Shown here: one piece after another, positions 1 to 64,000 of the stretch
Layout: the number at the start of each line of letters is the position of its first letter
Position numbering within the stretch: position 1 is the stretch's first letter
DNA from: Candidatus Nitrotoga sp. AM1P
GTDB taxonomy: Bacteria > Pseudomonadota > Gammaproteobacteria > Burkholderiales > Gallionellaceae
Reading direction: 5' to 3'
DNA length: 64,000 nucleotides
Assembly: GCF_013168275.1 (NCBI RefSeq)
Contig: NZ_AP019547.1
Coordinates: forward strand, 992,001-1,056,000
Notes under the pieces: model-generated
Database searches by the model: none
What the model was told of the DNA's origin: nothing
What the model saw: the letters and a program-made list of their open reading frames with translations, nothing else
Translations under genes and position numbers: made by a program

Positions 1-614
1 AAACAGTTGATGTGCTAAGAAAATTTGGTCTAGAATTTGGTGCTTACACACTTTGCGTAGCAACCATTGAGCCCAGAAAGAATATTGGGACATTACTGTC
101 AGCCTATGAAGCATTGCCACAAGCTCTAAGAAACCGGTATCCACTGGTGCTGGCGGGAGGGTATGGATGGAGAAGTGAGGCTATTCACCGTCGCATTGTG
201 CATGGGCAGCGGCAGGGGTGGCTGCGCTATCTTGGGTATGTATCTGAGGCCAAGTTGCCTAAACTTTTTTCCGGCGCCCGGGGATTTGTTTACCCCTCCT
301 TATATGAGGGTTTCGGATTGCCCGTGCTTGAGGCCATGGCGAGCGGCTTGCCAGTGTTAATATCCAATCGCGCATCATTGCCGGAAGTAGCCTTAGGAGC
401 GGCGCTCATTGTGGAGGCGGAAGACGTTCAGACTATGACTGAAAATACCCGTGTGCTACTGGAAGATGATCAATGGAGGGAGACCGCGATTAAACGATCT
501 CTGGAGGTGGCAGCACAATATTCCTGGGAAACGACCGCTCGGAAAACGGTGGAGATCTATCATTCCGTTAACAACCACCTAGCAACGGATAAGCCCGTGC
601 TTAAACAATTATGA
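1..614 (+). CDS. Glycosyltransferase family 4, C-terminal part (truncated by window edge)
   Basis: The reading frame is open to the left edge, so the N-terminal domain lies outside the window and the GTG at 12 is internal. What is visible is the C-terminal nucleotide-sugar-binding Rossmann half of a GT-B retaining glycosyltransferase: the family start of this half (ATIEPRKN, about residue 18), a glycine turn (LAGGYGW) and the donor-binding E-x7-E segment (YEGFGLPVLEAMASGLPV, near residue 100). Such enzymes add a sugar to a lipid-linked or growing glycan on the cytoplasmic face of the inner membrane. It is followed after 22 bp by a Gmd-like dehydratase, which places it in a surface-polysaccharide cluster. 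Donor and acceptor cannot be read from sequence. Confidence 0.9.
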   Translation, partial: TVDVLRKFGLEFGAYTLCVATIEPRKNIGTLLSAYEALPQALRNRYPLVLAGGYGWRSEAIHRRIVHGQRQGWLRYLGYVSEAKLPKLFSGARGFVYPSLYEGFGLPVLEAMASGLPVLISNRASLPEVALGAALIVEAEDVQTMTENTRVLLEDDQWRETAIKRSLEVAAQYSWETTARKTVEIYHSVNNHLATDKPVLKQL

Positions 615-636
615 ATGTCACCAGGAAGACAAAGAA

Positions 637-1599
637 ATGAGGGCGCTAATTTGTGGAGTAGGCGGGCAGGATGGCGCATACCTTTCAAGACTTTTGCTAG
701 ACAAGGGATACGAGGTCATCGGCGCATCAAGAGATGCCATGGCCTCTTCTTTCAGTAACCTGAAGAATCTCGGCATTCTGGACAAAGTGATCACTACTTC
801 GATGGCCATTACTGACTTTCGCAGCGTCCTTCAAACTTTGGTTAAGCATCAACCTGACGAAATTTACAATCTCGCTGGGCAGAGTTCTGTCGGGCTTTCT
901 TTCGAGCAGCCTGTGGAAACGATGGAAAGTATCGCAATCGGAACGCTGAATTTGTTGGAGGCAATCCGATTTTACGGAAAGCCGATACGGCTTTACAATG
1001 CAGGTTCAAGCGAGTGTTTCGGTGAGACTGGCACTAATCCAGCAAATGAGGAAACACCATTCAGGCCCCGAAGCCCCTATGCAGTAGCCAAAGCTTCAGC
1101 ACATAACCTTGTTGCAAACTATCGGGAGGCGTACAGTCTCTATGCGTGTACCGGCATTTTGTTTAATCATGAGTCTCCCCTCCGCCCAGAACGTTTTGTG
1201 ACACAGAAAATTGTCAGTACTGCAGCAAGGATTGCTTCGGGCAGTAATGAAAAATTGGAAATGGGGAACATCGATATACAAAGAGACTGGGGATGGGCAC
1301 CTGAATATGTGCAGGCGATGTGGAAAATGCTACAACTAAATCACCCCGAGGATTTCGTCATAGCTACTGGCAAGACAGTAACCTTGGAATTCTTTATCGA
1401 ACAAGCATTTCAATTTTTTGGATTACATTACAAAGATTATCTTGTTATCAATTCAAACTTGTATCGTCCAACCGACATCCACATCGGATCAGCGAACCCA
1501 TCTAAAGCTAACAAATTATTGGCTTGGCGTGCCCAAGTAAGAATTGAGACAATCATAGAGAACATGTGTATCTCGACCAAGAATGCAATTTACACTTAG
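637..1599 (+). CDS. NAD(P)-dependent nucleotide-sugar dehydratase, GDP-mannose 4,6-dehydratase-like
   Basis: 320-residue extended short-chain dehydrogenase. The N-terminal Rossmann motif GVGGQDGAYL matches the GxxGQDGxYL signature of GDP-mannose 4,6-dehydratases, and the Ser-Ser-Glu (SSECFGE) and Tyr-x3-Lys (YAVAK) catalytic segments are present, as is a Gmd-like NHESPLRPERFVTQKI segment. It is about 40 residues shorter than the true Gmd encoded next (1703-2788), mainly in the C-terminal substrate-binding part, so it may act on another GDP-sugar or catalyse a related step. A reductase of the Rmd type is a less likely alternative because the dehydratase glutamate is kept. It probably belongs to one transcription unit with gmd and fcl. 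Confidence 0.82.
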   Translation: MRALICGVGGQDGAYLSRLLLDKGYEVIGASRDAMASSFSNLKNLGILDKVITTSMAITDFRSVLQTLVKHQPDEIYNLAGQSSVGLSFEQPVETMESIAIGTLNLLEAIRFYGKPIRLYNAGSSECFGETGTNPANEETPFRPRSPYAVAKASAHNLVANYREAYSLYACTGILFNHESPLRPERFVTQKIVSTAARIASGSNEKLEMGNIDIQRDWGWAPEYVQAMWKMLQLNHPEDFVIATGKTVTLEFFIEQAFQFFGLHYKDYLVINSNLYRPTDIHIGSANPSKANKLLAWRAQVRIETIIENMCISTKNAIYT

Positions 1600-1702
1600 T
1601 CGCCATCAATTATTCGGTATCATTTTTATACTGTTTCTTCACTGACAGCCATATTTCCCAAATATTTTGGCTGAAAATCAATATTGTTAGGAATTATCCT
1701 CT

Positions 1703-2788
1703 ATGCAAAAAATCGCTTTAATCACTGGTGTGACAGGACAAGACGGCGCTTACCTGGCCGAGTTTCTGTTAAAGAAAAGCTACATCGTGCATGGCATCAA
1801 GCGCCGTGCTTCTTTGCTCAACACAGACCGCATTGACCACCTGTACCAGGATCCTCATGTCAGCAATCGTAATTTCATTTTGCACTACGGTGACATGACT
1901 GATTCAAGCAGTCTAATTCGCATCATTCAGCAAGTACAACCAGACGAAATATATAACCTCGCTGCGCAAAGCCACGTGGCTGTATCGTTCGAAGAACCTG
2001 AATACACTGCCAACTCCGATGCATTAGGAGCGTTACGCGTGCTTGAAGCGATTCGGATATTGGGGCTAGAGAAAAAAACCCGCTTCTATCAGGCTTCAAC
2101 TTCTGAGCTTTACGGATTGGTCCAGGAAGTTCCACAAAAAGAAACCACGCCTTTTTATCCTCGGTCACCTTACGCAGTCGCCAAGCTTTACGCCTACTGG
2201 ATCACAGTCAATTACCGTGAAGCCTACGGTATGTATGCCTGCAACGGCATTTTGTTTAACCACGAATCTCCCATTCGCGGCGAAACCTTCGTTACCCGCA
2301 AGATTACCCGCGCCTTGTCGCGCATCAAGCTGAATCTTCAAGACTGCCTCTTTCTGGGAAACCTGAATTCCTTACGTGACTGGGGGCATGCCAAAGACTA
2401 TGTTGAAATGCAATGGCTGATGTTGCAACAGGACAAAGCCGAAGATTTTGTCATCGCCACCGGCGTGCAATATAGTGTGCGCGATTTTGTGACTGCGGCA
2501 GCAGAAGAACTTGGCATCAAAATACAGTGGGAAGGAACAGGCGTAGATGAGAAGGGCTACGATGCAGCAGGAAAATGCATCGTGGCAGTTGATTCGCGCT
2601 ATTTCCGTCCGACCGAGGTCGAGACCTTGCTGGGGGATGCGACCAAGGCAAAAGAGAAGCTGGGATGGACACCAAAAATCACATTTAAGGAACTGGTGGC
2701 AGAAATGGTACGCGAAGATCTGAAGGCCGCCGAGCGCGACGAACTGGTTAAGAAACACGGCTACACGGCCATGGACTACCACGAATGA
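1703..2788 (+). CDS. gmd: GDP-mannose 4,6-dehydratase
   Basis: 361 residues, the normal family length. It converts GDP-D-mannose to GDP-4-keto-6-deoxy-D-mannose, the first step to GDP-L-fucose and other GDP-deoxysugars, in the cytoplasm. Visible signatures are the NADP-binding [10 protein letters not shown] at the N-terminus, ASTSELYG with the catalytic Thr/Ser-Glu, YAVAK with catalytic Tyr and Lys, [16 protein letters not shown] and the C-terminal [14 protein letters not shown] segment. The pairing with fcl at 3243-4238 supports a GDP-L-fucose route. The 103-bp upstream gap contains an imperfect hairpin (CAGCCA...TGGCTG, about 1647-1672). An ORF6N-family remnant now separates it from fcl. 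Confidence 0.97.
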
Positions 2789-2857
2789 AATCCGTATCCA
2801 CCTCGTCGTATCGGAGTCGATCGCTCAACGAAACATCTTAATTCAAGGCACAAAGTC

Positions 2858-3259
2858 ATGATCAAAATCGATTTGGCAGATCTTTATTCTGCTGAGGAGA
2901 AACAGGAGGTGGTCACAAATTGTGACCACCTCGCCAAACTCAAGCTCTCCTCGTCATTGCCGAATGCCTTTATCAAGCATGGAGCCTTGATGCTCGGGAA
3001 CGTACTTAAGTCGTCACGAGCGGTAACGATTAGCTTATTGGTCATAAAGACGTTCGTTAAAATCCATAAAATGCTCTCTACACATAAAAAACTTGCAACG
3101 AAATTTACAAAGTTGGAAAGCAAAATATCCGGCCACACCCAAGCCATCGCAGGCCTGATCGACGCCATCCGACAACTGATGCAAGTGGCTACCTGCTCTC
3201 CTCGTCCGATTGGCTGTACGGCTGACCTCAGCAAGCTCCGAAATGAACAAGAACTCTAA
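2858..3259 (+). pseudogene. ORF6N-domain (phage antirepressor-like) protein remnant
   Basis: A 133-codon frame resembling proteins with an N-terminal ORF6N DNA-binding domain. The segment HKVMIKIDLADLY (starting four codons before the ATG) resembles the ORF6N opening, and VVTNCDHLAKLK, FIKHGALMLGNVLKSSRA and the terminal helix ending IRQLM match the later part of the family. The stretch between, which in relatives carries the RN..RFP..F core, is missing, so about 30 residues appear deleted, and homology starts upstream of the ATG. The 3' end overlaps the fcl start by 17 bp. It is most likely a decayed mobile-element gene dropped into the sugar cluster; a domesticated short form cannot be excluded. 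Family recognition is from memory of the motif layout. Confidence 0.6.
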
Positions 3260-4238
3260 AATCTACATTGCCGGACACTGCGGCCTTGTTGGCTCGGCTC
3301 TCATGCGAAATCTGCAGGGCAAAGGCTTCAACCGCCTTATTACCCGCACCCACGTCGAGCTGGATCTCACCAACCAGGCTGCCACAGAAACTTTCTTTGC
3401 GCATGAAAAACCCGACTACGTCTTTTTAGCTGCCGCCAAGGTGGGCGGGATACTGGCTAATAACACTTACCCAGCAGAGTTCATCCGTGACAATTTGGCC
3501 ATCCAGACCAACATCATTCATGCGGCTTACCGGAATGGCGTTGAACGTCTGATGTTTTTTGGTTCGAGCTGCGTCTATCCAAAATTTGCACCACAGCCAA
3601 TGCATGAAAATTGCCTTCTTACGGGCTCTTTGGAACCAACCAATCGGCCTTATGCTTTGGCCAAGATTGCTGGTATCGAGATGTGCTGGAGCTATAACCG
3701 CCAGTATGGAACACGCTATTTGGCGGTAATGCCGACTAACCTTTATGGTCCGGGAGACAACTACGATTTGAACAATAGCCATGTCATTCCGGCCCTAATC
3801 CGCAAATTTCACGAAGCCAGTGTGCGCGGTGAGCAGCAAGTGGTGGTTTGGGGTACCGGATCAATCAAGCGAGAATTTCTTTACAGTGAAGATATGGCCG
3901 ATGCCTGTGTTTATCTAATGAATTTGCCGGATAGCTCTTATTGCGGATTGCTGGGCAGCGATGAAACCATGAGTGGTAAGTTTGAGCCACCTTTGATGAA
4001 CATTGGTGTTGGTGAGGATGTAACCATCGGTGAACTGGCAAAATTGGTAAAGGAGATGATGGGTTTTGATGGCGAAATCGTTTTTGATACCTCAAAACAA
4101 GATGGAACTCCGCGAAAATTACTGGATGTTTCCCGCCTGAATGCAATAGGTTGGCATGCGCCCACTTCATTGCAGGCTGGGCTGGCTAAGGTCTATGCGG
4201 ATTTTCTCCACGACCCTGTATCTACCGAGACTCGTTAA
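3243..4238 (+). CDS. fcl: GDP-L-fucose synthase
   Basis: 331 residues from the ATG at 3243; a TTG at 3210 in the same frame would lie deep in the upstream remnant and before the conserved N-terminus. The enzyme is a dual 3,5-epimerase and NADPH-dependent 4-reductase turning GDP-4-keto-6-deoxymannose into GDP-L-fucose. Visible are the Rossmann motif [10 protein letters not shown], the SSCVYP segment with catalytic Ser/Cys, Tyr-x3-Lys (YALAK) and the substrate segment [10 protein letters not shown]. It completes the pathway begun by gmd. No strong ribosome binding site precedes it, so translation may be coupled to the overlapping upstream frame. The stop codon overlaps the ATG of a GT2 remnant as TAATG. 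Confidence 0.96.
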
Positions 4239-4369
4239 TGGTTTTGCTTTCAGAGCCTCTGATCGTTGTTGCGGTTCAGCTTTTCAATCAAGGCCGTTAT
4301 CTTGCCAATACGCTAGAGTTAATTTTTCGTAAATGCTTCAAGTCAAGAATAAAAGAGCAACAGGCATGA
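4238..4369 (+). pseudogene. Truncated family 2 glycosyltransferase remnant (43 codons)
   Basis: The ATG at 4238 overlaps the fcl stop (TAATG), the spacing of a translationally coupled gene. The 43-residue product begins with a GT2-like first strand and helix, LIVVAVQLFNQGRYLANTLE, comparable to the VSVVIPxYNxxxYLxxxLxSI opening of family 2 glycosyltransferases, and then stops. A further short frame begins at the ATGA overlap (4366) and runs to the next gene at 4461, unrecognised. I read this as what is left of a deleted glycosyltransferase gene of the cluster. A small functional peptide is unlikely. Confidence 0.5.
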
Positions 4370-4460
4370 ACCTGCTCCTGTCCGCTATTAACGAACGACT
4401 TCAGTTCTTCTGTACATCGGAGAATGCGGCCAAGACTCAGGATAATAAGGGATTATCTTG

Positions 4461-5624
4461 ATGAAAGTAGCTGTAATTCATGATTGGCTAACAGTCTATG
4501 CCGGAGCCGAGCGTGTTCTGGAGCAAATATTATTATGCTATCCAAATGCTGATTTATATAGCGTGGTAGATTTTATTCCATCTAGAAAACGAGGTTTTCT
4601 GCTGGGGAAAACAGCAACCACTTCGTTTGTGCAAAACCTGCCTTTCGCCAGAACTAAATACAGGCAGTATTTATCCTTAATGCCTTTGGCTGTCGAGCAG
4701 TTCAACTTATCCGGCTATGACTTGGTGCTTTCCTGTAGCCATGCTGTCGCAAAAGGCGTTATTACAGGGCCGGATCAGCTTCATATCAGCTATGTTAATT
4801 CTCCTATGCGTTACGCGTGGGATTTGCAGCATCAATATTTGAGCGATTCGGGTTTGGACAAAGGCATAAAGGGGTGGATCGCCAAATGGCTCTTGCACAA
4901 AATGCGAATATGGGATGCAAGAACGGCTAATGGTGTTGATTGCCTTATAGCAAACTCGCAATTTATTAGGCGACGAATTTGGAAAACCTATCGCCGCGAT
5001 GCGACGGTAATTCATCCGCCAGTAGAAATTTCAAGATTTTCCTTACGCGAAAACAAGGAAAATTTTTATCTGGCCGCCTCCCGTCTGGTACCTTACAAAA
5101 AAATGAATCTAATCGCGGAAGCATTTACTGCCATGCCAGAGCGACGTTTGGTGATCATTGGCGACGGACCTGAAATGCAGAAAGTGAGAGCGAAGGCCGG
5201 ACCAAATGTAACGGTACTTGGATATCAAACTGACGATATCATGTGCAATTACATGCAGCGCGCCAAAGCATTTGTATTTGCCGCAGAAGAAGATTTCGGC
5301 ATTACCCCATTAGAAGCTCAGGCTTGTGGTACGCCAGTCATTGCGTATGGCAAAGGCGGTGTGCTGGAAACAATTCGCGGCTTGGATGATAAACAACCGA
5401 CCGGGGTGTTTTTTGCGGAGCAATCCATTCAAGCCATCAAAGCAGCAGTAACTTCTTTTGAACAGGAAGCCGCTCGAATTTTGCCAGTATCCTGTCGTAA
5501 TAATGCCTGCCGTTTTGCGCCTGAGAGATTTCGTGCAGAATTCATAGCGTGTGTAGAAAATGAGTGGCATCGATTCCAACAATCGCTGATGACGACCACC
5601 TCGAACAAAATGTGGTTGCCATGA
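4461..5624 (+). CDS. Glycosyltransferase family 4 (WbaZ-like mannosyltransferase type)
   Basis: 387 residues from ATG 4461 (a TTG lies one codon upstream). Full GT-B fold: the N-terminal acceptor domain begins VAVIHDWLTVYAGAERVLE, contains YVNSPMRYAWDLQHQYL (about residue 112), and the C-terminal domain has the ASRLVPYKKMNL turn and the donor-binding E-x7-E (EEDFGITPLEAQACGTPV). The HDWL..AGAERVL opening and the SPMRYAWD segment are typical of GT4 enzymes in O-antigen or capsule clusters, often mannosyltransferases, but the linkage cannot be assigned. The last codons overlap the start of the WcaJ-type gene as ATGA, so the two are translationally coupled. Confidence 0.92.
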   Translation: MKVAVIHDWLTVYAGAERVLEQILLCYPNADLYSVVDFIPSRKRGFLLGKTATTSFVQNLPFARTKYRQYLSLMPLAVEQFNLSGYDLVLSCSHAVAKGVITGPDQLHISYVNSPMRYAWDLQHQYLSDSGLDKGIKGWIAKWLLHKMRIWDARTANGVDCLIANSQFIRRRIWKTYRRDATVIHPPVEISRFSLRENKENFYLAASRLVPYKKMNLIAEAFTAMPERRLVIIGDGPEMQKVRAKAGPNVTVLGYQTDDIMCNYMQRAKAFVFAAEEDFGITPLEAQACGTPVIAYGKGGVLETIRGLDDKQPTGVFFAEQSIQAIKAAVTSFEQEAARILPVSCRNNACRFAPERFRAEFIACVENEWHRFQQSLMTTTSNKMWLP

Positions 5625-7030
5625 CCTCGCGCAGCCTGCTCAAGGAAAACGCGGGCATTCTTGAATTAGCCCAGCGTTTCCTGGATCCTTTTGTGGTGGT
5701 AGCCACTGGAATGATACTTTTCGCGATCAAGTTCGGGTCTTGGGATTTTCCGAGAAATTATGATTTTGTACTAATCGGTGTGTTTCTGTTTTGCCTCGCA
5801 GTATTTCCATTTTTCGATGTATATCGCCCCCATCGGGGCGCAAGTCTGTGGGCAGAAATACAGATATTGGCAAGCGCTTGGACAGTAGTTTGCACTGGAT
5901 TAATCATCGTACTGTTTGCAACCAAATCCAGCACCTATTTTTCCCGTGTATGGATTGGCCAATGGGCAGTGGCAGGGTTTGTCTCTTTGGTCGCCTTCAG
6001 AGTAGTGTTGCGAATCGGACTGCGTTTTTTCCGTCGCCGTGGTTTCAATCTCCGGTTTATCGTCATCGCCGGCGCTGGGAAGTTGGGACTTGACGTGGCG
6101 CATCGCCTCGCCGCTTCACCATGGACGGGATTGAAAGTGGTAGGTTTTTATGATGATGATCTGCGGATGCAGCGACAAGTGTTCGAGGGCGTTCCGGTTC
6201 GTGGTGGCCTGCATCGTCTTCCCCAAGAAGTCGTTGAACTGGGTATTGATCAAGTATGGATCGCCCTGCCGTTGCAACACGATAAGCAAGTTAAATCACT
6301 GGTGGCGCATTTAAGTCGCTTGCCGGTGCAAGTCACCTTCATTCCAGACATTTACGGGGTTCATTTGCTCAACCATTCCATTGGCGAGGTGGCCGGTTTC
6401 CCGGTCATCCATCTAATGGAATCACCTTTATCTGGCGTACAGGGCATCGTTAAAGCGGTCGAGGACAAAATCCTGGCGGTATTAATTTTGTTGATTGCTA
6501 GTCCCCTCATGTTGCTTATCATAGTCGGAATCAAACTAAGTTCTCCAGGGCCCATTTTCTTCAGACAACTACGTGGTGGGTTACATGGGGAACGCATCTG
6601 GGTTTGGAAATTCCGCACAATGAAGCATCATGCCGAACCGTCTGAAAAAGTACCTCAAGCGATACCCGGCGATCACCGCATTACAGCCTTTGGATCTTTT
6701 CTACGACGCACAAGCCTGGACGAATTACCTCAGTTTCTTAATGTGTTAAAGGGCGATATGTCGATTGTGGGACCGCGCCCACATGCGATAGCGCATGACG
6801 AATTTTACCAGCAGCAAATTGATGCCTACATGCTGCGGCATCACGTCAAGCCGGGCATTACTGGTTGGGCGCAGGTAAATGGCTGGAGAGGCGAAACGGG
6901 AGAAATCGAAAAAATGGAAATGCGAGTAAAGTACGATTTGTATTATATTAACAACTGGTCTTTATGGTTCGACCTGCGAATTATTTTTATGACGGTTTTT
7001 ATGATGATCACAGGCAGAAATGCGCATTAA
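5621..7030 (+). CDS. wcaJ: Undecaprenyl-phosphate sugar phosphotransferase (WcaJ/PssY family)
   Basis: 469 residues from the ATG at 5621, which overlaps the upstream stop as ATGA; a longer start at 5564 is possible but lies wholly in the preceding gene. It is a polyisoprenyl-phosphate hexose-1-phosphate transferase: four to five N-terminal membrane helices, a CoA-binding-like Rossmann domain (VIAGAGKLGLDVAHRL) and a C-terminal bacterial sugar-transferase domain with KFRTM, RRTSLDELPQFLNVLKGD, SIVGPRPHA and KPGITGWAQVNGWRG. It loads the first sugar phosphate onto undecaprenyl phosphate at the inner membrane and so starts repeat-unit assembly. Glucose-1-phosphate is the usual substrate of this subfamily, but that is inference here. 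Confidence 0.95.
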   Translation: MTSRSLLKENAGILELAQRFLDPFVVVATGMILFAIKFGSWDFPRNYDFVLIGVFLFCLAVFPFFDVYRPHRGASLWAEIQILASAWTVVCTGLIIVLFATKSSTYFSRVWIGQWAVAGFVSLVAFRVVLRIGLRFFRRRGFNLRFIVIAGAGKLGLDVAHRLAASPWTGLKVVGFYDDDLRMQRQVFEGVPVRGGLHRLPQEVVELGIDQVWIALPLQHDKQVKSLVAHLSRLPVQVTFIPDIYGVHLLNHSIGEVAGFPVIHLMESPLSGVQGIVKAVEDKILAVLILLIASPLMLLIIVGIKLSSPGPIFFRQLRGGLHGERIWVWKFRTMKHHAEPSEKVPQAIPGDHRITAFGSFLRRTSLDELPQFLNVLKGDMSIVGPRPHAIAHDEFYQQQIDAYMLRHHVKPGITGWAQVNGWRGETGEIEKMEMRVKYDLYYINNWSLWFDLRIIFMTVFMMITGRNAH

Positions 7031-7034
7031 GTAA

Positions 7035-7182
7035 TAAGGGCACCTCTAAAAATCCAATTTTCGTCACAATACGGCGTTACTCGAAAAAAATTATCGCTCA
7101 CATATCAACTCATATGCCGCGCTCAAATTTTTTACTCGTGCCTTGTCTTGCCTAGAAACTTGAATTTTTAGAGGCGCCCTTA
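7035..7182. mobile_element. MITE-like element with 18-bp terminal inverted repeats and TA flanks
   Basis: The arms AAGGGCACCTCTAAAAAT (7036-7053) and ATTTTTAGAGGCGCCCTT (7164-7181) are inverted repeats with one mismatch, and weaker pairing continues inward (CAA.TTTC). A TA dinucleotide bounds each side, giving a 144-bp core. It starts 5 bp after the wcaJ stop and contains no real gene. The length, termini and TA flank suggest a non-autonomous miniature element mobilised by a TA-targeting transposase of the Tc1/IS630 type; the family assignment is inference. As RNA it would fold into one long hairpin and could act as a terminator or stability element between wcaJ and the next gene. Confidence 0.7.
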
Positions 7183-7238
7183 AGTTCTGCGTGTATTCTA
7201 AATCAGCTATGTCATTTTTTTAATGAAAATATTATGGT

Positions 7239-8426
7239 ATGCCCATTCAACTTGAACCCCACTCTGTACCCTCTAAAAAGATCCTGCGCCAGGAGTGGCT
7301 AGCTGCACCTCTGCTATTTTTTGCGAGCGCTTTGATTTTGTCGCTGGTCTATCTTCAATACAATTGGTCAGGAAAATGGATAAGCAACGTCAAGCCTTTA
7401 AGCTGGAATGGGGCAGCACTAACCATGAACAAGGGCCAAGGTTATAGCGACCAAGGCAAACTGGTAATCAAGGGGCTAGCAGATCAAAATATTGCTGTTG
7501 CTTCACTATCCCCGCCCGCTTTTCAGGCAAAGGATTATTCGACCATTGTCTGGTCTGTTTCAGGCGCCACACCAAGCGTTGAAATGGAGTTTTTGTGGCG
7601 CACTGCGGATAATCGTGTTTTTGTCCATCCGCTTGTTTGGAGAGCTAATACTCTGGAACCATTGGAGATAGTGAAAGATGAAAATTGGCGCGGGCAAATT
7701 ATAGACTTGGCTATTATTGTTAAGGGAACACTGGCTGCGCCGATTTTGGTAAATGGTATTTCACTTGAGTCTGCGTCTTTGCCAGGAGCGCTACCCCATA
7801 TGGTGAAGAAATGGTTTGCGCTTGACCGATGGCAGGGAACTTCGATCAACTTTGTAGACGGAGATGCCATCGACAAAAATGCCCCTCCTGTTTTAGCCGT
7901 CGCCGTAATTATATTGTTGGCATTAGCCTTGAGTTTAATCTTGGCCATAGCAAAAATTATGCCCCTGAATATTGCCATGGTGTGGGGCATAGTATTACTC
8001 GGCTGGTTCATACTGGATGTTCGTTGGCAAGCAAACTTGTTTCAACAGCTGGAGCTGACACACCAGCAATTTGCCGGTAAAAGCTGGGAAGACAAGCATC
8101 TTGCTGCCGAAGACGGCACCTTGTTCGACTTCATGAAAAAAGTGAAGGCAAAATTGCCTGCTGCAAATAGCCGTATTCTTTATTTTTCCGATGACGCCTA
8201 CTCGCGGGGAAAGGGCGCTTACCATTTATATCCTCATAACGTTCTAGCTCGTAATAACCTGCCGCCAACATCGCAAATCAAAACCGGGGACTATATTGCC
8301 CTGTTCGCAAAAAAGGGCGTGAAATATGATCGTTCACATCAATTACTAATGTGGAGTGATGAACAATCCATAAAAGTCGATTTACTGTTCTTGGCTGAAG
8401 GCAATGCCTTGTTCAAGGTGCATTAA
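7239..8426 (+). CDS. Uncharacterised inner-membrane protein of the polysaccharide cluster
   Basis: 395 residues, not recognised. A first membrane helix (about residues 22-42, LAAPLLFFASALILSLVYL) is followed by a roughly 170-residue extracytoplasmic beta-rich region, then two close helices (about 222-265, PPVLAVAVIILLALALSLIL and the MVWGIVLLGWFIL segment) and a soluble C-terminal domain containing ANSRILYFSDDAYSRGKG and ending LFLAEGNALFKVH. The last domain looks like the periplasmic tail seen in some membrane glycosyltransferase partners. The stop codon is directly followed by the ATG of the next membrane protein, so the two are probably co-expressed and may act together in polymer assembly or decoration. 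No catalytic motif is evident. Confidence 0.75.
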   Translation: MPIQLEPHSVPSKKILRQEWLAAPLLFFASALILSLVYLQYNWSGKWISNVKPLSWNGAALTMNKGQGYSDQGKLVIKGLADQNIAVASLSPPAFQAKDYSTIVWSVSGATPSVEMEFLWRTADNRVFVHPLVWRANTLEPLEIVKDENWRGQIIDLAIIVKGTLAAPILVNGISLESASLPGALPHMVKKWFALDRWQGTSINFVDGDAIDKNAPPVLAVAVIILLALALSLILAIAKIMPLNIAMVWGIVLLGWFILDVRWQANLFQQLELTHQQFAGKSWEDKHLAAEDGTLFDFMKKVKAKLPAANSRILYFSDDAYSRGKGAYHLYPHNVLARNNLPPTSQIKTGDYIALFAKKGVKYDRSHQLLMWSDEQSIKVDLLFLAEGNALFKVH

Positions 8427-9806
8427 ATGGAATTATTTACGTTAGTAACTGGCTTGTGTTTGCCTTGGCTGTTGGGGGTAGTGTGGTTGCGTACACATTG
8501 GCTCAGGGCCACCGATATCACATGGCCGACGCTCTTGGGGTATGGGTATCTGGGCGGAATATTATTAACCACGCTTGTGATGCGTTTGCTGGATGCGCTG
8601 GGAATCCACCTTAGTTTTTTCAGTATTGGACTTGCACTTTTATTATTGACACTGGCTGGTGCCTGGCTTGGCCGTAAGGAACCTTGGCGAATCAGGCGGC
8701 CCGGAGCAAATTGGCACAGCTTGGCCGGGTGGCGAAAAATCGTGTATGCCATCGTGTTGGCCGCTATCGTAATTCGGCTGGCAGGACTGGGACTGGAAAT
8801 TATGTGGCGCCCGCTATTTCCTTGGGATGCCTGGTCGCAGTGGGCAACCAAAGCTCGGGTTTGGTATGAGCTTGGACACTTGGCGACATTCGTGCCCGCT
8901 GACATTTGGCTTAGCGGCGAAGTGGCCGGTGCTTACACTGATGCAGCCCCCTACTACCCCCCTGCCATACCGCTAATACAAGTATGGATGAGCTACAGCT
9001 TAGGCAGATGGAACGACACTCTGATGAACTTGCCTTGGCTACTATGCGCGGTCGCCTTGGGCCTGGCATTTTATGGTCAGGCCAGGCAATGGCAAACATC
9101 GCCCTTGTTTGCTCTGATGTTTACCTATTTTCTGCTTTCACTCCCCATTCTGGATGTTCATGTGGCTTTGGCGGGATATGCGGATTTATTTATGGGAGCG
9201 TTTTACGGCTTGGCAGCAATGGCTTTTTTTCACTGGACCAGAAAGCGTGATTTCTGGCAGGGGGCCATGGCATTGCTGTTTGGGTTAGGATGCATCTTGA
9301 TCAAGCAACCTGGCATTGCATGGACGTTGACTTTTCTTCCCGCGTTGTTAACTGTGTTCATGCCGCGTGCTGGGCTAGTGGGAATTTCCGTGCTGGCAGT
9401 AACGGGGGTAGCAACTTTTTTTGTTCTTGGTGAAAAAGATTTTCATTTATTTGGTTATCACGTGCATCTGCGCTTCGCGGCGGATTGGCATCCATTTTGG
9501 CAAAATATGATGGTAATGGACAACTGGCACCTGTTCTGGTATCTGGTAGTAGCAGCGCTTGTTTTGTCGTTTCCACGGCTTCTTGCCCCTTCTTTTCGAG
9601 GCATGACTGCTTTGCTGCTCTCCTCTGCTTCGTTTCTCGCGGTAGTTTTCTTTTTTACCCATGCTCAAGCATGGGCCGAAGACTACACTACGATCAATCG
9701 CGCTTTATTGCATATGGTACCCATGCTTTTGTTTTATGTGATGGTGCTATTCCAGGAAGCTGTCAATTTCCCGAGGATCATGGCTACCCGCCAAAAATTG
9801 ACATGA
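8427..9806 (+). CDS. Polytopic membrane protein, probable GT-C type glycosyltransferase
   Basis: 459 residues with about ten to twelve predicted membrane helices. After the second and third helices a periplasmic loop carries PWDAWSQWATKARVWYELG and later YTDAAPYYPPAIPLIQVW; an acidic residue in the first large loop followed by a P-P-x-x-P stretch resembles the PMT/ArnT GT-C superfamily, which uses polyprenyl-phosphate sugars on the outer face of the membrane. The family is not certain; a polymerase or ligase is possible. It directly abuts the upstream membrane protein (TAAATG). The 3' end is followed by the convergent BtuF-like gene, closing the polysaccharide cluster. Confidence 0.65.
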   Translation: MELFTLVTGLCLPWLLGVVWLRTHWLRATDITWPTLLGYGYLGGILLTTLVMRLLDALGIHLSFFSIGLALLLLTLAGAWLGRKEPWRIRRPGANWHSLAGWRKIVYAIVLAAIVIRLAGLGLEIMWRPLFPWDAWSQWATKARVWYELGHLATFVPADIWLSGEVAGAYTDAAPYYPPAIPLIQVWMSYSLGRWNDTLMNLPWLLCAVALGLAFYGQARQWQTSPLFALMFTYFLLSLPILDVHVALAGYADLFMGAFYGLAAMAFFHWTRKRDFWQGAMALLFGLGCILIKQPGIAWTLTFLPALLTVFMPRAGLVGISVLAVTGVATFFVLGEKDFHLFGYHVHLRFAADWHPFWQNMMVMDNWHLFWYLVVAALVLSFPRLLAPSFRGMTALLLSSASFLAVVFFFTHAQAWAEDYTTINRALLHMVPMLLFYVMVLFQEAVNFPRIMATRQKLT

Positions 9807-9877
9807 TTGAGAGGGTAGTTCCTTCAATGATAATTCAAAGCATGCGACGCATTCGCTACGCAATGCGCTTAAAACCC

Positions 9878-10789
9878 TTAATACCGAACTGACTCTATCT
9901 GTTCACATATCCGTTTTGCACCAAGCAAAATGCGCGGCGTGGAGCGGCTGATCAGATCGGGGTGGATGAAAGCCGTACGGCCTTGCCGGACCGCAATCAA
10001 CGGCAACTCGCGCCATATTCTTTTCGTCTCTTCTTCCTGTTCATACGTGGCGGCGACAGCCAGCATCACCTGCGGATTTTCTTTTACCAATGCCTCATTC
10101 GAAATGGCAGGAGTCAGCAAGGGTACAGCAGCAAATACGTTCTGTGCACCACACAAACGCAGCACATCACTGATGATATGTGCGTCATTTACCGTAAGCA
10201 GCGGCGCTGCAGCTATTTGAAAATAGGCGCGCACCTTAGTGCGCCCAGCATATTGCCGGCGTAAGGTATCAAGCTGCTGTACGAAGGCGTGCGCAGCAGC
10301 TTCGGCTGCTGGCTCAGTGCCGGCGATGCGCCCCAGCAAGCGTAATACTTTGGGAATATCATCAAGACGGCGGGGTTCCAGTACCAGCACTTTCAACTTC
10401 AGCTTTTCAAATATGGCGCGGTCACGCGATGACAAGCTGCTGCCCCATGCAAGCACCAGATCGGGTTTTAACGCGACCAAACGCTCCCAGTCGAGACGAA
10501 ATGCATCACCTATTTGCGGCAGTTGTTTGGCTTGTTGTGGATAGTCACTGTACACCGTAACCGCCACCATATGACTGCCCATGCCTGCGGCATAAGCGAG
10601 TTCGGTAAGGTTGGGAGCTAGAGAGATGATGCGCTGTGGCGGTGTGGCGAATACTATTTGCGTGCCACTGGCATCGGTGACAGTAAATGGTGTCGCGGCC
10701 TGCGAAGTTACACAAAACAGCAGTAAGCAGAAAAAAATGGCATGCTTTACAACAATAAAATTACTTTCATCCTCGCTTTTCGCACTCAT
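9878..10789 (-). CDS. btuF: Periplasmic cobalamin-binding protein, BtuF-like ABC transporter component
   Basis: 303 residues from the ATG at 10789, which places a signal peptide (hydrophobic AIFFCLLLFCVTSQAA) near the N-terminus. A GTG at 10855 overlapping the upstream stop as GTGA would add 22 residues before the signal and is the alternative. The mature protein shows the class III substrate-binding layout: RIISLAPNLTELAYAAGMG, then LPQIGDAFRLDWERLVALKPDLVLAW, and a C-terminal lobe after a long backbone helix. The GDAFRLDWERL..L.PDLV segment is typical of BtuF, but hemin or siderophore-type ligands cannot be excluded. No BtuC or BtuD permease genes are adjacent in the window, so it depends on partners elsewhere. 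Confidence 0.8.
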   Translation of the reverse strand: MSAKSEDESNFIVVKHAIFFCLLLFCVTSQAATPFTVTDASGTQIVFATPPQRIISLAPNLTELAYAAGMGSHMVAVTVYSDYPQQAKQLPQIGDAFRLDWERLVALKPDLVLAWGSSLSSRDRAIFEKLKLKVLVLEPRRLDDIPKVLRLLGRIAGTEPAAEAAAHAFVQQLDTLRRQYAGRTKVRAYFQIAAAPLLTVNDAHIISDVLRLCGAQNVFAAVPLLTPAISNEALVKENPQVMLAVAATYEQEEETKRIWRELPLIAVRQGRTAFIHPDLISRSTPRILLGAKRICEQIESVRY

Positions 10790-10851
10790 CTCCAGCAAGT
10801 GCGAATAATAAAGCGAATGGCGCGAATCAGACTGAAGTGAAAGGCCTCCGC

Positions 10852-11967
10852 TCACTGCGCAAAACGTTGCGCCAATGCCACACGCTTGAGATACGCATCA
10901 CGTGTGATTTGTACGTCCTCAAGAAAATGAGGCAATTCTTTCAGCAATAATGCCTGTGGCCCATCCACCAGAGCCTTTAAGGGAACGGGATGGAAATCCA
11001 CCAGCACCATATTGGCGCCAGCCATGACCCCCTGCGCGGTGATATGCATCAAATCGAGAATGCCATCGGGCGCAGCACTACGCGTGCCAACTGAATGCGA
11101 TGGATCAATGCACACAGGCATCCGGGTCAGACGCTTGACTACCGGCACATGCGCAAAATCCACCAAGTTACGGTGCGGATCGCCCATGTTAGTCTTCATA
11201 CCACGCAAACCGAACACCACATTGCGATTGCCTTCAGACGCCAGATATTCAGCGGCGTTGAGTGATTCGTCCAACGTGATGCCGAAACCGCGTTTAAGCA
11301 GCACCGGAAATTCCTGCTGACGCCCAACGATTTTCAGCAGCTCGAAATTCTGTGTATTGCGTGTGCCGATCTGTAGCATCACGCCAGTAGGGTTGCCGGT
11401 CTGCTGCAATGCGGCGCGGATTTCATTGAGATGCGACTCATGCGTAATTTCCATCGCAATCACCTTGATGCCGTACTTTCCCGCCAAATCGAAAACAAAA
11501 GGCAAACAATTCTTGCCATGCCCCTGAAAAGCATAGGGACTGGTGCGCGGCTTGTATGCACCCATACGCGTGCAAACCTGGCCATTATCGCGCAATGCTT
11601 TTAACATGATCTCGACATGTTCGGCGTTGTCCACCGCACAAAGTCCGGCGAACACGTTGAGCGTGTCCTGGCCAAAGCGCACGCCGTTATAGTCGAAATA
11701 CGTTGGACGCGGGTCGTCTTTATGCTGCCCCAGGATACGATATTCCTCCGACACGCGCACCACACGTTCGACACAGGGCAAACTTTGCATGTCCTTGATG
11801 TCTAACGGCTTGGTGTTACCGATTAGATAAATCTCGGTTAATACCTGCTCTGCACCGCGCTCAACATGCACGCGCATCTGGATATCCGACAATCTGGCGA
11901 GATACCCAATTAGTTGCTGGTAGTCCGCACTTTGTTGATCTGTATTGGAAGAAAGAATCAATATCAT
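10852..11967 (-). CDS. 3-deoxy-7-phosphoheptulonate (DAHP) synthase, divergent class I
   Basis: 371 residues. It would condense phosphoenolpyruvate and erythrose-4-phosphate to start the shikimate pathway. An N-terminal ferredoxin-like region of about 100 residues, as in type I-beta enzymes, precedes a TIM barrel with the metal Cys (FAGLCAVDN), the PEP-binding MGAYKPRTSPYAFQG, MEITHE, GTRNTQNFELL, PVLLKRGFG and the metal His (CIDPSHSVGTR). Departures from the consensus are Arg-Met-Gly where Arg-Gly-Gly is usual before AYKPRTSP and GLC for GPC, so it forms a divergent branch. Its stop overlaps a possible GTG start of the btuF-like gene (GTGA), suggesting co-transcription. The N-terminal region may be a regulatory domain. 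Confidence 0.88.
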   Translation of the reverse strand: MILILSSNTDQQSADYQQLIGYLARLSDIQMRVHVERGAEQVLTEIYLIGNTKPLDIKDMQSLPCVERVVRVSEEYRILGQHKDDPRPTYFDYNGVRFGQDTLNVFAGLCAVDNAEHVEIMLKALRDNGQVCTRMGAYKPRTSPYAFQGHGKNCLPFVFDLAGKYGIKVIAMEITHESHLNEIRAALQQTGNPTGVMLQIGTRNTQNFELLKIVGRQQEFPVLLKRGFGITLDESLNAAEYLASEGNRNVVFGLRGMKTNMGDPHRNLVDFAHVPVVKRLTRMPVCIDPSHSVGTRSAAPDGILDLMHITAQGVMAGANMVLVDFHPVPLKALVDGPQALLLKELPHFLEDVQITRDAYLKRVALAQRFAQ

Positions 11968-12137
11968 GGTGAAGCTCCTGTTATTTGCAAGCCAATCATT
12001 TTCCAGAAAGTATGGTCTATTGCTGCAACTACTGTGCCATTGAATCTCACGTAAGCCGCTTTTGCCGAACTACTGCCAGCGTCCGATGACAGAACCCTGA
12101 CTGCCTATACGCAACGATTGCTCGTTCGGTTTGGTGT

Positions 12138-13711
<1,574 letters not shown>

Positions 13712-13793
13712 TCAGAAGTCCACCATCATTGCAGCACGAAACAACTGGGCAGCACCAAGCCACGCGTTTATTCAATGAGGCATCATCAAAATA

Positions 13794-14252
13794 CTAATGG
13801 GTATGTTGCTCGTGCTTATTGTGGCTTGGGCTGAGTGATTTAACTTCGGCATTCACATTAATCTTTTCCTTACGCTTATCAGCGAATTCCACGGTAATGG
13901 TAAGTGGCACATTGTCACCCGCTTTAAGCGAATTCTTGAGGTTAAGCAGCATTACATGATTACCACTCGCTCCCAACTTAACCATCTTTCCTGCAGGTAG
14001 CTGCAGAAATTCAATGGCACGCATTTTCATTACACCGTTATCATGCGTCATGCTATGAATCTCGACTGCACCCGCAATCGGGCTGACAATCGCCACCAGC
14101 CTTGCTTCTTTCTTGCTGGTGATGGAAAACCGTACTGTGGCGCTTTCTTGTCCCGGGGCCGTGGCGCGCGCCGAGGCATCGCTCACTACCACATTTTCTG
14201 CCCATGCTTGTACCGCACAAAACAGCATGACGATTGCAATTGCGTAACGCAT
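13794..14252 (-). CDS. Periplasmic copper chaperone, PCu(A)C family
   Basis: 152 residues with a signal peptide cleaved after AVQAWA (about residue 18). The PCu(A)C metal-binding pattern H-x-M, M, H-x-M is present: His66-Ser-Met68, Met75/Met77 and His99-Val-Met101. These proteins bind Cu(I) in the periplasm and deliver it to the CuA centre of cytochrome oxidase. The C-terminus ends in a His-rich tail (SHNKHEQHTH), which could be an extra metal site. It stands alone: no Sco gene is beside it, and it is divergent from the HDOD gene with a 211-bp gap that should hold both promoters. Confidence 0.9.
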   Translation of the reverse strand: MRYAIAIVMLFCAVQAWAENVVVSDASARATAPGQESATVRFSITSKKEARLVAIVSPIAGAVEIHSMTHDNGVMKMRAIEFLQLPAGKMVKLGASGNHVMLLNLKNSLKAGDNVPLTITVEFADKRKEKINVNAEVKSLSPSHNKHEQHTH

Positions 14253-14463
14253 CCGAGTCTCCTCTATTTATAAAAATGTACCGTAAGATACATGAATTGC
14301 ACGGCAATAGGCAATCATGCCTTCCGCCCTGAAATAGAAACCAGAAAAACGAGTGTCTACATAAATTTAGCGAAATATAAACATTTTTCCGTCTGCAATT
14401 TGGCTAAAATGTTAACCGTAAGCAGTTAGCACTCAACAATAATAAACAGCACCAATTCGAGGA

Positions 14464-15354
14464 ATGAACATGTCGACCAACAGCATATATGTAGTTCCCA
14501 GCAACCAAAATATTGATCTACGACAGGCTGTCAAGAATATTAATGTACTGCCCGCCATGCCGGTCATTGCGCAAAAACTGCTGGCGCTACAGATCAACAG
14601 TGACGAAAACGAACGGAAAATGTTAATGCTAATCGAGCAAGACCCGCAGATCTCAGCAAAAATTATCGGGCTATCCAATTCAGCAATGCTTGGCTCCGCA
14701 CGAAAAACAACCTCAGTAAAAGAGGCTGCGATATTATTAGGCATGAACCGTGTCAAATCGATTGCAACTGGCATCGCCATCATGTCCTTGTCGACCAAAG
14801 TATCCACGGGTAAATTTAAGGCACAGGATCTTTGGTTGCATAGCTTTGGTATTGCGTTTGCCATGCTCGGCATCGCCCGTGCCATGCCCGCAAAAATCCG
14901 CCCTAAGGATGATCAAGTTTTTTTGGCTGGCATACTGCACGACATAGGCTATCTTGCACTCGCTTTTCTGGATCCAAAACGGAGCGATGACCTGCATGCC
15001 CTCTTGTCAGCAAAATCTGATCGTCCTGTACTGAGTATAGAACGGGAAATGCTGGAAATATGCCACGACGAATTGGGTGCGGAGCTAGCGCGCCACTGGA
15101 ATTTGCCGGATGAAATTATTGCCGTGTTGCGCTACCACCATACATCGGATGTAGCCGAAGCGGCAGCGGGACAACCAATAGTACACATGATCAGCCTGGC
15201 AGAAAAATTGCTGGCTTCCTTTGGTATTAATGAACACGTCGATACCCACATCAGCGACGAGGATTGGGAAGTTTTGGGCATCGATCCAAGTAAGGCAGAG
15301 GAAATCAGTGTACAAGTAGCTGAGCAAGCGGAACAGGCGGCAGCAGTATATTGA
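14464..15354 (+). CDS. HDOD-domain signalling protein
   Basis: 296 residues consisting mostly of an HDOD domain, a relative of HD phosphohydrolases found in regulatory proteins. Typical segments are LPAMPVIAQKLLAL at the start, IEQDPQISAKIIGLSNSA, ILLGMNRVKSIATGIAI and GILHDIGYLAL. No sensor, GGDEF, EAL or receiver domain is attached. Start choice is open: ATG 14464 has GAGGA only one base away, whereas ATG 14470 sits seven bases after the same site and may be the true start. HDOD proteins act in c-di-GMP, motility or stress control, but this one cannot be tied to a pathway from sequence. The 3' end is followed after 107 bp by dacC. Confidence 0.88.
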   Translation: MNMSTNSIYVVPSNQNIDLRQAVKNINVLPAMPVIAQKLLALQINSDENERKMLMLIEQDPQISAKIIGLSNSAMLGSARKTTSVKEAAILLGMNRVKSIATGIAIMSLSTKVSTGKFKAQDLWLHSFGIAFAMLGIARAMPAKIRPKDDQVFLAGILHDIGYLALAFLDPKRSDDLHALLSAKSDRPVLSIEREMLEICHDELGAELARHWNLPDEIIAVLRYHHTSDVAEAAAGQPIVHMISLAEKLLASFGINEHVDTHISDEDWEVLGIDPSKAEEISVQVAEQAEQAAAVY

Positions 15355-15461
15355 TTAAGAGACACGATTTTCCAACTCATTTAACCAGCCTAATCAAATT
15401 CACCCCATATCCCAACCAATCCCACCAGTCTATAATTGCGGTTTTGATTACTGGTCTCAAT

Positions 15462-16601
15462 ATGAAGTTTGCGCTGTCGTTTCTTATCGCTCTGTTATTT
15501 CCATTGTTTGCCCAGGCACAGCTAACCAGCCTGCCGCCTGCTCCAGTGCTGGCAGCCAAATCCTATCTGCTATACGACTTTACCAGTAATCAGATTCTGG
15601 TCGACCAAAACGGCAATGAACGCACCGAACCAGCATCCATTACCAAATTGATGACTGCCTACCTGACCTTCAACTCCCTCAGGCTGAACAAATTATCGCT
15701 GAACCAGACAGTAGTCCCTTCAGAAGCAGCACTGCGCACCCAAGGCGTGGAGTCACGCATGTTTCTAGACAAAAATAAACCCGTGACGATTGCAGAATTA
15801 CTGCGTGGCCTCATCGTACAGTCTGGTAACGATGCCGCGCGTGTGTTGGCAATCACCCTAGCTGGCAGCGAAGAAAACTTCGCCAAACTAATGAACCAGG
15901 AAGCACAACGACTGAGCATGAACAATACGCATTACATCAACGCCACCGGGTTGCCACACCCACAGCACTATTCCAGTGCATATGACACAGCGCTACTTGC
16001 CGCTGCTATAGTGCGCGACTTTCCCGAGCACTATCCGATTTATAGCTTGCGTGAATATCAATACAATCATATCAATCAAGCCAACCGCAACCGCTTATTG
16101 TGGATGGATCCCTATGTGGATGGAATGAAAACGGGACATACAGAAAGTGCAGGATTCTGTTTAGTGGCTTCGGCAAAGCGCGACCAGCGGCGGCTAATAT
16201 CAGTGGTGCTGGGCACAGCATCCGACAACTTGCGAGCTACCGAAAGCCAGAAACTACTAAATTACGGCTTCCAAAATTTTGAATCCGTGCGCCTGTATCA
16301 GAAGAACGAACCGGTTGCCAACTTACGTTTATGGAAAGGTACCGAGAGCAAAGTCAAAGTGGGATTCCGCAGCGATCTATTCCTGTCCATCCCAACAGGG
16401 CAACTTGCACAATTGAAGGCAACCATGGAAACACAGCAGCCTCTTGTGGCACCGATTGCCGGTGGGCAAAAAATCGGTATGATAAAAATTACTCTGGGCG
16501 GCAAACCCTATGCCGAATACAAGCTGGTGGCGCTGGAGCCTGTGCCGCTGGCCAATGTATTTTCGCGCGGCTGGGACAGTATCCGCTTACTTTTCAAATA
16601 A
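15462..16601 (+). CDS. dacC: D-alanyl-D-alanine carboxypeptidase (PBP5/6 family)
   Basis: 379 residues from the ATG at 15462, which starts a clear signal peptide (FALSFLIALLFPLFAQA). The serine-peptidase motifs of penicillin-binding proteins are all present: S-x-x-K in ASITKLM, SGN in VQSGNDAAR and KTG in MKTGHTE. A C-terminal beta-sandwich (about residues 270-355) and an amphipathic terminal helix (FSRGWDSIRLLF) should anchor the protein to the outer face of the inner membrane, where it trims the terminal D-Ala from peptidoglycan pentapeptides. The D-amino-acid transaminase gene follows after 26 bp, then ybeD, lipB and lipA, an order common in betaproteobacteria. Confidence 0.96.
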   Translation: MKFALSFLIALLFPLFAQAQLTSLPPAPVLAAKSYLLYDFTSNQILVDQNGNERTEPASITKLMTAYLTFNSLRLNKLSLNQTVVPSEAALRTQGVESRMFLDKNKPVTIAELLRGLIVQSGNDAARVLAITLAGSEENFAKLMNQEAQRLSMNNTHYINATGLPHPQHYSSAYDTALLAAAIVRDFPEHYPIYSLREYQYNHINQANRNRLLWMDPYVDGMKTGHTESAGFCLVASAKRDQRRLISVVLGTASDNLRATESQKLLNYGFQNFESVRLYQKNEPVANLRLWKGTESKVKVGFRSDLFLSIPTGQLAQLKATMETQQPLVAPIAGGQKIGMIKITLGGKPYAEYKLVALEPVPLANVFSRGWDSIRLLFK

Positions 16602-16627
16602 AGGCTTCTTCTTTAGGAAATCATACA

Positions 16628-17485
16628 ATGACAGTCTATTTGAACGGGCAATTCATGCCCATTGAAGAAGCACACATTCCCGTGCTGGACCGTGGCTTCA
16701 TTTTCGGCGATGGCGTATATGAAGTTATCCCCGTGTATTCACGCTCTGCATTCCGTCTGGCCGAACATCTCAAGCGCCTGCAATTCAGCTTGGACGGCAT
16801 ACGCCTGACAAACCCGCACAGTGACCAGGAATGGACTAAGCTCATCACGGATCTGATCGAGCGCAATACCGCAGAAGATCAATATTTATATCTGCATATC
16901 ACACGCGGCGTGGCTAAACGTGACCATGCTTTCCCTAACCCTTCGGTCCAGCCGACCGTATTTATGATGAGCAACCCACTTCTCACTCCACCCGCCGCAT
17001 TACTTACCAGCGGCGTGGGAGCAGTAAGTGCGCCGGATAACCGCTGGCTGCGTTGCGACATCAAGGCTATTTCGCTTTTACCTAATGTGCTGCTACGGCA
17101 AATGGCAATAGACGCTGGCTGTGCCGAAACCATTTTGATACGTGATGATGATTTCATGACCGAAGGCGCAGCCAGCAATATTTTCTTAGTAAAAAATGGC
17201 GTCCTGCTCGCCCCGCCTAAAGATAATCTTATGCTGCCTGGAATCACCTACGACGTCTTGCTGGAAATCGCCGCCGCCCACAACATACCTCATGAAGTTC
17301 GCAAGATTGCCAAGGACGAATTATTCAACACTGACGAGCTGTTACTCACCTCTTCCACCAAAGAAGTACTTGCTATCACTACCTTGGATAATAAAGCGGT
17401 AGGCGATGGCAAACCCGGAGTGATGTTTGCCAAACTACATAAACATTATCAGGACTACAAGCGCGACGTGATGCGCAAGACGTAA
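16628..17485 (+). CDS. dat: D-amino acid aminotransferase (class IV PLP enzyme)
   Basis: 285 residues from the ATG at 16628, with GGAAA upstream; the frame stays open far upstream but only over dacC. Fold type IV transaminase: the N-terminal GQFMPIEEAHIPVLDRGFIFGDGVYEVIPV block, PLP-binding lysine in DIKAISLLPNVL (about residue 145), the cofactor-contacting Glu in FMTEGAASNIFLV and the C-terminal LLTSSTKEVLAI block. D-alanine transaminases and branched-chain transaminases share this fold; the position directly after dacC favours the D-amino-acid enzyme, linking D-Ala recycling or D-Glu supply to peptidoglycan. Confidence 0.88.
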   Translation: MTVYLNGQFMPIEEAHIPVLDRGFIFGDGVYEVIPVYSRSAFRLAEHLKRLQFSLDGIRLTNPHSDQEWTKLITDLIERNTAEDQYLYLHITRGVAKRDHAFPNPSVQPTVFMMSNPLLTPPAALLTSGVGAVSAPDNRWLRCDIKAISLLPNVLLRQMAIDAGCAETILIRDDDFMTEGAASNIFLVKNGVLLAPPKDNLMLPGITYDVLLEIAAAHNIPHEVRKIAKDELFNTDELLLTSSTKEVLAITTLDNKAVGDGKPGVMFAKLHKHYQDYKRDVMRKT

Positions 17486-17608
17486 GAAAGCCTGATATTC
17501 CCCTGTAGTCAGCTAACAACTTGGCAGATATCAGGGGTTAATAATTTTGATCGAACTGCAATCCCCTACCTTCGTGGGGTTAGAAATCTTAAACTTACCC
17601 AGTTATCC

Positions 17609-17875
17609 ATGGCACTTACTGACAGTCTTATCGAATACCCATGCGACTTCCCAATAAAGGTGTTAGGGCTGTCGCATCAGGGCTTCGCTCAAACAGTAAC
17701 GGAAGTGGTTATGCGTTACGATCCCAACTTTAACGCTGCCACTATGGAAATGCGTCCCAGTAGCGGCGCACGCTATATCGGACTGACCTGCACCGTGCAT
17801 GCCACCTCACGCGAACAACTCAATGCACTGTATCAAGAATTGTGCGACCACCCACAAGTAGTGATGGTACTTTAG
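17609..17875 (+). CDS. ybeD: YbeD/DUF493 family protein
   Basis: 88 residues, the full length of this small ferredoxin-like-fold (ACT-like) family. Characteristic segments are YPCDFPIKVLGLSHQGF near the N-terminus and YIGLTCTVHATSREQLNALYQEL toward the end. The family is almost always encoded between dacA/dat-type genes and lipB, as here, and lipB starts 4 bp after its stop. Biochemical function is not established; a link to lipoylation or cell-envelope stress has been suggested only by context. The 123-bp gap before it contains short inverted repeats (CCTGATAT / ATATCAGG) but no clear terminator. Confidence 0.92.
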   Translation: MALTDSLIEYPCDFPIKVLGLSHQGFAQTVTEVVMRYDPNFNAATMEMRPSSGARYIGLTCTVHATSREQLNALYQELCDHPQVVMVL

Positions 17876-17879
17876 TGAG

Positions 17880-18521
17880 ATGGTACCGCTGATCAAACAT
17901 CTAGGTCTGGTCGAATACCAGCAAACCTGGCAAGCAATGAAACAGTTTACCGCTGCGCGTAACGCCGACACGCGAGACGAAATCTGGCTACTACAACATT
18001 TGCCAGTCTATACCCAAGGCTTAGCAGGAAAACCGGAACATCTTCTACATACCAGTAACATACCGGTGGTCAAAATCGACCGCGGCGGCCAGATTACCTA
18101 CCACGGCCCCGGCCAGATCGTCGTCTACCTTATGCTGGATTTACGCCACTGGAAACTTAACGTGCGCGGGCTGGTACGGCTAATGGAACAGGCCGTGATA
18201 GATTTGCTTGCATCATTCGGCGTAATAGCACAGGGGCGTGAGGAAGCACCGGGCGTGTATATAGATAACGCAAAAATTGCCGCACTTGGATTAAAAATTC
18301 GCAATGGATGCTGCTATCACGGATTGGCGTTCAACGTAGACATGGATCTTACCCCGTTCGCGTACATTAATCCATGTGGCTTTGCCGGATTGCGTGTTAT
18401 CCAAGCAAAAGACTTAGGTATAGGTGTTCCGCGGTCTGAACTGGAACTGCAACTTGCACAACATTTAATCAAATTATTACAGCAACATAAATCAGAGAAG
18501 TCGGCCCCAAGGTATATTTGA
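17880..18521 (+). CDS. lipB: Octanoyltransferase (lipoyl synthesis)
   Basis: 213 residues, normal length. LipB transfers the octanoyl group from octanoyl-ACP to lipoyl domains of 2-oxoacid dehydrogenases and the glycine cleavage H protein. Visible are RGGQITYHGPGQIVVYLML, the catalytic lysine in KIAALGLKI and the catalytic cysteine in INPCGFAGLRV. It begins 4 bp after ybeD and is followed after 133 bp by lipA, which completes lipoate synthesis. The ATG at 17880 gives the expected N-terminus (LIKHLGLVEYQQTW), so no alternative start is needed. Confidence 0.97.
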   Translation: MVPLIKHLGLVEYQQTWQAMKQFTAARNADTRDEIWLLQHLPVYTQGLAGKPEHLLHTSNIPVVKIDRGGQITYHGPGQIVVYLMLDLRHWKLNVRGLVRLMEQAVIDLLASFGVIAQGREEAPGVYIDNAKIAALGLKIRNGCCYHGLAFNVDMDLTPFAYINPCGFAGLRVIQAKDLGIGVPRSELELQLAQHLIKLLQQHKSEKSAPRYI

Positions 18522-18654
18522 AAATGTATCTTTGCAGAAGCAGGCTCCTGTGAATTATTAAGATTTCACACCAGACACGCTCCTAAAACCAAATAAACAA
18601 CGGCTTATGTCAGAGCTCGCATTACAAGCAAACTAGCTAAAAGGAAAAACCATA

Positions 18655-19593
18655 ATGACTATCACAGAAAAGCAAACTGGCGCAGCTAAAACAACACGTA
18701 ATCCAATCAAAATTGTTCAGTTAGAGCAACGCCTACGTAAACCAGAATGGATACGCGTTAAATCCGGCAGCGGGCAAGGTTATCACGACGTCAAACGCCT
18801 GCTACGTGAACACAAATTACATACTGTGTGCGAAGAAGCATCATGCCCCAACATTGGCGAATGTTTCAGCAAGGGCACGGCCACTTTCATGATTCTAGGT
18901 GATCTCTGCACACGACGTTGTCCCTTCTGCGATGTAGGGCACGGCAAACCGCTGGCACCCGATGCTAACGAACCGGCACATTTGGCTCAATCCATTGCGA
19001 TACTTAAGCTTAAATATGTGGTTATCACCAGCGTGGATCGCGACGATCTGCGAGATGGTGGCGCGCAGCATTTCGTCGATTGTCTGACCGCCATTCGCGC
19101 TACTTCACCCCATACCAAACTGGAAACACTGGTTCCGGATTTTCGTGGCCGCCTGGAAACCGCATTGGACATTCTGGCGAATAGCCTGCCTGACGTACTT
19201 AATCACAATATGGAAACCGTACCGCGCCTCTACAAACTGGCACGTCCCGGCGCAGACTACACTCATTCGCTCAAATTATTAAAAGATTTCAAAGCACGCT
19301 TTCCACAAGTGATAACAAAATCTGGCTTGATGTTGGGACTAGGCGAAACTGACGAAGAGGTACTACAAGTAATGAGAGACATGCGCGCGCACGATGTACA
19401 AATGCTCACGCTAGGACAATATTTACAACCCTCCAACAGTCATCTGCCAGTGTTACGTTATGTCCACCCTGACACCTTTAAAATATTCGAACAGTCCGCG
19501 CTGGAAATGGGATTTTCACATGCAGCCTGCGGGCCGATGGTACGCAGCAGCTACCATGCTGATGAACAGGCACATCAAGCTGGTGCTATATAA
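18655..19593 (+). CDS. lipA: Lipoyl synthase (radical SAM)
   Basis: 312 residues, normal length. It inserts two sulfur atoms into the octanoyl chain made by LipB. Both iron-sulfur motifs are intact: the auxiliary cluster cysteines in [12 protein letters not shown] and the radical-SAM CxxxCxxC in CTRRCPFC; the C-terminal R-S-S-Y motif ([10 protein letters not shown]) is also present. A strong ribosome binding site (AAAGGAAAAA) sits 7-8 bases upstream of the ATG. The upstream 133 bp may carry its own promoter because the gap to lipB is larger than the others in the cluster. Confidence 0.98.
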
Positions 19594-19695
19594 TTTTCAA
19601 TTATTCCAGAAAAAATACAAATGCATCTCTAGTTACAAGAGATAATGCCAATATCCCGTTTATAAATTGATAGATAGAGCGATTTAAAAATAAAA

Positions 19696-19790
19696 CACCC
19701 CGCAGCAAGCTACGGGTATTAACTACGCTTTTCAATCCGCTGGCTTGCAACCAGCCTTCGCTCCAATGAGCGGAGAATTGAACCCGTAGA
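19696..19790. repeat. Hairpin-rich intergenic element (REP/BIME-like)
   Basis: About 95 bases after lipA contain a run of short palindromes: CCCGCAGC-AA-GCTACGGG (19699-19716, one mismatch), GCTGG-CTTGCAA-CCAGC (about 19739-19755) and CTCC-AATGAGC-GGAG. The segment CTACGGGT (19710-19717) is also repeated inverted as ACCCGTAG near 19780, so the whole unit can close on itself. This nested stem-loop layout resembles dispersed extragenic palindromic elements. No T-run follows, so it is not a standard intrinsic terminator, though it may protect the lipA mRNA 3' end. Copy number in the genome cannot be judged from one window. Confidence 0.5.
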
Positions 19791-19938
19791 GATTAAAGTT
19801 AAAAATATCAATATTTGTACATTATTATGGATATTAATATTTATTAAATATGTACAATTGCATCATGAATACTTAAAATTCAATACCCATAAACACATTT
19901 ATTTGAATCGATTTATTTAAAACAAAAGGATATTTTTT

Positions 19939-20421
19939 ATGAAAAAAACAATTCTGTTTCTAGCAACATTACTATTTATGACCACTGCGAGTGCAGATAA
20001 CGCCAGAAAAACAGTGGATGAACTCAAAACGAAATTTATAAAAATGGGCGAACCTAGAATTGAAGGAGTAGAAAAGTCTGGAAACATAATGGCTCCAGTC
20101 ATTTATTTCGGTAAACAAAAAATAAACAATACTTTTGATGTTGTTGATGAAATTAAAAAGACGTCTGGTGCTTACGCTACTGTCTTTGTTAAAGATGGCG
20201 TGGAATTTATTCGCGTGAGTACAAATGTACTAACGCCTAAAGGAGTTCGTGGGATTGGAACTAAACTTGCTCATAACAAGGCTTATGACGCAGTGATGAA
20301 GGGTGAAGTATATTGTGGTGATATCGATATTTTAGGTAATTCTTTCTATACTTGTTATGACCCTATAAAAGATAAAGTGGGTAAAATTATCGGCATCTAT
20401 CTTATTGGATTTAAAAAATAA
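19939..20421 (+). CDS. Secreted single Cache-domain protein
   Basis: 160 residues with a signal peptide (KKTILFLATLLFMTTASA) and no transmembrane or cytoplasmic part. The mature region matches the Cache_3/Cache_2 type of sensor fold: VVDEIKKTSGAYATVFVKDG, FIRVSTNVLTPKGVRGIGT, then GEVYCGDIDILGNSFYTCYDPIKD and KIIGIYLIGF. Such domains normally sit outside the membrane in chemoreceptors and histidine kinases and bind small ligands. Here it is free in the periplasm, perhaps a ligand scavenger or the detached sensor of a lost receptor. Two cysteines flanking the DIDILG segment could form a disulfide. The gene and its flanks are clearly more AT-rich than its neighbours, which suggests acquisition by transfer. 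Confidence 0.75.
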   Translation: MKKTILFLATLLFMTTASADNARKTVDELKTKFIKMGEPRIEGVEKSGNIMAPVIYFGKQKINNTFDVVDEIKKTSGAYATVFVKDGVEFIRVSTNVLTPKGVRGIGTKLAHNKAYDAVMKGEVYCGDIDILGNSFYTCYDPIKDKVGKIIGIYLIGFKK

Positions 20422-21104
20422 TTATGAAGTTTAGACGCGGTTAAAATCTGGACTGCACCCAAATCAGGTATATGCACGACTGTATATTTCTTGAGCAAGA
20501 TGCTTTCTAAGAAACAATAGGGATCGTTCACTTAAATTGAAACTACGGTATAATTTTGGTCGAAATGTATGCGCTTCCAATCAAAACAAAATTAATTCAA
20601 TCCATTTGAACTGCTCTACAATTTTATTACTATATTGTACTAATCATTTTTGTTAAGTTTGGCCATGATTCTTACGTTACTTACCGTACTAATGTACTTT
20701 TGAGTATTCCATTGCTTAATATCTGATGTAGATGCTCCTCACTCGTAATATGCGGAATTGCAATCCAAAGCCTTAACTGGTGACTGATTTTCTAGGCTAA
20801 ATGAACGAATCTCAATAAATCTCATATCGACACTCCGATTGGCCTAGATACCGAATTAAAAATCTCACCAAGATTTATTTTAAAGGCTATCAAAACCAAA
20901 GAAATCTATGCCAGCCGCATGTTTTTGGATAGTCAAGTTAGTCTGGGCTAAGATAAATTAAGCGGAAGAAAATAACGGGATTGTGAAGAACTGATACGAG
21001 TCTTTTTAAGTGTTGCTAGCAGACCACCCAATTTTCTATTTCCATATACATAATACATTGATTATTATTAACAAGTTAAAATAACCATATTAAAAAGGAA
21101 ATAC
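20422..21104. other. AT-rich intergenic region without recognised gene
   Basis: About 680 bases between the Cache-domain gene and purE, AT-rich with stops in all frames. I found no tRNA, no IS termini and no recognisable protein fragment. The last 60 bases before purE include an AT-rich tract and an AAAAAGGAAA ribosome binding site. The purE-purC promoter should lie here but I cannot point to a convincing -35/-10 pair. Confidence 0.5.
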
Positions 21105-21599
21105 ATGAACAAACCACTAATTTCCATCTTGATGGGCAGTTCAAATGATTGGGAAATCATGCAGCAGGCCGCGCGCCCTCTGCATGATTTCGGCGTAGCC
21201 TACGATGCGCGCGTGATCTCTGCACACCGTTCACCGGAACTGTTATTAACCTATGTTCAGGAAATGAGTGATCAGGGCGTACAGTGTTTTATTGCTGGTG
21301 CAGGTGGTGCGGCGCATTTGGCTGGTGTAATTGCTGGACAAACTACTCTGCCAGTACTGGGCGTACCCATTCCATCCAAATACCTCAAAGGAATCGATTC
21401 ACTACTGTCCATCGTACAAATGCCCAAGGGTATTCCGGTGGCCACATTTGCTATCGGCGAAGCAGGTGCGGCGAATGCTGGCCTGTTCGCGATAGCCATG
21501 CTGGCACTTAACGATACAGAGTTAGCCAAGCGCCTCAGCGCATTCCGCAAACAGCAGGCCGAAGCAATTGCTACGATCAAGCTGCCATCACTAAGCTAA
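21105..21599 (+). CDS. purE: N5-carboxyaminoimidazole ribonucleotide mutase
   Basis: 164 residues, normal for class I PurE. It moves the carboxyl group of N5-CAIR to give CAIR in purine synthesis. The substrate-phosphate loop MGSSNDWEIM is at the N-terminus, and VISAHRSPELLLTYV, FIAGAGGAAHLAGVIAGQT and LPVLGVPIPSKYLKGIDSLLSIVQMPKGIPVATFAIG-type blocks follow (shown here as separate conserved stretches of one chain). AAGGAAATAC precedes the ATG at a suitable distance. purC follows after 12 bp, so the two form an operon; purK, often next to purE, is not in the window. Confidence 0.97.
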   Translation: MNKPLISILMGSSNDWEIMQQAARPLHDFGVAYDARVISAHRSPELLLTYVQEMSDQGVQCFIAGAGGAAHLAGVIAGQTTLPVLGVPIPSKYLKGIDSLLSIVQMPKGIPVATFAIGEAGAANAGLFAIAMLALNDTELAKRLSAFRKQQAEAIATIKLPSLS

Positions 21600-21611
21600 A
21601 AGGGAAATCCT

Positions 21612-22499
21612 ATGTCCTCCGTATTACTTGAATCCAACTTAACCAGCTTGCCATTATTACATCGGGGCAAAGTGCGTGACATTTATGAAGTGGATGATGA
21701 TCGCCTACTCATTGTGCAAACTGATCGCTTGTCTGCCTTTGATGTGATTTTACCGACTCCAGTGCCAGGAAAAGGTCAAGTACTCACTACCCTGTCCAAT
21801 TTCTGGTTTAGCAAGCTTAATCACGTTCTGCCTAATCACCTTACCGGTATCAAGCCAGAATCCTTAGTTAAAACTGATGAAGAACGCGCGCAACTGGCTG
21901 GCCGGGCCTTCGTAGTAAAACGCTTGAGACCCGTACCCATTGAGGCCATCGTGCGCGGCTACCTGGCTGGTTCCGCTTGGAAGGAATATCAAAAGACTGG
22001 TATGGTGTGCGGTATTAAATTACCTGCCGATTTACAGGAAGCGCAAAAATTGTCACAACCATTATTCACACCTTCAACCAAAGCACCAGCAGGTGAACAC
22101 GATGAAAATATCTCCTTCGACCAAGCCGCAAAATTGCTGGGTGTACCACGTGCTAATGCAGTGCGTCATGCAGCCTTGTCGCTGTATACCCAGGCAGCGG
22201 AATATGCGGCTACCCGAGGAATCATCATTGCTGATACAAAATTTGAATTTGGTGTGGATTCATCAGGTAAAATGTATTTAATTGATGAAGCACTGACACC
22301 CGATTCTTCGCGGTTCTGGCCAACTGATCAATACAAAGTGGGTAGCAACCCACCTAGCTTTGATAAACAGTTTGTACGTGACTGGTTGGAGGGCTCTGGC
22401 TGGAATAAACAATTCCCAGCGCCGAAAGTTCCTGCCGACGTAATCGAAAAGACTGCAGAAAAATATCACGAAGCCGGGCGACTGTTGATGGACGTGTAA
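21612..22499 (+). CDS. purC: Phosphoribosylaminoimidazole-succinocarboxamide synthase
   Basis: 295 residues, the longer (SAICAR synthetase class with extra insert) form common in betaproteobacteria. It ligates aspartate to CAIR using ATP, the step directly after PurE. Signature stretches are [20 protein letters not shown] near the N-terminus, [38 protein letters not shown] and [21 protein letters not shown] with DSSRFWP. An AAAGGGAAA ribosome binding site precedes the ATG. It shares the transcript with purE. Confidence 0.97.
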
Positions 22500-22944
22500 C
22501 ACAGTCCTTCAGCAATTGACATTTGTACAGCGCTAAAGTTTGATGAACGCAATCTCTGGCGTGGATTACATCATTATGCAGTGATAGCATCCCTATATTT
22601 ATACCTACGCTAATCAAAATAATTAATATTTTCTATGCGAGTTATATTAATAGCGATTAGTCATTCAATTGAGGGTAACAAAAACGGTAGGCTCACTTTC
22701 TACTACTGCATTCCTAGTATTCAGAAGAGTAATTATCGCTCTCTACCATGTATTTAATTAACATTAACAGAACGGTTTTTCTTGCCAGCTGTTACTACCT
22801 TTGGTTATCGTAATTACTCTGCGAGTACTACAATACATCCATCATAAAGGTCAGACCATTGACAGTAGACCTGCAGGGTCAATTTTTTAAAACAAAATCC
22901 CCCATATTTTAAATGTACGTTTATATTATTGAGGTGCGAACGGA
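22500..22944. other. Intergenic region, nothing recognised
   Basis: About 445 bases between purC and the PsiE-like gene. Frames are short; one 38-codon stretch after the purC stop has no clear homology. The final bases hold GAGG ten bases before the TTG start at 22945. No terminator with a strong stem and T-run was found. Confidence 0.45.
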
Positions 22945-23382
22945 TTGAAAAAAACAGCCATTAAAATATTCAACCAACGGCTTCTTTCTCTGGTCGAACA
23001 TATCGGCTTACTAGTCATCGCCATCGCCACAGTGTTCGCCATGGCAAGCGAGACCATGATTATGGTACGAGCAGAACAAGTGACACTAACCGACCTGTTG
23101 CTGCTCTTCCTTTATCTAGAAGTACTGGCCATGGTTGGGTTATATTACAACTCAGGCAAGCTGCCAGTGCGCTTCCCGCTTTATATCGGCATGGTGGCAC
23201 TTGCGCGCTACCTGATCTTGGACATGAAAGCCATGGATGACTGGCGTATGCTCGCGGTAACTGGTTCTATCCTGATGCTAACGCTAGCAGTATTTCTGAT
23301 TCGCTTCGGCCATGTACGTTATCCCTATTCGGGCGATGAATCGTCGACGGAACCACGACAAGTCGACCGAACACAGGATTGA
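22945..23382 (+). CDS. psiE: PsiE-like inner-membrane protein
   Basis: 145 residues with four predicted membrane helices (about residues 15-37, 50-68, 75-95 and 105-125). The run LVEHIGLLVIAIATVFAMA, the acidic loop ending LTDLLLLFLYLEVLAM, and PLYIGMVALARYLILD are typical of the PsiE (phosphate-starvation-inducible) family; molecular role unknown. The start is TTG at 22945, preceded by GAGG; no in-frame ATG or GTG fits the family N-terminus. It is followed 15 bp later by the Sua5-type gene, so both may be on one transcript. No pho box was identified. Confidence 0.85.
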   Translation: MKKTAIKIFNQRLLSLVEHIGLLVIAIATVFAMASETMIMVRAEQVTLTDLLLLFLYLEVLAMVGLYYNSGKLPVRFPLYIGMVALARYLILDMKAMDDWRMLAVTGSILMLTLAVFLIRFGHVRYPYSGDESSTEPRQVDRTQD

Positions 23383-23397
23383 AAACAGACACTGTCA

Positions 23398-24390
23398 GTG
23401 AATCTCCATATTATCCCAAATGACCAGATACAAGCTGCCGCATTATTACTGCGGTCAGGTGAAACAGTGGCTTTCCCTACGGAGACTGTCTACGGATTGG
23501 GGGCGGATGCCTCCAATCCACTTGCCGTGCAAAAGATCTTTGAGATCAAGGGTCGACCAGTCGACCATCCGCTAATCGTTCATATTGCCACGACCTCCCA
23601 ACTGCCAGCTTGGGCGCGAAATATCCCCGACGACGCATGGCGACTGGCAGCTGCATTCTGGCCGGGGCCACTGACTTTGATCCTACAACGCTCCAATCGA
23701 GTGCCGAATGAGGTTACCGGATGGCAAGATACCGTAGGCCTGCGTGTACCAGACCATCCTATCGCGACCGCCCTGTTGCATGCATTCGGCGGCGGAATTG
23801 CAGCACCATCAGCCAATCGTTTTGGGCAGATAAGTCCAACCACAGCGCAACACGTACATGACAAGCTGGGATCTAAGGTGGGTATGATTCTAGATGGAGG
23901 TCCATGCCGTATCGGTGTGGAATCCACCATCGTTAGCTTAACGCATGAAGAAACTGTGGTATTGCGGCCCGGTGGACTTTCTATCGAAGCTCTTGAGAAC
24001 ACACTTAATAAGAAAATCTTGCTGACTCAAGCAGCTGCCCATAATGTTCGAGCTTCTGGCATGCTGGACTCACACTATGCCCCCACAACTCCAATTGAAA
24101 TCCACCCGGCAGACGAATTATGGCGTCGAGCACATCAACTGGCTAAGCTGGGCTATAAAGTAGCAGTTCTTAAACTAAGTGATGAAAACAAGTGCATAAA
24201 CAGTGGTGGAATCACATGCTTTCAGATGCCGCTACTGGCTGATGAGTATGGACACGACCTTTATGCGACACTGCATCGTATTGATCACGCCAGCTTCGAT
24301 CATCTTTTAGCTGAAACACCGCCCGCAACGCAAGAGTGGGTTGCAATCAATGACAGGATGCGGCGCGCCGCTCACTCAGGGCGCAGTTAA
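23398..24390 (+). CDS. tsaC: L-threonylcarbamoyladenylate synthase, Sua5 type
   Basis: 330 residues, the two-domain Sua5 form rather than the short TsaC form. It makes threonylcarbamoyl-AMP from threonine, bicarbonate and ATP for t6A37 modification of ANN-decoding tRNAs. The N-terminal YrdC domain shows FPTETVYGLGADA, KGRPVDHPLIVHIA, VGLRVPDHPIA and APSANRFGQISPT; the linker SGMLDSHYAPTTP leads to the C-terminal Sua5 domain. The start is GTG. It is convergent with the SulP gene 169 bp downstream. Confidence 0.95.
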   Translation: MNLHIIPNDQIQAAALLLRSGETVAFPTETVYGLGADASNPLAVQKIFEIKGRPVDHPLIVHIATTSQLPAWARNIPDDAWRLAAAFWPGPLTLILQRSNRVPNEVTGWQDTVGLRVPDHPIATALLHAFGGGIAAPSANRFGQISPTTAQHVHDKLGSKVGMILDGGPCRIGVESTIVSLTHEETVVLRPGGLSIEALENTLNKKILLTQAAAHNVRASGMLDSHYAPTTPIEIHPADELWRRAHQLAKLGYKVAVLKLSDENKCINSGGITCFQMPLLADEYGHDLYATLHRIDHASFDHLLAETPPATQEWVAINDRMRRAAHSGRS

Positions 24391-24559
24391 TGAGAACGAA
24401 TGTAGCGGCGGGAAACAATGAGGTAATAAAAACGATATAGCCATCTACAGATCGAATAACTCATAAATCATAAATTATTTTTAACTCAACAAGTATGATG
24501 CAAATTATTTATAAAAAGTACTTTTCAGAGTTGAATCACCATGGAATTCATAATTTATT

Positions 24560-26200
24560 TTACAATCCCATTATCTTATTATCGATAATCATGTTATTAC
24601 CAGATGGGCTTTTATCATAATGGTCTTTCAATATGACAAAATCTTCATGTCTCTTTAAACTCGCTTTCTCATAAAGATCATAAATTTCAACTGAAATATT
24701 ATGATTTGGAGCGGTTACTAAAAAGTCATCAATCGTTTCGATAATGTCGTGATCAATAAACTGAGATTTACTGGCATCAATTGTGAGCGTGCTGTTTGGC
24801 TTGATATGAGAAAGAAGCTTTCTCAATAAAGATTTATTCAAAAACACAACATCTTTGTTAAGCGTTAATATATAAAACGATTTATCTTGAGTCAAGGTAA
24901 TGGCAGCACGGTAATTAGCCTTAATAACAAAAAATAAACCAACTACCACACCGATTGACATTCCTATTAATAAATCGGTTGTTAAAATCGCTGTTATTGT
25001 AATAACAAAAGGCACTAATTGACTCCACCCTTTGCGATAAAAATCCATAAACAAGGCTGGCTTGGCCAATTTAAACCCTGTGTGCAACAAAATAGCGGCC
25101 AAACAACCGAGCGGAACATAATTTATGTATTTCGCAAAGAACATTACACTCAGCAATATACATAAACCGTGAATAAAACAGGATAGAGGAGTTTTTCCAC
25201 CCGCGTTAATATTGCCTGAACTACGCACAATAACCGCAGTAATCGGAAGCCCTCCGATTAATCCGCTAATAATATTGCCAACTCCTTGTGCTTTCAGTTC
25301 CCTGTTAGTAGGTGCAGTACGTTTTAAAGGATCCAGCTTATCTACTGCCTCAAGACTTAATAATGTTTCGAGACTAGCTATGATAGCTAGCGTTGCTGCA
25401 ATAAGATAAACCTGAGGATTAGCCCAGTAACTGTAGTCTGGAAATATAAAATTATTCAAGAATTCGCCGATATTATTTGAGACAGGCACCTTCACTAAGT
25501 GAATTGCACTGACCGACCAATCCGGTGCCCATCGTTCAGCACCTAAATTGTAGAGAACTCCCCATATTACGGCGATCAACGGGCCAGGAATTAGTTTAAA
25601 AAATTTCTGGTTTTTAAACCATGGTCTTTCCCAAATTATTAGTATAAGCAGAGCAACCATGCATATAAGCACGACGCCCTGTGAAATAGAGCTAAATGCA
25701 TCTAATATCGGGAAGAAAAACTCATGTACATCTTCATGTGTATAAGCTTCAGGCCCTCCAAAATGTTCATTGTAACCAGTAGCATGAGGAATCTGTTTAA
25801 TTATAAGAATCAAGCCAATAGCAGCCAACATTCCTTTGATGACAGCTGAAGGAAAAAAAGCTCCGATGACTCCCGCTTTGAGAAAGCCAGCTACCAATTG
25901 CATAATACCTGCAATGATCACTGCAACTAAAAATCCCTGAAAACTACCTAATGTTTCGATAGCATTATAAACAATCACTGTTAATCCGGCCGCTGGCCCG
26001 GAGACACTAAGTTGTGAGCCGCTTAACCAAGCAACAACCAAACCACCAACCATTCCTGCTATTAATCCTGCGAACAAAGGCGCGCCAGATGCCAAGGCGA
26101 TACCCAGACATAACGGTAAAGCCACTAAAAAAACTACGATACCCGCAGGCAAATCATCTTTTAGATGTCTAAAATAGTACTGCATGGGCTGCTGGGTCAT
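24560..26200 (-). CDS. SulP-family anion transporter with STAS domain, probable bicarbonate transporter
   Basis: 546 residues from ATG 26200, placed 8 bases after a strong GGAGG; a GTG at 26215 would put that site inside the gene. Ten or more membrane helices follow the SulP signature region (LPAGIVVFLVALPLCLGIA, SGSQLSVSGPAAGLTV), and a C-terminal STAS domain occupies about residues 440-530 (TLTIDASKSQFIDHDIIETI). SulP proteins carry sulfate, bicarbonate or dicarboxylates. The beta-carbonic anhydrase gene 165 bp upstream on the same strand favours bicarbonate; this pairing is known for bicarbonate-type SulP proteins, but the substrate remains inference. Confidence 0.88.
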   Translation of the reverse strand: MTQQPMQYYFRHLKDDLPAGIVVFLVALPLCLGIALASGAPLFAGLIAGMVGGLVVAWLSGSQLSVSGPAAGLTVIVYNAIETLGSFQGFLVAVIIAGIMQLVAGFLKAGVIGAFFPSAVIKGMLAAIGLILIIKQIPHATGYNEHFGGPEAYTHEDVHEFFFPILDAFSSISQGVVLICMVALLILIIWERPWFKNQKFFKLIPGPLIAVIWGVLYNLGAERWAPDWSVSAIHLVKVPVSNNIGEFLNNFIFPDYSYWANPQVYLIAATLAIIASLETLLSLEAVDKLDPLKRTAPTNRELKAQGVGNIISGLIGGLPITAVIVRSSGNINAGGKTPLSCFIHGLCILLSVMFFAKYINYVPLGCLAAILLHTGFKLAKPALFMDFYRKGWSQLVPFVITITAILTTDLLIGMSIGVVVGLFFVIKANYRAAITLTQDKSFYILTLNKDVVFLNKSLLRKLLSHIKPNSTLTIDASKSQFIDHDIIETIDDFLVTAPNHNISVEIYDLYEKASLKRHEDFVILKDHYDKSPSGNNMIIDNKIMGL

Positions 26201-26365
26201 TTTTTCCGCCTCCACAATTTTATGTTGATAGCATTATATTACGGTATGTTTAACAATAGTATGAGGTTATGGTGATAATTTATGAAAAATTTATCTATCA
26301 ATCGGAATTATTTGGGCCATAAATAAACACGTAGGTAAGAGCTACGCCTGGCTCACTATATTTAT

Positions 26366-26989
26366 TTATTGATAAAACTCAATACTTCCAGTCTGTATTT
26401 CATACATACCACCCACAATAGCTATCTCGTTGTTATCCTGCATTTCACGCAAAATTTCACTCCGGTGTTTAATGTTAGCAATCATCAAGCGTACATTGGC
26501 CACGGCAACTTTTTCCACAAACTCTGAATTTTTAGAATTCCGATCTGTTGTTGGCTCGCGAACACTTGCCACTGCTGGCTTTAGTTTGGCGATTAGAGTG
26601 GTAAGATTACCCAACCTGACATCATCACACGCGCCTTTGATGGCGCCGCAACGGCTATGACCTAATACAACGACAATTTTTGCACCGCCGATTTTGCAAG
26701 CGAATTCCATACTACCCAGAATGTCTTCATTAATAATATTTCCCGCAATTCGAATACTGACAAGATCGCCTAAGCCTTGATCGAAAATAAGTTCAGCTGA
26801 TGCGCGTGAATCAATGCAACTCAAAACAACGGCGAATGGATATTGCCTATCTGAAGTTTCGTTCAATTGTTGTAACACATTGCGGCTGATTTTAAGGTTA
26901 TTCACGAAACGTGCATTACCATCTTTGAGAGCTTTTAATGCCATTTCCGGCGTAAGCAATAATTGAATGTCGCGGATATCGGGGGTCAT
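26366..26989 (-). CDS. Beta-class carbonic anhydrase (copy 1)
   Basis: 207 residues from ATG 26989 (a GTG four codons upstream is the alternative); this start makes it exactly the length of its paralogue at 59210-59833. Zinc ligands Cys58, His111 and Cys114 and the Asp60-Arg62 dyad (CIDSR; LGHSRCGA) are present, so it should interconvert CO2 and bicarbonate. The residue before the second zinc Cys is Arg, where the paralogue and most relatives have Gly. It lies upstream of the SulP gene on the same strand, consistent with inorganic-carbon supply. The two carbonic anhydrases are about 75% identical by eye over the last 150 residues, indicating duplication within the lineage. Confidence 0.94.
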   Translation of the reverse strand: MTPDIRDIQLLLTPEMALKALKDGNARFVNNLKISRNVLQQLNETSDRQYPFAVVLSCIDSRASAELIFDQGLGDLVSIRIAGNIINEDILGSMEFACKIGGAKIVVVLGHSRCGAIKGACDDVRLGNLTTLIAKLKPAVASVREPTTDRNSKNSEFVEKVAVANVRLMIANIKHRSEILREMQDNNEIAIVGGMYEIQTGSIEFYQ

Positions 26990-27047
26990 CAAATTTCTCA
27001 CAAAAAATTACAAATATTTTTAAATATAACTAAATGCTAAGCCTTCT

Positions 27048-27330
27048 TAGCTCGAGAATGAGCGTGATAGACAGACGCAAGCGACCTTGAGCAAATTCAG
27101 CAAAGCGCCCCGTTCAATTCCGTCAGAGCTACGCAAGACCTCCATCTACGACCAAGGGCGCAAGATGAGCAAAAACACTGACTGACTAAACGAACCAGGA
27201 TACTTACTACTCGCACAGCCCGTGACAACGCGGTTTGAACGAATATTAACGAGCTGCTGCGCCAGTATGTTCCCGAAGGCAGACTTGCCGATTTACACGC
27301 AAGAACAGCTGAACTGTTAAATACAATTAC
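27048..27330 (+). pseudogene. IS30-family transposase relic (C-terminal part)
   Basis: Pieces of an IS30 transposase catalytic domain can be read in changing frames: TQATLSKFSKAPRSIPSELR and KTSIYDQGRKMSKN before a TGA, then HSP-stop-QRGLNE, NELLRQYVPEG and FPKADLPIYTQEQLN, corresponding to the family blocks YDQGREM, PHSPWQRGxNENTNGLLRQ and FPKGTDLSxxTQ. Several stops and at least two frameshifts are present and the N-terminal two thirds are missing, so it is inactive. It sits between the carbonic anhydrase and universal stress protein genes. I found no flanking inverted repeats, so the ends have been lost. Confidence 0.75.
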
Positions 27331-27475
27331 TTGGATCCTAACAGGTCTGAGAAAATCAATTGGGTTTCCATCATCGGTAGTGGTTTACAAGTTTTACTTA
27401 ATATAAAACTTGCCACATCTGACGAATAAACATTAACAGTTGCGGTCGGTTCTTGAATCTACCGTAGATTAATTT

Positions 27476-27925
27476 TTAATTTGGTCTTAAAACCAATACA
27501 TCACAGGGTGATAGTTTTAAAAGGCGATCCGCAAAGGAACTAAGAAAAAGCCCAGCAAAACCTCTTTTATTTCTTGTCGCTACTACGATCACACCCGCAT
27601 TAATTTCTTTAGCATACTCAGCCAGCCGATCTGCTGGAGACTGCGCAAATAAAACTTCAAAATGAGCTTTTTTGAATGCAAGCACAGGCATCATTTCTCT
27701 TGCTTTATTCTTAATGAAATCTAACATTTGTTGTTTCATATTTTCAACTGTTGCTTTGTCAGGAATTTCCTCGAAACCCATCTCACTAACACTAATATCT
27801 TTCTTGATAATATGAACGAAGTAAGCTTCTCTTTTGGTCCAGCCATACTCATGTCCCCACCTTGAAATACTGGGCATAAACTCTTCTTCGGTTGGCATAG
27901 CAATGACTATCTTTCGTGGGTTCAT
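27476..27925 (-). CDS. Universal stress protein family
   Basis: 149 residues, one UspA domain. The C-terminal nucleotide-binding block is recognisable in EINAGVIVVATRNKRGFAGLFLSSFADRLLKLSPCDVLVLRP (given here as one region, positions about 106-148): the V-V-A-T-R start and the S/T-rich loop stand for the usual GxHGxxG...GSV..V motif, which is imperfect, so ATP binding is uncertain. The N-terminal strand (KIVIAMPTEEE) is also atypical. Usp proteins are induced by starvation and stress. The gene stands alone, 470 bp from the carbonic anhydrase with an IS30 relic between. Confidence 0.85.
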   Translation of the reverse strand: MNPRKIVIAMPTEEEFMPSISRWGHEYGWTKREAYFVHIIKKDISVSEMGFEEIPDKATVENMKQQMLDFIKNKAREMMPVLAFKKAHFEVLFAQSPADRLAEYAKEINAGVIVVATRNKRGFAGLFLSSFADRLLKLSPCDVLVLRPN

Positions 27926-28710
27926 TTTAACCTCTAGAGTAAATGTAAATCCTTTTTTATGACACTAATCTACAGTGAGTCAATTAGTCAAGACAATTAA
28001 TGAGTCGAATTTTAAGAGAGTAATTAATCAATACCGCAGAATACCGCTACCCCGTTTGCACTTCTAATTATACTCAATTTTTATTCGTTGAATTAACGTT
28101 ATAAATGCAACGATTGATAGATAGCTCAGCCGAGCCTGCATACGTTGTCGTTTTTAATATTTAAAGATATATTCAGTAATTGCCTGACAGCCTCGGCACG
28201 AATTTTGTAACGATAAAACACAGTACTTGCCTAAACTTCTTGAACTATTAGCCGACAATAAATTCATGCTGGACAACGTTTAATTTCACAGCAAATAGCA
28301 AAAAATAAACTGACCCATAACACGAAATAGATAACTACCGAGCGATAATGAAGTGAGTTATCATACTTATGAATCCTAACTATTTCACCGTCATTATGGA
28401 TAAGTGATTACATTATCTTAAGAACAACACAATTATTGGATCCATATTTTAGAAAGTTATAAATAGTTACAGCTTTGTTCTATATCAACCGCAATGCAAC
28501 AAGGACTTCACTACGAACTCGCGCATTACTAAATGCCAAGCTAGAGGAAGTTTTCCACCTTATTCTACTTATCATCCCGCTTGAATTTCACTGATAATTC
28601 AACTTAGAAACAATAAATTGTAATGGTAAAAAACATGTTACTAAACTAATTAGTAAAAATAAAATTAAACCTCCTGTCAATTGAAGTTAGACAAAACCTA
28701 AAAATCAAAA
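27926..28710. other. Long AT-rich leader region upstream of bcsB
   Basis: About 785 bases between divergent usp and bcsB. No gene was recognised. It holds a perfect short palindrome TTACTAA-ACTAA-TTAGTAA (about 28638-28656) and a wider pair GATAACT / AGTTATC near 28330-28360, either of which could be an operator. No Shine-Dalgarno sequence is seen immediately before the bcsB ATG. The bcsBZC promoter is expected here, but no element could be assigned with confidence. Confidence 0.45.
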
Positions 28711-30993
28711 ATGAAAGTTTCTGTGATTGCCAACCTCAACCAATCTTTAGTGCTGCTCACAACTCTTTGTTTAAGCTTCTCGTCTCTTTCATGGGCCGCA
28801 CAAATAGATCCACCTGTCCTCGTGCCAAAGACAGAAACCCCAACAATTCCCAGCCGCCAGTCAGTATTAACCATGAAGGACATCGGCGCTTCCCGCCCAA
28901 TCGAATTGAAAGGCGTGAACAGTAGTGCCTATCTTTCTTTGGGTGTGCGGCTGGATGAGGTCGTCACCAAGGCCAAACTGCATCTAAACTACACACTATC
29001 TCCCGCACTGCTACCAAATATCTCTCATCTCAAGGTATATCTGAACGATGAAGTGTTAGCTACGTTACCAGTGACCAAAGAAAATCCGACTGGCCCACAA
29101 AAACTTGATGTTGATCTTGATCCCCGTTTCTTTACTGACTTTAACAAACTGCACTTGCAATTCATCGGTCATTACACCAATGATTGCGAATTTCCTCTCC
29201 ACTCCAGCTTGTGGGCCAACATTAGCAACATGAGCACGCTGGAAATAAATTTGCAATCAATCGCTCTACGCAACGATCTTGCTCTGCTGCCAGCTCCCTT
29301 CTTCGATCAACGAGACAATCGCTTACTTAACCTGCCTTTCGTATTTGCCACCCAACCCTCTCTAAGTTCATTGCGAGCAGCGGGCGGTATCGCCTCCTGG
29401 TTTGGTGCTTTGGCGAGCTATCGCGGTGCCCGCTTTCCAGCCTATTTGAATCGTCTGCCAGAACGCTATGGCGTGGTTTTCGTGACCAATGACGAACGAC
29501 CAGAATTTCTTGCTAAATATCCCAAAGTGGACGCACCAACCATCTCTCTGATGCAACATCCGGAAAATCCTACAGGCAAGCTACTCCTCATCCTTGGTCG
29601 TAATGCTGCCGACCTGCAGCTAGCTGCAGATGCCTTGGTTCTGGGCAAAGCTGTCATGACTGGCACTTCAATTACCGTCAAGACACTGGAATATCCACCG
29701 CGTCGTGTCGCTTACGATGCGCCTAACTGGCTGCAATCAGGCCGTCCCATACCATTGGGACAACTCGTCAATAGCCCGGCCGACCTACAGCGCCAGGGGC
29801 AGCCTCTCGAACCAATTCTCATCAACGCCCGCTTGCCAGCCGATCTGTTTACCTGGGAAGTGAAGGGAGTACCGATTGACCTCAAATACCGTTACACGCC
29901 ACCGGCAGAACAAGGCGATGCCAATCTGAGAATTGAAATAAACGACCAATTTATCGAAGCAATACCGCTGCTGTCCGGCGCAGGAACCCGAGAACAGAAC
30001 CGCCTGATACTGCCTCTTCTGGATGATGGTTCCTTGCGGGAGCAAAGCGGAGTGGTAATCCCCGCTTTCCACCTGGGCAGCAATAACCAACTACAGTTTT
30101 CATTTTCCATTCCTTTCAGTGATAACGGTCGCTGCAAATCTTCACCTCAAGGAAACATGCGCGCGGCAATCGATCCAGATTCAACTTTAGATTTAAGCCA
30201 TTTATACCACTATGCAGCGATGCCAAACTTGGCATTTTTCGCTAATAGTGGATTTCCGTTCACCAAGTACGCCGACCTCGCCGAGACCGCGATCGTCATC
30301 CCCGATCAGCCTAACACCTTTGACATGGAAGCTATGTTCGCTTTACTAGGCCATATGGGCCGTTCCACCGGAGTTCCCGCTCTACACTTCAAACTCCTAC
30401 AGACAAAATCCGTACAAGACGCAAAAAATTTAGATCTGCTGGTGATTGCCAGCGGTGCCAACAAAGATCTTCTCGCGAGTTGGGGCAAATCCCTTCCTGC
30501 CCTTCTGGAAGCAGGAAGCCGCACCTTTGCGCCTTTGGGCAAAGCCATGGATATGGCTTATGAATGGTTCGGACTGAGTGATAACAAAACATCCAAATCT
30601 GGAGAAGGCACCATACTTCTTGGCTCCGGACCTTTGGCTGCCCTCATCGGCTTTGAATCACCGCTCAGCCCGTCACGTAGTGTCATCGCCCTTACTTCCA
30701 ATACCCCCACAGCTTTGACCTCGGCTCTTGATGCCCTGAATGATGGCGGGAAAGTTCAATACATCCGCGGTGACCTCGCTTTAATGCGTGGCGAAAGTGT
30801 CGAGAGCTTTCGCGTTAATAATGTGTATTACATAGGCGAATTACCGTGGTGGCGCTGGATATGGTTCCACTTGAATCACCACCCACTGCTCCTGACTGCT
30901 ATCGGCGTCGCAATCGGCCTTTTTGTTGCCCTACTTGCCTTTGGTGCCCTACGTAATCTGGCTACCAAACGACTCGGTCAACACAAGAAATAA
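28711..30993 (+). CDS. bcsB: Cellulose synthase periplasmic subunit BcsB
   Basis: 760 residues. Signal peptide (about residues 1-30, ending LSFSSLSWA), then the large periplasmic region with two carbohydrate-binding and two flavodoxin-like domains (for example TNDCEFPLHSSLWANIS and NGRCKSSPQGNMRAAIDPDS), and one C-terminal membrane helix (HHPLLLTAIGVAIGLFVALL) that docks onto BcsA. BcsB guides the nascent glucan through the periplasm and is needed for BcsA activity. It is unusual that bcsA is not next to bcsB but lies in the opposing operon at 37722-40289. bcsZ follows 10 bp after its stop. Confidence 0.95.
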   Translation: MKVSVIANLNQSLVLLTTLCLSFSSLSWAAQIDPPVLVPKTETPTIPSRQSVLTMKDIGASRPIELKGVNSSAYLSLGVRLDEVVTKAKLHLNYTLSPALLPNISHLKVYLNDEVLATLPVTKENPTGPQKLDVDLDPRFFTDFNKLHLQFIGHYTNDCEFPLHSSLWANISNMSTLEINLQSIALRNDLALLPAPFFDQRDNRLLNLPFVFATQPSLSSLRAAGGIASWFGALASYRGARFPAYLNRLPERYGVVFVTNDERPEFLAKYPKVDAPTISLMQHPENPTGKLLLILGRNAADLQLAADALVLGKAVMTGTSITVKTLEYPPRRVAYDAPNWLQSGRPIPLGQLVNSPADLQRQGQPLEPILINARLPADLFTWEVKGVPIDLKYRYTPPAEQGDANLRIEINDQFIEAIPLLSGAGTREQNRLILPLLDDGSLREQSGVVIPAFHLGSNNQLQFSFSIPFSDNGRCKSSPQGNMRAAIDPDSTLDLSHLYHYAAMPNLAFFANSGFPFTKYADLAETAIVIPDQPNTFDMEAMFALLGHMGRSTGVPALHFKLLQTKSVQDAKNLDLLVIASGANKDLLASWGKSLPALLEAGSRTFAPLGKAMDMAYEWFGLSDNKTSKSGEGTILLGSGPLAALIGFESPLSPSRSVIALTSNTPTALTSALDALNDGGKVQYIRGDLALMRGESVESFRVNNVYYIGELPWWRWIWFHLNHHPLLLTAIGVAIGLFVALLAFGALRNLATKRLGQHKK

Positions 30994-31003
30994 GCACCTG
31001 GTA

Positions 31004-32215
31004 ATGGAATACTTATTCGTGGATACCGGGCGCAAGGCGAGCATTTTGCTGTACCGGGGATACCAAATTCTCGCTACGCTCTGCTTCTGCTGGGGAACTG
31101 CGCAGGCAGTAACAACCGAACCCACTTGCCAGGCAGACTGGCCTGCTTGGCAAAACTTCAAGTCAGAATTCATCAACGAGGGCGGACGGGTAGTGGATGG
31201 CAGCACCCCCCGTAAACAGACCGTGTCAGAAGGGCAGGCCTATGCGCTGTTTTTCGCCTTAGTAGCCAACGATCGCAAAACCTTCGACAAGATCCTGCAA
31301 TGGACCGAAAACAACTTGGCAAATGGCGATCTCACCAGCCATCTGCCCGCGTGGCTATGGGGTCGCAGAGATGATGGCAGTTGGGGTGTGCTGGACAGCA
31401 ATCCGGCATCTGATGCCGATCTGTGGATAGTCTATGCATTGGGCGAAGCTGGCCGGCTCTGGGGCGAACGCCGCTTCGTTGCACTTTCATCACTGTTGGC
31501 CAGCCGTATCTTGCGCGAAGAAACCGCAGACCTACCTGGTTTAGGCCCCACTCTGCTGCCTGCCCCGCGCGGCTTCCAGACCGGAGTGAAAACTTGGCGC
31601 CTCAATCCCAGCTACCTGCCCATACAGCTAATGGACTGGCTAAGTAGCCGGAGTCCTGATTCCACTTGGCGGCGAATCTCGGAATCCTCCCAGCGGATCC
31701 TTTTAGAATCGGCCCCGAATGGATTTTCACCTGACTGGACAGTCTATCAGGACAGCAAAGGATTCCGAATAGATAGTGCAGGAAAAGAGAAAGGCACAGG
31801 CGGCTATAACGCCATCCGGGTTTATCTGTGGGCCGGTATGCTTGCGCCCGACGCTTCTGCCCGACCACGACTTCTTGCTGCTTTTTCCCCCATGGCCAGC
31901 TTTATCACGCGCCACGGCTACCCGCCAGAGTCTGTCAATATAATCACGGGTGAAGCCAATGGCCCAGGGCCATCAGGCTTTTCCGCCGCACTGCTACCTT
32001 TCCTGGCCGCCCGGGAAGATAGCGCTGCCCTGCAGGCACAACGCGATCGTCTGACGGCTCGCCCACCGCGGCCAGACGCCTACTATGAACAGGCGCTTTC
32101 CCTCTTTGCCCATGGCTGGATGGACGGGCGCTACCACTTCACAACAAATGGCAGCCTGCTGCTCTCTTGGCAAAAACCATGCAGCTCCGCCTCCTCCCGC
32201 TTACCTTCGCACTGA
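31004..32215 (+). CDS. bcsZ: Periplasmic endo-1,4-beta-glucanase BcsZ (GH8)
   Basis: 403 residues from ATG 31004, 10 bp after the bcsB stop; an earlier in-frame start would lie inside bcsB. After an N-terminal export signal (GYQILATLCFCWGTAQA) comes a glycoside hydrolase family 8 (alpha/alpha)6 barrel. Visible are the general-acid Glu in TVSEGQAYALFFAL, DDGSWGVLDSNPASDADLW with substrate-contacting residues, and the later Asp in SPDWTVYQDSKGF. The enzyme trims cellulose in the periplasm and is needed for good cellulose output in other bacteria. bcsC starts inside its 3' end (36-bp overlap). Confidence 0.95.
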   Translation: MEYLFVDTGRKASILLYRGYQILATLCFCWGTAQAVTTEPTCQADWPAWQNFKSEFINEGGRVVDGSTPRKQTVSEGQAYALFFALVANDRKTFDKILQWTENNLANGDLTSHLPAWLWGRRDDGSWGVLDSNPASDADLWIVYALGEAGRLWGERRFVALSSLLASRILREETADLPGLGPTLLPAPRGFQTGVKTWRLNPSYLPIQLMDWLSSRSPDSTWRRISESSQRILLESAPNGFSPDWTVYQDSKGFRIDSAGKEKGTGGYNAIRVYLWAGMLAPDASARPRLLAAFSPMASFITRHGYPPESVNIITGEANGPGPSGFSAALLPFLAAREDSAALQAQRDRLTARPPRPDAYYEQALSLFAHGWMDGRYHFTTNGSLLLSWQKPCSSASSRLPSH

Positions 32216-35200
32216 CTCTGGCTGGGTTGCTAAGTATTCCAACCCTTGCCCGTTCAGAAAATAGCGCTAGTGCCGACCTGCTGCGCAGCGCTCACATGTG
32301 GGAAGCCAAAGATCGCCCGGATTTGGCACGTGTTATGCTGGAAAAATTACTGACCATCGAATCCAATCCAGAAGTACTATTTATGCTGGGAAGCATTGAG
32401 CTACGATCAGGAAATATAAAACTTGCCGGTGAATATTTGCGTCGCCTGGAACAGCGTTATCCTCAGCACCCCAAGATTCTGGGCCTGCGCAGCCTATATC
32501 GGGTTAACACCACTGAAAAACAGACTCTGGCAAACGCACGTCTAATGGCCAGAGCCGGCAATACCAAAGAAGCTGCCAAAATTATGCGCCGGTTATTTCC
32601 GGAAGCCCCTCCTCCAGGTGAGCTCGGACTCGAATATTACCAACTCGTGAGTAGCACTGCCGCAGATCAGCAAGCAGCAAAGTCTGCTCTCAACAAGCTT
32701 TACCGGGAAACAGGAGAAGCACGCTACCGCCTTGCCTGGCTTAAGCTGCAGAGTAATCAGCGCAGCAAACAGGAAATCCTGCAGGGTTATGAATCCTTGG
32801 CCGCTGCGCCCGACGTTAACCGACAAAAATTACGCGAAAACTGGTGGGCTGCCATAAAGCGTCTCACAGCAGCACCAGCAGCATTACCCTGGGTCCGCCG
32901 CTATCTGAAAGAATTTCCGAATGACCAGAATGCCATCGAATATCTGGCAGAATTACAACAATTGCATGAGAAAGCGTTGCGCATCGCCAACGACCCTGCG
33001 GTACGTGCCCGCCAGAGTGGGATCGCTTTTCTGGAACACGAACAACTGGAAGACGCCCAGCGGGAGTTGCAAAAGTCGCTATCAAAGCGCCCCAAGGATC
33101 CCCAAGTACTGGGTAGCATGGGCTTGCTTCGCTTGCGCCAGGGACATCACGAAGAGGCTAAAAGCTGGTTTCAGCGTGCAGCCAAGGCTGAACCGGGCAG
33201 CAACAAATGGTTTGGTCTGATCCGCACTGCAAATTTCTGGGGGCAAATGAAACGGGCCGATGAACTACTCGAAGCCGGAAAGCTGGCTGAAGCACAACAA
33301 TTTGTACGACAAGCACTGAATATCGAGCCAAACAATGCTGATGGACTTGCTCTACTGGGCAATATTCTCGCCCGGGGCCAGAATCTGGCCGGTGCCGAAT
33401 CACTCTACCGTGAGGCACTCAAACGAGATGCGAGCAATACTTCAGCTATGCGCGGCCTACTTGCGCTGCTCTCCCGTAGCGAACGTCGCGATGAAGCCCA
33501 AGCGTTAATCGCCCAATTTCGCCAGAATAACCCCAAGGAAGCCAATCGATTCAACGAAAGCCAAGCCAGCTTGCTACGTGATGAAGCCGAGACATTCATC
33601 AGCGCTCACCGCCCCAGCCACGCCCTGCTGGCACTGGAAACCGCTGTACAACTCGCCCCTCGTGATGCCTGGATTCGCCATGACCTGGCAAATCTATATG
33701 AGAGTTTGGGCTTGCAGACCCTCAGTCGTCGTGTAATGGCAGAGGGTATTGCGCTGGTTCCGAACGACTCCGCCATGAACTATGCCTATGCTTTGGTACT
33801 GACTGCCCAGGAGCGGGAAATAGAAGCACTGCAGCGCTTGGCCCGTATTCCCCCGTCAGCACGTTCCAGCGCCATGAATGAACTGGAAACGCGTGCCTGG
33901 ATCAAGTTGCGCATCCGTCAGGCCACTAAGCTCCAAGCTGGCGGCAGGAAAGACGAAGCGATCCGAATGCTGCTCCTTGCCGAACAACATGCCGCAGACA
34001 ACAATCCGAGTGCAATCGAACAAGTGTCAGAAGGCTGGTTTAGCCTAGAACAACCGGCTCGCGGCCTTACCCTGATGAAACGACACCTGATTAACGCGAG
34101 ATCAGCAACGATGGACAGCCAGCTTTATTATGCCTCGTTGCTCAATCGAGCAAAACAAGATGACACACTGAACATTTTCCTGCCAGAACTACAGCAACGT
34201 CCCGACTGGAATGACAAGCAACGGGAGACTATGCTGGCAATTGAAACTGACCTTACTGCCCGGCAAATCGAGCAGCTGCTACAGCGTGGCCAAATAGCTC
34301 AAGCTCAAACTCTCGCTGCCCGGGCAGTCGTTGCAGGGCGAGCAGGCGACATTTCGACGCTGAAAGCCCAGGCTCGCCTGTTACTGGAGGCTAACGACTG
34401 GAAAGCCGCCCTGCTGATCTTGCAGGCGATACTGGACAAACATCCGGACGACTTGGAGTCACGTCTAAATCTCGCACAAGCTCACGCCCAGGCAGGAAAA
34501 AAGCAGGCTGCTCAAGAGGTGATCGATCAACTGCTGCCTCGTTTGCGTGAGAATGATGTGGACACCAAATTGTCCATTACCCGACTGGAAACTCGCCTTG
34601 GAAATATGGATCGAGCTAGAAAGATAGTGACGAAACTCCTCACCAGCAACCCCGATAATCCAGATGTTTTGATTCAGGCAGGTCGTATCGAACGCAGTGA
34701 CCGACGGTACTCTGCTGCCTTGGCTTATTTCCGCCAAGCACTGATCCTGGAAAGGCGCACTCCAGGCGCGGTAACAACCGTCGAATCAGTGCCTCTACTC
34801 GAGCTGGATCCCAAGCATCCAATGATCGGCCTAGCACCACAACCTGGTTACGCCATAGGGTATCCCAATGCAGTTAAGAATACAGACATCGCTGACAACC
34901 AAAAATCTACACCAGAGCTAGGGAAAATAGCTTTAATTCGCCCTCCCACCAGAGCAGAGGAGGAAATTACCCGTATTGAGGCCAGGCGAGATCCCCGCAT
35001 TGAAATAGGGTTCGAAAAGCTCAGCAGGAACTCTTCAAACGGCACATCCACCTATCACGGAACGGAGACTCCAATAGTCGGGTGGTGGCCGGTGGGCTAT
35101 AATGGACACGGTTTTGTCCACGTGGATCGGGTCAGTGTCAATGCAGGCCAGCTCACCCAAGACGATGCTCCTCTCTTCGGCAAGCTGGGTGTAAGGCCTT

Positions 35201-36114
35201 CTTCTCTCCCCCCTCCATTTGCGCAAAAAGCAGATGGCACCTCGGTCGGTGTGGGTTATGAGGGTGAGGCATTACGCTGGGATTTGGGCATGATCGGTAT
35301 CGGTTTTCCAGTTCAGAATATGGTCGGGGGCATTCGCAAAGGCTGGGAAGTAAACAAAGTGGACTACGCCCTTGAAATTTTCAGGCGCCCCCAAACTAAC
35401 AGCCTGCTTTCCTATGCCGGCACGCGCGACCCCGCTACAGGTGAAATCTGGGGGGGTATCGCCTATACCGGGGTTGGCGGTCGGGTGGCTCACACTTTTG
35501 GTCAATTTAATACTTTCGCCAGCGCCGAATATGGCCTATTGCGGGGCAAGAATGTACTCGATAACAATCGTCTCGCCCTGCGCATCGGTATAGACAAAGA
35601 CGTGCTGCGCCAGGAAGATAAGTGGGTCAATCTGGGACTAACCCTGACCCACTGGCGCTACAAAGAAAACGAATCCTTCTACACTTTTGGTCATGGCGGT
35701 TACTACAGCCCGCAAAGCTACACTTCAGTGAACCTGCCAGTAGAGTGGGCAGGCCGTAGCGGGAAGCTTTCTTATTTGGTGCGAGGTTCAACCTCCTTCG
35801 CCTGGACCAATGAGAAACGTATGCCTTATTACCCAACAAACAGCGCGTTGCAAAGCGATGCTATTAATATTGGCAATAACATTGACGCTGGGTTTTACCC
35901 CGGAGGTGACGGCGGTGGGAAAGGCTATTCCCTGCGGCTGGCAACCGAATACCAGATTACGCCTCACCTGGCTATTGGTGGATACCACAACATGGATCGC
36001 ACAGCTTTCTATACTCCAAACTTAACTTTCGTCTATCTGCGCTACCTGTTTAAGGCTCATTCAGAACCAGTACGCTTCCCGCCGATAACGGCCAGGCCTT
36101 ACTCCCGCTTCTGA
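32179..36114 (+). CDS. bcsC: Cellulose export protein BcsC (TPR domain and outer-membrane barrel)
   Basis: 1311 residues from ATG 32179, inside the end of bcsZ; a TTG four codons earlier also exists. Signal peptide (PLTFALTLAGLLSIPTLA), then about 900 residues of TPR repeats (for example MLGSIELRSGNIKLAGEYL, GSMGLLRLRQGHHEEAKSW, LALLGNILARGQNLAGAESL), a linker, and a C-terminal beta-barrel from about residue 970 with alternating aromatic strands, ending near LTFVYLRYLFK. BcsC spans from periplasm to outer membrane and exports the polymer. Its stop lies one base from the bcsG stop on the other strand, so the two operons collide head-on. Confidence 0.95.
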   Translation: MQLRLLPLTFALTLAGLLSIPTLARSENSASADLLRSAHMWEAKDRPDLARVMLEKLLTIESNPEVLFMLGSIELRSGNIKLAGEYLRRLEQRYPQHPKILGLRSLYRVNTTEKQTLANARLMARAGNTKEAAKIMRRLFPEAPPPGELGLEYYQLVSSTAADQQAAKSALNKLYRETGEARYRLAWLKLQSNQRSKQEILQGYESLAAAPDVNRQKLRENWWAAIKRLTAAPAALPWVRRYLKEFPNDQNAIEYLAELQQLHEKALRIANDPAVRARQSGIAFLEHEQLEDAQRELQKSLSKRPKDPQVLGSMGLLRLRQGHHEEAKSWFQRAAKAEPGSNKWFGLIRTANFWGQMKRADELLEAGKLAEAQQFVRQALNIEPNNADGLALLGNILARGQNLAGAESLYREALKRDASNTSAMRGLLALLSRSERRDEAQALIAQFRQNNPKEANRFNESQASLLRDEAETFISAHRPSHALLALETAVQLAPRDAWIRHDLANLYESLGLQTLSRRVMAEGIALVPNDSAMNYAYALVLTAQEREIEALQRLARIPPSARSSAMNELETRAWIKLRIRQATKLQAGGRKDEAIRMLLLAEQHAADNNPSAIEQVSEGWFSLEQPARGLTLMKRHLINARSATMDSQLYYASLLNRAKQDDTLNIFLPELQQRPDWNDKQRETMLAIETDLTARQIEQLLQRGQIAQAQTLAARAVVAGRAGDISTLKAQARLLLEANDWKAALLILQAILDKHPDDLESRLNLAQAHAQAGKKQAAQEVIDQLLPRLRENDVDTKLSITRLETRLGNMDRARKIVTKLLTSNPDNPDVLIQAGRIERSDRRYSAALAYFRQALILERRTPGAVTTVESVPLLELDPKHPMIGLAPQPGYAIGYPNAVKNTDIADNQKSTPELGKIALIRPPTRAEEEITRIEARRDPRIEIGFEKLSRNSSNGTSTYHGTETPIVGWWPVGYNGHGFVHVDRVSVNAGQLTQDDAPLFGKLGVRPSSLPPPFAQKADGTSVGVGYEGEALRWDLGMIGIGFPVQNMVGGIRKGWEVNKVDYALEIFRRPQTNSLLSYAGTRDPATGEIWGGIAYTGVGGRVAHTFGQFNTFASAEYGLLRGKNVLDNNRLALRIGIDKDVLRQEDKWVNLGLTLTHWRYKENESFYTFGHGGYYSPQSYTSVNLPVEWAGRSGKLSYLVRGSTSFAWTNEKRMPYYPTNSALQSDAINIGNNIDAGFYPGGDGGGKGYSLRLATEYQITPHLAIGGYHNMDRTAFYTPNLTFVYLRYLFKAHSEPVRFPPITARPYSRF

Positions 36115-36115
36115 T

Positions 36116-37681
36116 TCACAGCCCAGGCTGATAATCGATCCATGTGCCCTCAGAGCGCATCAGGTAACCGTTGTCACGCCCAATAACAACGATATCCTCG
36201 TTTTCGCTCACGAAAGGTGTACCCGGCAGATTTTGTACCCGCTCCGCCAGCGGTTTGCCGCCCGTTCCGGCAAAAGGACTGTCCGCGATAAAGTCGGCAA
36301 GAAGTGTGCTAATCGCAAAGTAACTTACTGACTTATCCACCTGCAAGGGTTGATGTGGTGCATCCCCGGATTTGCCCTTGAAGCCTACCAGTTTGATGGC
36401 GGCGGGCACCAGTGTGATCTTGGGATTGGGAATTTCACGCATACCGGATATCTGCACCTTGTCTCCCCGCAAAGCAGCACCATGTTCCGGCACTAAAATC
36501 ACCACCACCGGCCTTCCTTTGCCCTCCAGGAAAGTAATGAAACGATCAAAATCTGACATTAATTTATCCAGTCGCGGTTTGAAAGTTTCAAGACTAGAGC
36601 GTGACTTAACCCCAGAAACACGGTTTCCATCATGCAAGGCAATAGTGTTGTAATACAAGACTCGAGGCCGAACTGATGGCGGCTGGCGTGTCCACCACTC
36701 CGAGAGTAGCGGGAAATCCTCATAAATAGGAGTATCGTCAAAACTGTGCATCACTACGGGTGCGAAGCGATTGTCATCCAGTTTTACCCCGATACCGGAT
36801 GGCTCTTGTACCATACCTGCAAATTGGTCGAAGTGTCCATCATGGTTAAGCAAGCCCCGCACTTCAAAGCCGGCAGCCTCAAAATTACGGAAAAGATTGC
36901 ATTGGGACGCATCCACTTCATACAGCTTGCGGTGCGGAAGCTGACCGCAATTACTGTGAAACAAACGTAAAGCACCTGGGCCACTATAGCTGGCGGCAGT
37001 ATTAAAACGACGAAACACTACGTCAAAATGATTTAACAGGGTCGAGTTGTTTTCGCCCACATAATCCATATCGTCCCATGAAAGAGAACAGACATGCAGG
37101 AACACCACATCAAAGGGCGCAGCAGAATCTGCAATAGCTGGAAAGCTCACCCGTTTGCCCTGTTCGACGGCGTAAAAAGTTTCCAACTGGGCGGTCGGCT
37201 CCTGCTTAGGCAAAACCGTAGCGCTTCCATTCACTAACGTCGGGTGAGGAGCAACGACCGAGACAGCATTGCCACCCTGCAGACTAGCAAAGGGCGCGCT
37301 CAGGATGCCAAGAAAAGCCAGAGTGGCAAAACGTAGACGGCGACGCAACAGCAAATAAACTACTAGCAGGAGACCCAGAACAGCAATCACCCAGATATTC
37401 ACAAAGCGGCCCAGGAGTTCAAGCAAATAATCGCTACCAAACCCTGTTAAAGCTTGCTTCTGGGACAGCACGCGCGAAATCGGTGGCAACCAGGAATCAT
37501 GGTACAGCAACGCCAGCCCCACTGGAATGGCCAGCATCGCACGAATCAGGCGATGCCGAGTAGACGCCAGGGGCAGCACGAGTACAATGGCGAAGGCCAG
37601 ATTAGGAAGCCAGTGAAAGCCAATAAATCCACTGTAAAACAAGCCTAGCTTGGCAATAAAGTAAATACTCCAGTAACCCAT
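36116..37681 (-). CDS. bcsG: Cellulose phosphoethanolamine transferase BcsG
   Basis: 521 residues. About four to five N-terminal membrane helices are followed by a periplasmic alkaline-phosphatase-fold domain. Zinc-site and nucleophile regions match the family: HVCSLSWDDMDY with the Cys, SYSGPGALRLFHSNCGQLPH with the catalytic Ser, and LVPEHGAALRGDK with the Glu-His pair. BcsG moves phosphoethanolamine from phosphatidylethanolamine to cellulose, leaving diacylglycerol in the membrane. It is last in the operon dgkA-bcsE-bcsF-bcsQ-bcsA-bcsG, and the presence of dgkA at the head fits recycling of that lipid. Gap to bcsA is 40 bp. Confidence 0.95.
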   Translation of the reverse strand: MGYWSIYFIAKLGLFYSGFIGFHWLPNLAFAIVLVLPLASTRHRLIRAMLAIPVGLALLYHDSWLPPISRVLSQKQALTGFGSDYLLELLGRFVNIWVIAVLGLLLVVYLLLRRRLRFATLAFLGILSAPFASLQGGNAVSVVAPHPTLVNGSATVLPKQEPTAQLETFYAVEQGKRVSFPAIADSAAPFDVVFLHVCSLSWDDMDYVGENNSTLLNHFDVVFRRFNTAASYSGPGALRLFHSNCGQLPHRKLYEVDASQCNLFRNFEAAGFEVRGLLNHDGHFDQFAGMVQEPSGIGVKLDDNRFAPVVMHSFDDTPIYEDFPLLSEWWTRQPPSVRPRVLYYNTIALHDGNRVSGVKSRSSLETFKPRLDKLMSDFDRFITFLEGKGRPVVVILVPEHGAALRGDKVQISGMREIPNPKITLVPAAIKLVGFKGKSGDAPHQPLQVDKSVSYFAISTLLADFIADSPFAGTGGKPLAERVQNLPGTPFVSENEDIVVIGRDNGYLMRSEGTWIDYQPGL

Positions 37682-37721
37682 GAGTGCTATAGACTCCCAA
37701 AATTTATACGACCTGCAACCA

Positions 37722-40289
37722 TTAAATCATTTGTCTCCCAAGCCAACCCTGAACTGACTGACGCTGCCTTGCCAAACCTTTGCCCAGGTTTCGCCACAGA
37801 CTACGGTAACCTTTAAATCCGAAGATGGCGATTTCTTTGAAGCTCTGTAGTGGGCGATCCGCGCCCTGCTCGTCCGACCAATTGCTCCAGGCATCGGCTC
37901 GAGCAAAAGTACACCGAACCAGATTTGCTTCCTGCTCTATGCTCAAATTGTCGAACTGAACACCAAGCTTTTTGCCATGACTGGCAATTACCCTTGCTGG
38001 AAAGGCGAATTCCACCTCGCCATGCCAAAGTGAAACCCAAACCCGTTCTTTCACCGGCAATGCTAATTCGCGATCAAGCAATAGACCAAGGCCAGTCATG
38101 GAATAGTCTTCGGTGCGACACATTTTGGTACTCCCATCCGTAAAATGCAGTGCCACCAGCAAATTGGCAGATACTCGGTGGGATACTCGCACCTGTCTGG
38201 CTTCAGTGGCGACGCCAATAGCTGCACCCAATATCAGGAGGTTGTAAATTGTCCAGGTCAGGTTGAGCAACACCGTGCCCATTTCAAAAGTGTTCCAGAA
38301 AAAAAGCCGTCCCAGACCGATGGTCAACCCGACAATATTAAGGACAGCTAGCACAATATACGGCTTGGAAATAGCCCAGTCGAAGAAAGAGTGCTCGATC
38401 AAGCCTCCTTTAGCTGTGACATTGAATTTTCCGGCTTTCGGATTGAAGATGGCGACAGCTGTGGGCAGGATGATGTACCAAGCCAAAACTGATTCATATA
38501 CCTCAGCCCAGAACGAGTGCCGATGTGATCCCTGGATATGTGCATTAGCCAGATTGGCCTGCAACATATGGGGCAACACATAAAGAGCGAGCATAGCGGC
38601 CGCCGCGCTGATTATATGAACTTCAAAATAAAGATAGGTCAGAGGGGCCGTCAGAAAAATAAGACGCGGAATGCCGTAGAAAAAATGCAGCATCGCGTTG
38701 CTGTAGCAGATGCGTTGAAAGAAGCTCAGCCCCTTACCCAGGAATGGATTGTCGATTCTGAAAATCTGCGCCATACCCCGTGCCCAGCGAATACGCTGCC
38801 CGATGTGGCTAGAGAGGCTTTCGGTAGCCAGCCCTGCTGCCAGGGGAATATTAATATAGGCGGTGGTGTAACCAAGCCGGTGAAGTTTCAGGGCGGTGTG
38901 AGCATCTTCGGTCACCGTTTCCACGGCAACCCCTCCCACCTCTTCGAGTGGCCCTCTACGCAACACCGCACAAGAGCCACAAAAAAAGGTGGCATTCCAG
39001 AAATCATTGCCGTCCTGGATCAAGCCATAGAACAAGGCGCCTTCGTTGGGGACACGACGGAAAGTGCCGAGATTACGCTCAAAGGTGTCAGGAGAAAAAA
39101 AGTGATGGGGCGTTTGCAGCATGGCGCAACGCTTATCCTTGAAAAACCAGCCCATTGTAGACCGCAGAAAGGAATTAGTAGGTAGATGGTCGCAGTCAAA
39201 AATAGCCACGTATTCACCGTGGGTCAATTTTAGTGCATGGTTCAGATTACCCGCCTTAGAATGGGCGTTGTCGGGTCGAATGATGTAGCCCACGCCAGCT
39301 TCCTTGGCAAAGCGGCGAAATTCATCCCGCCGCCCATCGTCAAGAATATAAATATTGAGCTTATCACTGGGCCAGTCTATCCCCTTAGCTGCAAGAACCG
39401 TCGGTTCCAACACCTTGAGCGGTTCGTTGTAGGTGGGAATGAAGACATCAACACTGGGCCACAAGGAAGTATCCAATGGCAGGCTCAAGGTGTGCCGCTT
39501 GAGCGGCCAGGCATTCTGAATATAGCCGAGCAGAAGAACCAGCCAAGTGTATATCTCCGCAAGGAGCAAACCGATGGCAAGAAAAGTCTCCCAGCCGGAA
39601 TCCAACGGAATGGTCTGGGTCAATCGCCACCAGCCGTAACGACATGAAGCGAGCACTGAAAGGGCGATCAGTATCAGAGCGGGCAGATTACCGGGAATAC
39701 GCCGTACAAACAGTGCAGCTCCCCACAAGCAAACAAGGAATAAAAACTGTCCAAACCAGGTAAAGGGAGTGGTGACTACCAGCCAGAAAAAGAATGTTGA
39801 AAACAGAACCAGTAACCACAGTAGCCAAGGTTTTCGAAAAGACGGTGTCTCCAGCCAGCCCTCCAAGCGGCGACCAACTGCCTCGTGGTTCACTGCCGGC
39901 AGAAAAGAAAGTAGCCGCTGCCAAAGCCAGCTCAGGGCTCGCACGCCTGCCAGTACAATCCACTCCACTGTTAAAAACAACAGGCCGATAGTGTCAACCG
40001 ACAAGGTTAGAAAGGTACGCCAGAAAGAGGTTTCAGTACGCGCGGCGTGGCCCGAAGGAAAAACAAATAAATACAGCAACCACTGCCAGACACTACGCTT
40101 GTCAACCACACCCAGTTTCTCAGCTAGCCAGTCCAGCGGATCAAGGCGCGATCTAATCTCCGAATGAGCCAATTCAGTCAACTCATCAGCATGCGGCAAC
40201 CAGAACAGTCGCTTCAGCCATAGGCTTGGTTGGTCTGGTTGAGACACACCTAAATGACGAGCAACCCAGAGGACAACAGGACGTATCAA
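37722..40289 (-). CDS. bcsA: Cellulose synthase catalytic subunit BcsA
   Basis: 855 residues, the length of enterobacterial BcsA. Family 2 glycosyltransferase domain with DDGRRDEF, the metal-binding D-C-D (FDCDHLPTNSF), acceptor-site TED (VTEDAHTALK), gating/finger FFCGSCAV and QRIRWARGMAQ (QxxRW). About eight membrane helices surround it. The C-terminal PilZ domain has an R-rich start (RQVRVSHR) and DYSMTGLG, the c-di-GMP-binding pattern, so the enzyme should be activated by c-di-GMP. The start overlaps bcsQ by 4 bp. Its periplasmic partner BcsB is encoded in the opposing operon, which is unusual. Confidence 0.97.
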   Translation of the reverse strand: MIRPVVLWVARHLGVSQPDQPSLWLKRLFWLPHADELTELAHSEIRSRLDPLDWLAEKLGVVDKRSVWQWLLYLFVFPSGHAARTETSFWRTFLTLSVDTIGLLFLTVEWIVLAGVRALSWLWQRLLSFLPAVNHEAVGRRLEGWLETPSFRKPWLLWLLVLFSTFFFWLVVTTPFTWFGQFLFLVCLWGAALFVRRIPGNLPALILIALSVLASCRYGWWRLTQTIPLDSGWETFLAIGLLLAEIYTWLVLLLGYIQNAWPLKRHTLSLPLDTSLWPSVDVFIPTYNEPLKVLEPTVLAAKGIDWPSDKLNIYILDDGRRDEFRRFAKEAGVGYIIRPDNAHSKAGNLNHALKLTHGEYVAIFDCDHLPTNSFLRSTMGWFFKDKRCAMLQTPHHFFSPDTFERNLGTFRRVPNEGALFYGLIQDGNDFWNATFFCGSCAVLRRGPLEEVGGVAVETVTEDAHTALKLHRLGYTTAYINIPLAAGLATESLSSHIGQRIRWARGMAQIFRIDNPFLGKGLSFFQRICYSNAMLHFFYGIPRLIFLTAPLTYLYFEVHIISAAAAMLALYVLPHMLQANLANAHIQGSHRHSFWAEVYESVLAWYIILPTAVAIFNPKAGKFNVTAKGGLIEHSFFDWAISKPYIVLAVLNIVGLTIGLGRLFFWNTFEMGTVLLNLTWTIYNLLILGAAIGVATEARQVRVSHRVSANLLVALHFTDGSTKMCRTEDYSMTGLGLLLDRELALPVKERVWVSLWHGEVEFAFPARVIASHGKKLGVQFDNLSIEQEANLVRCTFARADAWSNWSDEQGADRPLQSFKEIAIFGFKGYRSLWRNLGKGLARQRQSVQGWLGRQMI

Positions 40290-41059
40290 ACTTGCGCCCT
40301 TCCGTCGAGGCTGCTTGCGGGCCCAGCAAGTAGCCAGTTGAGCAGGCCGTTCAAATCATGAGCGACCAGAGAATCCGGACTTAAGCTTTGTAAGTTCGTT
40401 CGATTTGCGACAGCACGTGGAATCGCTTCATCCCGATGTACGGGATAAGGAGATAGTCGCATTTGTAAAGTCGACCGAAATCGTGCCAATAGATCACTTT
40501 GCAGCGCCCGAGTGCTATCCAAACTATTTACCACATAGATGAGCTGACTCCCTGGAGCGCACCGGGATAGCGTATTTTCCACCACTGGTAACAAAGCCAG
40601 GGAGCGAACATCTGGCGCCAGCACAGCAAGCACCAGATCCGCTGCAACTACAGCCTGGCGTGCATAGAGAGACGGCAGGCGGGGCGTATCCATTAATAGA
40701 AAAGCTCCTGACGGATAATCAACCTGAGCGATACATTTCTTGAGCCATTCGGGTTCTGCACGCAGATGTTGCTCAAAAGTGACCAGGCTAGCTTCATTAG
40801 CTCGGCCAAATGGCAAACAAGCCACTTCATTTGCATTGACAAGCGCACTCTTGCCAAACTCTTTCCTTGTTAAAAAATCTGGCAGCAGCCCGCTTAGACT
40901 AGCTTCATCACTACCGAGTAGAGTGGATAATAAATTTTGGGGATCAAAGTCCAAAGCCAGGGCCGCAATTTCGCGCTGGGCAAGTAAGGTGGCCAGGCTG
41001 GCCGTCAGGGTGGATCGACCTACCCCGCCTGCAGCTGAAACAATGGCAATCTTGAACAT
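40286..41059 (-). CDS. bcsQ: Cellulose biosynthesis ParA/MinD-like ATPase BcsQ
   Basis: 257 residues. SIMIBI-class ATPase with a deviant Walker A (SAAGGVGRSTLTASLA): the usual signature lysine of KGGVGKT is Ala and the P-loop Lys is Arg, while LALDFDPQN (switch region) is normal. BcsQ in enterobacteria localises and assembles the synthase at the pole together with BcsE and BcsF. Whether the Arg-containing P-loop still hydrolyses ATP is open. It lies between bcsF (3-bp gap to its ATG) and bcsA (4-bp overlap), so translation is coupled. bcsR was not seen. Confidence 0.93.
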   Translation of the reverse strand: MFKIAIVSAAGGVGRSTLTASLATLLAQREIAALALDFDPQNLLSTLLGSDEASLSGLLPDFLTRKEFGKSALVNANEVACLPFGRANEASLVTFEQHLRAEPEWLKKCIAQVDYPSGAFLLMDTPRLPSLYARQAVVAADLVLAVLAPDVRSLALLPVVENTLSRCAPGSQLIYVVNSLDSTRALQSDLLARFRSTLQMRLSPYPVHRDEAIPRAVANRTNLQSLSPDSLVAHDLNGLLNWLLAGPASSLDGRAQV

Positions 41060-41062
41060 GAA

Positions 41063-41233
41063 TCAGTCCCTCACAGCAGGCACCCGTTGGGTGTGACTTG
41101 GCTTATAGGGCACTATGCAACGCAAATGCCGACGCAAGAACAGGCGCCGTAGCAGCCGGTACTTCAGTACATAATAGGCAACTACAGCTAACAGTACGCC
41201 TGAAAGGAGAGATAAAATAAAATTTTTAAGCAT
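41063..41233 (-). CDS. bcsF: Small membrane protein BcsF
   Basis: 56-codon gene between bcsE and bcsQ. The ATG at 41233 follows the bcsE stop by 3 bases; the TGA at 41063-41065 is 3 bases before the bcsQ ATG. The product starts MLKNFILSLLSGVLLAVVA, one membrane helix of about 20 residues, followed by an Arg-rich stretch (YRLLRRLFLRRHLR) and a tail VPYKPSHTQR. Enterobacterial BcsF has the same layout: single helix, basic segment, then a Y-x-K-P motif and basic tail. BcsF anchors BcsE and its partners at the membrane. Position and architecture together make the call; the sequence itself is too short for strong homology. Confidence 0.85.
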   Translation of the reverse strand: MLKNFILSLLSGVLLAVVAYYVLKYRLLRRLFLRRHLRCIVPYKPSHTQRVPAVRD

Positions 41234-41236
41234 TAT

Positions 41237-43030
41237 CTAAAGAATTTGTTCAGACAAAGTAGAAAGCATGTCCGTCGTTGCACGCCGCGGCAGGGGAAAA
41301 GGTCGCATGGTACGGTGCTTGCCCACTGGGTGCTCAGTGGTTTCAACCAATGAAGACGGTGAAATCTGCCTCACCTGCTTCTGGAGGCCAGTTGTTGCGA
41401 TCGAGCGCTTGATTTTGTCTTCCCGAATCGGCAAATCAAATTGCAGTACTGATGAATAATCGTACATAGGCGAGTTTTCGTTGTCTCGCCGCAACTGACC
41501 GATGGACTCCCAGATCAACTCTGGTGTCGGCTCAATAATATGGGAAGAAAACAGCTCCGTCACGGGCACGGAAAAAAAACGATCGAGAGTCGAATCCACA
41601 TCCGACTCTCGACAAGCAAACAAAAACAGATAAATACTATTCTGATCAGCAGTAAAAATATCGCCAAGTCTTCTTGCCTGGCAAGCCTGAAGAGCATCCA
41701 GTTGTGCCACCCTGGAAAGAATGGGAAGGCGTACCAGGCTATGGCCCAGATCAATACGTTCTGAACGCTTGAGCATTGCCGCCACTTCGCGACAAAAGGT
41801 GGACGGCGATAGGTAGCCGGCAATCCGGTTCGGCTCAGCGGCCTGCACGGCAAGAAGATATTCATTCTCAACCGGGCGGCTGAATATCTGGTCAGACATG
41901 CCATTTATAACCTGCACTACGCGAGAGAATGGAATTTCCTTGTACACCATCAAGTTGGTCCCCAAATGCAGGAGCATCAACTCGTTGTTGTAACGAAGCT
42001 TATTGGTAGTCTCTCGCACAACAATTTTCAGGGAACGGGGGTGGGACGAGCGCATACGATGAACAAATCGCGATAGCACTTCAAACTCCTGGTCACCATC
42101 CGCATGCAACAGGATAGTAGCGGCGACCGCATTATCACAAACCGCTTCCATATCAGACAGATTACTTACCACTGTCCATTCTGCGGGCACACCTTTGACA
42201 CCCGCCACGGTAGCTGCTGTCGCTATGACTCGCCCCTGGTCAGGCGCATAAAAAACCACCTGTTCTCTAGCATCCATTTCAGAGCCATCTAAACTCAGAG
42301 ACTTATCCTGTGCAGACAATTTCAAGCCAAATTGCCGATGCACACTCTTACCCTGCCCCGCCCACCGTTCAACAGTTAACAAACCACCACCGCAATCCGC
42401 ATCCAATACGGCGAGATTGGGCACAAGCTCCGGCAAGGCTCGCAGCAATGGCAAAAAACCGTGAGCTCCTTTAATATCTTTAATTATTAGCAGAATAGGC
42501 GCATGATGATCCGCTGCCCAAGCTTTCCAGGCTTGCCACTGTTTGATAAATAGATCTTGGTTCTGCCAATCAAAAATCGCCTGACCCTCCTGAACCAGCA
42601 AAGTGTGCTGCGCTGTCACGCCACAAACACCAATCTCATCAAAGAAGCGATTAGCACCCTGTCGTCCGATGATCTCGGCACAATCATCGGTCACACGGAA
42701 AAAAATAAGTACTCCAGGATTGCCTTTATCGGAGGTATCAAGACTGCGGGCAAACTGATCCATAAATTTCTGGCCAGACTCTCCCGATGCCAATATGGCC
42801 AACGGCCCTGCCTGTCTGAAATTGCGTGCTGACGAAAGTGCACAACACTGTCCTAGCGCCTCGTCCCGCACCAGCAAAACACTTGCCAGGCCGGCGCCGC
42901 AAAGGCCCACATCAGCAGGTAGACCAAGCACTCCCAGATGGGTCTGATTGATCGTGGCTTCCCTCAGAGTATTGTCTTTACGCAATAAGCGCATGATCGA
43001 AGACACAAATCGCCCGAGCATATTTATCAT
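41237..43030 (-). CDS. bcsE: c-di-GMP-binding cellulose regulator BcsE
   Basis: 597 residues. The N-terminal region is a receiver/ATPase-like domain typical of BcsE and the C-terminal part contains a degenerate GGDEF-like domain. An RxGD I-site is visible at residues 454-457 (ARRLGDIF), and a second R-x-x-D at CRESDVDSTL. In enterobacteria BcsE binds c-di-GMP through this site and interacts with BcsF, BcsQ and BcsG to boost cellulose output. Its ATG overlaps the dgkA stop (TAATG), so it is translationally coupled to dgkA. The bcsF gene follows 3 bases after its stop. Confidence 0.92.
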   Translation of the reverse strand: MINMLGRFVSSIMRLLRKDNTLREATINQTHLGVLGLPADVGLCGAGLASVLLVRDEALGQCCALSSARNFRQAGPLAILASGESGQKFMDQFARSLDTSDKGNPGVLIFFRVTDDCAEIIGRQGANRFFDEIGVCGVTAQHTLLVQEGQAIFDWQNQDLFIKQWQAWKAWAADHHAPILLIIKDIKGAHGFLPLLRALPELVPNLAVLDADCGGGLLTVERWAGQGKSVHRQFGLKLSAQDKSLSLDGSEMDAREQVVFYAPDQGRVIATAATVAGVKGVPAEWTVVSNLSDMEAVCDNAVAATILLHADGDQEFEVLSRFVHRMRSSHPRSLKIVVRETTNKLRYNNELMLLHLGTNLMVYKEIPFSRVVQVINGMSDQIFSRPVENEYLLAVQAAEPNRIAGYLSPSTFCREVAAMLKRSERIDLGHSLVRLPILSRVAQLDALQACQARRLGDIFTADQNSIYLFLFACRESDVDSTLDRFFSVPVTELFSSHIIEPTPELIWESIGQLRRDNENSPMYDYSSVLQFDLPIREDKIKRSIATTGLQKQVRQISPSSLVETTEHPVGKHRTMRPFPLPRRATTDMLSTLSEQIL

Positions 43031-43422
43031 TACCTAAGAGACCACAAAATCATGGCCCAAATCAAAATGGCATTCATTAGTGCCAACAAAACGGCAGCGC
43101 TGCCCATGTCCTTTGCCCTCTTGGCCAATGGATGGATATCCAGTGATACCCGATCTACATTGGCTTCAATGGCCGAGTTAATCATTTCCACTACCAATAC
43201 CAGCATAACGCTGGCCACCAACAACACCCGCTGGGTCACGTCCACCGGCACCATGAAGGCCACGGGCACAAGAACGATGGCGAGAATAACTTCCTGACGA
43301 AAAGCGGCCTCATCTTGCCATGCAAGTAGTAGTCCAGACAGGGAATAGCTCAGGGCATTCACCAGCCGGCGTAACCCGGAAGCTTTGTGAGGGTTCAGAT
43401 TTGTCATGTTTACGAATTTCAC
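43030..43422 (-). CDS. dgkA: Diacylglycerol kinase
   Basis: 130 residues with three membrane helices and the DgkA signature EMINSAIEANVDR, Asp/Glu-rich catalytic residues in AFRQEVILA and AKDMGSAAV. It phosphorylates diacylglycerol to phosphatidic acid at the inner membrane. The stop overlaps the bcsE ATG (TAATG), making dgkA the first gene of the leftward bcs operon. BcsG releases diacylglycerol when it transfers phosphoethanolamine to cellulose; a co-transcribed kinase would recycle it. In other bacteria dgkA pairs with EptA-type transferases for the same reason. The functional link here is inference from context. Confidence 0.96.
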   Translation of the reverse strand: MKFVNMTNLNPHKASGLRRLVNALSYSLSGLLLAWQDEAAFRQEVILAIVLVPVAFMVPVDVTQRVLLVASVMLVLVVEMINSAIEANVDRVSLDIHPLAKRAKDMGSAAVLLALMNAILIWAMILWSLR

Positions 43423-43883
43423 ACTGTAGATTCAATTTCGAAGTAAAACACTCGATAGTCTAATGCATCGTTTTTAATAGAATGATTATTTCCTCATTAA
43501 TCTCGAGATAGAACCCGCTCACGATGTTGTTACACATAACACCAAGACTATATTGCATATTTGCAGAACATTGCACTTTACTAAGCTCATTCACCACACA
43601 CTCAATCTGTCCAGCATTTGCCAATCATTAAGCACTGTCAACAAGTATAGACAAACAACCAATTAAGGGGACCGCTACAAATCACACGAACGCCATCCGT
43701 TTAAATTTTGCCTATTCATACCGACCGTATTTCTTGCGCATTTGATCTATCGTAGCTTCCTTAAAAAATTATCGGTCAATTTAATCAAAGCTTGAGACAA
43801 CGTCTAGAGCAGACCATCACATAGATTAATCAGCATATCTAGTCCAAATATTCCATACATAAAGATGAAGCAAACTAGCATTC
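43423..43883. other. Divergent promoter region between dgkA-bcs operon and fecI
   Basis: About 460 bases, AT-rich, without a recognised gene. It must contain the promoter of dgkA-bcsEFQAG leftward and of fecI rightward. An imperfect AGAATGATTATTTCCTCATT segment (about 43479-43498) is weakly Fur-box-like, which would fit an iron-starvation sigma factor, but the match is poor. A short minus-strand peptide-coding stretch near 43712-43765 is not convincingly related to any family. Confidence 0.45.
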
Positions 43884-44390
43884 ATGGCAACGGCAGATAC
43901 CATTTCTCAGGAAATTGAATCACTCTACAGTAATCATCATGGTTGGCTGTGTGGGTGGTTGCGCAAAAAATTGGAGGCACACTGTGACGCGGTTGATTTT
44001 GCACACGACACTTTCCTGCGTATTCTTACGTCACGCGACCTATTTTGTATCCGCGAACCGCGCGCTTACCTCGCCACGGTTGCAGGCGGATTAGTCGCAC
44101 ATCATTATCGTCGGCGTGCCATTGAAACAGCCTATCTTGATGCACTGACCAGCTTGCCAGAACCGGAAACTCCTTCTCCAGAATACAGCGCTATTCTGTT
44201 GGAAACATTAATCGAGATTGATCAATTGCTCGACAATTTGCCCCTGAAAGCACGCCGAGCGTTCTTGCTGGCGCAACTCGAAGGTTTGACTTATGCGGAA
44301 ATTGCTCAGCAATTGGGTGTGTCCGTCAGCATGATTAAACAATATATGCTGCGTGCTACACAGCAATGTTATTTTTCACTCTCGTTCTGA
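43884..44390 (+). CDS. fecI: ECF sigma factor, FecI-like
   Basis: 168 residues with sigma-70 region 2 (AHDTFLRILTSRDLFCIREPRAYL, written here as one region near residues 35-60) and region 4 with helix-turn-helix (LEGLTYAEIAQQLGVSVSMI). The R-E-P-R-A-Y-L segment and the direct neighbour FecR place it in the iron-starvation FecI group, which transcribes an adjacent TonB-dependent receptor gene. The regulated receptor here (45610-48064) is frameshifted, so the circuit may no longer work. fecR starts 3 bases after its stop. Confidence 0.92.
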   Translation: MATADTISQEIESLYSNHHGWLCGWLRKKLEAHCDAVDFAHDTFLRILTSRDLFCIREPRAYLATVAGGLVAHHYRRRAIETAYLDALTSLPEPETPSPEYSAILLETLIEIDQLLDNLPLKARRAFLLAQLEGLTYAEIAQQLGVSVSMIKQYMLRATQQCYFSLSF

Positions 44391-44393
44391 ACT

Positions 44394-45419
44394 ATGGCCA
44401 CCAAGAATCCTATTGGTTCTGCTGCTATGCCTAAACAAGCGACTACTTTTGCGGAGGGTGGATTACCATTTAACCCCCGTATTGCCCAGCAAGCATCAGA
44501 ATGGCTAGTCTTGCTAATTTCCGGTACTGCCACAGATAAAGATCGCCATGCATGGGAGAAGTGGCGCAACGCTGACCCAGAGCATGGTCGTGCTTGGCGC
44601 CACATTGAAAATATCAACCAGCGCCTTCAGTGCATACCAACTGATATTGTCTTCAAAACATTGGCTCCCAATGTTCTGCAAGGTCGCCGTCGCTTAATTA
44701 AGGCACTAACTGTATTGCTCATGGCTAGTGGAACGGGCTTGCTCGTCCGACAGACAACACCTTGGCGTGAATGGACTGCCGACTATCGAACCGGCACCGG
44801 TGAGCAGCGTAAACTTACGTTGGTAGACGGCACGCTCATTGTGCTCAATACCATTAGCGCCATTGATGTGGATTACAGCGACACGATAAGATTAATACAG
44901 CTGCGCACTGGTGAAATGTTTATTACCACAGCTCGAGATAAGCCAGCAGCAACATTGATGCGACCCTTCGTTGTTGAAACCGCAGAAGGCACAGTGCGTG
45001 CACTCGGCACACGTTTCGTTGTACGACAAGAAGACGGCCGTAGCCATGTGGCCGTCTATGAAGGCGCGGTTGAAATTGCACCTTTCGATGCCAGCGATCA
45101 AAAGATCGTCGTGCCAGCCGGACAAGCACTTAGCTTTACCCGTCAAACCAGAGATACCTTTTTATCGGCTGATGAAAATTCTATCGCCTGGACCGAAGGC
45201 ATGATCGTCGCCGAAAAAATACGCTTGGGCGACTTTATCGACAGCCTGCGCCGTTATCGAAATGGATACCTGATCTGCGATCCAGCAGCTGCGAATCTGC
45301 TCGTTTCCGGCGTTTTTCCATTGAAAAATACGGACAGCGTCTTGGCATCGCTCACTGATTCGCTGCCAGTCAGTATTCATTATCGAACCAGATTTTGGGT
45401 GACTGTGGTACACAAGTAA
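44394..45419 (+). CDS. fecR: Anti-sigma / signal-transducing protein FecR-like
   Basis: 341 residues. N-terminal cytoplasmic DUF4880 region (QQASEWLVLLISGTATDKD.. with W and HxxAW..W at about 55-65), one membrane helix (about residues 100-118, LIKALTVLLMASGTGLLV) and a periplasmic FecR domain (YRTGTGEQRKLTLVDGTLIV, then GEMFITTARDK and PFVVETAEGTVRALGTRF). FecR senses the occupied receptor through its signalling domain and controls FecI. The gene is intact, unlike the receptor it should contact. It follows fecI by 3 bp. Confidence 0.92.
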   Translation: MATKNPIGSAAMPKQATTFAEGGLPFNPRIAQQASEWLVLLISGTATDKDRHAWEKWRNADPEHGRAWRHIENINQRLQCIPTDIVFKTLAPNVLQGRRRLIKALTVLLMASGTGLLVRQTTPWREWTADYRTGTGEQRKLTLVDGTLIVLNTISAIDVDYSDTIRLIQLRTGEMFITTARDKPAATLMRPFVVETAEGTVRALGTRFVVRQEDGRSHVAVYEGAVEIAPFDASDQKIVVPAGQALSFTRQTRDTFLSADENSIAWTEGMIVAEKIRLGDFIDSLRRYRNGYLICDPAAANLLVSGVFPLKNTDSVLASLTDSLPVSIHYRTRFWVTVVHK

Positions 45420-45609
45420 CAAATCTCCCTCATAAAAAATTATTTTAAATAATTACTGTCCTTTTTTCAGTTTCAAGTGGCCTACCAAATAAGCCACTGC
45501 TAACAGCAGTGCACACGTTAGTAACACTTACAAAACTTGGAAAGAGGCAACAACGGGAATCCGGAAAAATCGAGGCAAGCAATACAACAATGTCAGGAAC
45601 ATATCAGTA

Positions 45610-48064
45610 TTGACGCTCACACAGCGTTTACGCGCTATTCATACCATGTTTTATGGCTTAGCCACATTAGCCAGCATGACAATGGCAACACCATTCGCCT
45701 ATGCAGCGGATACTGCGCAGATCCAGCCAGCACTCAAACACTATGACGTTCCTGCCGGACCGCTTGCTACCCGCTTAAATGACCTCGCCCGAACAGCGGG
45801 TGTGCTCTTGTCGCTCGATCCGGCACTCACTGAAGGCAAGCGTACCAATGGAATATCAGGTGACTATGCGCTTCCAGATGCATTTGCAAGATTATTGGCT
45901 GGTTCAGATGTTGAAGCAGTTGCGATTTCAGGTGGCCGGTACACCCTAAAAACCTTACCCGTTGTTCCGATGCAGCGGAGAGCTGAGCTCAATGCAACGA
46001 CATTACCCGAAGTTAGGGTGTCGGCGGCAATGAACAATAAAGAAACTGCCTATGGCCCATTAACGGGTTATGTTGCCAAGCGTAGCGCTACGGCAACCAA
46101 GACCGACACCCCGATTATCGAAATACCGCAATCAATCTCCGTGATTACCCGTGACGAACTTGACGACCGCGGCGTTCAAGGGATGACGGAAGCATTACGA
46201 TATATCCCTGGCGTAGTCGTCGACAATTTTGGATACGAACCCAGAGGCTTCGAGTATCTCCTTATGCGTGGCTTCAATAGAACCAATTCAGCCAATTTCC
46301 GGGACAGCCTACACCAGCTAACAGAAGGGCTGTTCTACTCGTCTTTATCTTAGCGAACCCTATGGAATTGAACGAATTGAGGTGATGCGCGGCCCAAGTT
46401 CTATTATGTTTAGCAAAGGCGATGCAGGGGTGGTTGTGAATCGTGTCAGCAAGCTTCCCAGCCGGGACGCCATGCGCGAGATCGAAGTGCGAGTCGGCAA
46501 CTTTAACCACAAGCAAATCAATGCTGACCTGGGTGGAACACTCAATAAGGACGGGATACTGCTTTATCGCATTGTCGGCCTCGGGCTGGATACAGACACG
46601 CAAATCAAATACGCTAATGGAGAGCGCCCTTCCATTGAACGACAATATCTGGCACCTTCCTTGACATGGCACCCCTCAGCCGACACATCAATTACGCTAC
46701 TTGCGGATATGCTAAAAAACACGACCGGAGCCTCTCCCTTTTATCTGGTTGCCCCAAATGGAGTATTAACCCGCACGATGGCCGCTGATCCTAGTTTTGT
46801 GAAATATAAACAGAATCAGGGTTCTATTGGCTACAAAGTCGAACACCATTTCAATGATACCTGGACGATCCGGCAAAATTTTCGTCATGCGCAAACTAGT
46901 GTCAAGGTGAAGGAGGTTAATGCAGTCGATTTCCTTGAGGACGGCCAGATACTACTCCGCTCCGCAACATCAACTAAAGAACGAGTTAAACAGACACTTA
47001 TTGATACCCAGTTACAGGCTAAGTTACGTACCGGAACAGCGGAACACACTATGCTGTTCGGGGTCGGCGCCAACCGCGCCGATCTGACTCTCAACGCACT
47101 CACCAGTGATATAACCCCTACACTGAACGTATTTTCCCCTACATACAATCAGACGATACCCGATCCTGACATATTGGCCGCGAATAGAAAACAAAGGGTT
47201 CAGCAGCTTGGTTTCTACCTTCAGGATCAGGTTAAATTTAATCAGCGCTGGATTCTTACGTTGGGTGGACGTCAGGACAGGGTAAAAACTGTTCATAACG
47301 ATGTCCCGCAGGGCATCGCAGAAACATCGAAACAAAATGCGTTTAGCGGCCGTACGGGGTTAACCTACCTCGCGTCCAATGGCTTGGCACCTTACATAAG
47401 CTACGCAGAATCTTTCGTACCCCAAGTCTCTTCAACATTTGACGGTAGACTTCTTGATCCAAGTCGCGGCCGGCAATATGAAATTGGAATTAAATATCAA
47501 CCGAAAAACAGTAATAGTCTATATACAGCTGCAATATTTGACCTGACCAAAACGAATGTTGCAACGCCAGATCTGAATCCTGAACACCTGGTGCTTAATC
47601 CTTTTGCCAGCATTCAGACGGGGACAATTCGATCGCGCGGACTGGAACTGGAAGCGCGGACCGAACTTACCCGTAACCTGAACGCTATTGGAGCCTTCAC
47701 TTACAACGATGTTGAAGTAACCAAAAGCAACGATGTTGATTTAGGTAAAGTTCCACCGCGGGTACCTAAAACAACGGCCTCACTCTGGCTGGACTATAAG
47801 CCGTCTGGACCCGCTTGGCAGGGATTTTGTTTCGGTAGCGGCGTTCGATATACCGATAGCCGCTTTAACGACCCTACCAATACCTCGTCCTTACCTTCGT
47901 TTACTTTGTTTGATGCGGGAGTTCGCTACGAATCAGGCCATTGGCGCTATGCCCTGAATGCCGCGAACCTGTTCAACAAAGAATACACCTCTACGAGAAA
48001 TACCTTTACCCATTTTCTGGGCACACAGAGAGCTGTGATAGCTAGCGTGAAATATCGGTGGTAA
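45610..48064 (+). pseudogene. TonB-dependent siderophore receptor (FecA/FpvA type) with a frameshift
   Basis: The 5' part (TTG start 45610) encodes a signal peptide, a secretin/STN signalling domain (LKHYDVPAGPLATRLNDLAR) that would contact FecR, and the start of the plug (IIEIPQSISVITRDELDDRG). The frame ends at a TAG at 46351. The plug continues in the next frame from about 46340 (TRLYLSEPYGIERIEVMRGP) and runs through the 22-strand barrel to the terminal aromatic (SVKYRW) at 48064. One inserted base or two lost bases near 46336-46345 therefore split an otherwise complete receptor of about 815 residues. A sequencing error is possible, but the truncated PepSY gene next to it supports real decay. 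Confidence 0.88.
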
Positions 48065-48155
48065 ATCAGATCCGTTCTCGAAAGGAAAGAATAAAGAGTT
48101 TCATAATCTGTTCAGAAACTTTTTATTTGATCTTTGAATATTTAAGGATGTCCTA

Positions 48156-48443
48156 ATGCGCTCAGTCTTCGTTCATTTACATCGCTGGCTCGGCCTGATC
48201 ATTGCTGGTTTTTTATTCATTTCCGGCATTACTGGCGCAATCATCTCCTGGGATCATGAACTTGACGAGTTACTGAATCCACACCTCACCGAGGTGCAAA
48301 GTCGGGGACAGGCAATCCCTCCACTGGAAATAGCCAGACGCATTGAAGCCGCCAATCCTCATGCGTGGGTTACTTTCATTCCTTTATTAACACAAGATGG
48401 CGAATCAGCAACCTTTGGTATTTCCCCTGTTAGCGCAAAGTAG
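48156..48443 (+). pseudogene. PepSY-associated membrane protein, 5' fragment cut by an insertion element
   Basis: The first 95 codons of a PepSY_TM family protein: HLHRWLGLIIAGFLFISGIT as first membrane helix, ISWDHELDELLNP and a partial PepSY domain ending ATFGISP. Complete relatives are about 380-500 residues with three to four more helices; they accompany TonB receptors and are thought to act as ferric-siderophore reductases. After codon 90 the sequence passes into the end of an ISNCY-like element, which supplies the stop at 48441. The missing 3' part was not found beyond the element, so it has been deleted rather than only interrupted. Confidence 0.85.
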
Positions 48444-48467
48444 TAATGTCCGCTTTCTCCCAAATAG

Positions 48468-49540
48468 AAACCTGATTAGTTACGTGCCTCAGTTGGGTGT
48501 AATTTTTTACGTACAGGCTCATGTGGTGAGCCACTGGTGGGCGAATAATAGGCGCATCTACCGAAGGAGATGCGTCATGGCAATGAACCGAGTTCAGTTT
48601 CAAAGGGTCTGTCGATGTCTGAGTTTCTGAAGCAGTACGGGAGGATAGAGCAATGTCACGCGGCGCTGTTGGCGTCGCGCTGGCCAGAGGGCTTTGTCTG
48701 CCCGCATTGCGGAGAAACCCATCACAGCACCTTCATCCACGACGGCAGGCAGCACTGGCAGTGCCAAGCGTGCCGCTACCAGACGATGGTCACTGCCGGT
48801 ACGATCTTCCAAGCGACTAAGCTGCCGCTGACGCTCTGGTTTCTGGCGATGCACTTGCTGACCCAAGCGAAAAACAATGTTGCCGCGCTGGAACTCATGC
48901 GCCATCTGGGTGTGAGCTACAAGACCGCCTGGCTGATGAAACTCAAGCTGCTGCAAGTCATGACTGAGCGTGAATCCTCCCGCGTCCTCGAAGGGCGAGT
49001 CGAAATTGACGACTCCTACCTGGGCGGCGAGCGCCCGGGTAAGCGCGGTCGAGGTTCCGAAAACAAAGCCTCCTTCGTTGCGGCTGTGCAGACTACAGAG
49101 GACGGCAAGCCGGTCGTAGCCTGCTTCGTCCACATTCCGTTCACCAGGAAAGCCATCGAAGCTTGGACCCAGAAGGTGCTGGCGCCTTCCGCTCAAGTGC
49201 TGTCCGACGGATTGGGATGTTTTCGGGGTGTCGCTGCCAGCGGCGCTACGCACTCCGCCATTATTATGAACGGGGGCACGGGTCGGGAAGCGGCACAACA
49301 CCCGGCATTCCGCGCCGTGAATACCGTGCTGGGCAACCTGAAAACAGCTATCAGTGGAACCTACCATGCTTTTGACTTCCGTCAATACGCAGACCGTTAC
49401 CTGGCCGAGGTTCAGTACTGTTTTAACCGCCGCTTCGATCTTGGCACCATCCTCAAGCGCCTCGTTCGCGCTGCGGCGAGTACAACCCCATGCCCTGAAG
49501 CTGCCATTCGGGCGGCTGAGGCATGTAACTAATCAGGTTT
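48468..49540 (+). mobile_element. IS1595-family insertion sequence, 1073 bp
   Basis: The 24-bp terminal inverted repeats pair with one mismatch: the left arm 48468-48491 begins AAACCTGATTAGTTAC and the right arm 49517-49540 ends GTAACTAATCAGGTTT. It contains one transposase gene. The expected 8-bp target duplication is not seen (left flank CCAAATAG, right flank ATCTTTCA), which suggests recombination or deletion after insertion. It is nested between the left terminus and the transposase remnant of the older ISNCY-like element. Confidence 0.85.
48615..49532 (+). CDS. IS1595-family transposase (ISXO2-like)
   Basis: 305 residues from ATG 48615. An N-terminal zinc ribbon (CPHCGETHHS, CQACRYQ) is followed by an ISXO2-type DDE catalytic domain: VEIDDSYLGGERPG, VLSDGLGCF and the late YHAFDFRQYADRYLAEVQYCFNRRF block. 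In relatives the protein starts about 15 residues earlier; those codons (M-A-M-N-R-V-Q-F-Q) are present at 48576 but in another frame, so one base near 48602-48606 has been lost. Initiation at 48615 would still give a protein with all catalytic residues. The stop lies inside the right inverted repeat. Confidence 0.88.
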   Translation: MSEFLKQYGRIEQCHAALLASRWPEGFVCPHCGETHHSTFIHDGRQHWQCQACRYQTMVTAGTIFQATKLPLTLWFLAMHLLTQAKNNVAALELMRHLGVSYKTAWLMKLKLLQVMTERESSRVLEGRVEIDDSYLGGERPGKRGRGSENKASFVAAVQTTEDGKPVVACFVHIPFTRKAIEAWTQKVLAPSAQVLSDGLGCFRGVAASGATHSAIIMNGGTGREAAQHPAFRAVNTVLGNLKTAISGTYHAFDFRQYADRYLAEVQYCFNRRFDLGTILKRLVRAAASTTPCPEAAIRAAEACN

Positions 49541-49651
49541 ATCTTTCAAAGCGGCAATAACTATGTAGTGCATTCTATGCTCCGTTGCTATTAGCAGATG
49601 CAATACACCATTCAATATTTTATTATTGATTGAGAAACGGAATTAATAACA

Positions 49652-50914
49652 GTGACGGATATATTGAAAATGGACAAACTCATGAGCCAACGAGAAGTGA
49701 AACAAGCACAGGTATTGGAGCTGTTGAAAGAGGATAAAATCAGCCAACAAGAGGCGTCGAAGCGACTGGGTATCACTACCCGCCAAGTGCGCCGCCTGAC
49801 CAAACGTTATCAGACGGCGGGCTTGGTCAGCAAGAAGCGTGGTAGAGCCTCAAACCGGCGGCTGGATGAAGCCATTCGCGCTCAAGTCATTGATCTCATC
49901 GGGGCACGCACTACCGGGATGTCGTGCCGACACTGGCTTGCGAAAAACTTGCCGAGTTGCATGGCATTAAGCTCTCTGTCGAGAGTACGCGCCAGATGAT
50001 GATCCAAGCGGGCTATTGGCGCCCCAAGAAAGGTGGCGCAGATTGCACGTTGCTGGTATTCATTGACGATGCCACCGGACGATTAACACAGTTGCGCTTT
50101 GCGCCGACCGAAACCACGCTGGGCTATATGCATGTGCTGCACGACCACATTCTGGCGCACGGACTGCCTGTGGCGCTCTACAGCGACAAACACAGCATCT
50201 TCCGCATCAACGCCAAAGAGGCCGATCCTGAGGCCGAAACACAATTTTCGCGGGCGGCACGGAATGTATTCACGCTCACAGCCCGCAAGCCAAAGGGCGT
50301 GTGGAGCGCGTTAATCAGACTTTACAAGACAGGCTGATCAAGGAAATGCGACTGGCGGGCATCAACGACATGGACAGCGCAAACACTTGGTTGCCAGGCT
50401 ACATCAAGGACTTCAACAGGCGTTTTGCAGTCGTATCCAAAGACACGTTTGACGCGCATTTGGCCTATCCAGGCACACGGGCCTCCTTGCTGCGCACCCT
50501 GTCAGTTCATGTGGCAAAAACGCTTTCGAAAAACCTATCTTGCCCGCATGAAAACCAGCTGCTACAAGTCGCCACCACCGGGACAGGGCTGGGATTGCAG
50601 GGAGCACAAGGGTACGATACACGAGTACTTTGACGGAAGCCAAGAACTGCTCTGGAAGAAGCGCAAACTGACCTATGGCGTGATGGACAAACCGCAGCAA
50701 CAGTCACCCGTAGCAGACGGAAAATCGGTCAATGCACAAATGGCTAAGCAGTGGCGCGACGCAACACGGGACACAAACCCGCACCGAATCATCCCTGGAG
50801 AAACAGGCCCGTCGGCAAGTCCGCCCACAACGGGCAACGCGCTACGACGTAGCAAAGAAAAAACAGGAAAACCGGACATTTCTACTTTGCACAAAACCGG
50901 ACATTTCTATTTAG
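49652..50914 (+). pseudogene. ISNCY/IS1202-like transposase, multiply disrupted
   Basis: Opening HTH part (QREVKQAQVLELLKEDKISQ, KRLGITTRQVRRLTKRY) is in one frame to about 49925, continues in a second (LACEKLAELHGIKLSVESTR, then CTLLVFIDDATGRLTQLRFA) and shifts again near 50255 (HAHSPQAKGRVERVNQTLQ) and near 50605 (GTIHEYFDGSQELLWKKRKL). In addition about 33 codons between YWRPKKGGA and DCTLLVFIDD are missing in frame, which removes the usual first catalytic Asp block (I-D-G-S-x-H-D-W-F). The element cannot transpose by itself. Frame assignments were read by eye against remembered relatives. Confidence 0.85.
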
Positions 50915-52141
50915 CGTTGACAGCTGCTCCTACTTCGATCTTGTCGAGATAGTCCGCCCACTGCTGCATGATGCCGCGCCGCTCTTCAAAGTAAGTGGTG
51001 CGGACGTATGCCGCCACAGTCTGATTCACAAGCGCGTGAGATAGCATCGCCTCCAATACTTCCCAGCGATGCCCCATATCACCCAGTATTGAGCGAGCAA
51101 GACCTCTAAAACCGTGTCCGGTCATCTTGCCTTTGTAGCCAATGGTTTCGATGATCTTCAACACGGTATTTTCGCTGATAACCCGCCCGGCACTGTTTTG
51201 ATTTGGGAATACAAATTCTCCTTGCCCCGTAATTGGATACAGTTCACGCAGGATTGCCACGGCTTGTGCGCATAGCGGCACTACATGGGGATTGCGCTTG
51301 CCTTTTTACCCTTGCGACCTGTTTGTTCTTCTGGAATTACCCAGCATCCTGCATCAAGGTCAAAGTCCGCCCACTTGGAAAAGCGCACTTCACTGATACG
51401 GGTGGTGGTCAACATCAGCAGGCGCAATGCGGCTATGGCAATCGGTGAAACTTTGTCCAAGTCCCGATAAGCGGTGACTGCACGCAGAAACTCAGGTAAT
51501 TCAGCAGTTGGTATGCAGGCGAAATGTTCCACCTTAGGGCGGTCTGCCAATGCCATGCGAATTTCCGCCGGGTTGTATTTAGCCCGCCCTATGGCGATTG
51601 CATACTTGAATACTGCGCCAATGGTTTGAAGCAAGCGATCCCTTGTCTCGAATGTACCGTTCGCCTCTACTGCCCGCATGATGCCAACTAATTCCATCGG
51701 CTCAATATCGGTAATAGGGCGATCACCTATAACGGGCAATGCGTACTTCTCCAAATTGCCTAGCCACTGTTTCGCGTGTCCCTCTGTCCACATCGGGGAT
51801 TTAATCTTGTGAAATTCAGCGGCTAGAATTGAAAAGCTATTAGCGGAAACCTGCAATGCTTTTCGTTTTTCCTGCTTTGTCGCCTGCTTGATTGCGCTAG
51901 GATCAGCATCGTTCGCTAGTAGCTTGCGTGCCTGCTCGCGCCGATCCCGTGCATCCACTAGGCTCACCTCTGGATATACGCCTAACGACAAGGTTTTTTG
52001 CTTGCCACCAAAGCGATAGGCCATTTGCCAATACTTGCCGCCATTAGGGTGTATCAGCAAATACAGGCCGCTGCCGTCAGATAGCTTTTGCTGCTTATCC
52101 GTTGCCTTCTCTTTTTTAACCTCAAGCTCTGTTAGTGCCAT
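50907..52141 (-). pseudogene. P4-type tyrosine recombinase (integrase), frameshifted
   Basis: From ATG 52141 (GGAG four to five bases upstream) the DUF4102 arm-binding domain (KLSDGSGLYLLIHPNGGKYW) and core-binding domain are intact, and the first catalytic Arg is in TTTRISEVRF. The frame then breaks at about 51281-51305: the first frame ends KKASAIPM-stop while the next frame reads KRNPHVVPLCAQAVAILREL and goes on to the HxxR motif (HGFRGLAR), LSHA and the C-terminal Tyr (VAAYVRTTYFEE). So all catalytic residues survive but in two pieces. It lies 170 bp from the 3' end of tRNA-Ser, the normal integration site of such integrases. The stop is provided by the flanking IS end. Confidence 0.88.
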
Positions 52142-52158
52142 GATCTCCACTCCTGCAT

Positions 52159-52205
52159 GTTGGTAAATAAATTATCGTGTTGGTAAAAGAGTATTTTTTA
52201 CCAAC
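52159..52205. promoter_or_regulatory. Repeated GTTGGTAAA sites upstream of the integrase
   Basis: GTTGGTAAA occurs at 52159-52167 and 52179-52187, and its reverse complement TTTACCAAC at 52197-52205, about 20 bases (two helical turns) apart. They lie between the integrase start and the tRNA-Ser 3' end. Regularly spaced short repeats here are typical of integrase arm-type binding sites or of an autoregulatory operator; which of these applies is inference. Confidence 0.55.
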
Positions 52206-52249
52206 AAACAATGCAAGCTTGCGTGAGATTGGCTGCTACAGCCTGAGCG

Positions 52250-52290
52250 TAAAAAAACCCGCAAAAGCCATATGCCATGCGGATTTTAGA
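52250..52290 (-). terminator. Intrinsic terminator of tRNA-Ser
   Basis: On the minus strand the sequence reads AATCCGCA, a 12-base loop, then TTTTGCGGG followed by seven Ts. The stem plus T-run sits about 30-70 bases after the tRNA 3' end and points the same way. Confidence 0.7.
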
Positions 52291-52320
52291 GATTATGTAA
52301 GACGGGATGATAACGAGTTC

Positions 52321-52408
52321 TGGCGGAAGCTGTGAGATTCGAACTCACGGAACATTGCTGTTCGGCAGTTTTCAAGACTGCTGGTTTAAACCACTCACCC
52401 AAGCTTCC
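52321..52408 (-). tRNA. serT: tRNA-Ser(UGA)
   Basis: 88 nt including an encoded CCA (TGG at 52321-52323). The acceptor stem GGAAGCT pairs with AGCTTCC, the anticodon arm is GCAGT-CTTGAAA-ACTGC with anticodon UGA, a long variable arm (class II) follows, and the T arm is GTGAG-TTCGAATC-CTCAC-like. It decodes UCA and related serine codons. A P4-type integrase pseudogene lies just downstream of its 3' end, so the tRNA is the likely attachment site. No second copy of the tRNA 3' end was noticed in the window. Confidence 0.96.
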
Positions 52409-52629
52409 AAATTTGAATACTAACCAAGCATGCGATTGTGCTACAGCCTAACTAAACAACGCATGTTGAAGTTACGCACACCTACAAGTGGGCGCATGAT
52501 ACCTGAAATCCTTTACTAATTTAAAGTCACTTTTCAACTATTACACATTAATCAATACAAACATTGCAACTTTTCTCCTGCTTCGATACTCTTACGTATG
52601 TTGTTAATACATCTTCTGGAGAAAATACC

Positions 52630-53313
52630 ATGCAATACCAAACCATTTCGCAACCAGGCACGCTAGGGCTGGAACAAAACAAAGTCCTGCGCAACACTTA
52701 CATGATGCTGGCTCTCACCATGGCGCCTACTATCATGGGAGCCTTTATCGGCGCATCTACTAACTTCTCGTTCATGGCGCAGAATCCCATCATGGCTCCG
52801 CTGCTGATGTTCGCCGTAATGATAGGTATGCTATTCGCTGTCTCTGCGTTGCGCAACAGCGTATGGGGCATTGCCATGCTGCTGGGCTTCACTTTTGTTG
52901 CAGGTGTTTTCCTTGGGCCAATTCTGCAACATGCCCTGCATCTGCGAAATGGCACGCAACTTGTAGGCATGGCTGCTGGTGGAACTGGACTGATTTTCTT
53001 TAGCTTGGCGACCATCGCTTCTGTTACCAAAAAAGATTTCAGCTTTATGGGGAAATTTCTGTTCATTGGCTTAGTTTTGCTGGTAGTCGCTTCACTGGCC
53101 AATATCTTTTTTGCCATTCCAGCTTTATCGCTAACCATCTCGGCTATTGCCGTGATGCTCTTCTCGGCTTACATTCTTTACGATATTAGCCAGATCATAC
53201 ATGGCGGTGAAACTAACTATGTAATGGCAACCATGTCGCTGTACTTAAATATTTATAATATTTTCGTCAACCTGCTAAGTCTGCTGATGGCCTTTACTGG
53301 TGAACGTGATTAA
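52630..53313 (+). CDS. yccA: Bax inhibitor-1/YccA family membrane protein
   Basis: 227 residues from ATG 52630 (CTGGAGAAAA upstream); an in-frame ATG at 52564 lacks family support. Seven membrane helices and the BI-1 features are visible: LRNTYMMLALTMAPTIMGAF at the first helix and YILYDISQIIHGGETNYVMA with the conserved Asp of the calcium-leak/proton site, ending FVNLLSLLMAFTGERD. YccA-type proteins inhibit or are substrates of FtsH in proteobacteria. An excellent terminator follows at 53333. Confidence 0.92.
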   Translation: MQYQTISQPGTLGLEQNKVLRNTYMMLALTMAPTIMGAFIGASTNFSFMAQNPIMAPLLMFAVMIGMLFAVSALRNSVWGIAMLLGFTFVAGVFLGPILQHALHLRNGTQLVGMAAGGTGLIFFSLATIASVTKKDFSFMGKFLFIGLVLLVVASLANIFFAIPALSLTISAIAVMLFSAYILYDISQIIHGGETNYVMATMSLYLNIYNIFVNLLSLLMAFTGERD

Positions 53314-53332
53314 AGCCAATGACCTTAACTCG

Positions 53333-53359
53333 AAAAAGGCGGCGCAAGCCGCTTTTTTT
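53333..53359 (+). terminator. Intrinsic terminator after the BI-1/YccA gene
   Basis: AAAAAGGCGGC-GCAA-GCCGCTTTTTTT: an 11-bp stem with a GCAA tetraloop and run of Ts, 20 bases after the stop codon. Confidence 0.92.
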
Positions 53360-53539
53360 ATGCACCCGGCAGGGCGCACTTACTTGAGGTGAAAATCCTC
53401 TTCAATTTTTCTGAATGAAGCAGATATCATGACACAGCATTTCATGGCTTATTGTCATGCCAGAAGCATTTGGAGCTTGGGTTGTGTTCTTGTTTTAGGT
53501 TAGAATTCATTCCATTTTGTAATCTAGGTATAGGAATCC

Positions 53540-54772
53540 GTGGCATTAATTGTTCAGAAATATGGTGGGACTTCGGTGGGCAGTCCGGAACGCATTAAAA
53601 ATGTAGTGCGTCGCGTAGCAAAATACAAAGCACTCGGACATCAATTGGTCGTTGTGGTTTCCGCTATGAGTGGTGAGACCAATCGACTTATCGGGTTGGC
53701 GAAAGAAATGCAAGCTCAGCCTGACCCACGTGAGCTTGATATGGTGGTTTCTACCGGCGAGCAGGTGACCGTTGGATTATTGTCGATGGGGCTGATTCAA
53801 GAAGGACTGAAGGCTAGAAGCTATACGGGGGCGCAAGTCAAGATTATCACCGACAGCGCATTCACCAAAGCACGTATTCTTAGTATAGACGAGCAAAACA
53901 TTCGCGCCGATTTAGCTAACGGGTACGTGGTTGTAGTGGCTGGATTTCAAGGCGTAGACAAAGAGGGGAACATTACCACCTTGGGACGGGGCGGCTCCGA
54001 TACTACTGGAGTGGCTATTGCCGCAGCACTTCACGCCGACGAATGCCAAATTTATACCGATGTTGATGGCGTATACACGACCGATCCTCGCGTGGTGCCG
54101 GAAGCACGCCGCCTCAAGACCATTACCTTCGAGGAGATGCTAGAAATGGCCAGCCTCGGCTCCAAGGTATTGCAGATTCGCGCGGTAGAATTTGCCGGGA
54201 AATACAAGGTTAAGTTGCGCGTGCTTTCAAGCTTCGAGGAAGAAGGCGATGGTACGTTAATTACTTTTGAGGAAGACGATAAGATGGAACAGGCGATTAT
54301 TTCAGGTATAGCCTTCAACCGTGACGAAGCCAAAATCACCGTTCGGGGTGTACCGGATAAACCGGGCATTGCTTACCAGATACTAGGGCCCATAAGTGAG
54401 GCCAATGTTGACGTGGACATGATCATTCAGAACGTCGGTGTGGATGATTCCACCGATTTTTCCTTTACCGTGCATCGCAATGAATTCGATAAGGCGATGG
54501 ATATTCTAAAAAACAAAGTACAAAATCACATTGGTGCACGAAATGTAGTGGGTGACAATAAAACTGCCAAAGTATCGGTAGTTGGAGTTGGAATGCGTTC
54601 ACACGTCGGTATCGCCAGCAAAATGTTTCGTACTTTAGCGGAAGAGGGAATTAATATTCAGATGATTTCCACTTCGGAAATTAAAATCTCTGTTGTTATT
54701 GATGAAAAATACTTGGAGCTAGCTGTGCGTGTGCTTCATAAAGCATTCGATTTGGACTTGGAGTCCGCATAA
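53540..54772 (+). CDS. lysC: Aspartate kinase
   Basis: 410 residues starting at GTG 53540 (TAGGAATCC upstream). It phosphorylates L-aspartate for lysine, threonine and methionine synthesis. The N-terminal kinase domain shows KYGGTSVGSPERIKNV, VVVSAMSGETNRLI, FQGVDKEGNITTLGRGGSDT and YTDVDGVYTTDPRVV. Two ACT domains fill the C-terminus (about residues 265-410), ending in FRTLAEEGINIQMISTSEIK, so allosteric inhibition by lysine and/or threonine is expected. It is monofunctional, with no homoserine dehydrogenase fused. Confidence 0.97.
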   Translation: MALIVQKYGGTSVGSPERIKNVVRRVAKYKALGHQLVVVVSAMSGETNRLIGLAKEMQAQPDPRELDMVVSTGEQVTVGLLSMGLIQEGLKARSYTGAQVKIITDSAFTKARILSIDEQNIRADLANGYVVVVAGFQGVDKEGNITTLGRGGSDTTGVAIAAALHADECQIYTDVDGVYTTDPRVVPEARRLKTITFEEMLEMASLGSKVLQIRAVEFAGKYKVKLRVLSSFEEEGDGTLITFEEDDKMEQAIISGIAFNRDEAKITVRGVPDKPGIAYQILGPISEANVDVDMIIQNVGVDDSTDFSFTVHRNEFDKAMDILKNKVQNHIGARNVVGDNKTAKVSVVGVGMRSHVGIASKMFRTLAEEGINIQMISTSEIKISVVIDEKYLELAVRVLHKAFDLDLESA

Positions 54773-55048
54773 CCGCGAGTGTGTCTGTTGTAATGAATTG
54801 ATATCTACTTCCTGATTAGTCGGGCATTGTGCCGACCATACAGGTATGGTCTACCCTCGCGGGGGCAACACTGCTTAGGACGGGCGCTCGATATGATCGG
54901 ATTCCTCAATTGTTATCAGGTTATCTTGCGAATGAAACAAAGGTTGGATGTGACAACATCGCCACGGCTAGTCTTCCCGCTTGACGAAAAAATAGTGTCC
55001 GAAATTTTCCACAGAAATTAGCTTTAGGATCAGTAAACCTTCATGCTA

Positions 55049-55402
55049 TTAGTAGCGAATATATGACCGGAATAAACGAATTATTACGGGCACAACCAAC
55101 ATTTTTACCTTGCTTTTTAACATATCTGTGCTGAAGGCAAGATTCTTCTTTAATATATTTCTCAATGACCCTCGCGATCCTGCCAGGGCTGCAATTAATA
55201 CTATGCCAATAAGATAGGGATGCTGCGTTAAAAGTTTAAAAGTATGGCTCCGTGGAAATGCTCCCGAATTACCAGATAAAGCCGTTGAAGTTTCAGTAGT
55301 AGAAAATTGCTGAATAAAATTATTTCGATAGTTGCGCCGATTTTCCTCCATCCGATCCAAGAGAATTTTTTTTTGTTCTTCGAGAGGCAATGACATTGTC
55401 AT
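55049..55402 (-). CDS. YqjK-like small membrane-associated protein
   Basis: 117 residues, third gene of a trio. A charged N-terminus (EEQKKILLDRMEENRRNYRN) precedes a hydrophobic stretch (HPYLIGIVLIAALAG, about residues 63-78) and a basic C-terminus. The R/N-rich opening and its position after YqjE- and YqjD-like genes match enterobacterial YqjK, although sequence similarity is modest. Its ATG overlaps the upstream stop as ATGA; a second ATG two codons later is equally possible. Function unknown. Confidence 0.65.
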   Translation of the reverse strand: MTMSLPLEEQKKILLDRMEENRRNYRNNFIQQFSTTETSTALSGNSGAFPRSHTFKLLTQHPYLIGIVLIAALAGSRGSLRNILKKNLAFSTDMLKSKVKMLVVPVIIRLFRSYIRY

Positions 55403-55767
55403 ATCGTATCCTTTACCAGCTGTGCATCTTTCTCTAATTCGGTGCGTAACGTTTCAAATGGAGATATCGGACGTGTTCTATTCTGGCTTACCAGAAAAAC
55501 CCCACAGGCTGAGAATGCATATAAAGCCACAACACTCCATGCGGATGCCACACGGTATGGGGTCTCCCAGTAACTAACGATAATAGCCACACCTAAAAAA
55601 ATCAGGCTTAACAATGCCAACAAAAACAACACAACATAACTAATTATCTGGGCGCTAAAGTAATGCCATTGGATCTTCATTAAGATCGGCACCAATTCCA
55701 TATAATCGCCCATACGATGACGCGCAATTATGCCAAGTTGTTTAGCTTTTTTGATTTTTTCAAACAT
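55399..55767 (-). CDS. YqjE-like / phage-holin-superfamily membrane protein
   Basis: 122 residues with two membrane helices (about 40-66 and 73-96; IISYVVLFLLALLSLIFLGVA and YRVASAWSVVALYAFSACGV regions) and a soluble C-terminal helix. Size, layout and position between a YqjD-type DUF883 protein and a YqjK-like protein point to the YqjE family. In enterobacteria the trio is RpoS-linked and membrane-located. It is separated from the DUF883 gene by 61 bp and overlaps the next gene by 4 bp. Confidence 0.75.
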   Translation of the reverse strand: MFEKIKKAKQLGIIARHRMGDYMELVPILMKIQWHYFSAQIISYVVLFLLALLSLIFLGVAIIVSYWETPYRVASAWSVVALYAFSACGVFLVSQNRTRPISPFETLRTELEKDAQLVKDTI

Positions 55768-55811
55768 GACATTTATCTCGACTTAAGAATTTAAGTGCTC
55801 TGCAGGGAATC

Positions 55812-55845
55812 AAATTAGCGCCTTGAAATTAGCGCCTTGAAATTA
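55812..55845. repeat. Tandem duplication of a 14-bp unit over the DUF883 stop codon
   Basis: AAATTAGCGCCTTG occurs at 55812-55825 and 55826-55839 and continues six bases (AAATTA). The second unit encodes the last codons and stop of the DUF883 gene; the first lies just after it, so one unit could be lost or gained without altering the protein. Confidence 0.85.
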
Positions 55846-56239
55846 ACAGGCCAAGTAAAAAACCAATTGCAGCTGCATATCCCACTGCTTGCAGAGGGTT
55901 TTCTTTTACATATCCTCTGGAGCAATCGACTCCATCATTAAAATGCTTGCGCGCATCGGCGGCCACAATTTTCGCAACTTCCTTTGCAGATGCCATTTTT
56001 GTCATCAACTTTTCCTTAGCCTCTTCTACATCAAGATCAGATAAGCTAGGTATACGAGAAATCAAATCATCTAAATCGGCCCGCAGATTGGACATTTCGC
56101 TACTGGCGGCTGCCCCTACTTGCTTTCCAGCGGATTTCGTAGCGTCCACAACATTGCCTACAGCCGTTCCAGTCCGTTGAGCCATATTTTCTGCGGCTGC
56201 CACTGCACCTTCTACTTTATTTGAAATTGTATTCTGCAT
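55829..56239 (-). CDS. DUF883 (ElaB/YqjD) membrane-anchored protein
   Basis: 136 residues. A long amphipathic, Ala/Lys-rich helical region (SAGKQVGAAASSEMSNLRAD, LDDLISRIP) is followed by the typical C-terminal anchor GYVKENPLQAVGYAAAIGFLLGLL and a short Arg tail. E. coli relatives bind ribosomes at the membrane in stationary phase. The protein also has LEA-like character in its repeated Ala-Lys-Glu stretches. It heads the yqjDEK-like operon. The stop codon falls in a 14-bp tandem repeat (55812-55845). Confidence 0.9.
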   Translation of the reverse strand: MQNTISNKVEGAVAAAENMAQRTGTAVGNVVDATKSAGKQVGAAASSEMSNLRADLDDLISRIPSLSDLDVEEAKEKLMTKMASAKEVAKIVAADARKHFNDGVDCSRGYVKENPLQAVGYAAAIGFLLGLLISRR

Positions 56240-56489
56240 AGCTAACTCCTTGATAGTTTATTAGTGATGAAATTTATGACAAAAAAGCCGAGGTTAAGTA
56301 TCTTACATTTATTAATTTCGGTCTGTTCGCTGGCACACATATATTCAATGCTAACTGGAAATATGTAGTACATCCACATACATGTGTTCTGGAACAGCCA
56401 CCAATATTACATAAGAATTTATGAGTATAAAAAATTATTCTTGTTGTTTATTTTGTACTTATCACATAACTCTACAATATCCACATGAA

Positions 56490-57269
56490 CTATTCATGCC
56501 TGGCAATTTCTTCCAGCCGAATTCTTCGTTCGGACAATTCCTGTAATAACTGTTCCGCCAAGTCGCCCATCGGATCGCCACCTCTCAATTCAGCTCTTTC
56601 AATTGTGGCTTTAAATTTATAAATATCCGATTGTCTTTTTTCTTGCAATTCTTGCTGAATTTCATCCATGCGACGGCGTAATTGTCCTGTACGACGAATG
56701 ATTTTCAAGATTCTTAATTCCACGCCCTGATCAGCAATTAACTCGGGATCCTCAATTTCTTCCTGTATCGCAGGATCCTGAATGAATTCCAGCACCAGTT
56801 TTTCAATGGCCTGCTGGTCACCACGCTCATAGGCAAGGTTCACCTTGATCATCAATCCATGTCGACGCAAGCGCTCGGGTTCCGTGGTGGCGCGGTCGGG
56901 GTGCATCATCATGGCGGCGCGCCGGAATGCCTGCTTAAGTTGCGGCGTAATAACCAGTGGCGGAGGAGGTTGAGCCTCTATCAAACCCGCTTCTTCGGCT
57001 GACTTTCTAGCCTGCTCTTGCGCTGCTTGTGCATGGACTTGAGCAACTGCATCATCCGGAGATAAACCGGCCTGTGCATTAGCAATTTGCGCGTCCAGTT
57101 CATCTAACTGAGCGTAGAATCTTCCAACCATTTCATAATAACGGCGCTGGAACTGTGCTGTTTCTGTTTTGGCTGTTTCCAGTTCCAATTCAGCCGAAAT
57201 AACTTGCTCCGCAAGCTTAGCCTGATCGCTCACCAAACGGGTAAGCTCCTGATCTAAAGTGGGCTTCAT
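56490..57269 (-). CDS. Coiled-coil J-domain protein
   Basis: 259 residues. Residues 1-65 form a coiled coil (long Glu/Gln/Ala-rich heptads), and a Pro-rich linker near 100 leads to a J-domain core: helix II LKQAFRRAAMMM, the HPD motif at 123-125 (HPDRA) and helix III KVNLAYERGD. A second helical region (about 190-255) follows. J-domain proteins stimulate Hsp70 ATPase activity through HPD. No dnaK or other Hsp70 gene is adjacent. The ATG overlaps the stop of the Sel1-repeat gene (ATGA), so the two are translated together. Function unknown. Confidence 0.82.
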   Translation of the reverse strand: MKPTLDQELTRLVSDQAKLAEQVISAELELETAKTETAQFQRRYYEMVGRFYAQLDELDAQIANAQAGLSPDDAVAQVHAQAAQEQARKSAEEAGLIEAQPPPPLVITPQLKQAFRRAAMMMHPDRATTEPERLRRHGLMIKVNLAYERGDQQAIEKLVLEFIQDPAIQEEIEDPELIADQGVELRILKIIRRTGQLRRRMDEIQQELQEKRQSDIYKFKATIERAELRGGDPMGDLAEQLLQELSERRIRLEEIARHE

Positions 57270-58984
57270 TCAGGTGTTTTCCAACTGAGAGTAAATTCGT
57301 TAAGTTGCTCCCACGCGGCGAGATCGATTTTCTCTCTAGTACCGATCCCTAATTCTTTCAATTGCTCCAACGCTCTAGTTTCACCTTGCTGCCCGGCCTT
57401 GCGATACCAAGACGCAGCCTGCTGTTCATCCCGTGTAACACCCTGGCCTTTGCTGTACATTAATCCCAGATTGAATTGCGCTTCTGCGTGCCCTTGCTCT
57501 GCAGCTTTGCCGTACCACAATACCGCCTGCTGATCATCCTGTATAACGCCCTGGCCATTGCCGTACATAATTGCTAGCGTGTATTGCGCGCACATATCTC
57601 CCTGCTCTGCAGCCTTTAGAAACCAAAATACCGCCTGCTGATCGTCTTGGGTAACCCCCAACCCATTGTTGTACAAGAAACCCAGATTTAATTGAGCCAT
57701 AACATGCTTTTGTTCTGCGGCTTTCCCATACCAGAATGCGGCCTGTTGATAATCCTGTGTAACGCCTTGACCTTTCTCATACAAGAATCCTAGATTAAAT
57801 TGTGCCTCCGCATGCCCCTGTTCTGCGGCTTTGTCATACCAGAATGCAGCCTGTTGATAATCCTGAAGCACGCCCCGCCCTTTACTGAACGTGGCTCCCA
57901 TTGCATATTGGGCTCGCACATGCCCCTGCTTAGCGGCCTTGAGGCACCAAAACGCGGCCTGCTGATAATCCTGTATAACGCCTTGACCTTTGCTGTACAT
58001 AGTGCTTAGTTCGTATTGCGCACGCGCATGTCCCTGCTCTGCCGCCTTCATATACCAAAATTTGGCCTGTTCGTGATCTTGCTCGGCCAATTGACCGCTG
58101 TTGTACATCGCTGCCAAATTGAATTGCGCTCGCGCAAATCCCTGCTCGGCGGCTTTGCGATACCAGGGCAAAGCAAGTTCGTAGTTCTGTGTGATACCTT
58201 GACCTTTCTCGTACATATATCCGAGAGATTGTTGCGCCCATGCATTTCCTTGCTCTGCACCCATACGGTACCAAAACATAGCCTGCTCATAATCCTGTAC
58301 AACCCCTTGTCCGTTGTAGTACATCGTACCTAGAGCATATTGTGCTCGCGTATGTCTTTGTTCTGCAGCCTTGCGATACCATAGTCTTGCCTGCTGATAA
58401 TCCTGACTAACCCCCTGCCCGTTGTAATACATTGCCCCCAGATTATATTGCGCCTGCTCCAGTTTCCCTTCTGCCGCCTTCTGATACCAATAGAGCGCCT
58501 GCCCGTAGTCTGTACTGACCACTTCGCCGAGCCAATATAGCCTTCCCAAGTCATTCCATATTTCAGGGTCATCTTGTTTTTGGTTGGCTATACACCAGTC
58601 GAAAGCCAGCCTTGCGTAATGCTGGGCGTGTTCCTTGTGTACAGGAAAGCTCCGCCCACCATTGTGGAGAAGCGATAAGGGGAAATAGGCTTTGCCATAT
58701 TGCTTATCCGCCAATTGCTTGAAGGCATCCAAGGCATCTTTCAAATTGTCGAGGTCACTGCGTGTCCAGACGATACCAAAGCCTGATTTATCGCCCAACT
58801 CAGTAATATGGTTATAGACATCCCGTGCTTGGCGATAAAACGCGTCGAGGTCTTCTGCCAGTGAGGGATCTTTACTACTCATAACTGCCGCCATCCCTCG
58901 CGCAACAAGACCGCCGCGTTGCTCCATATGCACCACAACTTCCTGAGTGAATACCTTGGCTGGAAGATTTTTTCGTTCGGTCAT
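57266..58984 (-). CDS. Sel1-repeat (TPR-like) protein with 11 repeats
   Basis: 572 residues. After an N-terminal region of about 145 residues there are 11 consecutive 36-residue Sel1 repeats, each of the form AQYxLGxMYxxGQGVxQDYxQAxxWYxKAAEQGxxx; the first (WNDLGRLYWLGEVVSTDYG) is the most divergent. No signal peptide is seen, so it is probably cytoplasmic. Sel1 repeats form solenoids used for protein-protein contact. The nucleotide sequence shows a matching 108-bp periodicity, so repeat number could change by recombination. The J-domain gene follows with a 4-bp overlap. Function unknown; a scaffold or Hsp70/J-domain client adaptor is a guess. Confidence 0.88.
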   Translation of the reverse strand: MTERKNLPAKVFTQEVVVHMEQRGGLVARGMAAVMSSKDPSLAEDLDAFYRQARDVYNHITELGDKSGFGIVWTRSDLDNLKDALDAFKQLADKQYGKAYFPLSLLHNGGRSFPVHKEHAQHYARLAFDWCIANQKQDDPEIWNDLGRLYWLGEVVSTDYGQALYWYQKAAEGKLEQAQYNLGAMYYNGQGVSQDYQQARLWYRKAAEQRHTRAQYALGTMYYNGQGVVQDYEQAMFWYRMGAEQGNAWAQQSLGYMYEKGQGITQNYELALPWYRKAAEQGFARAQFNLAAMYNSGQLAEQDHEQAKFWYMKAAEQGHARAQYELSTMYSKGQGVIQDYQQAAFWCLKAAKQGHVRAQYAMGATFSKGRGVLQDYQQAAFWYDKAAEQGHAEAQFNLGFLYEKGQGVTQDYQQAAFWYGKAAEQKHVMAQLNLGFLYNNGLGVTQDDQQAVFWFLKAAEQGDMCAQYTLAIMYGNGQGVIQDDQQAVLWYGKAAEQGHAEAQFNLGLMYSKGQGVTRDEQQAASWYRKAGQQGETRALEQLKELGIGTREKIDLAAWEQLNEFTLSWKTPE

Positions 58985-59209
58985 AAGCCTTTACTCATCT
59001 AGTATGTACGCTTTTAATACGTGGATTGATTACTTTCGATTTTCGCTCTGTGTTATGCAATAACCTCATGAATAATTATTCTTAATATATATGGCTTCTG
59101 GCCAGGATTGACTCATAAAAATCATGAAGGTTTATATTCATCAACAAGAATCACTTGTGATAATTATTGATGTAAATATGTAATATCCATTTTGAATGGC
59201 TATATGTGA

Positions 59210-59833
59210 CTATTGATAAAACTCAATTTTTCCTGTGTGAGTGTCATACATGCCGCCCACAATTGCTATCTGATATTTTTCCAGCATCTCTCGTAAAACT
59301 TCACTTCGATGTTTAATGTTGGCAATTGTCAGGAATATATTAGTCATGGCAACCTTCTCTACAAATTCTGAGTTTTTAGAATTGCGATCGGTTGTTGGCT
59401 CGCGAACACGTGCTACTGCTAGCTTAAGTTTGTTAACTAAAGCGGTAAAGCTACCAAACTTGATATCGTCGCATGCAGCCATAATCGCGCCGCAACCGCT
59501 ATGCCCTAATACAACGATTATTTTCGCTCCGGCGACTTTGCACGCAAACTCCATGCTGCCAAGAATATCTTCGTTAACGATATTTCCTGCTATCCGAATG
59601 CTGAAAAGATCCCCTAAACCTTGATCAAAAATAAGTTCAGCCGATGTCCGGGAATCGATGCAACTCAGAACCACTGCAAAAGGGAACTGCCCTTCTGAAG
59701 CATCTTTTAATTGCCCTAATAGATCGCGGTTGACAGTACGATTTTGTGCAAAACGTTCATTTCCCTCTTTAAGAATTTGAAATGCCATCTCCGGCGTAAG
59801 AGATGCTTGAGTTTCTTTGGTATGCGTTCTCAT
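59210..59833 (-). CDS. Beta-class carbonic anhydrase (copy 2)
   Basis: 207 residues from ATG 59833 (GAGGAAATCATA upstream; an ATG at 59887 is unsupported). Zinc ligands Cys58, His111 and Cys114 and the Asp60-Arg62 dyad (CIDSR; LGHSGCGA) are in the same positions as in copy 1 (26366-26989), and both genes end with near-identical sequence (IEFYQ and the following stop context). Over the last 150 residues roughly 36 differ. Unlike copy 1 it has no transporter gene beside it, so it may serve a different condition. It is a monocistronic gene with AT-rich flanks. Confidence 0.94.
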   Translation of the reverse strand: MRTHTKETQASLTPEMAFQILKEGNERFAQNRTVNRDLLGQLKDASEGQFPFAVVLSCIDSRTSAELIFDQGLGDLFSIRIAGNIVNEDILGSMEFACKVAGAKIIVVLGHSGCGAIMAACDDIKFGSFTALVNKLKLAVARVREPTTDRNSKNSEFVEKVAMTNIFLTIANIKHRSEVLREMLEKYQIAIVGGMYDTHTGKIEFYQ

Positions 59834-60385
59834 TATGATTTCCTCTAAATAAACATCCTGCTGAGCTTTTACTCGATGAAAACACACTACATTACAATGC
59901 GTGGCGTGTTAATTCAATTTTTAACTATTAATTAATCCGATCAGTGAAATTTGAAGTTTTCATGCTGCACATTTTACGCGAGGATCGTGGAAATTTTTTG
60001 ACGCCCTCAAGTAGTTGCTCCAATGTTTGCATTTTCTCTATTACTGCGGCTTTCATTCTTGATCCGCTTTTGCGGGGTTTAATTCAGTATTCATTGCTTC
60101 ATTTGACACTTCGGCTCAAGTTTAACAAAATATTAACGTCCATTTTCGTTCAGCTTACCTCAGTATCAATGATCACAATATGGCCAAAGCAGATAAAAAA
60201 ACTAGCAATTCATCTTTGTATCGTTTGGTTAAAGACTGCAATATTTCGGCCTCCATTAGAGATTAACTGTGCCTTATCCATTTTTGTTCCGACTCGTCCG
60301 GCTTTGGTACACCTAAAGTAACGACAACATGACGTATCAGTCAACGAAGAGTAAAATACACCTTTAGATAGATAGTTAATTACGA
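59834..60385. other. AT-rich intergenic region, nothing firm
   Basis: About 550 bases between the second carbonic anhydrase and rbgA. A 125-codon frame at 59944-60321 has no coding character or homology and is not reported as a gene. A small CCGCTTTTGCGG hairpin lies near 60065, without a T-run. Promoters for both flanking genes should be here but could not be assigned. Confidence 0.45.
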
Positions 60386-61294
60386 ATGTCCATTCAGTGG
60401 TTTCCCGGTCACATGGTCTCGGCACGCAAAAAAGCAGCCGAAACCATGGAGCGTATCGATATGATAATAGAAGTGCTGGACGCACGCGTGCCGGAAGCAG
60501 GCAGCAATCCTGTCATTAAAGAGCTGCGCTTGCATCGGCAAAGGCCCTGCCTGAAAATTCTTAATAAAGCCGATCTGGCGGATCCGGCTGTTACTACAGC
60601 TTGGCTCAGCTTCTACAATGAGCAAAAAGGAATTAAGGCCGTAGCGCTATCCTGCAAAAAACCGGGCGATGTCGCAAAAATTCCCGGTTTGTGCGAGATG
60701 CTTGCCCCACATCGTGATAACAGGCTTAAGCCATTGCGCATGATGATCATGGGCATCCCCAATGTAGGCAAATCCACACTGATCAATGCGCTGCTAAAGC
60801 GTCGGGTAGCAGCGGTAGGCGACGAGCCGGCAGTGACCAAAAATCAACAGGGATTTGACCTGAATGAACGGATGACGCTGATCGATACGCCGGGACTAAT
60901 GTGGCCCAAGATTGAGTATGACAGCGATGGCCTGATGCTGGCCGCAAGCCACGCGGTAGGACGAAATGCCATAATAGACGAAGAAGTGGCTAGCTTTCTG
61001 GGCGATATTCTTCTAGCCTACTACCCCAACCTGCTTGCAAACCGTTACGGATTCTCCGTTGAAGGTCTGGATGGTGTAGGCACTATCGCAGCAGTCGCAA
61101 AGCGACGCGGTTATCTGCTCAAAGGCGGTGTTCCAGACCTGGAGAAAGCTGCTCTCATGCTGCTACAAGATTACCGCACCGGAGCACTTGGACGCATTAG
61201 CCTGGAAACACCAAAAAGCCGCGATATAATGTTAGCCCAACAAGCATTTATTAAAGCAAAGGAACAAACTTCAAATATAACCAATTCATGCTAA
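60386..61294 (+). CDS. rbgA: Ribosome-assembly GTPase RbgA/YlqF
   Basis: 302 residues with circularly permuted GTPase motifs: G4 NKAD at 60-63 precedes G1 GIPNVGKST at 123-131 and G3 DTPG at 167-170. The N-terminal IQWFPGHMVSARKKA is typical. The C-terminal region carries the RNA-binding ANTAR-like helices. RbgA-type enzymes act late in 50S assembly, near the ribosomal A and P sites. The ATG at 60386 gives the expected N-terminus. It stands alone with mltD 123 bp downstream on the same strand. Confidence 0.94.
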   Translation: MSIQWFPGHMVSARKKAAETMERIDMIIEVLDARVPEAGSNPVIKELRLHRQRPCLKILNKADLADPAVTTAWLSFYNEQKGIKAVALSCKKPGDVAKIPGLCEMLAPHRDNRLKPLRMMIMGIPNVGKSTLINALLKRRVAAVGDEPAVTKNQQGFDLNERMTLIDTPGLMWPKIEYDSDGLMLAASHAVGRNAIIDEEVASFLGDILLAYYPNLLANRYGFSVEGLDGVGTIAAVAKRRGYLLKGGVPDLEKAALMLLQDYRTGALGRISLETPKSRDIMLAQQAFIKAKEQTSNITNSC

Positions 61295-61417
61295 TAGCAA
61301 TCCCGAAAATTCCTTTGCCCCGTGATGCTGCCGTGGAAAGCTGGCCCTACCAATAATTGAATCTCCTTTTCCCGCTCGGCTGCATCAACATAGTTTTATT
61401 TCTATAGGTCACTACCA

Positions 61418-62899
61418 GTGCAGTTAAACAAACTTTACTTATTCATTTTTTCTGCTTGCATTGCGCTTTCCGCAATGTCTGCGGTTCATGCGGAGGAGAA
61501 AGTTTTTTTGAATAGCGCGCTCGATGCCTTACAAGCAGATTCCATACCAGAGCCATCCACAGCTTCCGCTGACCCCGATCTGATACTCACCGTCGATCCT
61601 AACCTTTCTCAAAACGACTTATGGCAACGCATCCGTAATGGTTACGCGTTGCGCCAATTGGATAGCCCACTGGTGGCGAGCCACGAGCAATGGTACGCAA
61701 AACGCCCGGACTATATGCAACGAATGACCGAGCGCGGGCAGCGCTATCTCCACTTTATTGTGGAAGAAGTGGAGCGGCGCGGAATGCCATCGGAAATCGC
61801 ACTGCTACCCATGATCGAAAGCGCGTTTAATCCAAGAGGCTATTCCACCGCTAGCGCCTCTGGCATCTGGCAGTTCATCCCCTCTACTGGTAAGCATTTT
61901 GGCATGCAGCAGAATTGGTGGTATGACGGGCGGCGCAATATCATCAGCGCGACTCTCGGCGCGCTCGACTACCTGCAAAAGCTGCATGGCATGTTCGGCG
62001 ATTGGGAATTGGCACTTGCCGCTTACAACTGGGGCGAAGGCGCAGTACAGCGAGCACTCGCACATAACCGCAAACTCGGTCTGCCGGAAAATTACGCCAG
62101 CCTGAAAATGCCATCCGAAACGCGCAACTATGTACCCAAGCTGCAAGCAATAAAAAATATTATCAGTGATCCAGCCAACTTCGGCCTGGCTCTACATCCT
62201 GTTCCGAATCAACCGTATTTCGTTGCTGTCAGTACATCAAACAATATTGACATGGAGCTTGCCGCAGGATTAGCAGACGTTACGCTGGATGAATTTCGCG
62301 CGCTGAATCCCGCCCATAACCGCCCGGTTATCCTGCAAGAAAATTCTGAGGTGCTATTGCTGCCCGTGGATAAGGTGGAAACTTTTCGCGCCAATCTGGC
62401 AAACAACAACTTGCCACTCGTATCCTGGCAGGCTTATAAGAGCAAGAAAGGTGAACACTTAAACGGACTTGCGACACGCTTCGGACTGTCTCCAGAAACA
62501 CTTCGATCTATCAACAGCCTGTCAACGCAAACCAAGGTGAGTACCGGGCAGATGCTACTGGTACCCCTTAATGGCAAAAATACAGACAATGAATTCGAGG
62601 CGTTTAATACACACCCTGTCCTTGCCAACCAATTGCTTAAAAATGCTATTAGATACACGGTGCGCAAAGGCGACACTTTGAGCGCTATTTCTCGCCTCTA
62701 CAAGGTAAGTGTGGAAAAGCTGCAAGAGTGGAATAACAACATAAAAACACTCAATCCCGGTCAACACATCTTCATCGTAAAACTCGACAAAACGCCTCGC
62801 TTATCTCGTGCCGATAAGAACCGCGGCAAACTTGGCATGGCCAGCAAAAAGACGAAGAAGTTTATGTACAAGACGCAACGCATTGCTCAATATCCTTAG
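61418..62899 (+). CDS. mltD: Membrane-bound lytic murein transglycosylase D
   Basis: 493 residues from GTG 61418. Signal peptide (LYLFIFSACIALSAMSAVHA), SLT domain with catalytic Glu134 (LLPMIESAFNPR) and the family blocks STASASGIWQFIPSTGKHFG and LALAAYNWGEGAV. Two LysM peptidoglycan-binding modules follow, a degenerate one at about 340-380 (KKGEHLNGLATRFGLSPETL) and a clear one at about 430-475 (YTVRKGDTLSAISRLYKVSV). No lipobox Cys is present after the signal peptide, so it may be periplasmic rather than lipid-anchored. It cleaves the glycan strand forming 1,6-anhydro-muropeptides. Confidence 0.94.
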   Translation: MQLNKLYLFIFSACIALSAMSAVHAEEKVFLNSALDALQADSIPEPSTASADPDLILTVDPNLSQNDLWQRIRNGYALRQLDSPLVASHEQWYAKRPDYMQRMTERGQRYLHFIVEEVERRGMPSEIALLPMIESAFNPRGYSTASASGIWQFIPSTGKHFGMQQNWWYDGRRNIISATLGALDYLQKLHGMFGDWELALAAYNWGEGAVQRALAHNRKLGLPENYASLKMPSETRNYVPKLQAIKNIISDPANFGLALHPVPNQPYFVAVSTSNNIDMELAAGLADVTLDEFRALNPAHNRPVILQENSEVLLLPVDKVETFRANLANNNLPLVSWQAYKSKKGEHLNGLATRFGLSPETLRSINSLSTQTKVSTGQMLLVPLNGKNTDNEFEAFNTHPVLANQLLKNAIRYTVRKGDTLSAISRLYKVSVEKLQEWNNNIKTLNPGQHIFIVKLDKTPRLSRADKNRGKLGMASKKTKKFMYKTQRIAQYP

Positions 62900-62985
62900 G
62901 CTTTTCTTGCTTTACGCTGTACCTCTATTTTTTTGACAATTCAGTATGGGTGTTCTGCTCATATATAGTGCAAATTACATAACTT

Positions 62986-64000
62986 TTACTTCGCTGCAAG
63001 ATAACAATGCACGCGGTGCGTGGTGGTAATTATGGTCTCACTTGGATAAACTTCGTGACATTCCGCCATGGCTTGTGCGCATCGTGTATGAAAGTGGCAG
63101 CCCTGCGGCGGATGGGAGGGAGAGGGCGTTTCACCAGGCAAACGAATAGTTTTCATCCCCTGACCATCTATTCTCGGCACTGCAGACAGCAAGGCCTGCG
63201 TGTAAGGGTGTTTAGGGGCATGCAATACTTCCCCTACCGTGCCACGCTCGACAATGCGTCCCAGATACATTACGTATACCTCGTGCGCGAGATATTCCAC
63301 CACCGCCAGATTGTGCGAAATAAACAGGTAGCTTAATCTTAATTGCTGCTGCAATGATTTCAGCAAATTTAAGATTTGCGCTTGCACCGAAACATCCAGC
63401 GCGCTAGTCGGTTCGTCGCAAATCAGCAAATTCGGATTAACTGCCAACACCCGGGCAATAGCGATACGCTGCCGCTGCCCGCCGGAAAACTCATGCGGAT
63501 ATCGCCACTTAGAGGCTTTCTCCAACCCAACCTGTTCCAACAATTCATCTATGCGGCGTTGCCGCTCATCGCTATTTTTAGCAATAGACAGTGCATCCAT
63601 GCCCTCCTGTAAAATCTCCGCTACGCGCATTTTTGGGTTTAAAGATGCATAAGGATCCTGAAATATCATTTGCATCCCGGCACGATGTTTGCGCAATTGT
63701 CCCGCATTAATGCCAATAAGTTCGTGGCCCGCAAAACGCACGCTGCCAGCGGTAGGTGTAATGAGTTGCAGCAGCGCCTTACCCACTGTGGTTTTACCGC
63801 AACCTGATTCACCTACCAGGGCCAGCGTACGCCCCTCTGGAATGTTCATTGATACCCCATCTACCGCTTTAACGTGACCGACTGTGCACTGTAATATACC
63901 TTTGCGGATGGGAAAATGGACTTGCAGGTTTTCCACTTGTAAAAGTGAAGTGCCCCTCCCTTCTTCCCCAATCTCTTCCGCACTTACGGTAGATGGGCCG
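62986..64000 (-). CDS. Peptide-type ABC transporter ATPase, C-terminal module (runs off the window)
   Basis: The frame is open from its stop at 62986 to the right edge (21 codons beyond the GTG at 63936), so the gene continues outside; a fused two-ATPase protein of the YejF type is likely. The visible module has Walker A GESGCGKTT, Q-loop FQDPYASLNPKM, signature FSGGQRQRIAIARVL, Walker B LLICDEPTSALD and H-loop ISHNLA, then the oligopeptide-transporter C-terminal extension (HTRCAQAMAECHEVYP) with two conserved cysteines. It energises di/oligopeptide or microcin-type import at the inner membrane; the permeases are not in the window. If the upstream part is separate, this would be a DppF/OppF homologue starting at 63936. 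Confidence 0.9.
   Translation of the reverse strand, partial: GPSTVSAEEIGEEGRGTSLLQVENLQVHFPIRKGILQCTVGHVKAVDGVSMNIPEGRTLALVGESGCGKTTVGKALLQLITPTAGSVRFAGHELIGINAGQLRKHRAGMQMIFQDPYASLNPKMRVAEILQEGMDALSIAKNSDERQRRIDELLEQVGLEKASKWRYPHEFSGGQRQRIAIARVLAVNPNLLICDEPTSALDVSVQAQILNLLKSLQQQLRLSYLFISHNLAVVEYLAHEVYVMYLGRIVERGTVGEVLHAPKHPYTQALLSAVPRIDGQGMKTIRLPGETPSPSHPPQGCHFHTRCAQAMAECHEVYPSETIITTTHRVHCYLAAK

Follow-up and report, generated by a model that had tools for sequence, protein, structure and literature searches.

Phosphoethanolamine transferase genes have been found beside a diacylglycerol kinase gene in colistin resistance. Both mcr-3 and mcr-7 pair with dgkA (PMC7559476), and in the mcr-3-dgkA and mcr-7-(dgkA-pap2) cassettes, where the transferase gene adjoins dgkA, the kinase is read in the sections on these cassettes as handling the by-product lipid (PMC7559476, PMC10285318). 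The same kinase family and reaction serve membrane-derived oligosaccharide synthesis in E. coli, where the donor is phosphatidylglycerol, used via mdoB; DgkA salvages the diacylglycerol and its loss leads to approximately 20-fold diacylglycerol accumulation, and the passages on this salvage make no mention of a shared operon (PMC8027125). For BcsG, the structural paper names diacylglycerol as a product that is likely released and places the catalytic Ser278 in a Ser/His/Glu triad, and the word 'kinase' is absent from its main text (PMC11379886). Our literature search found no paper on recycling of diacylglycerol by DgkA for a bcs system.

The window analysed here is a 64,000 nt stretch of contig NZ_AP019547.1 of Candidatus Nitrotoga sp. 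AM1P. In it, dgkA lies directly upstream of bcsE on the minus strand and is followed by bcsE, a 56-aa ORF in the bcsF position, bcsQ, bcsA and bcsG (Table 1). Neighbouring genes in this run overlap by at most 4 nt or lie at most 40 nt apart, and all but the 56-aa ORF are identified by Pfam matches, which bears out the earlier note's description of genes continuing to bcsG via short gaps or overlaps. As that ORF had no Pfam BcsF match, its naming rests on position and size. The locus holds the E. coli-like bcs set of bcsA, B, C and Z with bcsE, Q and G, and resembles the bcsRQABZC and bcsEFG arrangement of E. coli; the difference is that dgkA in E. coli presumably lies outside its bcs system. 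From the mcr cassettes it differs in its acceptor, which is cellulose rather than lipid A, in its transferase, BcsG, and in placing the kinase in a polysaccharide-secretion operon. A scan upstream found no promoter-like site on the dgkA strand, its one site being on the opposite strand, against 2.6 expected.

Table 1. Features of the dgkA-bcs locus (window coordinates)
Feature	Position	Strand	Description	Evidence
dgkA	43030..43407	-	prokaryotic diacylglycerol kinase, 125 aa; stop codon 43032-43030	PF01219 (DAGK_prokar) 120 bits
bcsE	41237..43030	-	start 43030 (overlaps dgkA stop) or 43021	PF10995 (CBP_BcsE) 312 bits
56-aa ORF, bcsF position	41063..41233	-		position and size only
bcsQ	40286..41059	-		PF06564 (CBP_BcsQ) 104 bits
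bcsA	37722..40289	-	cellulose synthase with PilZ domain	PF00535, PF03552, PF07238
bcsG	36116..37681	-	cellulose phosphoethanolamine transferase	PF11658 (CBP_BcsG) 571 bits
bcsC	32167..36114	+	converges with bcsG	PF05420 325 bits
bcsZ	30923..32215	+	glycoside hydrolase 8, start uncertain	PF01270 248 bits
bcsB	28711..30993	+		PF03170 725 bits

The position of dgkA before bcsE recurs in ten Nitrotoga-type loci, nine intact and one with a broken copy, and the junction is tight in all ten intact Nitrotoga-type loci, whichever bcsE start is used. The TAATG described earlier, in which the dgkA stop overlaps the bcsE ATG at 43030, does exist in the window, but an overlapping ATG occurs in only four of the ten intact loci (the window, L002, L005 and L011). 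A later ATG, in frame with bcsE and 8 nt past the dgkA stop (43021 in the window), is found in all ten. The dgkA start is probably the ATG at 43407 rather than the previously assumed GTG at 43422, from which a longer ORF is also open, because 125 aa is the length of most of the closest homologues listed (the best 120 of 7843, from a search that scored 8000 candidates).

The PF01219 score of the window's DgkA is well above the cut-off of 22.3, and the protein aligns to E. coli-type DgkA structures with an E-value of 1.1e-33. None of six DgkA proteins had an NCBIfam match. The ten Nitrotoga-type copies have a median dN/dS of 0.139 (45 pairs). Residues of the E. coli type are kept (DEAAFRQE, VEMINSAIEA and RAKD in the window; NEAAFRQE, VELLNSAIEA and RAKD in the PDB sequence), and they cover what we take to be the E. 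coli active-site residues E28, E69, N72, E76 and K94. By family and active-site residues, the gene is predicted to encode a prokaryotic diacylglycerol kinase. BcsG matches the equivalog TIGR03368 at 561 bits (cut-off 410) and almost all of it aligns to chain 9b8v_B of a solved BcsG structure. Counting positions along that alignment, S278, C243 and the HDG and EHG motifs are conserved; the cysteine presumably has a role at that site.

We consider it probable that the bcs-linked DgkA forms the lipid-salvage arm of the phosphoethanolamine-cellulose system. By homology with E. coli, where the reaction has been reported, BcsG would move phosphoethanolamine from phosphatidylethanolamine onto the emerging cellulose, leaving one diacylglycerol in the inner membrane per transfer. 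DgkA could use ATP to convert this diacylglycerol to phosphatidic acid, which would re-enter phospholipid synthesis. With dgkA heading the bcsEFQAG operon and presumably co-transcribed with it, salvage capacity would be tied to diacylglycerol output, the flux presumably creating a need for it. In Nitrotoga, one DgkA would also have to handle any other diacylglycerol salvage. EptA, OpgB and LtaS, families that we assume to match PF00884, were considered as real sources of diacylglycerol here and rejected: a search of the genome with PF00884 (PF08019 not included) returned one match, a large protein whose sequence, on inspection, resembles a glycosyltransferase-sulfatase fusion, and hence detected no such source besides BcsG, which itself has no PF00884 match.

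When bcsG-positive genomes were searched, dgkA was found beside bcs in more than this strain. Of the 73 that have a dgkA, 22 (in 6 of 35 genera) carry it no more than 16 kb from bcsG, a limit that was chosen after the distances had been seen; raising it to 20 kb leaves the 22 genomes unchanged. Taking a single genome from each genus, approximately 0.46 linked genera are expected by chance (Poisson P ~9e-6), and the five that remain without the window's genus give P ~1e-4. Within 1 kb there are six genomes of the 73 and two genera of the 35, where 0.05 genera are expected. Given the ten Nitrotoga-type loci that share the position and the linkage in five other genera, we regard the pairing as more than chance and reject a strain-specific accident. 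The counts retain G404 and G809, each with a bcsG fragment as its sole bcsG match; partial extra bcsG pieces in G892, G867, G877, G773 and G487 are omitted from the distance list. Order matches G571 and G662, which fell below the BcsG cut-off, and five weak BcsB matches in the order sample (G704, G503, G504, G464 and G536) were excluded before counting.

The earlier note expected the pairing to be commoner at bcsG-positive loci than at those lacking bcsG. No linked dgkA was found in 59 genomes with bcsB and no bcsG (36 of them with a dgkA), which agrees, but the genus-level contrast is weak: 6/35 against 0/24 genera gives a one-sided P of 0.036 (two-sided 0.072), or a one-sided P of 0.061 without the window's own genus, with the 24 control genera counted by hand and three genera occurring in both groups. 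The genome-level P ignores relatedness. In 29 of the 35 bcsG-positive genera with dgkA, the two are unlinked. Outside the window's order none of 16 bcsG-positive genomes is linked, though 15 have dgkA, and the phylum sample, in which 54 genomes were newly searched and BcsB matches were limited to E <= 1e-30, yielded 12 bcsG-positive genomes, none linked. Two bcsG-positive genomes, G371 and G967, lack any PF01219 match. Searching 10 kb each side of bcsG in a Nevskiaceae bacterium, Stagnimonas and Hydrocarboniphaga (L012-L014) by tblastn with the window's DgkA gave no match, and the L015 stretch ends at its contig end.

The linked layouts are diverse: dgkA lies before bcsE, after bcsG, before bcsQABZC, within a c-di-GMP/cellulose operon, or divergent from bcsB. 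The linkage is therefore not one inherited arrangement, a possibility also rejected by constraining 19 of the 22 linked copies (the g305 trio left out) to one clade (p-AU 2.6e-8), in a DgkA tree that omits 5 of the 17 DgkA places of one search and all 38 of another. On three Caballeronia plasmids with bcsG, among the matches listed, dgkA adjoins bcsB divergently and the far-side genes differ. Among plasmid records, 39 matched BcsG (30 listed) and 248 matched DgkA (40 listed); six and five of these, respectively, were inspected. As expected of a phosphoethanolamine transferase-dgkA recycling pair, the neighbourhood recurs across unrelated genomes, in 6 of 35 genera and on these plasmids.

An unlikely but stronger competitor is that dgkA is a housekeeping gene downstream of which the bcs operon settled in a Nitrotoga ancestor, making the junction an accident of insertion. 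A PF01219 search of the window's genome found the linked dgkA as the sole match; a second dgkA doing the work, which the earlier note had named as a refuter, is thereby rejected. Among the six genus members with no bcsG match, four keep dgkA (G775, G812, G818 and G830) and the two with neither gene, G821 and G833, are only 83% and 72% complete. In 7 of 11 linked Nitrotoga stretches, dgkA is flanked on the side away from bcs by a common set of four gene families, giving it stable neighbours independent of bcs. In one lineage (G806) dgkA was moved or replaced: the copy before bcsE is broken and an intact copy lies at another site. However, in the bcs-free stretches with a labelled dgkA (G812, G818, G830 and G809) the gene lies among other genes, so no ancestral site shared with the bcs locus is visible, and an insertion in Nitrotoga leaves unexplained the linkage in five other genera, in other layouts and mostly beside a second copy, and likewise on the Caballeronia plasmids. 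The ten Nitrotoga-type copies have a median dN/dS of 0.139 (45 pairs).

Returning to salvage, the earlier interpretation is partly supported, and none of the refuting conditions named there that were checked was borne out. Recycling fits the known biochemistry, but a kinase dedicated to it is unsupported in Nitrotoga: as the linked copy is the only dgkA found, it is not exclusively dedicated to cellulose, and G812, whose dgkA nests inside the Nitrotoga linked clade, keeps it with no bcsG match, so that DgkA there also serves without bcs. The better support comes from elsewhere. In 10 of the 11 linked genomes outside Nitrotoga there is a second, unlinked dgkA, which fits the prediction for a dedicated enzyme.

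That DgkA was recruited for something other than diacylglycerol clearance, such as phosphorylating undecaprenol or providing phosphatidic acid close to the synthase as a signalling or structural lipid, seems to us very improbable. The linked g305 copies are only 33-35% identical to the window's DgkA, and the first conserved glutamate is missing from that of G442, the sole g305 DgkA aligned, so their substrate is uncertain; exopolysaccharide clusters without bcsG also contain dgkA, for example YjbH-PAP2 in G836. Against this, linkage was found with bcsG and in none of the 59 control genomes, the window's DgkA retains the E. coli-type residues, and cellulose synthase uses UDP-glucose and requires no lipid carrier. 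That the g305 clusters are not for cellulose was rejected, since the G442 synthase passes TIGR03030 (730.7 bits, cut-off 699.1).

Each phosphoethanolamine placed on cellulose consumes the head group of one phospholipid, and a diacylglycerol should be left behind in the membrane. That a kinase has been recruited to bcsG loci repeatedly and separately suggests that this by-product matters to the cell, and that some cellulose-producing systems come with a recycler for membrane lipid; it would also extend to biofilm polymers a principle known from colistin-resistance cassettes. We give even chances to the broader proposition that a dedicated salvage kinase is an unrecognised accessory of phosphoethanolamine-cellulose machines, recruited independently about six times and often alongside another dgkA, the reason being that decoration costs enough lipid for salvage to have to keep pace with synthesis. 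If so, lipid turnover would limit the amount of modified cellulose a cell can make. The mcr-type transferase-dgkA pairing was also observed directly in a plasmid stretch.

The diacylglycerol kinase gene (dgkA) of the window stands ahead of bcsE in a bcs locus whose gene names, bcsF excepted, are backed by Pfam. The source genome is a single contig of 3.0 Mb, and the bcsG relatives nearest to that of the window are mostly named Candidatus Nitrotoga. Alignment with family members of solved structure shows that DgkA and BcsG have both kept their catalytic motifs. Most of the closest matches among those listed are 125 aa long, which makes the ATG at 43407 the probable start of dgkA. The earlier note, which had dgkA heading a bcsE-F-Q-A-G operon, described a TAATG overlap between dgkA and bcsE. 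This overlap is present in the window, but just 4 of the 10 intact loci of Nitrotoga type have it, and an ATG 8 nt past the dgkA stop is found in all ten. The median dN/dS among the ten dgkA copies is 0.139 (45 pairs), which suggests purifying selection. In an eleventh locus of this type, L003, the dgkA at the same place is broken; L003 is taken as genome G806, which carries an intact dgkA elsewhere, on another contig. The named Nitrotoga loci overlap the genomes searched below (e.g. L002 and contig C7 of G802), and the two sets are not independent.

By its title, a 2022 paper reports DgkA as essential to the polymyxin resistance that EptA and MCR-1 confer. BcsG, the cellulose phosphoethanolamine transferase, is reported to attack phosphatidylethanolamine and to release diacylglycerol, for which an extract of PMC11379886 uses the words 'likely' and 'assumed'. 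According to an extract of PMC8027125, E. coli DgkA salvages diacylglycerol, the level of which is raised about 20-fold in null mutants, and eptA is likely to be another source of it. Known transferase-dgkA pairs are those of mcr-3, mcr-7 and mcr-8 (extracts of PMC7559476 and PMC10285318). That DgkA could have a role in cellulose modification is an inference from these reports on BcsG, DgkA and the mcr-dgkA pairs. Searches of one library found no paper tying bcsG or cellulose synthase clusters to dgkA or a diacylglycerol kinase. The sole match to diacylglycerol kinase, bcsB and cellulose is, by its abstract, on another subject, an iron-oxidiser paper matching Nitrotoga and cellulose discusses bcs genes without dgkA in the extract available, and no lipid kinase is mentioned in extracts of a BcsE structure paper and of a survey of operons. 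Within the literature searched, the kinase-bcs link is not described.

Whole-genome searches for these families returned BcsG matches in 5/369 (class sample), 33/399 (order sample, two of them under the cut-off) and 31/150 (family sample), and in 12 of the 54 bcsB+ genomes of the phylum sample. DgkA was found in 62/63 bcsG+ genomes searched, 14/17 bcsB+ bcsG- genomes, 33/54 bcsB+ phylum-sample genomes and 17 of the 19 genomes of the window's genus examined, as a single copy each.

For linkage, dgkA was present in 73 of 75 bcsG+ genomes and in 36 of 59 bcsB+ bcsG- controls. It lay within 16 kb of bcsG, a limit picked after the fact, in 22 of the 73 (expected 1.16) and in 6 of 35 genera (expected 0.46 when one genome is taken per genus); some linkage may be missed on the short contigs among these genomes. 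Linkage is a minority state even in bcsG+ genomes. Six genomes from two genera had dgkA within 1 kb of bcsG (expected 0.14 and 0.05). In the window's genus, 11 of the 12 genomes with a full bcsG were linked, the exception being G806 (G809 has only a bcsG fragment), and none of the 16 bcsG+ genomes outside the window's order was. None of the 36 controls with dgkA was linked, the nearest dgkA sharing a contig with bcsB being 76 kb off. The contrast is clear by genome (22/73 vs 0/36, P 6e-5, relatedness ignored; 11/60 vs 0/36, P 0.006, with the window's genus removed) and weak by genus (6/35 vs 0/24, P 0.036 one-sided, 0.072 two-sided; 5/34 vs 0/24, one-sided P 0.061, with that genus removed). 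The earlier note had asked whether dgkA might neighbour bcs only in this strain, or equally often at loci lacking bcsG; the first is not so, and the second was not seen, subject to the weak genus-level contrast.

On a DgkA tree of 93 domains and 102 columns, in which many forks are unresolved, placing the 22 linked copies takes 8 label changes, at least 6 of them forced by well-supported branches. A single clade for 19 linked copies (the trio from genus g305 excluded) was rejected (p-AU 2.6e-8). We read the tree as about six recruitments of dgkA to bcsG loci, some label changes being losses. The unlinked copies of G806 and G812 nest inside the linked Nitrotoga clade.

Gene orders at bcs loci with linked dgkA, and coordinates of other features
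Locus or genome	Position	Genes or feature	Strand or spacing
Window		dgkA, bcsE, small ORF at bcsF position, bcsQ, bcsA, bcsG	minus, in that order
Window		bcsB, bcsZ, bcsC	plus, heading towards bcsG
Window	45610-48064	FecI/FecR-type sigma pair, then TonB-dependent receptor	
Window	48570-49532	IS1595-type transposase gene	past receptor, dgkA side of bcs locus
Window	48570-50633	that transposase gene plus additional ORFs resembling transposase pieces by eye, also past receptor	
Nitrotoga		dgkA-bcsEFQAG	
Genus g274, five genomes		bcsG-dgkA	4-nt overlap to 24-27-nt gap, four measured
G766		dgkA then bcsG	same strand, 500 nt between
G684		dgkA then bcsQ-A-B-Z-C (Z by position)	274 nt between; bcsG converging
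Genus g305, three genomes		GGDEF-dgkA-ORF-bcsA-bcsC; GH8-bcsG	dgkA overlaps next gene; GH8-bcsG on opposite strand
Genus g305 (L048-L050)	L049 15489-16181	230-aa ORF between dgkA and cellulose synthase, 3/3 genomes	
G620		dgkA; bcsB and remaining bcs cluster, bcsG at cluster end	dgkA divergent from bcsB
G836	L060 2538-7722	gene fusing YjbH exopolysaccharide and PAP2 phosphatase domains, phospholipid-methyltransferase-like gene, then second, unlinked dgkA	
Window's genome (L082)	C1:746244	large protein, glycosyltransferase-like part (by eye) and sulfatase-type domain	

The g305 domain content was read from G442 alone, whose synthase meets the cellulose-synthase model TIGR03030 and whose 230-aa ORF has no Pfam match. 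The G620 layout recurs on three Caballeronia plasmids in public records, where dgkA has differing neighbours on its far side. No annotated dgkA was present in the opened stretches of bcsG-bearing Pseudoalteromonas, Catenovulum and Klebsiella plasmids, which cover 15 kb each side with an incomplete gene table (one side only ~8.7 kb in Pseudoalteromonas, where the record starts).

The earlier note took the kinase to be dedicated to recycling the diacylglycerol left by BcsG. Of the 11 linked genomes that are not Nitrotoga, 10 carry a further dgkA, compared with 6/51 unlinked bcsG+ genomes and 6/36 bcsG- controls, a pattern consistent with an additional enzyme serving the cellulose system. Within Nitrotoga the linked dgkA is the only copy found, and dgkA is present in 4 of 6 members of the window's genus without a bcsG match; there, the kinase is therefore shared.

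The ORFs in L061, from G810, resemble the L060 set by eye, and this set may form a further polysaccharide system that has a lipid-recycling step of its own. G842 (L053/L054), G871 and G892 have three to five bcsG matches each, some of them fragments; the one G842 BcsG examined has 267 residues, themselves without a match, ahead of its Pfam match, and its start is uncertain. The TonB-dependent receptor in the window is split into two ORFs of 247 and 560 aa, and is a single ORF of 837-852 aa in the relatives' stretches L092 and L094. A plasmid of Caballeronia sp. M1242 (L168) carries a gene closely related to the bcs-linked dgkA; the stretch shown contains no bcs gene, but this kinase gene lies ~4 kb from a gene for a phosphocholine-specific phospholipase C, another diacylglycerol producer.
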